From: Zymomonas sp.
GTDB taxonomy: Bacteria > Pseudomonadota > Alphaproteobacteria > Sphingomonadales > Sphingomonadaceae
Length of the DNA: 32,143 nt
Assembly: GCA_027489105.1 (NCBI GenBank)
Contig: JAIYAJ010000573.1
Location: 1 to 32,143 of the forward strand
Direction of reading: 5' to 3'
Part shown: positions 1 through 32,143 of the stretch, piece after piece
Position numbering within the stretch: position 1 is the stretch's first letter
Layout of the letters: each line of letters opens with the position of its first letter
Translations under genes and position numbers: made by a program
Notes under the pieces: model-generated
Databases searched by the model: none
Seen by the model: the letters and a program-made list of their open reading frames with translations, nothing else
What the model was told of the DNA's origin: nothing

Positions 1-783
<783 letters not shown>

Positions 784-979
784 AACGACCCTCCCACTAC
801 GTATATGGCGGGTGTCAACCCGCTCCTTCTACCATATGCGTAACACGTGATTGCATGCTTTGCTAGATCGGCAATCGCAGAACTTGGCTCCGATAGTTGA
901 CGCTTTGCGTAGAAATCGATAGCTAGGATTACGAATCTGATGAAGGATCGGATGCGGAGAGGCTGGTCAGGAAACGAAC
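784..979. promoter_or_regulatory. Divergent intergenic region between the TonB receptor and the monooxygenase operon
   Basis: This 196-base gap must hold promoters for both directions. On the plus strand TTGACG at 897-902 resembles a -35 element, but no convincing -10 follows at 16-18 bases. It overlaps a small inverted repeat ACGC-TTT-GCGT (900-910) that is flanked by two direct copies of CGATAG (891-896 and 918-923). On the minus strand a perfect TTGACA lies at 813-818 inside an inverted repeat GCGGGT-GTCA-ACCCGC (808-823), again without a good -10. The repeats are visible; their role as operators is inferred. Confidence 0.35.
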
Positions 980-2185
980 ATGGCGACGATGCTTAAGAGT
1001 GAGGAAGTCGCGATCCCGAGCGCGGAAGATCTGGTCGAGCGGGCGCGTGCAATGATTCCCGTGCTACGCTCGCGCGCGAAGCAGGCGACAGCCGCCCACA
1101 GGATCCCCGACGAAACCATCGCCGAGATGAAGGAGGCCGGCTTCTTCCGCATCCTCCAGCCCAAGCGCTGGGGCGGCTATGAAATGCATCCCAACGTCTT
1201 CTTCTCGGTGCTGAAGGAGATTGCGCAGGGCTGCATGTCGACCGGCTGGGTCTATGGCGTGGTCGGCTGTCATCCCTATGAGCTGGCGCTCTTTTCGGAC
1301 AAGGCGCAGGCCGAAGTCTGGGGCGAGGACACCAGCGTGCTGGTTTCCTCCTCCTATCAGCCGGTCGGCAAGGTCGAGCACGCCGAGGGCGGCTTCTATC
1401 TGTCGGGCCGCTGGGGTTTCTCTTCGGGATCGCAGCATTGCGACTGGGTGCTGCTCGGCTCGCTGGTGCCGCCGAAGAACGAGGGCGATGCGCCCGACAT
1501 GCGCACCTTCCTGGTCCCCCGCAAGGATTACCGGATCGAGGAAACATGGGACACCTTCGGCCTCCAGGGCACCGGTAGCCACGATGTCGTGATCGAGCGG
1601 GCCTTCATTCCCGACTATCGCACCCACCGCGCGGCGGACGGTTTCCTCTGCACCAATCCCGGCCAGAAGGAGAATGGCGCGCCGCTGTTCAGCCTGCCCT
1701 GGGCGCAGATCTTCGTGCGTTCGGTCTCCTCGGCTGCACTCGGCGGTACACGCGCCGCGATCGACGCGGCGATCAAGATCGCCAATGATCGCGTATCGAC
1801 CAACACCGGCAAGGCGTCGAAGACCGACCCCATCCTGATGGCCGCAATCGCCAAGGCGCATGCGCAGCTGCTCGAGATGGAGGCCACGCTGGAGGCCAGC
1901 TTCGACAAGATGATGGCGAAGGCCGATCGCGGCGAGCCGCTCGAAATGTCCGAGCGTGCTCTTTATCGCTACCAGTCTTCGACCGTCGTCCGGCGCTGCG
2001 CCGATCTGGTGGACGAGCTCATGCCGCTGCTGGGTGGCCGGGCGATCTATATGTCCAGCCCGATCATTCAGCCCTGGCTCGACATCAATGCGGCGCGCGC
2101 GCACGTGGCGAACGACCCCAATAATATGGCGGCGGACCTCGTGGGCACGTTGAACGGGCAGGCACCGTCCTTCCTGTTCCTCTGA
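980..2185 (+). CDS. HsaA-like flavin-dependent monooxygenase (acyl-CoA dehydrogenase fold)
   Basis: This 401-residue protein resembles the oxygenase component of two-component flavin monooxygenases such as HsaA, which hydroxylates a phenolic steroid intermediate with reduced flavin from a separate reductase. Supporting segments are GFFRILQPKRWGG (residues 54-66), STGW (87-90), WGFSSGSQHCDWVLLG (145-160) and GLQGTGSHDV (194-203), followed by a helical C-terminal domain ending near HVANDPNNMA, which parallels the HsaA C-terminus. The ATG is preceded by AGGAAA five bases upstream. It is the first gene of an operon encoding the lower meta-cleavage pathway, so its likely role is ortho-hydroxylation of a phenol to a catechol before ring cleavage. 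No reductase partner gene lies in the window. The exact substrate cannot be read from the sequence. Confidence 0.85.
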   Translation: MATMLKSEEVAIPSAEDLVERARAMIPVLRSRAKQATAAHRIPDETIAEMKEAGFFRILQPKRWGGYEMHPNVFFSVLKEIAQGCMSTGWVYGVVGCHPYELALFSDKAQAEVWGEDTSVLVSSSYQPVGKVEHAEGGFYLSGRWGFSSGSQHCDWVLLGSLVPPKNEGDAPDMRTFLVPRKDYRIEETWDTFGLQGTGSHDVVIERAFIPDYRTHRAADGFLCTNPGQKENGAPLFSLPWAQIFVRSVSSAALGGTRAAIDAAIKIANDRVSTNTGKASKTDPILMAAIAKAHAQLLEMEATLEASFDKMMAKADRGEPLEMSERALYRYQSSTVVRRCADLVDELMPLLGGRAIYMSSPIIQPWLDINAARAHVANDPNNMAADLVGTLNGQAPSFLFL

Positions 2186-2215
2186 GTTTTTTCCCAATCG
2201 ACTGGAGGGGTTTCA

Positions 2216-3031
2216 ATGACAGTCGAGTTCGTCCGTACGGCCTATAAGGTCGGCGGAGACTATGAGATCAGCATGGCGGAGGCCGGCTCCGGCCCCGCTG
2301 TCGTGTTCCTGCACGGCAGCGGGCCGGGGGCCTCCGGTGCTTCCAACTTTCGCCTGAATGCGTCGGAGTTCGTGGCTGCAGGCTATCGCGTGCTGCTGCC
2401 CGACCTGATCGGCTATGGTGCGTCGTCGAAGCCCGAAGGAATCGACTATACGCTGCAGCTGTTCACCGACACCGTCCATGACGCGCTGACCCAGGCCGGG
2501 GTGACCTCGGCGGTGTGCGTCGGCAATTCGCTGGGCGGCGGCATCGCGATGCAGCTGGCGTTCGATCATCCGGGCTTCGTCGAGAAGCTGGTGATGATGG
2601 CGCCGGGCTGTATCGAGGAACTGCCCGTCTATTTCGCCATGCCCGGCATTGCGAAGATGAAGTCGAGCTTCGGCAGTCCCGAATTCTCGCTCGATGATCA
2701 GCGGGCGCTTATCACCAACCTCGTCTATGACGCGTCGGTCGTCAGCGACCAGCTCGTCGCCGAGCGCTATGAGGTTGCCCGCACGCAGTCGAAGGACGTG
2801 CTGGCCCGCATGCGGACGCCCAATCTGGCCCCGCGCCTGGGCGAACTGACGATGCCGATCCTCGGCTTCTGGGGTCTGCAGGACGATTTCTGCCCGGTCT
2901 CGGGGGCGCAGCGCTTTCTCGATGCCTGCCCCGATGCGCGCTTCATGACCTTCAACGGCGTGGGCCATTGGGTCCAGGTTGAGCGGGCTGCGGAGTTCAA
3001 TCGCTACACGCTGGCCTTCCTCCATGGCTGA
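2216..3031 (+). CDS. Alpha/beta hydrolase of the meta-cleavage product hydrolase type
   Basis: This 271-residue protein resembles BphD/MhpC/HsaD, which split the carbon-carbon bond of the ring-cleavage product to give an acid and 2-hydroxy-penta-2,4-dienoate. Visible features are the oxyanion-region motif HGSGPGASG (33-41), the nucleophile elbow GNSLGGG with Ser105, a catalytic Asp in WGLQDDF (Asp223 or Asp224) and the catalytic His251 in GVGHWVQVE. GGAGGGG lies five bases before the ATG. The next gene starts inside its last codons, giving an 8-base overlap, so the two are translationally coupled. Context and motif agree on a carbon-carbon hydrolase; the length and nature of the substrate side chain are unknown. 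Confidence 0.88.
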   Translation: MTVEFVRTAYKVGGDYEISMAEAGSGPAVVFLHGSGPGASGASNFRLNASEFVAAGYRVLLPDLIGYGASSKPEGIDYTLQLFTDTVHDALTQAGVTSAVCVGNSLGGGIAMQLAFDHPGFVEKLVMMAPGCIEELPVYFAMPGIAKMKSSFGSPEFSLDDQRALITNLVYDASVVSDQLVAERYEVARTQSKDVLARMRTPNLAPRLGELTMPILGFWGLQDDFCPVSGAQRFLDACPDARFMTFNGVGHWVQVERAAEFNRYTLAFLHG

Positions 3032-3803
3032 CACGACAGTCTGGGCCGAGAGGCTCTATCGCGCACTGCGGGACGGCACCACGCTCGCGCCGATCAGCGG
3101 TCAGGACCCGAGCCTGACGATCGACGATGCCTATGCGATCTCGCTCGGCATCCTCGAACGGCGCCAGGCCGATGGCGAGCGGGTGGTCGGCAAGAAGATC
3201 GGCGTCACCTCCAAGCCCGTGCAGGACATGCTGGGCGTCCACCAGCCCGATTTCGGTTTCCTCACCGATCGGATGTGGATCGACGGTGAGACGATCGACA
3301 TCGCCGCGACGGGGCTCATCCAGCCCCGCGCCGAAGCCGAGATCGCCTTCATCCTGCGCGAACCGCTGAAAGGGCCGGGCGTGACCGCCGAACAGGTGAT
3401 CGCCGCGACCGAGAGCATCGCGCCCTGTTTCGAGATCGTCGACAGCCGTATCGCCGAGTGGAAGATCGGCATCGTCGACACCGTCGCCGACAATGCGTCC
3501 TGCGGCGTGTTCGTGCTGGGCGAGGCCCGCGCCGATCCCCGCGCGCACGACCTGCCTGCGCTGCACGTCACCGTGACCAAGAATGGCGAACCGCTGTCCG
3601 AGGGCTATGGTTCGGCGGTGCAGGGATCGCCGGCGGAAGCGGTGGCATGGCTCGCCAACACGCTCGGCGCTCACGGCGTCACCCTCGAGGCGGGAGACGT
3701 CATCCTGTCGGGATCGCTCGTCCCGCTCGCGCCCGCCAAGGCCGGCGACGTCTTCGAGATGGAATTGCACGGCATCGGGCGCTGCGCCGCCCGCTTCGTC
3801 TAA
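3024..3803 (+). CDS. mhpD: 2-keto-4-pentenoate (2-hydroxypenta-2,4-dienoate) hydratase
   Basis: This 259-residue member of the fumarylacetoacetate-hydrolase-fold hydratases (MhpD/BphH/HsaE type) adds water to 2-hydroxypenta-2,4-dienoate, forming 4-hydroxy-2-oxovalerate. GKKIGVTS lies at 57-64. Acidic residues Glu104 and Glu106 (in PRAEAEIAF) and Glu137 (in CFEIVDSR) fit the metal ligands of MhpD. The frame is open further upstream to 2979, but the ATG at 3024 gives the usual N-terminus and overlaps the hydrolase stop by 8 bases. No separate ribosome binding site is obvious, which suits coupling to the hydrolase. Confidence 0.9.
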
Positions 3804-3813
3804 GGAACAAACT

Positions 3814-4752
3814 ATGGCACGTCTCAAGGCGGCGATCATCGGGTCGGGCAATATCGGCACCGACCTGATGATGAAGATGATCAAATATCCGCAGAATATG
3901 GAGCTGGCGGCGGTGGTCGGCATCGACGCCGCGTCCGAGGGGCTGGCGATGGCGCGCGAGCATGGCATCGCGACTACCCATGAAGGGCTGGAGGGGCTGC
4001 GCAAGCTGCCCTGCTATCCGGAGATCGGCATCGTTTTCGACGCGACCTCGGCCTATGCCCACAAGGTGCATGACGAGGCGCTGCGCGCCGACGGCAAGCA
4101 GATCGTCGACCTGACCCCGGCGGCGATCGGCCCGTTCACCGTGCCGCCGGTCAACATGGAAGCGCATCTCGACCAGCCCAACGTCAACATGGTCACCTGC
4201 GGCGGCCAGGCGACGATCCCGATGGTCGCGGCGGTCAGCCAGGTGGCGAAGGTCCATTATGCCGAGATCGTCGCGTCGGTCTCGTCGCGTTCGGCCGGCC
4301 CCGGCACGCGGGCCAATATCGACGAGTTCACCCGCACCACCGCGCGCGCGATCGAAGCGGTCGGCGGTGCCACGCAGGGCAAGGCGATCATCATCCTCAA
4401 CCCGGCCGAACCGCCGATGATCATGCGCGACACGGTGTTTACTCTGTCGGAAGGCGCGGACGAAGAGACGATCCGCGCCTCGGTCGAGAAGATGGTGGCC
4501 GAGGTGCAGAAATATGTGCCCGGCTATCGCCTGAAGCAGCAGGTGCAGTTCGAGCGCTTCGGCGACAACAACAAGCTCCGCATCCCCGGACGCGGCGAGT
4601 TCACCGGCATCAAGACCTCGATCTTCCTCGAGGTCGAGGGCGCCGGCGACTATCTGCCCAGCTATTCGGGCAATCTGGACATCATGACCGCTGCCGCGAA
4701 GGCGACGGGCGAGCTGCTTGCGAAGCGCCGCCTGGCCGCGATGGCCGCCTGA
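3814..4752 (+). CDS. mhpF: Acetaldehyde dehydrogenase (acylating)
   Basis: This 312-residue protein is the CoA-dependent aldehyde dehydrogenase of meta-cleavage pathways (MhpF/DmpF/BphJ/HsaG). It converts aldehyde, NAD and CoA to acyl-CoA and works in a channelling complex with the aldolase encoded next. It has an N-terminal nucleotide-binding motif GSGNIGTD (10-17) and the catalytic Cys129 in MVTCGGQAT, and matches the family along its whole length. The start at 3814 is preceded by AAGGAACA, which overlaps the hydratase stop. A longer open frame to 3583 overlaps the hydratase and is not credible. Confidence 0.95.
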
Positions 4753-4765
4753 GGGGAGACGCGAT

Positions 4766-5809
4766 ATGGCGGGTTTCGACGTAGAGGCGGGCAACAAGCT
4801 CTATATCCAGGACGTGACGCTGCGCGACGGCATGCACGCGATCCGGCACATGTACGGGATCGACCATGTCCGCGCGATCGCAAAGGCGCTCGATGCGGCC
4901 GGTGTCGACGCGATCGAGGTCGCCCATGGCGACGGGCTGTCGGGCGCCAGCTTCAATTATGGCTTCGGCGCACACACCGACTGGGAATGGCTCGAGGCTG
5001 TCGCCGACGTGCTGGAAAAGTCGGTGCTCACCACCCTGATCCTGCCGGGGGTCGGCACGGTCGAGGAACTGAAGCGCGCCTATGATCTGGGCGTGCGATC
5101 GGTCCGCGTGGCGACGCACTGCACCGAGGCCGACGTGTCGAAGCAGCATATCGGCATCGCCCGCGATTTGGGCATGGACGTGTCAGGCTTCCTCATGATG
5201 AGCCACATGATCGAGCCCGAGGCGCTGGCGCAGCAGGCGCTGCTGATGGAGAGCTATGGCGCTCAGTGCGTCTATGTCACCGACAGCGGCGGGGCGCTCG
5301 ACATGGACGGCATCCGCGCGCGCTTCCAGGCCTATGACCGGGTGCTCAAGCCCGAGACCGAGCGCGGCATGCATGCGCACCACAATCTCTCGCTGGGCGT
5401 CGCCAACTCGATCGTCGCCGCGCAGGAAGGCGCGGTTCGCATCGACGCCAGCCTGGCCGGCATGGGTGCGGGCGCGGGCAATGCGCCGCTCGAAGTCTTC
5501 ATCGCCGCCGTCGACCGCAAGGGCTGGAACCATGGCTGCGACGTCATGGCGCTGATGGACGCGGCGGAGGATCTGGTTCGTCCGTTGCAGGACCGCCCGG
5601 TGCGGGTCGATCGCGAGACGCTCGCGCTCGGCTATGCCGGGGTCTATTCTTCCTTCCTGCGCCATGCGGAGAAAGCGGCGGAAACCTATGGCCTCGACAC
5701 GCGCGCCATCCTCGTCGAACTCGGCCGCCGGCGGATGGTCGGCGGGCAGGAGGACATGATCGTCGACGTTGCGCTCGACATGCTCAAGGAAAGAGAGACC
5801 GCGCAATGA
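4766..5809 (+). CDS. dmpG: 4-hydroxy-2-oxovalerate aldolase
   Basis: This 347-residue DRE-TIM metallolyase (DmpG/BphI/MhpE/HsaF) cleaves 4-hydroxy-2-oxoacids to pyruvate and an aldehyde, which passes to the partner dehydrogenase. VTLRDGMH at residues 17-24 carries the Arg20, Asp21 and His24 active-site group, and GMHAHHN (201-207) carries the two metal-binding histidines at 203 and 205. GGGGAG just upstream supports the ATG at 4766. Its stop overlaps the start of the flavoprotein gene as ATGA (5806-5809), so that gene belongs to the same transcript. Confidence 0.95.
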
Positions 5810-7290
5810 CCAGCCCCTCGCTCCATCGGCCGCTTGGCGTGGGCGAGGTCGCCCGGTGGGACATCGAGACCGACGTCGCGGTAATCGGCTTCGGCGCGTC
5901 GGGCGCCTGCGCGGCGCTCGAAGCTGCGCGCGGCGGTGCGTCGGTCACGCTGTTCGAGATGGGATCGGGCAGCGGCGGCGCCTCGGCGCTGTCGGGCGGG
6001 GAAATCTATATCGGCGGCGGCTCCGACGTGCAGAAGGCAGCCGGCTTCGAGGACAGCCCGGAGGCGCTGGCCGCCTATCTCAAGATGGCGGGCGGGCCCG
6101 ATGCGGACCATGCGAAATGCGATCTCTACGCGTCCGAGAGCCTGTCGCACTATGACTGGCTGAAGGCGCAGGGCGTGCCGTACAAGGGCACCTTCGTTCC
6201 CGGCAAGATCATCGAGCCGGCGACCGACGACACGCTGATATGGTCGGGCAGCGAGGAAGCCTGGCCCTTCTGCGAGCAGGCCCAGCCGGCGCCGCGCGGC
6301 CATGTAATCCAGTTCGAGGGCTGGGGCGGGGGCCGCAAGCTCGTCGACATATTGGAGCGCAACGTGCGCGAGGCCGGGGTCGACGTGCGCGTCGACGCGC
6401 GGGTCGTGTCGCTGATCGCCGATGGCCCCGCGATCGTCGGGCTGGTCGTGCGGATCGACAACAAGGACCATTATGTCCGCGCGGGCGCCACCGTGATCTG
6501 CACGGGCGGCTTCTGCATGAATCAGGACATGCTCCGCCGCTATGCGCCCGAGGCGATCAAGCTCGCCAACCCGATCGGCGAGAATGACAATGGATCGGGC
6601 ATATTGATGGGCATGGGCGCCGGCGGCGACGCGATCCACATGGACGAGTTCTTCACCACCTGTCCGTGGATCATGCCCGAAAGCCTGGTGAAGGGGATCT
6701 TCGTCAACCGCAACGGACAGCGGTTCATGAACGAGGATTGCTATCATGGCCGCGTCAGCCGCACGATGATCGACCAGCCGGGCGACCGCGTCTGGCTGCT
6801 TGTCGACAATGCGATCTTCGCGCGGCCGATCGAACTGGCCCGGATCGACATCGCGGCGGTCGGCGAGACCTGGGAAGAGGTCGAGGCCGAACTGGGCCTG
6901 CCGGCGGACACGCTGAGCGCCACGGTGCGGACCTTCAACCGCTATGCGGCCGAAGGGCAGGACCCCGTCTGGCACAAGTCGGCCAAATGGCTGAAGGTGC
7001 TCGACGAGCCGCCCTTCGCGGCGCTCGAACTGAACTTCGCGACCAGCTATTTCTCCTTCTTCACGCTGGGCGGGCTCTCGACGCTGCCGACGGGCGAAGT
7101 GCTCGATCGCGGTGGCGAGCCGGTACCGGGCTTGTTTGCGGCGGGACGCGCGACCTCCGGGCTGCCGCGCTGGGGTCATGGCTATAGCTCGGGCATGAGC
7201 CTGGCCGACTGCACCTTCTTCGGGCGCAAGGCGGGTACGTCGGCAGCGGCTTCGGCCAAGGCGTCGCAGCGGGTCGCCGAGCCGGCCTGA
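5806..7290 (+). CDS. FAD-dependent oxidoreductase, ketosteroid dehydrogenase/fumarate reductase flavoprotein family
   Basis: This 494-residue flavoprotein has an N-terminal FAD-binding motif VIGFGASG (26-33) with acidic Glu51 at the end of the second strand, then [16 protein letters not shown] (57-72). It ends in the family's second FAD contact, [11 protein letters not shown] followed by [19 protein letters not shown]. The superfamily includes ketosteroid delta-1 and delta-4(5-alpha) dehydrogenases, which desaturate cyclic ketones, and fumarate/urocanate reductases. It overlaps the aldolase gene by four bases. An enzyme that dehydrogenates an alicyclic ketone would make sense if the substrate has a saturated ring. 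Which reaction it catalyses is not decided by the sequence. Confidence 0.75.
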
Positions 7291-7302
7291 GGTCGCTCAG
7301 GC
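7285..7302. terminator. Bidirectional hairpin over two convergent stop codons
   Basis: GCCTGAG (7285-7291), loop GTCG, CTCAGGC (7296-7302) form a perfect 7-base-pair stem. The TGA of the flavoprotein gene (7288-7290) and the TGA of the convergent luxR gene (7297-7299) both lie inside the arms. No long T run follows on either side, so strength is uncertain, but the position fits a shared terminator. Confidence 0.5.
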
Positions 7303-8379
7303 GAGCAGCGCGACGCTCTCGAGCACGAGCCGTACGAGATCGGCCTGACCGGTCGTGGCGGTCTTGGCATAGACTCGTTTGGAGTAGTTGCGCGCGGTCT
7401 CCAGGGTGAGGCCGAGCAGCGACGCGGCATCGGCGATCGACTCGCCGCGCGACAAGGCGATGGCGAGGCGCGCCTCGCTGTCGGTCAGTCCGTGCAGGGC
7501 GGACAACAGCGCGGCGTGGCGGTCGTCGCGTTCACGGGGCAGGCGGACGACCGCGACATAGGCGGGCATGGTCAGCGCCGTCAGCGGGCGATCGGGCATC
7601 GGCAGCGCGACCAGTCCGCGTTCGGCATCGTCCTCCAGCGGCACCACTTGCGGTTCGCCATGCGGTTGTGCGGTGAAGGTTTCGATCAGCCGCGCCAGCT
7701 TGCGTTCCGCCTCCGCCGTCCCCGCGACGATGCGCGCGCCGCCCGGCGACAGGATCGGCCGGGCATCGGGCGAACTGGCGATCACCGAGCCCTCGGTGCC
7801 GAGGACCGCCCAGGCCAGCCCGGCCCGTTTCAGCACATCCTCCCCGACATTGGCGCGCATCCGCTCGCGTTCCAGCGTCGCGAAATTGCGCAGCGCGATG
7901 GCGAGATGCGGCTCCAGCGCGGCGAGCACTGCGGCATCGGCGGCGACGAAATTGTCGCGCTCGCGCAGCAGGACTGCCCAGGCGCTCGCGCCGCCAGGCT
8001 CGGTCACGCGCATGAAACGGCTGTGGTTGACGCCGATCTGCGACAGATATTCGTGCCGGAAGCGGTCATAGCGCGGGTCGGCCGGGTCGAGAAGTTCGTC
8101 GGGCGAATAGACGCGGCCCGGGCGCAGCCGGCCATAGGGAATCGGGTCGAGCCGGGCGAGTTCCTCCAGCTTCTGCGCCTCGGCGCGGATGTTGCGCCCG
8201 GCATGAACCTCGGTCGCCTTGTACATCGGCGCCTGGCCCTGCGCGAAGATCAGCGAGACATAGTCGGCCCGCGTGCGGCGGCGGAGGCGTTCGAGGAAGG
8301 TCTGCCAGCGCGGCGTCTCATGCATCCCCTCGTGCAGGGCGGTCAGCAATTCCGTTTCGTCGGTGCGCGTAAGAGCCAT
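7297..8379 (-). CDS. LuxR-type transcriptional regulator
   Basis: This 360-residue protein ends in a LuxR-type helix-turn-helix (about residues 297-350: LTDSEARLAIALSRGE, then IADAASLLGL and ETARNYSKRVYAK). The preceding 290 residues have no motif I can name; they could be a GAF-like sensory domain. ATG at 8377-8379 is preferred over the TTG one codon upstream because GGGAG lies close upstream. The gene is convergent with the meta-cleavage operon and divergent from cysD, and similar regulators often sit by sphingomonad catabolic clusters, so the operon is its probable target. A 14-base palindrome overlaps its ribosome binding site, which would allow autoregulation. Confidence 0.85.
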   Translation of the reverse strand: MALTRTDETELLTALHEGMHETPRWQTFLERLRRRTRADYVSLIFAQGQAPMYKATEVHAGRNIRAEAQKLEELARLDPIPYGRLRPGRVYSPDELLDPADPRYDRFRHEYLSQIGVNHSRFMRVTEPGGASAWAVLLRERDNFVAADAAVLAALEPHLAIALRNFATLERERMRANVGEDVLKRAGLAWAVLGTEGSVIASSPDARPILSPGGARIVAGTAEAERKLARLIETFTAQPHGEPQVVPLEDDAERGLVALPMPDRPLTALTMPAYVAVVRLPRERDDRHAALLSALHGLTDSEARLAIALSRGESIADAASLLGLTLETARNYSKRVYAKTATTGQADLVRLVLESVALLA

Positions 8380-8383
8380 CAAT

Positions 8384-8397
8384 CTCCCATATGGGAG
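8384..8397. promoter_or_regulatory. 14-base perfect palindrome in the luxR leader
   Basis: CTCCCATATGGGAG is perfectly self-complementary and contains the luxR Shine-Dalgarno sequence on the minus strand. It could be an operator in the luxR-cysD divergent gap, or an RNA hairpin masking the ribosome binding site. The palindrome is seen; the function is inferred. Confidence 0.45.
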
Positions 8398-8413
8398 CTT
8401 CGAGCGCGAGTCA

Positions 8414-8433
8414 TCCCTGTAAGATGGCAGGGA
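8414..8433 (+). promoter_or_regulatory. Inverted repeat and possible -10 element upstream of cysD
   Basis: TCCCTG (8414-8419) and CAGGGA (8428-8433) form a 6-base inverted repeat around TAAGATGG. The loop holds TAAGAT (8420-8425), which could be a -10 box, but no good -35 stands 17 bases before it. It lies just before the cysD ribosome binding site GAGGAGGG (8442-8449), so it could be an operator or a short leader hairpin. Confidence 0.3.
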
Positions 8434-8456
8434 ACCACAAATGAGGAGGGTGCCGC

Positions 8457-9380
8457 ATGGCTTCCAACCCGATAACCCTGACCCATCTCGAACGCCTCGA
8501 GGCCGAATCGATCCACATTATCCGGGAAGTCGTTGCCGAGTGCGAGAAGCCGGTGATGCTCTATTCCGTGGGCAAGGATTCGGCGGTGATGCTGCATCTC
8601 GCCCGCAAGGCCTTCTATCCGTCGCCGCCGCCTTTCCCGCTGCTCCATGTCGACACGACCTGGAAGTTCAAGGCGATGTACGAGCTGCGCAACCGCATGG
8701 CGGAAGAGAGCGGCATGGAACTGCTCGTCTACCAGAATCCGGAAGCGCAGGAGCGCGGGATCAACCCGTTCGATCACGGCCCGCTCCACACCGACATGTG
8801 GAAGACCGAGGGGCTGAAGCAGGCGCTCGATCTCTACGGCTTCGATGCGGCCTTCGGTGGCGCGCGGCGCGACGAGGAGAAGAGCCGCGCCAAGGAGCGC
8901 GTGTTCAGCTTCCGCTCGGCCAACCATCGCTGGGATCCGAAGAACCAGCGACCGGAGCTGTGGAATCTCTACAATGCGCGGAAGAACAAGGGAGAGAGCA
9001 TCCGCGTCTTCCCGATCTCCAACTGGACCGAACTGGACATCTGGCAATATATCCAGCTGAACGACATCCCCATCGTCCCGCTCTATTTCGCCGAGAAGCG
9101 CCCGACCTTCGAATGGGAAGGCCAGCTGTTCATGGCCGACGATATCGAGCGCCTCGAAAAGGTGATGGGCAAACGCCCCGAGATCACCGAACGCTCGATC
9201 CGCTTCCGCACGCTCGGCTGCTTCCCGCTGACGGGCGCGGTGGAGAGCGAGGCGAAGACTCTCTCCGAAGTGATCCAGGAAACGCTGCTGACGACGACGT
9301 CCGAACGCCAGGGACGCGTCATCGACAAGGATGCCGGCGGCGCCGGCATGGAAAAGAAGAAGCAGGAGGGCTATTTCTGA
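8457..9380 (+). CDS. cysD: Sulfate adenylyltransferase subunit 2
   Basis: CysD (307 residues) is the small subunit of ATP sulfurylase. It joins sulfate to AMP from ATP, forming APS, with energy from GTP hydrolysis by the CysN subunit. The PP-loop motif SVGKDS lies at residues 37-42 and the family's conserved [15 protein letters not shown] and GCFPLTGA segments are present. GAGGAGGG lies eight bases before the ATG. The TGA stop shares its A with the cysNC start (TGATG at 9378-9382). A continuous second frame over this gene, running into cysNC, is a composition artefact. Confidence 0.97.
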
Positions 9381-11302
9381 TGAGCACGCTCAACGCCACC
9401 TCCGGGGACAGCGTCTATCAGGTCGAATCCCTGATCGCCGAGGACATCGACGCCTATCTGAAGATCCACCAGCACAAGACGCTGCTGCGCTTCATCACCT
9501 GCGGCTCGGTCGACGACGGCAAGTCGACGCTGATCGGCCGCCTGCTTTACGACAGCAAGATGATCTTCGAGGATCAGCTCGCCGCGCTCGAGGCCGACAG
9601 CAAGCGCGTCGGCACGCAGGGGCAGGAGATCGACTTTGCGCTGCTCGTCGACGGCCTCGCCGCCGAGCGCGAGCAGGGGATCACGATCGACGTCGCCTAT
9701 CGTTTCTTCGGGACCGAGAAGCGCAAGTTCATCGTCGCCGACACCCCCGGCCATGAACAATATACGCGCAACATGGTCACCGGCGCCTCGACCGCCGACC
9801 TCGCCGTCATCCTGATCGATGCGCGCAAGGGCGTGCTGACGCAGACCCGGCGGCATAGCTATCTCGCCCATCTGATCGGCATCCGGCACATCGTGCTGGC
9901 GGTCAACAAGATGGATCTGGTCGGCTACGACCAGAAGATCTTCGACGACATCGTCGCCGACTATCGTGCCTTCGCCGATTCGATCGGCATCAGCGCGTTC
10001 GTGGCCATGCCGATTTCCGGCTTCAAGGGCGACAACATCACCGGCCTGTCGCCGAACACGCCCTGGTATACCGGCCCGGCGCTGATGGAGCATCTGGAGA
10101 CCGTCGAGGTCGACCAGGTGTCGGACCAGGACAAGCCGTTCCGCATGGCGGTGCAGTGGGTCAATCGCCCGAACCTCGATTTCCGGGGCTTCTCGGGTCT
10201 GATCGCGACCGGCACCGTCAAGCCCGGCGACAAGATCCGCGTGCTGCCCTCGGGCAAGACCTCGACGGTGGCGCGTGTCGTGACCCTCGACGGCGATCTC
10301 GACGCGGGCGTCGCCGGCCAGTCGGTGACGATCACGCTCGAAGACGAGATCGACTGCTCGCGCGGCGACGTCATCGCTGCCGCCGACAATCCCCCACAGG
10401 CCGCCGACCAGTTCGAGGCCACGATCGTGTGGATGTCGGACGAGGAGATGCTGCCGGGCCGACCCTATTGGCTCAAGCTCGGCGCGCAGACCGTGTCGGC
10501 GAGCATCCAGGCGCCCAAATATCAGGTCAACGTCAACACGATGGAGCATCTGGCGGCGAAGACGCTGGAGCTCAACGCGATCGGCGTGGCCAATCTGTCG
10601 ACCGACCGCAGCCTGGTGTTCGAGCCCTATGGCGAGAACCACTCGCTGGGCGGCTTCATCCTGATCGACAAGATCACCAATGCGACCGTCGCGGCCGGCA
10701 TGCTGCACTTCTCGCTGCGTCGTGCGCAGAATGTCCATTGGCAGGCGACCGACATTTCGCGCGAACATCACGCCGCGATGAAGCACCAGAAGCCGGTCGT
10801 GCTGTGGTTCACCGGTCTGTCGGGTGCGGGCAAGTCGACCATCGCCAACATCGTCGAGAAGAAGCTGGCGCGGATGAACCGCCACACCTTCCTCCTCGAC
10901 GGCGACAATGTGCGCCATGGCCTGAACAAGGATCTGGGCTTCACCGATGCCGACCGCGTGGAGAATATCCGCCGGGTGGGCGAGGTCGCCAAGCTGATGA
11001 CCGACGCCGGCCTGATCGTGATCACCGCCTTCATCTCGCCCTTCCGGGCGGAGCGCGACATGGTGCGCTCGATGATGGCGCCGGGCGAGTTCATCGAGGT
11101 CCACATCGACACCCCGCTGTCCGATGCCGAATCCCGCGACGTAAAGGGCCTCTATGCGAAGGCACGCTCGGGCCAGCTGAAGAACTTCACCGGCATCGAC
11201 AGTCCCTATGAGGCGCCCGAGGACCCTGAGATCCGGATCGACACCACCGCGATGACTGCCGAGGAAGCGGCCGAGGAGATCATCCGCAGGCTCATCCCAT
11301 GA
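9380..11302 (+). CDS. cysNC: Bifunctional sulfate adenylyltransferase subunit 1 / APS kinase
   Basis: This 640-residue fusion has an EF-Tu-like GTPase half (CysN; P-loop GSVDDGKST at 42-50, then [12 protein letters not shown] and NKMD) and a C-terminal APS kinase (CysC; P-loop GLSGAGKST at 479-487, then [15 protein letters not shown]). With CysD it turns sulfate into PAPS in two steps. Such CysN-CysC fusions are common in alphaproteobacteria. It starts one base into the cysD stop and overlaps cysQ by four bases (ATGA), so cysD, cysNC and cysQ form one translationally coupled unit. Confidence 0.97.
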
Positions 11303-12057
11303 GCGGTGCGATGACCGACGCCGAACTGGCGGCGCACCTCGCCGAGGTCGCGGGCAAGCTGCTGCTCGAAGTACGGGCCAGCGGCATGTTCCCGGCCAAG
11401 GCGCTGGGCAAGGCGGGGGATCAGACCGCCAACCAGTTCCTCTGCCATGCTTTGCGGGCGCAGCGTCCTGACGACGGGCTGCTCTCGGAAGAGGAAAAGG
11501 ACAATGCCGAGCGGCTGGCGCAGTCGCGGGTGTGGATCGTCGATCCCGTCGACGGCACCCGCGAATATGGCGAGGAGCGCGCCGACTGGGCGGTGCATGT
11601 CGGTCTTGCGATCGACGGCGTCGCCACGGTTGGCGCGGTCGCGTTGCCGGGGCTGGACGTCGTGCTGCGGACCGACCGGCCGCAGCCTCTGCCGCCCGCC
11701 AACCAGCCGTTGCGGATGCTCGTCAGCCGCACGCGGCCGGCGCGCGAGGCGGTCGAAGTCGCCGAACGGCTCGGCGCCGAACTGGTGGCGATGGGTTCGG
11801 CCGGGGCCAAAGCGATGGCGGTGGTGCGCGGCGAGGCCGACATCTACCTCCACACCGGCGGGCAATATGAGTGGGACAGCTGCGCACCGGTGGCGGTCGC
11901 CGCCGCTTATGGCCTGTTCTGCTCGCGGGTCGACGGATCGCCGCTGCGCTACAATCAGGAAGATGTCTATCTGCCCGACCTGATCATCTGCCGGCCCGAA
12001 CTGGCCGAAGCCGTGCTGCGCGAGGCGCGGGCGGTGCAGGCGGGCGAGCCGGCCTGA
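11299..12057 (+). CDS. cysQ: 3'(2'),5'-bisphosphate nucleotidase CysQ
   Basis: This 252-residue member of the lithium-sensitive phosphatase family removes the 3' phosphate of PAP (and PAPS), relieving inhibition and controlling PAPS pools. It has the metal-site motif DPVDGT (82-87), acidic residues LSEEE (62-66) and WDSCAP (192-197). The N-terminal motif is AGDQTAN rather than the enterobacterial DGSPVTEAD; this resembles, from memory, the mycobacterial CysQ type. It overlaps cysNC by four bases and completes the PAPS cassette. An alternative start at ATG 11311 is possible. Confidence 0.92.
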
Positions 12058-12067
12058 CGAAATCGGT

Positions 12068-12096
12068 GGCGACCGTCCGGGAAACCGGCGGTCGCC
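12068..12096. terminator. Hairpin terminator between convergent cysQ and tetR
   Basis: GGCGACCG (12068-12075), a bulged T, CCGG, a GAAA tetraloop, CCGG and CGGTCGCC (12089-12096) form a 12-base-pair stem with one bulge. It lies in the 42-base gap between two convergent genes and is symmetrical enough to serve both. The U tract is weak, as is common in GC-rich genomes. Confidence 0.65.
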
Positions 12097-12099
12097 GTC

Positions 12100-12714
12100 C
12101 TATTGCTCCGTGCGGGTGGCGACCCCGTCGACGACGAGGCGCGTGACGCTCTCCACATAGTCGGCGGGCGGCGTCTCGAGGCTGAACAGCGCGCGGTAGA
12201 GCAGCGTGCCCACCATCATGTCGAACAGCGTGTCGGAATCGCAGCTTGCCGCGATCAGGCCCGCCGCCTTTCCTTTGCCTACGATCGACGCCATGCGGGC
12301 GCGGGCGTCGCACTCGCTGTCATGCTGCAACTCGGCCTGCAACGCGCGGTCGCCCTGCGTCGAGGCGATGACGCCCACCGCCGCCGCGCCAATGTCGGCA
12401 CGGCGATAGCGCTCGAAAATCTGTCCAGCGAGCAGCGCGATCTGCGCCTTCAGACCGTCCCGGTCGATCACGTCGGGGAAAGGATCGCCGCCCCCGGTGG
12501 CGATCTCGTTCGCCAGATGCGCCTTGGTCGGCCAGCGCCGATAGATCATCGAGCGCGGAATGTCGGTCATCTGCGAAATGCTGTCGAAGGCGAGCGCATG
12601 ATAGCCGCCCTCGGCGAGCAGCGTCCGCGCCGCGTCGATGATCCGCCGGTCGATCTCCGCATCGCGCGGTCGCCCCCGGCTGCGCGTCGTCACCTTCTCG
12701 CCCGTCATGTCCAT
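12100..12714 (-). CDS. TetR-family transcriptional repressor
   Basis: This 204-residue protein has an N-terminal TetR helix-turn-helix: RRIIDAARTLLAEGGY (23-38), then DSISQMTDIPRSMIYRRW. A helical ligand-binding and dimerisation domain follows, resembling the TetR C-terminal family with the LLYRALF segment. It is divergent from the amidohydrolase gene across a 140-base gap and so probably represses that operon in the absence of a ligand. Met1 and Met3 are both possible starts; neither has a strong ribosome binding site. Confidence 0.85.
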   Translation of the reverse strand: MDMTGEKVTTRSRGRPRDAEIDRRIIDAARTLLAEGGYHALAFDSISQMTDIPRSMIYRRWPTKAHLANEIATGGGDPFPDVIDRDGLKAQIALLAGQIFERYRRADIGAAAVGVIASTQGDRALQAELQHDSECDARARMASIVGKGKAAGLIAASCDSDTLFDMMVGTLLYRALFSLETPPADYVESVTRLVVDGVATRTEQ

Positions 12715-12780
12715 CGCTGCACGCTGCCACGCTGATGCAGGGCAAGTCCAGCGCGCGTCACCGACTCGCTTGCTTTTTTC

Positions 12781-12795
12781 GGGACACTATGTACC
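12781..12795. promoter_or_regulatory. Imperfect inverted repeat, possible TetR operator
   Basis: GGGACA-CTA-TGTACC is an inverted repeat with five of six matching pairs in the tetR-amidohydrolase divergent gap (12715-12854). It follows a T-rich stretch and includes TATGTA, a weak -10-like hexamer. Only the position and partial symmetry support an operator role. Confidence 0.25.
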
Positions 12796-12854
12796 TTTTT
12801 TATCGAGAGCCGCCATTCGATGCGAAAAGCACGGGCGGGACAGGAGGGAATGCC

Positions 12855-14540
12855 ATGCTCGATCTGGTGATACGCAATGGCCTGGTCTGTGACGGCAGCG
12901 GAGCGCCGGCCTTCAGGGGCGATGTCGCGGTGCGCGACGGCCGCATCGTTGCGGTCGGCGAAATCCAGGGCGAGGCCCGCGAGACGGTCGACGCGGGTGG
13001 GCGCGTCATCGCACCCGGCTTCATCGATCCGCACACCCATTATGACGCGCAGCTGGTCTGGGACGGACAGGCGCAGCCCTCGCTCGAACATGGCGTGACC
13101 ACGGTGATGCCGGGCAATTGCTCGCTCAGCCTGGCCCCGCTCAAGGCCGAGCATCGCGACCTGCTCGGCGCGACCTTCCGCAAGATCGAGGAGATGCCGA
13201 AAAACGCCTTCGATGCGGGTCTGACCTGGTCGTGGGAGAGCTTCGCCGACTATCTGGCGGCGATCAAGCCACGCCTCGGCGTCAATGTCGCGCCGCTGGT
13301 CGGGCACAGCCTGCTGCGGCTGTGGGTGATGGGGCTCGAAGCGCGCGAGCGGGCGGCGACCGATGCCGAGATCACCCAGATGCGCGCGCTGCTCGCCGAA
13401 TGCCTCGACGCCGGCGCGGTCGGGATGAGCGGCTCCTGGGTCGATATCGATCATGAAAACCGTCCGGTGCCTGCACGCATGGCCGAACCGGCCGAGCTCG
13501 ACGCCCTGTGCGCGACACTCGGCAAGAAGGGCGGCATCCTGCAGATGGTCCCCGAATTCTGGGATGCCGACATGCTCTGCGCGCGGATCGACCTGCTGTC
13601 GGACCTGTCGCGCAAGCACAGCATCTCGACGACCTTCTCCCCATTGTTCGACAGTAACGCCTCGCCCGAACTGGTCGGCATCGCGCTCGACCGGATCCGT
13701 CTGCAGACCGCGCATGGTGCGCGCGTGGTGCCGCAGATGCAGACGCGGCCGATCGACCTGTCCTTCGATCTCGGTGCGCCGATGTCGACCTTCGCGACCC
13801 TGCCCGGCTGGTGGGCGATGACGCTGCTGCCGCATGACGAAAAGCTCGCTGTGTTGCGCGATCCGGAGCGGCGGCAGGCGCTGGCGGCGGAGATGGACAA
13901 TTTCTTCATGCCGATCGGCCTGCAGATCGACTTCGCCGACGCCTATGTGAAGCGGATGGGCACCCCCGATCCGGCGCTGATGGGCCGGCGCGTGGGCGAT
14001 CTTGCGGAGGAGCGCGGCTGCCATATCGCCGAGGTGATCATCGACATCGCGCTGGCCGATAATCTCGCCACCTCCTACGGGCTCGATGCGATCGGCCATA
14101 ATGACGATGCCAAGATCGCCAAGATGCTGGCCGACCCATTGATCGGCATCGGCGCGGGTGACGGCGGCGCGCATGTCACCAATTTCGCGACCTATGGCGA
14201 CACCGGCTATCTGTTCAGCCGCTATGTTCGCGGCTTCGGCGCGATGCCGCTGGAGACCGCGGTGCGCAAGCTGACCCATGATGTGGCGCAGGTCTGGGGC
14301 TTGCGCAACCGTGGCCTGTTGCGGCCGGGCTACGCGGCCGACATCGTGCTGTTCGATCCCGCAACGATCGATCGCGGCCCCGAGATCGCGGTCGAGGACC
14401 TGCCCGCGCCGGGCTTCCGCTACATCCGCCGCGCGAGCGGCATCGACCGCGTGTTCGTCAACGGGGTGCAGGCCTATAGCCGGGAGGCCGGCTATGCCCC
14501 GGCGCGCGCCGGCCAGATCACGGAAAGGCAGAGTGCATGA
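12855..14540 (+). CDS. Amidohydrolase, N-acyl-D-amino-acid deacylase family
   Basis: This 561-residue protein begins with a small beta domain (LVIRNGLVCDGSGAP), then the metal-binding DPHTHYD (59-65) and PGNCS with Cys89, the position where D-aminoacylases carry a metal-ligand cysteine. Further segments are GHSLLRLWVMG, GAGDGGAHVTNFATYG and a C-terminal LRPGYAADIVLFDP. Known relatives hydrolyse N-acyl-D-amino acids, N-acyl-D-glutamate or cyclic amides, in the cytoplasm. GGAGGG six bases before ATG 12855 fixes the start, though the frame is open upstream to 12735. It overlaps the next small gene by ATGA. In this context it may open an amide or lactam of the imported compound; the substrate is unknown. 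Confidence 0.82.
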   Translation: MLDLVIRNGLVCDGSGAPAFRGDVAVRDGRIVAVGEIQGEARETVDAGGRVIAPGFIDPHTHYDAQLVWDGQAQPSLEHGVTTVMPGNCSLSLAPLKAEHRDLLGATFRKIEEMPKNAFDAGLTWSWESFADYLAAIKPRLGVNVAPLVGHSLLRLWVMGLEARERAATDAEITQMRALLAECLDAGAVGMSGSWVDIDHENRPVPARMAEPAELDALCATLGKKGGILQMVPEFWDADMLCARIDLLSDLSRKHSISTTFSPLFDSNASPELVGIALDRIRLQTAHGARVVPQMQTRPIDLSFDLGAPMSTFATLPGWWAMTLLPHDEKLAVLRDPERRQALAAEMDNFFMPIGLQIDFADAYVKRMGTPDPALMGRRVGDLAEERGCHIAEVIIDIALADNLATSYGLDAIGHNDDAKIAKMLADPLIGIGAGDGGAHVTNFATYGDTGYLFSRYVRGFGAMPLETAVRKLTHDVAQVWGLRNRGLLRPGYAADIVLFDPATIDRGPEIAVEDLPAPGFRYIRRASGIDRVFVNGVQAYSREAGYAPARAGQITERQSA

Positions 14541-14767
14541 GCGTTTCGCTTCCCCCGCGCCGTCGCTTCATCCAGCCGCAGAGCGGCGACGACTGGCCGA
14601 GCATCGCCGCGCGGGTGATGCCCGACACGCCGGTCGAGGCGGCGATCGAGCAGCTCAAGAGCTGGAATCTGTTCCTCGTCTTCCGCCCGGCCAGCGTGAT
14701 CACGCCATCGGATATCTTGTTCATCGAGCCGCCGCAGGCCTCGGCCGGCCAAGCTGGCGGGGCATGA
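14537..14767 (+). CDS. LysM-like mini-protein
   Basis: This 76-residue protein is mostly one LysM-like unit. GDDWPSIAARVMPD (about 17-30) and a helix ending LKSWN are followed by VITPSDILFIEPP (54-66), a spacing typical of LysM domains (GD, IA, N, P, L..I). It has no signal peptide or membrane segment, so it would remain in the cytoplasm, unlike peptidoglycan-binding LysM proteins. It overlaps the amidohydrolase by four bases and lies two genes before the COQ4-like gene. A cytoplasmic scaffold or substrate-handling role is possible but not shown. The LysM assignment is from pattern reading only. Confidence 0.6.
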   Translation: MSVSLPPRRRFIQPQSGDDWPSIAARVMPDTPVEAAIEQLKSWNLFLVFRPASVITPSDILFIEPPQASAGQAGGA

Positions 14768-14777
14768 GCGGCAGGAC

Positions 14778-15029
14778 GTGAGCCACGGCGCGGTGATCGA
14801 GGCGCTGTGCCTGACCCCGACCCATGACGGGGAGGCGGCGCTGGTCGTGACGCTGCGCTTCGCCAATGGCGGCCGGTCGAACGTGCAGGTCGATGCCGAC
14901 GGCATGCGCCGGGTGATGGCCCGCGCCGGGGTGAGCAATGCGCTCGATCTGGTCGGTCGGAGCTGGGCCGTGCTCGAAATTGAGGAACCGCCCTTCACGG
15001 GCTGGACGGAGAGGAATGACAGGGCATGA
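14778..15029 (+). CDS. Small conserved-context protein of unknown function (83 residues)
   Basis: I do not recognise this protein. It is 83 residues, with alternating beta strands (AVIEALCLTPT, AALVVTLRFANGGRSNVQVD) followed by a helix (MRRVMARAGVSNALDLVG) and a last strand (WAVLEIEEPPF), which suggests a compact alpha/beta fold. It starts at GTG 14778 with AGGA close upstream; the only nearby ATG (14764) is in another frame and stops after five codons. It overlaps the COQ4-like gene by four bases (ATGA at 15026-15029), so its product is probably made in step with COQ4-like protein and may assist it. Confidence 0.65.
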   Translation: MSHGAVIEALCLTPTHDGEAALVVTLRFANGGRSNVQVDADGMRRVMARAGVSNALDLVGRSWAVLEIEEPPFTGWTERNDRA

Positions 15030-15859
15030 ACGTCGAAACCAATCTCGCGGCCGACGAAGCCGCCTATCTCATGGGCGCCGTCGATCCGGTGACGTCGAGC
15101 GTGCTGATCAGCAATTCCAAATATCTCAACAGTCCGCTGTTCCGCGATGTCTATGCGCAGATGGGGTTGAAGCGCGACGGTCACGACCTGCCCGATGCCT
15201 ATCTGATTCCCACTCTGTCGCGCGCGATGGGCGAGGTGGTCGATCCGGTCCGAACGATGGAGTTGCTCGCGGCCGAAAAGGCGCGGCTGCCCGAATTCGC
15301 GGCATGGCTCGACGAGCGCTTCGTCTCCGACTTCACCGCCGAACAGACCGCGCATTGCGCGCCGGGCACGCTGGGTGCGCGCATCCACGCATTCATCGCG
15401 CAAAGCGGCTATCAGATCGACTTCCTGTTCAAGGATGCGCCGCGCAACGATTATGAATTCCTGCTCAAGCGGCGCGCACAGAATCACGACATCGAACATA
15501 TGGTCACCGGCCTCTGCCCGAGCCAGGTGGGCGAGATCGCGCTGATCGTCGCCAACACGGTCGCCAACGCCAATTATTTCTCGACCGACTTCGCGCATGA
15601 GCTGAATCTTTACGGCACGGTGCTGATGTCGACCTCGCTCAGCCGCGCGGGGCTCCATTATCCGAAAGCGCTGCCGTCGCTGCTCGAGGGCTTCGCGCGC
15701 GGCCATGCGCTCGGCGCCAAGCAGAAGAAGCCCCTGTTCATGGTCCGCTGGGAGGATCATCTCGACCGCCAGATCGACGATATCCGCGCCGAGTTCGGGT
15801 TCGAGGACGGTCCCGAGCCCGGCTATTGGGACTGGATCTTCAAGGTTTTCAAAGGCTGA
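15026..15859 (+). CDS. COQ4-family protein in a catabolic setting
   Basis: This 277-residue protein carries the COQ4 signature HDxxH-x11-E: His154, Asp155, His158 and Glu170 within NHDIEHMVTGLCPSQVGEIAL. The upstream GTLGARIHAFIAQSGY segment and an all-helical C-terminal half also fit, and the length matches COQ4 (about 265 residues). COQ4 takes part in ubiquinone synthesis and has been tied to removal of the C1 carboxyl of the ring precursor with hydroxylation, using a metal. Here the neighbours are an amidohydrolase, two tiny proteins, NTF2-like proteins, a TonB receptor and a dehydrogenase rather than quinone genes. The inference is a catabolic paralogue acting on an aromatic acid or quinone-like substrate; a plain ubiquinone role remains possible. 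Confidence 0.82.
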   Translation: MNVETNLAADEAAYLMGAVDPVTSSVLISNSKYLNSPLFRDVYAQMGLKRDGHDLPDAYLIPTLSRAMGEVVDPVRTMELLAAEKARLPEFAAWLDERFVSDFTAEQTAHCAPGTLGARIHAFIAQSGYQIDFLFKDAPRNDYEFLLKRRAQNHDIEHMVTGLCPSQVGEIALIVANTVANANYFSTDFAHELNLYGTVLMSTSLSRAGLHYPKALPSLLEGFARGHALGAKQKKPLFMVRWEDHLDRQIDDIRAEFGFEDGPEPGYWDWIFKVFKG

Positions 15860-15885
15860 CCGCTGCAGGACGGGAGAGGAAAGAC

Positions 15886-16323
15886 ATGACGACGACCACC
15901 GCGCTGAAGGGCCCCGAAGGGCTGTGCTGCAGCTATGGGCAGGCGATGCTAGACAAGGATGGCCGCGCCATCGCCGGCCATTATCTGTTCCCCTATATTT
16001 CCTTCACGCTGGGCCATGTGCACAGCTTCGAGGACCGCGCGACCGCCGATGCCGCCTGCACCGACCAGGTCGCCCGTTTCGGCCGCACCGGCGTGGGAAC
16101 GGACATCCGCCTGATCGACTACAAGGTCGTGCCGGTGTCGGCCGATGCGGCGCTCTGCCATCTGACCTGGGAAGTCTATCCGATCGACGGCACCCCCGGC
16201 TGGTCGTGGACCAATGTCTATGGCTATCGCCGCAAGGGCGATGAGGAAGGCTTCGAGTTCAACGTATCGGACAATGAGATCGGCGAACTGCTGAAGCGCT
16301 TTCCCGACTTCTACAGTCTCTGA
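15886..16323 (+). CDS. NTF2/SnoaL-like small protein
   Basis: This 145-residue cone-fold protein has a pattern typical of NTF2-like proteins: a helix with AMLDKDGRAIAGHYLFPYISF (split over residues 20-41), then the strand-rich stretch IRLIDYKVVPVSADAALCHLTWEVYP and a closing acidic tail. Family members are small enzymes (isomerases, dehydratases, cyclases) or binding proteins. GGGAGAGGAAAG before ATG 15886 fixes the start; the upstream extension to 15826 overlaps the COQ4-like gene. No catalytic residue can be assigned. Confidence 0.65.
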   Translation: MTTTTALKGPEGLCCSYGQAMLDKDGRAIAGHYLFPYISFTLGHVHSFEDRATADAACTDQVARFGRTGVGTDIRLIDYKVVPVSADAALCHLTWEVYPIDGTPGWSWTNVYGYRRKGDEEGFEFNVSDNEIGELLKRFPDFYSL

Positions 16324-16337
16324 TCGCATCGCGCTGC

Positions 16338-16361
16338 GCGGCCCGGTCAAAGCCGGGCCGC
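16338..16361 (+). terminator. Hairpin terminator after the NTF2-like gene
   Basis: GCGGCCCGG (16338-16346), loop TCAAAG, CCGGGCCGC (16353-16361) form a perfect 9-base-pair GC stem 14 bases after the stop. Only a short T-containing tail (TTGCC) follows. It would end the amidohydrolase to NTF2 operon before the second tetR gene. Confidence 0.65.
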
Positions 16362-16396
16362 TTGCCGATCCTGTGGGCCATGGCTACGCAAGGTCG

Positions 16397-17116
16397 ATGC
16401 CCCGCACGAGCACCAGCCCTGTCGACGAAGTACAGGCTTCACCGCCCAAGCGACTGACGTCGAAGGGGCTCCGGACGCGGTCGGCGATTCTCGATGCGGC
16501 CGAGCGCCAATTTTCCGAACGCGGCTTCGAGGGTGTTTCGCTGCGCCAGATCATGGACGAGGCCGGCGTCCAGATGGGGCAGCTCCAGCATTATTTCCCG
16601 ACCAAGGAAGACGTCTTCGTCGGGGTGCTTGACCGGCGCCTGGCCCAGGTCACGGCGGACTATGTCGCGGCCGTCGAGGAGATGGAGGCCCAGGTCGATG
16701 CCGGTCAGGCGGACCTCCGCCTTGTCATACGCGCCGTGATGTCGGTTTCGCGCGCCTGGCTGTCGGCGGAGGATGCCGGCCTTCATCGCTATCTTCGCAT
16801 GCTGGCGCTCAGCACGATGAGCTTCGACCAGCCGGACTATGTGCGCAGCCACGGACAATCCTTCCAGCCGCTCAACGAACGCATCATCGGACAGCTGGCG
16901 CGGCTCTATCCGCACGCCTTCCCCGAACGCACGCGGGCGGCCTATCATCTGATCGAAGCCAATCTGCTATCGGTCTACGCTAATGTCGACTCGCTGCTCG
17001 CGCGGTCCCGCATCGCGCGCTCGCCCGAGGCTATCGCCGATCTCTACGACCATCTTGAGGATTTCCTTGTCGGCGGCATCGACGCGGTCCTGCGTCAGAG
17101 CGACATGCCAAACTAG
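16397..17116 (+). CDS. TetR-family transcriptional regulator
   Basis: This protein of about 239 residues has an N-terminal TetR helix-turn-helix (RSAILDAAERQFSERGFEG, then SLRQIMDEAGVQMGQLQHYF, then PTKEDVF) and a larger ligand-binding domain than the first TetR here. A GTG at 16373 would add eight residues; ATG 16397 is preferred because AAGG lies just before it, but this is uncertain. The gene points toward the TonB receptor gene, and a strong inverted repeat between them (17147-17164) is the natural operator. It likely controls receptor expression in response to the substrate or its CoA ester. Confidence 0.85.
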   Translation: MPRTSTSPVDEVQASPPKRLTSKGLRTRSAILDAAERQFSERGFEGVSLRQIMDEAGVQMGQLQHYFPTKEDVFVGVLDRRLAQVTADYVAAVEEMEAQVDAGQADLRLVIRAVMSVSRAWLSAEDAGLHRYLRMLALSTMSFDQPDYVRSHGQSFQPLNERIIGQLARLYPHAFPERTRAAYHLIEANLLSVYANVDSLLARSRIARSPEAIADLYDHLEDFLVGGIDAVLRQSDMPN

Positions 17117-17146
17117 CTCTTTGCACAGCTGACGCCTTTCCCGGAA

Positions 17147-17164
17147 ATGGTGCAGATGCACCAT
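17147..17164. promoter_or_regulatory. 18-base inverted repeat, probable TetR operator
   Basis: ATGGTGCA-GA-TGCACCAT has two perfect 8-base arms around two bases. It lies 30 bases after the tetR stop and 48 bases before the TonB receptor start, a usual operator position and size for TetR proteins. TTGCAC at 17121-17126 could be a -35, but the -10 is unclear. Confidence 0.6.
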
Positions 17165-17211
17165 AGATGACGCCGAACCGCCAGAAGCGGTCGGACTATG
17201 GGAGAGAGAGC

Positions 17212-19434
<2,223 letters not shown>

Positions 19435-19441
19435 CGGTGGA

Positions 19442-19482
19442 GGGGCCGGCTGCACATCTCCTCGTGGTCGGCCCCGCTTTTT
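19442..19482 (+). terminator. Rho-independent terminator after the TonB receptor
   Basis: GGGGCCG (19442-19448) pairs with CGGCCCC (19469-19475), with further CAC/GTG pairing inside, followed by GCTTTTT. It begins seven bases after the receptor stop. The next gene (19505) then needs its own promoter or readthrough. Confidence 0.7.
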
Positions 19483-19504
19483 CGAACAGCAAAGGATGTA
19501 TCGC

Positions 19505-19951
19505 ATGACCGGCATGCCGATGGAGGTGCGCGTCGCCCTTCAGGACCTGATGACCGCCTATTGCTATGCGGTCGACCGCCTCGAAGATGTGGACGGGCTG
19601 CTCGACCTGTTCACCGAGGATGCCGTGCTCGATTTCTCGGCGATCGGCCTGCCGGTGATGAACGGCCATGACGAGATGAAGGCCTTTTTCGACCGCGTCT
19701 TCGCCGACATGAGCCACCATGCGCATTACATCACCAATTTCCGCCCGAACGCCTATGACGGTGCGACCGCGTCGATGAGCGCCTATGTGATCGGCCTGGG
19801 CCGCGCGAAGGACGGCAACAGCGTCGAGGTGCAGGTGCAGTACCGTTTCGATGCGGTGGAGACGCCCGCTGGCTGGAAGTGCCGCCGCTATTCGATGTTC
19901 TCGATGATGCCGCTGCCGGGTTCGCTCGCCGAAATTCACGCGCCCCGCTGA
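19505..19951 (+). CDS. NTF2/SnoaL-like protein
   Basis: This 148-residue protein has the SnoaL_4 type pattern: LQDLMTAYCYAVDRLED (11-27), LLDLFTEDAVLDFSAIG, FFDRVFADMSHHAHYITNF and a closing WKCRRYSMFSM strand. The HHxHYITN segment with its histidines and the early Tyr-Asp pair resemble active-site residues in dehydratase or isomerase members such as scytalone dehydratase relatives, but the match is general. AAAGGA lies nine bases before ATG 19505; the ATG at 19496 is too close to it. A role in processing the imported compound is inferred from position. Confidence 0.75.
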   Translation: MTGMPMEVRVALQDLMTAYCYAVDRLEDVDGLLDLFTEDAVLDFSAIGLPVMNGHDEMKAFFDRVFADMSHHAHYITNFRPNAYDGATASMSAYVIGLGRAKDGNSVEVQVQYRFDAVETPAGWKCRRYSMFSMMPLPGSLAEIHAPR

Positions 19952-20035
19952 TCCTTCGCTGTCACTAGATCACACCGCCTTCCATAATGGGCGAACATCA
20001 TGAAGGCCGGCGCTGAGCCGGATGAGGAGAGAGAC

Positions 20036-20782
20036 ATGGGCAGGGTAGAAGGCAAGGTCGCGATCATTACCGGCGGCGCGTCGGGGCTCGGTGCCGAGGA
20101 TGCGCGGCTGCTCGCGCGCGAAGGCGCGAAGGTCGTCATCACCGACGTGCAGGACGAACTCGGCGAGCGTATCGCCGCCGAAATCCCCGGTGCGGTCTAT
20201 CTGCACCAGGACGTCCGCAGCGAGGCGCGCTGGGACGAGGTGATCGCCGAGACGATCGCGCGTTTCGGCAAGCTCGACATCCTCGTCAACAATGCCGGCC
20301 TCGTCCGCTTCGGCACGATAGAGGGGCTGAGCTTCGCCGACTACAAGATCCAGGTCGACGTCATGCTCGACGGCACCTTCCTCGGCTGCAAGGCGGCGAT
20401 CCCGCATATGACCAAGGGCGGCGGCGGATCGATCATCAACATGGCCTCGATCGGCGGCATGATCGGCCTCAGCCAGATCCCCGCCTATGCCGGCGCCAAG
20501 GGCGGGATCATCTCGATGAGCCGCTCGATCGCGATCCACTGCCAGGAGCAGGGCTATCGCATCCGCTGCAACTCGATCGCGCCGGGCGGCATCGAAACCC
20601 CGATGACCGCACAGGCGGTGGCCGAACTCGACGCCGACAGCGCGGGCATGGAGCAGACCCGCAACCACGGCATGGGCAAGCCGATCGACGTCGCCAACCT
20701 GGTCCTGTTTCTCGCGTCGGAGGAATCGCGCCACATTACCGGCACCAACATGGTGATCGATAATGGAGAGACGGTGCGCTGA
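20036..20782 (+). CDS. Short-chain dehydrogenase/reductase
   Basis: This 248-residue classical SDR has the cofactor motif TGGASGLG (12-19), NNAG (85-88), catalytic Ser138 and Tyr151-x3-Lys155. Asp37 at the end of the second strand favours NAD(H) over NADP(H). Such enzymes oxidise a secondary alcohol or reduce a ketone, and many related sphingomonad enzymes act on steroid or alicyclic alcohols. GAGGAGAGAG precedes the ATG at 20036. It is the last gene of the accessory locus before a terminator and the toxin-antitoxin pair. The substrate is unknown. Confidence 0.92.
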   Translation: MGRVEGKVAIITGGASGLGAEDARLLAREGAKVVITDVQDELGERIAAEIPGAVYLHQDVRSEARWDEVIAETIARFGKLDILVNNAGLVRFGTIEGLSFADYKIQVDVMLDGTFLGCKAAIPHMTKGGGGSIINMASIGGMIGLSQIPAYAGAKGGIISMSRSIAIHCQEQGYRIRCNSIAPGGIETPMTAQAVAELDADSAGMEQTRNHGMGKPIDVANLVLFLASEESRHITGTNMVIDNGETVR

Positions 20783-20796
20783 CGGGGGATGTCCTG

Positions 20797-20826
20797 AACG
20801 GTGCTGCCGCAGGGCGCAGCACCGTT
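20797..20826 (+). terminator. Strong hairpin terminator after the dehydrogenase
   Basis: AACGGTGCTGC (20797-20807) and GCAGCACCGTT (20816-20826) form a perfect 11-base-pair stem with an 8-base loop, 14 bases after the stop. The tail is poor in T, but the stem is the longest perfect one found here. Confidence 0.7.
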
Positions 20827-20857
20827 CTGGTCAGGTCAGCACGCCAAGGCGACATTC

Positions 20858-20888
20858 TTGCAATTGTACAGAAATTGGTACATATAGA
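20858..20888 (+). promoter_or_regulatory. yefM-yoeB promoter and operator
   Basis: TGTACA (20865-20870) and GGTACA (20877-20882) are hexamer repeats spaced 12 bases apart, like the paired TGTACA cores of the E. coli yefM-yoeB operator. They sit between a -35-like TTGCAA (20858-20863) and -10-like CATATA/TATAGA (20881-20888). Binding of the YefM-YoeB complex here would block the promoter. Confidence 0.65.
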
Positions 20889-20904
20889 TTGCAGGAGAAT
20901 TGCC

Positions 20905-21159
20905 ATGGACGTCATCAGCTATTCCGACACGCGCGCCCACCTCAAGGAGGTGATGGACCGCGTCGTGGCCGATCGCGCGCCCATAGTCGTGTCGCGCCAG
21001 AAAGCGGAGTCGGTCGTGATGGTGTCCCTGTCCGATTGGAACGCGATCGAGGAGTCGATGCATCTGCTGTCGACGGAGGCGAACCGCGGTCGTCTGCTGG
21101 CGGCAATACAACAGTTGGATAGCGGCAAGGGCGAGGCGCGCGATCTGATCGAGCCATGA
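20905..21159 (+). CDS. yefM: YefM/Phd-family antitoxin
   Basis: This 84-residue antitoxin has the typical N-terminal DNA-binding dimer domain (MDVISYSDTRAHLKEVMDRV, continuing with APIVVSRQ and VVMVSLSDWNAIEES) and a C-terminal tail (residues 60-84) that would wrap the toxin. AGGAGAAT lies five bases before the ATG. Its stop overlaps the toxin start as ATGA, the usual arrangement for equimolar or antitoxin-excess synthesis. It should repress its own promoter through the TGTACA repeats just upstream. Confidence 0.93.
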   Translation: MDVISYSDTRAHLKEVMDRVVADRAPIVVSRQKAESVVMVSLSDWNAIEESMHLLSTEANRGRLLAAIQQLDSGKGEARDLIEP

Positions 21160-21422
21160 AGCTCGTCTTCGCCGATGCGGCCTGGGACGACTATCTTCAT
21201 TGGCAGGCCAACGCCCCCAATACGCTGCAGCGCGTCAACGACTTGATAAAGGAATGCCAGCGCAGCCCCTTCAAGGGGACCGGTAAGCCCGAGCCCTTGA
21301 AGGGGGACCTGAAGGGCTGGTGGTCGCGGCGCATCACGCTGGAGGACCGCCTCGTCTATCGTGTCACCGGCAGCCCGCCGGACCAGCAGCTGGAAATCGC
21401 CCAGTGCCGATTCCACTACTGA
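21156..21422 (+). CDS. yoeB: YoeB-family mRNA interferase toxin
   Basis: This 88-residue protein is a YoeB toxin, an endoribonuclease of the RelE fold that cuts mRNA in the ribosome A site. The E. coli catalytic residues are all present: Glu46 in KPEPLKG, Arg65 in LEDRLVY and the terminal His87-Tyr88 (CRFHY). It therefore looks active. It follows yefM with a four-base overlap, and its stop is followed by the tRNA-Gly terminator on the opposite strand. Confidence 0.95.
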   Translation: MKLVFADAAWDDYLHWQANAPNTLQRVNDLIKECQRSPFKGTGKPEPLKGDLKGWWSRRITLEDRLVYRVTGSPPDQQLEIAQCRFHY

Positions 21423-21465
21423 TGGCCGGCGCTTGCTCTGGTCCAATCCGAAGGCATATAAGCAG

Positions 21466-21488
21466 AAAAAGCGACCCTTTTGGATCGC
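21466..21488 (-). terminator. Terminator of the tRNA-Gly gene
   Basis: Read on the minus strand, GCGATCC, loop AAAA and GGGTCGC (one G-T pair) form a 7-base-pair stem followed by TTTTT. It lies 28 bases after the encoded CCA end and could also act against yoeB transcription from the other side. Confidence 0.75.
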
Positions 21489-21516
21489 TTAACTTCTTGT
21501 TTTTCCGTGAAAAAAC

Positions 21517-21591
21517 TGGAGCGGGCGAAGGGATTCGAACCCTCGACCCCAACCTTGGCAAGGTTGTGCTCTACCCCTGAGCTACGCCCGC
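21517..21591 (-). tRNA. tRNA-Gly (anticodon GCC)
   Basis: The minus strand folds as a complete tRNA with acceptor stem GCGGGCG/CGCCCGC, D arm containing AGCTCAGGGGTAGAGC, anticodon stem CAACC/GGTTG around TTGCCAA (anticodon GCC, reading GGC and GGT) and T arm GAGGGTTCGAATCCCTT. The discriminator base is T and CCA is encoded (21517-21519). It stands alone, between the accessory genes and the housekeeping block. Confidence 0.97.
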
Positions 21592-21633
21592 TCTGGCGCT
21601 GTCCGGCGGGCGATGCCTGCCGTCGAGGCGCGG

Positions 21634-21662
21634 CTATTAGCCCGGGTGTTTTGACACCGCAA
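21634..21662 (-). promoter_or_regulatory. Probable tRNA-Gly promoter
   Basis: On the minus strand TTGCGG (21657-21662) and TAATAG (21634-21639) are separated by 17 bases, which would start transcription roughly 35 bases before the tRNA. The hexamers match the consensus only in part. Confidence 0.4.
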
Positions 21663-21752
21663 GCCCAATTGTCGAAAAAAATGCAGGGCCTTGGCATTGG
21701 CCTCCACCCTCCCACATAAGGGGCCAGATTACGGGCATTGGGAGAATCATCG

Positions 21753-22664
21753 GTGGCGACCCTGGGAATGAGCGCGGCGGATCGGGAAGCGGTGGAGGCG
21801 TTCCGCCGCGACGTCGTCGAGCCATCGATGACCTCGCTCGTCATCCTCGATTTCTGGGCCGAATGGTGCGGGCCCTGCAAGGCGCTGGGGCCGATCCTCG
21901 ACAAGGTCGCGGCCGACTATGCCGACAAGGGCGTCGCACTGGTCAAGATCAACGTCGACGAGCAGAAGATGATCGCCTCGCAGTTCCGTGTGCAGTCGAT
22001 CCCGACCGTCTATGCGCTGTTCCAGGGGCAGCTGGTCGCCGATCTGACGCCCGCGCGGACCGAGGGCCAGCTCAAGCAGATGCTCGATCAGATCCTCCGC
22101 CAGCTGCCGATTCAGGGCGCTGCCGCGAAGATGCACGAGGATATCGCCCCGCTGATCGCGATGGGCGAGGAGGTGCTGGAGGCGGGCGATATCGAACGAG
22201 CGCTGTCGATCTTCGGGCAACTGGCCGAAATGGCGCCCGAGGATACCGAGGTTCTGGGCGGCATGGCCCGCGCGCTGGTGCAGGCAGGCGAACTGGAAGA
22301 GGCAGAGGCGGCTCTCGCGACGCTGCCGGCCGACAAGATGAAGGAAGCGCCCGTTGCGCGCGCCCAGGCGGCAATCGCGCTCGCCCGCGAGGCGCAGCCG
22401 GTCGACGATCTCGGCGGGCTGCGCGCGCGGGTCGCAGCCAATCCCGACGATCATGAGGCGCGCTTCGAACTGGCTGGCGGGCTGATGGCGGGCGGCGATC
22501 GCGACGGTGCGGCCGACAATCTGCTTGAGATCATCGCCCGCGACCGCGAGTGGAACGAGGGCGCCGCGCGCCAGCGTCTGCTCAAGCTGTTCGAGGTCGT
22601 CGGCCTGGAGGACCAGTGGGTCCGCGACCAGCGCCGCCGGCTCTCGGCGATCCTGTTCACCTGA
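21753..22664 (+). CDS. Thioredoxin-TPR protein (CnoX/YbbN-like)
   Basis: This protein of about 303 residues has an N-terminal thioredoxin domain with FWAEWCGPCK (CGPC at 39-42) and cis-proline in SIPTVYALF, followed by TPR-like helices (VLEAGDIERALSIFGQLAEMAPED and later repeats). E. coli CnoX has lost the second active-site cysteine region, while this one keeps CGPC and should be a working oxidoreductase as well as a chaperone-like holdase. The start is taken as GTG 21753 because GGGAGA lies seven bases upstream; ATG 21768 and TTG 21738 are alternatives. LON-domain and Trm112 genes follow in the same direction. Confidence 0.88.
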   Translation: MATLGMSAADREAVEAFRRDVVEPSMTSLVILDFWAEWCGPCKALGPILDKVAADYADKGVALVKINVDEQKMIASQFRVQSIPTVYALFQGQLVADLTPARTEGQLKQMLDQILRQLPIQGAAAKMHEDIAPLIAMGEEVLEAGDIERALSIFGQLAEMAPEDTEVLGGMARALVQAGELEEAEAALATLPADKMKEAPVARAQAAIALAREAQPVDDLGGLRARVAANPDDHEARFELAGGLMAGGDRDGAADNLLEIIARDREWNEGAARQRLLKLFEVVGLEDQWVRDQRRRLSAILFT

Positions 22665-22675
22665 TCGGCCGGCGC

Positions 22676-23290
22676 ATGGGCGAGCGTCTCTCCATCTTTC
22701 CGCTGGCGGGGGCGCTGCTCTTTCCGCGCGGCCATCTTCCGCTGCACATCTTCGAGCCGCGCTATCGGGCAATGGTGTCCGACTCGCTCGCGCGCGATCG
22801 GCGGATCGCGATGATCCAGCCGCGCGGACCCGGCGAGCCGCCTCCCTTGTTCGACGTCGGCTGTGTCGGCCATATCCAGGAGGTCGAGCGGCTCGACGAC
22901 GGGCGGTTCAACCTGATCCTTGCCGGGCTGACGCGCTTCCGTATCCTGCGCGAGCTCGACGTGGCGACGCCGTTCCGGCAGGTCGAGGCGGATCTCAAGG
23001 CGTTCGACGACATTCCATCGCCCGACGCGCTGCCGAGTATCGTCCGCGCCGAGATAGAGCGCGAGGCGCGTCGCTTCGCGGATGCGCGCGGTGTCGCAGT
23101 CGACTGGACCGGGGTCAGCCGCCTGGACGACGAGACTTTGGTCAATGCGATCTGTTCGCTTGCGCCGTTCGATGCCGCCTCGAAGCAGGCGCTGCTCGAG
23201 GCCGATACGCTCGACGTGCGAGCCGACCTGCTCGCGCAGATACTCGCCTTCTTCCGGCGGGGCGACGATGACGGGGCGACGCTCCAATGA
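22676..23290 (+). CDS. LON substrate-binding-domain protein
   Basis: This 204-residue protein consists of the Lon N-terminal (PUA-like) domain without ATPase or protease parts: [27 protein letters not shown] (split over residues 5-31), then [15 protein letters not shown] and a helical C-terminal part. Such stand-alone domains are common in alphaproteobacteria beside the thioredoxin-TPR gene; their role is unclear, perhaps in protein quality control. ATG 22676 lies 12 bases after the previous stop, and its own stop overlaps the Trm112 gene by four bases (ATGA). Confidence 0.9.
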
Positions 23291-23454
23291 GCGTCGATCC
23301 CGAACTGCTCGCCATCCTCGTCTGCCCGGTGACGCGCACCCCGCTACGCCATGACGAGGCGCGGCAGGAGCTGATTTCGGACGCGGCGGGCCTCGCCTTC
23401 CCGATCCGGGAGGGCGTGCCGGTCATGATCGTCGAGGACGCTCGCCCGCTCTGA
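23287..23454 (+). CDS. Trm112-family small protein (YcaR-like)
   Basis: This 55-residue protein has the bacterial Trm112/YcaR pattern: [16 protein letters not shown] (5-20) with Cys13, [21 protein letters not shown] (split over 28-48) and an acidic Arg-containing end. Eukaryotic Trm112 activates methyltransferases; the bacterial role is less clear. It overlaps the LON-domain gene by ATGA, so it is the third gene of a three-gene unit. Only one of the usual zinc-type cysteines is present. Confidence 0.9.
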
Positions 23455-23477
23455 ACGGATAGGTTTTCGCGCGGTCT

Positions 23478-24698
23478 TTAGATCGCCAGCCCCTGGAGCA
23501 GTTTCGGCAGCTTGCCGGTCTCGCCGCGCGCCTCTGCCATGAAGCGGCCTTTGAGCGGCCCGAGCCGCTGGACGGCACCGAGGCCGATGCGGCGAACTGT
23601 GCGGGCCGCTCGTCCCGGTACGCCGAACAGGCGGGTGAGCCCGTCGGTCGAAGCCGCCACCATGAAACTGTCGAGGCTGCGCCAGCGCTGATAGCGGGCG
23701 AGCAGCTGGGCGTCGCCCGGATCGAGGCCGAGACGCATGCCCTCGACCAGCACCTCGGTCAGCGCGGCCACGTCGCGATAGCCGAGATTGACGCCCTGGC
23801 CCGCGATCGGATGGATGCCATGCGCGGCGTCGCCGACCAGCGCCAGCCGCGTGTCGGTGATGCGGGCGGCGTGGTGGAAGCCGAGCGGATAGGAGGAGCG
23901 GGGGGAGGCGAGGCGGAAGTCGCCCAGCAGCCCACCCATGCGCTTCGCGGCCTCGGCCTGCCAGGCGCGATCGGGCAGGCCCAGCATCGCCGGTGCATCC
24001 TTGGCCGAGACGGTCCAGACGATGGCCGAGCGATGCTCGCCTTCAGGTCCGTCGACCAGCGGCAGGATCGCGAATGGGCCTGACGGATAGAAGATCTCAT
24101 AGGCGACATTGCCATGCGGCTTGTCGTGGACGATCCCGGTGATCATCGCGACATGGCCATAGCTCCACCGCGCCACGGTGATGCCCGCCGCCTCGCGCGT
24201 CGGCGATTGCCGCCCCTCGGCGCCGATCAGCAGCGCACCTTCGACGACGCGGCCGTCCGACAGCGTCACCGCAACGCCGTCCAGGTCGCGGCGGACGTCG
24301 ACCGGCCGCAGCGGGCGGAGCAGCGTCAGCCCTTCCGCCGCGCGCGCAGCGGTGTCGAGCGCGATGCGCAGATCGCGATTTTCGAACATATGGCCCAGCG
24401 CGCCGTCATCGGCCGGGGGCTCGAACATCAGCGCCTCGGGGCTGAGCCCGTCCTGCACGCTGATCGCGTCGATCGCGCAGCCCTTGCCGGCGAGCAGCGG
24501 ACCGACGCCGATCGAGTCGAGCATGCGCCAGGGCGCGCTGGCGACCGCAGACGCGCGGCCGTCGAAGCCGGCGGCCAGCACCGCCTGCGGGTCGGCCGGG
24601 TCGATGACCGCCGCCTTGATGCCATGCTTCGAGAGAGCGATGCCGAGCGTCAGGCCGACCAGCCCTCCGCCCAGGATGATGACGTCCTGCCGTTCCAT
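23478..24698 (-). CDS. UbiH/UbiF/Coq6-type FAD-dependent hydroxylase
   Basis: This 406-residue class A flavoprotein monooxygenase has the FAD motif ILGGGLVGLTLG (8-19), a DGRASAVASAPWRML segment and the family signature GDAAHGIHPIAGQGVNLGYRD. Members hydroxylate the aromatic ring of ubiquinone precursors at C5, C1 or C6. The position hydroxylated here is not fixed by sequence. ATG 24698 gives the usual short lead before the FAD motif, with GACGAG upstream; ATG 24746 would add 16 residues. It is divergent from ftsK and convergent with the Trm112 gene. It may work with whichever COQ4 serves ubiquinone synthesis. Confidence 0.9.
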   Translation of the reverse strand: MERQDVIILGGGLVGLTLGIALSKHGIKAAVIDPADPQAVLAAGFDGRASAVASAPWRMLDSIGVGPLLAGKGCAIDAISVQDGLSPEALMFEPPADDGALGHMFENRDLRIALDTAARAAEGLTLLRPLRPVDVRRDLDGVAVTLSDGRVVEGALLIGAEGRQSPTREAAGITVARWSYGHVAMITGIVHDKPHGNVAYEIFYPSGPFAILPLVDGPEGEHRSAIVWTVSAKDAPAMLGLPDRAWQAEAAKRMGGLLGDFRLASPRSSYPLGFHHAARITDTRLALVGDAAHGIHPIAGQGVNLGYRDVAALTEVLVEGMRLGLDPGDAQLLARYQRWRSLDSFMVAASTDGLTRLFGVPGRAARTVRRIGLGAVQRLGPLKGRFMAEARGETGKLPKLLQGLAI

Positions 24699-24790
24699 GA
24701 TCTCGTCATAGGCCCAAGCTGGGGCGGGCGCCACCACTCCCGTCATGTCCCTTGGGACGGGGCGGCGCGACGAAGCGACGCGCGGCTCGC

Positions 24791-24819
24791 TTGACCGGGA
24801 CTCCGCGCTATGGGATTCT
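24791..24819 (+). promoter_or_regulatory. Possible ftsK promoter
   Basis: TTGACC (24791-24796) and GATTCT (24814-24819) are separated by 17 bases in the 172-base gap between divergent ubiH-type and ftsK genes, about 50 bases before the ftsK start. The -35 is good and the -10 weak. Confidence 0.35.
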
Positions 24820-24870
24820 CCACTCTGCATATTCATGCGGGCGCCGGTCGTCCCGCCGGCGGATGGAATC

Positions 24871-27270
24871 ATGGCAAGTCGCAGCATCAGGATCGCAGGC
24901 GAAGACGAGACGCCGTCGACGCCCCAGCCGACAGGCTGGCGCAACGCGCTCGCGGGCATGGGCCGCCGCGCCGGAAGCCTGCTCGCCGCTCTTGCGTTGA
25001 TCGCGGGGACGATCGCGCTCGGCTTCGTGCTTGCCAGCTATCATGTCACCGATCCGTCGCTGAACACCGCCGCCGGCGGCCCCCCAAAAAATGTCTTCGG
25101 GCCGGTCGGTGCCTGGATCGCCGATCTGGGGCTGAGTCTCTTCGGCCCCGCCATCGTGCTCCTGCTGCCTCTCGGCTTCGTCTGGGGCCTGCGGATGTGG
25201 CGCGCGCATCCGGTCGGCCGCTGGGGCCGCTCGATCGCGATCGCCTTGTGTTCCATCGCGCTGATGGGGGTCGGTCTCGCGCTGTTCCGGGGCGGTTCGG
25301 TCGCGGGGCTCCCGGCCGGCTATGGCGGAAGCCTCGGCCTCGGCGGTGCGGCGCTGGTCGGCTACGGGCTGGAGCAGATCGCCGATCCGATGGTCGCCAA
25401 TGGCGTCCGGCTGGGCAGCGCCGCTCTGCTGGCGATTCTCGGCCTGTCGCTCTGGATATGGGGGCTCGGGCTGGAGGCGGACGAGCGCGACTGGCTGCTG
25501 CGGCGCGGCGCCCATGCGCGCCGTCCCGCCGAACCCTTCGACATGGACGACGGGGATCCTCCGTTCGACGATACCGACATCAGCACGATCGACCGCGATC
25601 CGGTGCCGGTTCGTCCGCCGCGGCATGCGCCGATCGACGAGGATGCCGAGATCGCCCCGCCGCCGGTCATCGCCGACCGCAAGAAGGCGGCCGCGCCTTC
25701 CGCCAAGGCGGTCGCGCGCGACCGACAGAGTTCGCTCCCTCTCGGCGATACCTACAAGCTGCCCAGCCTGTCGCTGCTGGCACCGGCGCCGCCCGCGACG
25801 AACAAGACGATCGACAAGGCCGCGCTGGAGCGCAACGCCCGCCTGCTGGAAACCGTGCTCGACGACTTCAACGTCAAGGGCCGGATCGTCGAGATCCGCC
25901 CCGGTCCCGTCGTCACCATGTACGAGCTGGAGCCCGCCGCCGGCATCAAGGCGAGCCGCGTGATCGCGCTGGCCGACGATATCGCGCGCAACATGTCGGC
26001 CATGTCGGCGCGCATCGCGGTCATTCCCGGCCGGACGGTGATCGGTATCGAACTGCCCAATGCGAAGCGCGAGACCGTCTCGCTGTCCGAACTGATCGCG
26101 AGCGATGCCTTCGAGGAAGCCGCTTCGGGCCTGGCGCTGGTACTGGGCAAGAATATCGGTGGCGATCCGGTGATCGCCGATCTCGCACCCATGCCGCATC
26201 TGCTGGTCGCGGGCACCACCGGCTCGGGCAAGTCGGTCGGCATCAACTCGATGATCCTGTCGCTGCTCTACCGGCTGACGCCCGATCAGTGCCGGATGAT
26301 CATGATCGATCCGAAGATGCTGGAACTGAGCATCTATGACGACATTCCCCATCTGCTCTCGCCGGTCGTGACCGAACCGCAAAAGGCGGTGCGCGCGCTC
26401 AAATGGGCGGTCGAGCAGATGGAGGACCGCTACCGGATGATGTCCTCGGTCGGGGTGCGCGGCCTCGCCAGCTTCAACGAGCGGGTGCGGGCGGCCAAGG
26501 CCAAGGGGCAGCCGCTCGGCCGCCGCATTCAGACCGGCTATGACGCGGAAACCGGCCAGCCGATCTATGAGGAAGAGAAGCTCGAGTTCGATCCGCTGCC
26601 GCAGATCGTGGTGATCGTCGACGAGCTTGCCGACCTGATGATGACCGCCGGCAAGGAGGTCGAATTCCTGATCCAGCGGCTCGCGCAGAAGGCGCGTGCG
26701 GCGGGCATCCACCTGATCATGGCGACGCAGCGGCCGTCGGTCGACGTCATCACCGGCGTGATCAAGGCGAACCTGCCGACGCGGATCAGCTTCCAGGTTA
26801 CCAGCAAGATCGACAGCCGCACGATCCTGGGCGAGCAGGGCGCCGAGCAGCTGCTGGGCAAGGGCGACATGCTCTACATGCCCGGCGGCAAGCAGATCGT
26901 CCGTGTCCATGGCCCGTTCGTGTCCGACGACGAGGTCCGCGCGGTGGCCGACCATTGGCGGTCGCAGGGCACGCCCGACTATATCCAGGCCGTCACCGAG
27001 GAGCCCGAAGATGGCGGCTTCGCGATGGAGGGCGGTCCGACCGGCCCGGACGATCCCGAAACCCAGGCCTATCGCCGCTCGATCCAGCTGGTGGTCGAGA
27101 ATCGCAAGGCCTCGACCAGCTGGCTCCAGCGGCAGCTGCGCGTCGGCTATAATTCGGCAGCCCGCCTGATCGAGCGGCTCGAGAAGGACGGGATCGTGTC
27201 GCAGCCCGATCATGTCGGACGGCGCGAGGTGCTGGTCGACGTTGCCGATCTGGGGCGTTTCCTGAACTGA
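24871..27270 (+). CDS. ftsK: DNA translocase FtsK
   Basis: FtsK (799 residues) pumps chromosomal DNA at the division septum and activates XerCD recombination. The N-terminus has about four membrane segments (residues 30-200, the first being LLAALALIAGTIALGFVLA), then a short proline- and charge-rich linker and the motor domain. Walker A GTTGSGKS lies at 448-455 and Walker B ends at Asp584-Glu585 (VVIVDELADLMM). The C-terminal gamma winged-helix (STSWLQRQLRVGYNSAARLIE) reads polar DNA motifs. ATG 24871 gives the normal length; the frame remains open upstream but overlaps the divergent ubiH-type region. Confidence 0.97.
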   Translation: MASRSIRIAGEDETPSTPQPTGWRNALAGMGRRAGSLLAALALIAGTIALGFVLASYHVTDPSLNTAAGGPPKNVFGPVGAWIADLGLSLFGPAIVLLLPLGFVWGLRMWRAHPVGRWGRSIAIALCSIALMGVGLALFRGGSVAGLPAGYGGSLGLGGAALVGYGLEQIADPMVANGVRLGSAALLAILGLSLWIWGLGLEADERDWLLRRGAHARRPAEPFDMDDGDPPFDDTDISTIDRDPVPVRPPRHAPIDEDAEIAPPPVIADRKKAAAPSAKAVARDRQSSLPLGDTYKLPSLSLLAPAPPATNKTIDKAALERNARLLETVLDDFNVKGRIVEIRPGPVVTMYELEPAAGIKASRVIALADDIARNMSAMSARIAVIPGRTVIGIELPNAKRETVSLSELIASDAFEEAASGLALVLGKNIGGDPVIADLAPMPHLLVAGTTGSGKSVGINSMILSLLYRLTPDQCRMIMIDPKMLELSIYDDIPHLLSPVVTEPQKAVRALKWAVEQMEDRYRMMSSVGVRGLASFNERVRAAKAKGQPLGRRIQTGYDAETGQPIYEEEKLEFDPLPQIVVIVDELADLMMTAGKEVEFLIQRLAQKARAAGIHLIMATQRPSVDVITGVIKANLPTRISFQVTSKIDSRTILGEQGAEQLLGKGDMLYMPGGKQIVRVHGPFVSDDEVRAVADHWRSQGTPDYIQAVTEEPEDGGFAMEGGPTGPDDPETQAYRRSIQLVVENRKASTSWLQRQLRVGYNSAARLIERLEKDGIVSQPDHVGRREVLVDVADLGRFLN

Positions 27271-27286
27271 CCGCGCCGCGCCCGCC

Positions 27287-27302
27287 TGTGATGTCGATCA
27301 CG
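27287..27302. promoter_or_regulatory. CRP/FNR-like inverted repeat
   Basis: TGTGA-TGTCGA-TCACG differs from the CRP consensus half-sites (TGTGA-N6-TCACA) at one base and contains the exact inverted repeat GTGAT-GTCG-ATCAC (27288-27301). It lies 16 bases after the ftsK stop and 33 bases before a small exported-protein gene. A CRP-family site is plausible from the pattern alone. Confidence 0.45.
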
Positions 27303-27335
27303 GCGGATGGCGCGAATCGGTGCGAGGGAGGGAAC

Positions 27336-27584
27336 ATGAAGCTGCTCCCGCTCCTGCTCGGCCTGTCCGCGCTTCCGTCCGCTCTGTCCGCCCAAGGCCT
27401 GCCGATCGACTTCGATGTCGATGCAGTCGTTGCCGAACGGGCGCAGCGCGATGCTGAAGCGGCAGCAAGGGGCGATGCCGGCGTGACATCCCGGCCTGTC
27501 CGTTTGGGCGAACGCCGGCCCGTACAGGCCGAAGAGGCTTCGTCACCCGCCCTGTCGCCTGAGCCTGCCCAACCCGAGGGCTGA
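27336..27584 (+). CDS. Small exported protein of unknown function (82 residues)
   Basis: I do not recognise this protein. It begins with a clear signal peptide (residues 1-19, MKLLPLLLGLSALPSALSA) and the mature part of about 63 residues is charged, Ala-, Glu- and Arg-rich (VVAERAQRDAEAAARGD), with a proline-rich end and no cysteine. It is likely a soluble periplasmic or secreted peptide with little fixed structure. GAGGGAGGG before ATG 27336 is a strong ribosome binding site. A CRP-like site lies just upstream. Confidence 0.7.
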   Translation: MKLLPLLLGLSALPSALSAQGLPIDFDVDAVVAERAQRDAEAAARGDAGVTSRPVRLGERRPVQAEEASSPALSPEPAQPEG

Positions 27585-27651
27585 ACCGGCCATAGGCCCT
27601 CCGCATAATCCCGCTTTGCCTTGTGGCGATCTCTTGCCATAGGCACGCGCC

Positions 27652-28626
27652 ATGACCGATCCGCCGGCACTGCCCATCTGCGTCGCGGCGCTCTACCGCT
27701 TCGCGCGCTTCGACGATCCCGAAGCGGTGCGCGTGCCACTGGCCCAGCGCTGCGCGGAGCTGGGCATCAAGGGCACGCTGCTGGTCGCGCGAGAAGGGCT
27801 GAACGGAACCATCGCCGGAGCCGATGACGCGATCGCCGCGATCGTCGACCATATTCGCGCGATCCCCGGCTGCGCCGACATCGAGATCAAATATTCGCGT
27901 GCGGCGGCGATGCCCTTCCACCGGATGAAGGTCCGGCCGAAGCGCGAGATCGTGACGATGGGGCAGCCCGACATCGATCCGCTCGAAGGGGTCGGCCATT
28001 ATGTCGAGCCCGAGGACTGGAACGCGCTGATCGCCGATCCCGAGGTGGTCGTGATCGACACGCGCAACGATTATGAGGTGGCGATCGGCAGCTTTGCCGG
28101 CGCGATCGACCCCAAGACACAGAGCTTCCGTGACTTCCCGGCCTGGTTCCGGGCCGAGCGCGAGCGGCTCGCGGGGCAGGGCAAGACGCCGCGCATCGCC
28201 ATGTTCTGCACCGGCGGCATACGCTGCGAAAAGGCGACCGCCTTCGTGAAGGCCGAGGGGATCGAGGACGTCTATCACCTCAAGGGCGGCATCCTGAAAT
28301 ATCTGGAGACGGTCGATCCCGCCGACAGCCTGTGGGAAGGCGAATGCTTCGTCTTCGACCAGCGGGTGGCCGTTGGCCATGGCCTCGCCCCCGGCAGCCA
28401 CAGCCTGTGCTTCGCCTGCCGCCGGCCCGTCAGCCCCGAAGACCGGCAATCCGCGCTCTACGTGGAGGGCGTGTGCTGCCCCGCCTGCCATGATGAGCGC
28501 GACGAGGACCAGCGCCGCCGCTATGCCGAACGCAACCGGCAGGAGCGTCTGGCGGCCGAGCGCGGTGTCGCCCATGTCGGCGCCGTCCTGCCCGGTACCG
28601 ATGACCACGCTGCCGATCCTCTATAG
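27652..28626 (+). CDS. trhO: tRNA uridine(34) hydroxylase TrhO (rhodanese family)
   Basis: This 324-residue protein has the YceA/TrhO layout: an N-terminal ferredoxin-like domain ([16 protein letters not shown] at about 42-57), a rhodanese domain with Cys186 in [11 protein letters not shown], and a C-terminal cysteine cluster ([10 protein letters not shown] and VCCPACHDE) that probably binds zinc. TrhO forms 5-hydroxyuridine at wobble position 34 of certain tRNAs using oxygen. The last 26 bases overlap the next gene in another frame. Confidence 0.94.
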
Positions 28627-29230
28627 CTTTCGCCGCTGCCCCTATGCGATGCGGGCGCGCATGGCGATGCTCGTATCGGGGCAGCGCTGCGAGATCCGCG
28701 AGGTGAAGCTGTCCGCCAAGCCGCCCGAGCTGGCGGCGGCATCGGCCAAGGCGACGGTACCGGTGCTGTGCCTGCCCGACGGCAGAACGCTCGACGAGAG
28801 CCTCGACATCATGCGCTGGGCGCTCGGCCGGGCCGATCCCGAAGCCTGGCTCGATCGCGACGACCCTATGGTGATCGCGGCCAATGACGGGCCGTTCAAG
28901 CATCATCTCGACCGCTACAAATATCCCGAGCGGCATGGCAGCGACGCGACGCTGCACCGCGCCGAGGGGCTGGCGCTGCTCGATGAGCTGGAGCAGCGCC
29001 TTGCCGATCGCCCCTATCTGTGTGGCGCTCGGCGGGGGCTGGCCGACATCGCCCTCTTCCCCTTCGTCCGGCAGTTCGCCGAGGTCGACCGCCCGTGGTT
29101 CGACGCGCAGCCGCTGCCGGCGACCCGGCACTGGCTGGCCGGGCTGATCGGCAGTGACTTGTTCGTCGCCATCATGGTGCGCCTGGCGCCCTGGAAGACT
29201 GGGGACGCGCCGATCACCTTTCCGGCCTAG
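28601..29230 (+). CDS. Glutathione S-transferase-like protein
   Basis: This 209-residue protein has an N-terminal thioredoxin-fold domain with [15 protein letters not shown] (Cys13-Pro14-Tyr15), [10 protein letters not shown] and the glutathione-contact [11 protein letters not shown], then a helical C-terminal domain ([18 protein letters not shown]). It resembles Grx2/GST-type glutathione-dependent oxidoreductases with a cysteine active site. It starts 26 bases inside trhO without a clear ribosome binding site, so translation probably depends on trhO. It ends two bases from the convergent peptidase gene. Confidence 0.85.
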
Positions 29231-29231
29231 C

Positions 29232-31190
29232 TCAGGGCTTTGCCGCCGGCGCCGGGTCGGGCGGGTTGTGCTTCTCGACAAAGGCGACCGAGGCCTTGAG
29301 CATCGCCAGCCGCGTCTCGCCCTTCGACAGCCAATGATCCTCGCCTTCGAGCTTGATGAACTCGTGCGGCTTGCCCGCGCGGGACAGGGCGGACGCCATC
29401 TGGCGGCTCTGGTCGAAGGGCACGACGATGTCGTCGACGCCGTGGATCAGCAGGATGGGGGCGTCTGCGCGCGCCGCGAAATTGGCCGGAGAAACCTCCT
29501 TCATGTCCCGGCCTGTGCCGACCTCCGTGCGCAAGGCGCGTATGACGGTGCGATTCTGTCCGCTCTCGCGGATATTGGTAGAAAGCATGCGGGCTACGTC
29601 TGCGACGCCCGCGACCGAAACTGCGCAGCGGTAAAGACCCTGTTGTAGCGTGACACCCGCCAGCGCCGCATAGCCGCCATAGCTGGCGCCGACGATGCAC
29701 ACGCGCTTCGGATCGATGATGCCCTGCCGCGCAAGATCGGCGACGCCGTCGGAAATGTCGGTCTGCATCTTGCGGCCCCATTCGCCGCGGCCGGCAAGAC
29801 GGAAGGCAGAGCCCAGTCCTTCAGACCCCCGGAAATTGGGCTGCAATACTGCATAGCCCCGCGATGCATAGGCCTGCGCCCACCAGTCGAACACGGGGTA
29901 GTCGCGCGCGGCGGGGCCACCATGGGGCAGGACGATCAACGGCAGATTCCGCTCGCTCCGCCCTGACGGCAGGGTCAGGACAGCCCCGATCTCGAGGCCA
30001 TCGCCCGCCTTGTAGCGGATCAACCGCATCGGTCCCACGTCGCCCACATTGATCGCATAGCTGCTGCCGAGCGGTTCGGCGCGCCCCGTCTTGATGTCGA
30101 CGACCCAGTAGCTCTGAGGGTCGCCCGGCCCGTCGGTACGAACGATCATCTTGTCGAAACTGGTGTTGGCGTCGATCAGGCGCACCGTCGCGTCGGGAAA
30201 GGCCCGGCGGGCGGCGGCCATGCGCTTTTCACGCCGCTCGTCGAAAAAATGATCCTCCTGGATATCTGCTTCACGGGTGTAGCCGACGGTCAGCCGGCTT
30301 CGGTCGTCGGTGATGAGCTGCCCTGCATATTCGTTCGGCAGCAGCTCGACGGGCGTTCCGCCGGTCAGCGGCACTTCGAAAGCCCTTCGCCGACCCTCGG
30401 TATCTTCGTCGATATACATCACGGTGCCTGCGGAGCGCCCCAGGCTTAGCAGCGAGACGTCGCCCAGCGGGGATCGGCCGCTGGCGATCTTCTGACGCTG
30501 TCCATTGTAGAGCGTCCAGTCGCCGCGGTCTTCTTCATAGTCGAGATAAGCAGCGAGGCTGCCGTCAGCGGCGACGACCCAGTCGCGCCACGTCGAATCC
30601 GAGGGCGCCCGGTTCGACACGAGGCGCGCCTTTTGCGTCTCCAAGTCGACCTCGTAGAGTTCCGCCTTGGTGCTCTTGAGCATGAAATCATAGCCAGACC
30701 GCTCCAGCGTGATTCCGCCGAAATAGCCGTACCAGCGACCGTCGCGCTCGATCGCCCCGTAATAGCCGCGCACGCCGCCGGTTATACGATCTTCCTTCTC
30801 GAAGATCGTCCATGGCGCGCCCTTGCCGAGATTGACGACGATCATGGTGCTGAGTTCGGTCTTGTCGGTCGTGAAGCCGAAGCCGAGGGCATAGGTGCTG
30901 GTGGCGTGGATCAGCAGGGTTTCGTCGCCTGCCCAGTGGATCGAGCGCAGCTTGTATTCGCCGACCTCGACCGATGAGAGCAGCTTTCGGTTCGCGTCGG
31001 TCACCAGCAACTGGCGCTTGCCCTGGAACATGCCGATCACCGCGATCCGCTCGCCCGATGGCGACATTGCGGTCATCTCCAGCGTCGGCAGCTTGCCATA
31101 GACGTCGAGCGGCGGGGCGGCCGTGGCCGGAATACACGCCAGAATCAGAGATACGGCAATCAGCCGCGCGAACCACGAAACGACGATCAT
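29232..31190 (-). CDS. Exported S9-family (prolyl oligopeptidase-type) peptidase
   Basis: This 652-residue protein has a signal peptide (residues 1-25, ending in ATAA), a beta-propeller-like region (about 30-400) and a C-terminal alpha/beta-hydrolase domain. The nucleophile is Ser503 in GASYGGY, and Asp587 (HGVDDIVVP) and His619 (EDHW) complete the triad. Relatives are dipeptidyl- or acylaminoacyl-type peptidases acting on short peptides in the periplasm. AAGGGGGCAG stands before the ATG. The stop is one base from the convergent glutathione-transferase stop. Single gene; no operon partners. Confidence 0.92.
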   Translation of the reverse strand: MIVVSWFARLIAVSLILACIPATAAPPLDVYGKLPTLEMTAMSPSGERIAVIGMFQGKRQLLVTDANRKLLSSVEVGEYKLRSIHWAGDETLLIHATSTYALGFGFTTDKTELSTMIVVNLGKGAPWTIFEKEDRITGGVRGYYGAIERDGRWYGYFGGITLERSGYDFMLKSTKAELYEVDLETQKARLVSNRAPSDSTWRDWVVAADGSLAAYLDYEEDRGDWTLYNGQRQKIASGRSPLGDVSLLSLGRSAGTVMYIDEDTEGRRRAFEVPLTGGTPVELLPNEYAGQLITDDRSRLTVGYTREADIQEDHFFDERREKRMAAARRAFPDATVRLIDANTSFDKMIVRTDGPGDPQSYWVVDIKTGRAEPLGSSYAINVGDVGPMRLIRYKAGDGLEIGAVLTLPSGRSERNLPLIVLPHGGPAARDYPVFDWWAQAYASRGYAVLQPNFRGSEGLGSAFRLAGRGEWGRKMQTDISDGVADLARQGIIDPKRVCIVGASYGGYAALAGVTLQQGLYRCAVSVAGVADVARMLSTNIRESGQNRTVIRALRTEVGTGRDMKEVSPANFAARADAPILLIHGVDDIVVPFDQSRQMASALSRAGKPHEFIKLEGEDHWLSKGETRLAMLKASVAFVEKHNPPDPAPAAKP

Positions 31191-31246
31191 TTCTGCCCCC
31201 TTAGCAGCCTTATCGATAGCCGTGCGACTGGCGGCGGCCAGCCCAT

Positions 31247-31267
31247 ATTGCTCCGATACGGAGCAAT
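31247..31267. terminator. Inverted repeat downstream of the HerA-like gene
   Basis: ATTGCTCCG-ATA-CGGAGCAAT has perfect 9-base arms. On the minus strand it starts six bases after the stop of the HerA-like gene and lies 57 bases before the S9 peptidase start. It could be a terminator for the first (no clear T run follows) or an operator for the second. Confidence 0.5.
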
Positions 31268-31273
31268 CGGCGT

Positions 31274-32143
31274 CTATTCGGCGGCTTCGGGCAGCGAGGC
31301 GGCGGTGGTCCAGCCGAGGCGGGGGATGTTGATCGAGCGTTTGCCCGACAGGTCGGTGCGCAGGACGAAGATGCCCTGCTCCTCCATATAGGCGATCAAC
31401 CGGCGGACGCGGCCGAGCGAATGGGTGCCGTAGACCTGCGCCATCACCGTGTCGGACGGCGCCTCCTGCCCGTCGCGCGCGGCGCGGGCGACCAGCAGGA
31501 AGGGAGCGAGCATGTCATCGGGCAGCGAGGCGCCGATCGCCAGCGCATCGAGCCATCCTTCGTCGAGTTCGCCATAAAGACCGGCGCGCGCCATGGCGAG
31601 ACGGCGCCGGAAGCCGGCCAGGTCGAGTCCGGGGCTCGACAGGCGCTGCATCCGGCAGCGCACGGCAAAATCCTGGAACAGCACCGCAGGCTGGCGATAG
31701 GTCGCCTCGGGGTCCTCGACCATTTCGCGCAGCACGGCGTCGATCACCGCGTCGCGTTCCTCGTCGGGCATGGCCGGGCCACCCGGCGCGGCCGATGGCG
31801 TCAGCACCGGGCCCGAGCGGCTGATCGCGCGGAGAAGGTCGTCGCTGGTGGGGGTGGGGGCCCGCGGTGGCGGCGGCGCGACGGGCAGGTCGTCGCCCGG
31901 CGCGAAGAGCAGGCCCTGCAGATCCTCGGGCGGGGCCGAGGGCAGGGGAACCAGCTTGGGGCTGCCGCTGCGCGCCGAGGTCTGCACTGCGCCCACCGTC
32001 ACCGCGATCGGGCGACGCGACACTGCCGGGCCGAGCGCAAGGAACTGGCCGCGCGGCAGATCGCGGATCGTCTCGGCCTGCCGCCTGTCCATGCCGAGCA
32101 GGTCGGCCGCGCGCGCCATGTCGATGTCGAGAAAGGTGCGGCC
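31274..32143 (-). CDS. HerA-like (DUF87-type) ATP-binding protein, C-terminal part
   Basis: The frame is open from the window edge to TAG at 31274-31276, giving the last 289 residues of a larger protein. The visible segment RTFLDIDMARAADLLGM, then IRDLPRGQFLALGPAVSRRP, resembles the end of the ATPase core of HerA/VirB4-like proteins, where a conserved GxFxALGP strand follows the motor. A proline-rich linker and a helical tail with a probable winged-helix (SLGRVRRLIAYMEEQGIFVLRTD) come after it. The Walker motifs must lie beyond the window. In the family such proteins translocate DNA or act in repair or anti-phage defence; the role here is undecided. Confidence 0.6.
   Translation of the reverse strand, partial: GRTFLDIDMARAADLLGMDRRQAETIRDLPRGQFLALGPAVSRRPIAVTVGAVQTSARSGSPKLVPLPSAPPEDLQGLLFAPGDDLPVAPPPPRAPTPTSDDLLRAISRSGPVLTPSAAPGGPAMPDEERDAVIDAVLREMVEDPEATYRQPAVLFQDFAVRCRMQRLSSPGLDLAGFRRRLAMARAGLYGELDEGWLDALAIGASLPDDMLAPFLLVARAARDGQEAPSDTVMAQVYGTHSLGRVRRLIAYMEEQGIFVLRTDLSGKRSINIPRLGWTTAASLPEAAE

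Follow-up and report, generated by a model that had tools for sequence, protein, structure and literature searches.

A COQ4 relative multiplied beside an unusual amidohydrolase and import genes in sphingomonads suggests a second role in the breakdown of hydrophobic ring compounds

Why should a member of the COQ4 family, whose known place is in coenzyme Q synthesis, be encoded among genes for the import and breakdown of ring compounds? In humans COQ4 is a disease gene, and the coenzyme Q step to which it belongs is among those that went longest without an assigned enzyme (PMC9774615). The gene considered here lies in a stretch of 32,143 nucleotides from Zymomonas sp., analysed as a whole and referred to as the window. 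An earlier note on this DNA had proposed that the protein removes a carboxyl group from an imported aromatic acid. The protein itself, its partners, its distribution and the chemistry that it may perform are considered in turn.

The COQ4-like protein and its clade

The COQ4-like gene (15026..15859, forward strand) encodes 277 amino acids with an HDIEH-x11-E site at residues 154-170. Its product scores 34.8 bits against PF05019, for which the Pfam gathering score is 22.9, in an alignment that covers residues 106-261 only. The COQ4 fold is present and the metal motif complete, which confirms the earlier assignment to the COQ4 family with an intact metal-binding site. The HD-xx-H-x11-E motif is found in 119 of 120 COQ4 homologues among the matches listed, and H154, D155, H158, and E170 are invariant in all 35 COQ4-like proteins paired with an amidohydrolase. 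Two solved homologues from Nostoc, Alr8543 (PDB 6e12) and Npun02000094 (3msq), exhibit 17-22% identity to the window protein. The title of 6e12 names a complex with oleic acid and magnesium, and Mg2+ sits at the motif in a solved Nostoc homologue, according to PMC9774615. With the COQ4 of coenzyme Q biosynthesis (human, yeast, ancestral), the window protein has in common the PF05019 match, the fold of the solved homologues and the HD-xx-H-x11-E motif. Unlike these enzymes, members of its clade display a consensus N-terminal block (SSVLxSxSKYLNNP-xRD), have catabolic neighbours, are accessory and are often present in multiple copies; their identity to general COQ4 proteins is only 15-20%.

Of the 165 motif-bearing sequences, 129 were kept for a tree once near-identical ones had been removed; from the 240 homologues listed, every eighth had entered the set. 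In this quick maximum-likelihood tree, where support is SH-aLRT without bootstrap and some branches are long, the window protein falls inside a clade of 87 of the 129 rows (SH-aLRT 98, stem length 0.97), with 38 general COQ4 rows outside it and 4 rows intermediate. It does not group with general COQ4, so that the separate clade predicted earlier is borne out; the separation is from general bacterial COQ4, since eukaryotic COQ4 was left out of the tree. The clade has three parts, named C4a, C4b, and C4c in this analysis. The motif reads mostly HDIEHM[VI]TGF in C4a, HDIEHMVTGLxPSxVGE and relatives in C4b, to which the window belongs, and HDLEHIVCGGGFD and similar in C4c, while general bacterial COQ4 has HDLWHVLTGYGRDGLGE or similar.

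The amidohydrolase partner, the operon and its surroundings

Upstream of the COQ4-like gene and on the same strand lie an amidohydrolase gene, AMI (12855..14540; Amidohydro_3, D-aminoacylase-like, PF07969, E 1.6e-25), and two genes for small proteins, sm76 (14537..14767) and sm83 (14778..15029). AMI and sm76 overlap by 4 nt, sm76 and sm83 are 10 nt apart, and the end of sm83 shares 4 nt with the start of the COQ4-like gene. Downstream, again on the forward strand, a small protein of no known family (15886..16323; family members in 5 loci, window included) is followed by a TetR regulator (16397..17116; PF00440, E 6.5e-14), a TonB-dependent receptor (17167..19434; PF00593, PF07715), a SnoaL_4 protein of NTF2-like type (19496..19951; PF13577, E 3.7e-21) and a short-chain dehydrogenase/reductase (SDR; 20000..20782; PF13561, E 1.4e-57). 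The product of 15886..16323, counted as NTF2-like in the earlier note, has no Pfam or NCBIfam match. A second, divergent TetR regulator (12100..12714, reverse strand; PF16859, PF00440) belongs to a family present in 7 loci, window included. At 20905-21422, two small overlapping genes resemble by eye a Phd/YefM-YoeB toxin-antitoxin pair.

Regarding the small proteins, sm76 has no Pfam match in 7 members; its model (pLDDT 76) has a predicted beta-alpha-alpha-beta arrangement, and no PDB fold match was found at E<=0.001. A LysM-like identity, suggested by eye, was rejected on these two negative results. No family was found for sm83, and its likeness to cyanuric acid amidohydrolase (weak best match, E 0.024) or Cyt-b5 (weak match, E 0.056) was not retained. 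In Sphingobium sp. TomTYG64, AMI (637 aa) carries a relative of sm76 as its C-terminus. Both small genes lie close to AMI and to the COQ4-like gene not only in the window but also in seven other lineages (L003, with sm76 fused, L006, L007/L008, L009, L010, L012, and L150; in L012, sm76, sm83, and the amidohydrolase are on the opposite strand). That they travel with the COQ4-like gene, as the earlier note supposed, holds for part of the window's own subclade.

The best PDB match of AMI is the D-aminoacylase 1m7j (E 6.3e-47). With D-aminoacylase and N-acyl-D-glutamate deacylase (1m7j, 3gip), the AMI partner shares an HxH, the cysteine of a GNC and a late Asp. The alignment with 1m7j places H60 and H62, C89, and D436 at the HxH, the bridging Cys and the catalytic Asp of D-aminoacylase; these four residues, H151 and H440 are invariant in all 35 amidohydrolase partners. 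The partners appear to differ from D-aminoacylase, which has two second-site His ligands in the stretch matching AMI 152-389, in that no invariant His occurs between residues 152 and 389 in the 35 sequences, although phmmer leaves most of this stretch unaligned to 1m7j. It follows that the AMI partner may be a single-metal enzyme and need not be an amidase, and the partners as a group are possibly a one-metal subfamily, judging from sequence.

The association of the two genes is recurrent, and in the counts that follow the amidohydrolase belongs to a single D-aminoacylase-like family, that of AMI. Among 49 de-duplicated loci, a set without L065, the window and 15 near-identical loci and with genes called by a home-made codon-usage caller, an amidohydrolase lies within 5 kb in 37, within two genes in 32, and upstream on the same strand in 30, while 12 have none within 5 kb. 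In 20 genomes reached via the scan loci described below, 78 of the 81 COQ4 matches were used, three from G002, a near-copy of G003, being left out. Of the 70 low-scoring matches, 44 have an amidohydrolase within 5 kb and 26 do not, against 1.4 expected with uniform gene placement and among the amidohydrolase matches listed (114 rows, C-terminal pieces and weakest rows left out). On the same terms, 0 of the 8 high-scoring matches have one, 45 bits serving as a stand-in for the general type; one of the eight (G008:C13:13033) is inside the catabolic clade in the tree. In 24 further genomes, which are those of the 31 clade-positive Sphingomonadaceae genomes (see below) that lie outside the first set and some of which may hold scan loci, 43 of 79 clade copies have an amidohydrolase within 5 kb (1.6 expected, again with uniform placement), 42 within 2 kb, and 36 none within 5 kb; every genome has at least one pair. 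In the companion test, 0 of 10 general-type COQ4 genes, picked by score among the PF05019 matches listed, have an amidohydrolase within 5 kb. Around general-type COQ4, no amidohydrolase of this family was found in 20 control regions (19 readable, as L144 gave no genes), whose genes came from the same home-made caller; in several of these regions the motif did not pick out the COQ4 gene itself.

The recurrent amidohydrolase neighbour anticipated in the earlier note is therefore far above chance in two genome sets, but the word "always" does not stand: the predictions on clade and neighbourhood apply to half to three quarters of the copies, and a linked amidohydrolase is evidently dispensable for the presence of the COQ4-like gene. 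Pairs with a gap under 2.5 kb were reduced from 69 to 35 by removing those over 85% alike. Of these, 30 are on one strand, with a median gap of 30 nt, and the divergence of the partners is correlated (Mantel r 0.46; 5 of 5000 permutations as high), a signal that may be partly due to three window-type pairs. Distinct amidohydrolase lineages pair with distinct COQ4-like lineages.

As to the wider surroundings, 23 of the 49 loci have a TonB receptor within 5 kb, 23 have an SDR and 21 an HTH regulator; three of the control regions contain TonB genes as well. Genes are often arranged as HTH regulator, amidohydrolase, C4a, and TonB receptor, followed on the opposite strand by C4c, AtuA, and a FAD_binding_2 protein. 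C4c-type genes repeatedly adjoin AtuA-family genes (L002, L035, L038, L039, L042, L045, L148, L153, and L158), and those of L148 and L153 are also near acyl-CoA gene families. Upstream of the COQ4-like operon, the window harbors a ring-cleavage cluster (980..7290, forward strand) with an HsaA-like monooxygenase, an HsaD/BphD-like hydrolase, a 2-oxopent-4-enoate hydratase, an acetaldehyde dehydrogenase, a 4-hydroxy-2-oxovalerate aldolase and a FAD-binding protein of PRK07121 type, itself weakly like 3-ketosteroid dehydrogenases; the HsaA, HsaD, hydratase, and ketosteroid-dehydrogenase matches are below the NCBIfam cut-offs and the other three above. The catabolic setting supposed earlier is thereby substantiated by a lower pathway of ring cleavage in the same window, and this setting fits the degradation of a ring compound via a catechol. 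Relatives of the HsaA-like and HsaD/BphD-like genes (about 70% DNA identity) lie about 9 kb from the COQ4-like gene in TomTYG64, where that gene adjoins an extradiol dioxygenase and a hydrolase. Of the relatives mapped, Rhizorhabdus and TomTYG64 have ring-cleavage genes near the COQ4-like gene, and the others show no such linkage. Between its two gene groups the window has a sulfate-activation set at 8457-12057 (cysD, cysN/C-like, and cysQ-like, with cysN/C assigned by eye). A sulfotransferase-family gene is found in six COQ4-like loci (L001, L003, L013, L015, L026, and L037).

Distribution and the question of ubiquinone

Clade members were found by a scan of genome contigs with a single peptide pattern, HDI[ED]H[ML][VI]T, which therefore favours C4a and C4b over C4c. 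The 60 loci obtained come mostly from named sphingomonads, among them Croceicoccus estronivorus, Sphingobium estronivorans, and Chol11, together with a few MAGs that have no finer placement than Alphaproteobacteria, Rhodospirillales, or Pseudomonadota and a single weak match in Halieaceae. The clade profile matches 31 of 298 Sphingomonadaceae genomes (E<=1e-25), of which 29 carry at least two copies, the copy numbers being lower bounds with at most 8 candidates scored per genome; copies also reside on plasmids of Novosphingobium and Sphingobium. Among 240 genomes drawn from the whole class, the profile matches one, G001. This Rhizorhabdus MAG is the closest relative, its contig L006 matching window 5000-19070 at 92% DNA identity, which makes a related Rhizorhabdus the most likely source of the window. 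A second COQ4, as asked for in the earlier note, was looked for in relatives: in G001 the clade profile hits every one of the five COQ4-family matches, four of which are beside an amidohydrolase, and there is no UbiD match.

PF05019 matches occur in 169 of the 298 Sphingomonadaceae genomes and in 21 of the 240 from the class, leaving 129 Sphingomonadaceae with none. UbiD (PF01977) is matched in 13 of the 298 and absent from 285; three of the UbiD genomes are without a COQ4 match, and 126 of the 298 lack both. In these 126 genomes, the COQ4-family and UbiD searches give no C1-decarboxylation enzyme of ubiquinone. Sphingomonadaceae make ubiquinone-10, hence a COQ4-family gene is not an apparent general requirement for it there. 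Judged by distribution, a ubiquinone role of the COQ4-like gene in the window is unlikely, and with the position in the tree this identity was set aside. According to PMC10626278, Zymomonas is without both ubiD and ubiN. The same source describes the decarboxylative hydroxylase UbiN of Rhodobacter capsulatus, a UbiD-independent C1 route in an alphaproteobacterium that relies on a flavin monooxygenase and not on a COQ4-family protein. The general-type COQ4 genes of six Sphingomonadaceae (L132-L137) stand in a conserved row of gene families, which includes an acyl-CoA dehydrogenase and an acetyl-CoA acetyltransferase, going by how members of these families are annotated in L002 and L004. In view of this row, even general-type genes may not be ubiquinone genes.

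Possible chemistry and competing explanations

The COQ4-like gene very probably is an accessory, catabolic gene coupled to the amidohydrolase. How the two proteins may act can be pictured as follows. A hydrophobic ring compound would enter via the TonB receptor and be hydrolysed by the amidohydrolase, exposing a carboxylate. This product would then sit in the helical hydrophobic pocket of the COQ4-like protein, where a divalent metal with H154, D155, H158, and E170 as its ligands would serve to split off CO2, yielding a phenol or hydroquinone for nearby ring-hydroxylating and ring-cleaving enzymes. Such a two-step conversion, hydrolysis to a carboxylate and then decarboxylation, is the most economical reading of a clade that keeps motif and fold, has a distribution at odds with ubiquinone synthesis and has gained a metallohydrolase partner; which step comes first, what the substrate is and that CO2 is lost are what we infer. 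In a reconstructed animal (ancestral) pathway, COQ4 uses Zn2+ to decarboxylate its substrate, and no product is formed when the metal motif is mutated (PMC7615680). By analogy, decarboxylation of an aromatic acid, as proposed earlier, is plausible chemistry, while the assignment of a decarboxylation step to this particular protein is tentative and would sooner prove wrong than right. Taken as a whole, an accessory catabolic paralogue that works with the upstream amidohydrolase by this mechanism is the explanation towards which we lean, with modest confidence. An identity of only 15-20% to general COQ4 proteins and the copies that have no amidohydrolase within 5 kb tell against it.

The strongest competitor, possible though rather unlikely, keeps the joint action of the two proteins, but the metal would serve a reaction other than decarboxylation, such as hydration, isomerisation, retro-aldol cleavage, or oxygenation, and the target would be the ring or side chain of a steroid- or terpenoid-like compound. 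Neighbours of the clade include KshA-type Rieske oxygenases, a P450 with ferredoxin, FAD_binding_2 flavoproteins, AtuA, and SDRs, and the clade is carried by steroid degraders such as the bile-salt degrader Chol11. It is also present in C. estronivorus, S. estronivorans, and Novosphingobium sp. ES2-1, which probably use estrogens, as some of the names imply. D-aminoacylases are among the cholate-upregulated genes of Caenibius tardaugens (PMC12882949), but no link between those genes and a COQ4 neighbour was found, and the main text of that paper does not contain "coq4". Neither "coq4" nor "amidohydrolase" appears in the main text of the paper on the N. tardaugens estradiol cluster or in the passages searched of a bile-acid review (PMC8399759). 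Against such chemistry, decarboxylation is the only demonstrated reaction found for this fold and motif (PMC7615680).

It is improbable, if less so than the explanations that follow, that the COQ4-like protein is a non-catalytic binding or scaffold protein whose part is to offer the amidohydrolase a hydrophobic substrate. For a long time COQ4 itself passed for a scaffold, and this view would agree with the tight pairing of the genes and with the oleic acid and magnesium named in the title of 6e12; a pure binder, in contrast, would not need the four motif residues that are invariant in 35 of 35 proteins. Very unlikely is a mere hitch-hiking of neighbours in shared catabolic islands without functional coupling: several loci are on plasmids and one is near recombinase genes, but an amidohydrolase within 2 kb of 42 of 79 copies and the pairing of different amidohydrolase lineages with different COQ4-like lineages argue otherwise. 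Least probable of all is a ubiquinone-biosynthesis COQ4 fallen by chance into a catabolic island, for although it belongs to PF05019 and the C1 step is unassigned in the 285 genomes that have no UbiD match, 129 of the 298 genomes have no COQ4 match, 126 match neither enzyme and the clade is present in 31, mostly in multiple copies and also on plasmids.

No description of a catabolic COQ4 family or of a COQ4-amidohydrolase pairing was found in the open-access literature searched. To return to the preferred reading, a COQ4 relative multiplied beside an odd amidohydrolase and import genes suggests a second job, the breakdown of greasy ring compounds. More speculatively, and at rather long odds, the COQ4 fold of sphingomonads might form a catabolic enzyme family for an undescribed hydrolysis-plus-decarboxylation step on prenylated or polycyclic phenolic lipids, many members having a dedicated one-metal amidohydrolase, so that quinone-ring chemistry would be put to use in degradation; the AtuA (acyclic terpene utilisation) neighbour of C4c would then handle the isoprenoid chain. 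Enzymology with the natural COQ4 substrate is difficult because that compound is so hydrophobic. In a bacterial clade that has a recurrent partner gene and probably a growth substrate, the metal chemistry could be approached through growth tests, gene deletions, and straightforward assays. Such a clade would also give a name to an unassigned step in the sphingomonad degradation of hydrophobic ring compounds, and would warn annotators that not every "Coq4 family" gene is a ubiquinone gene.
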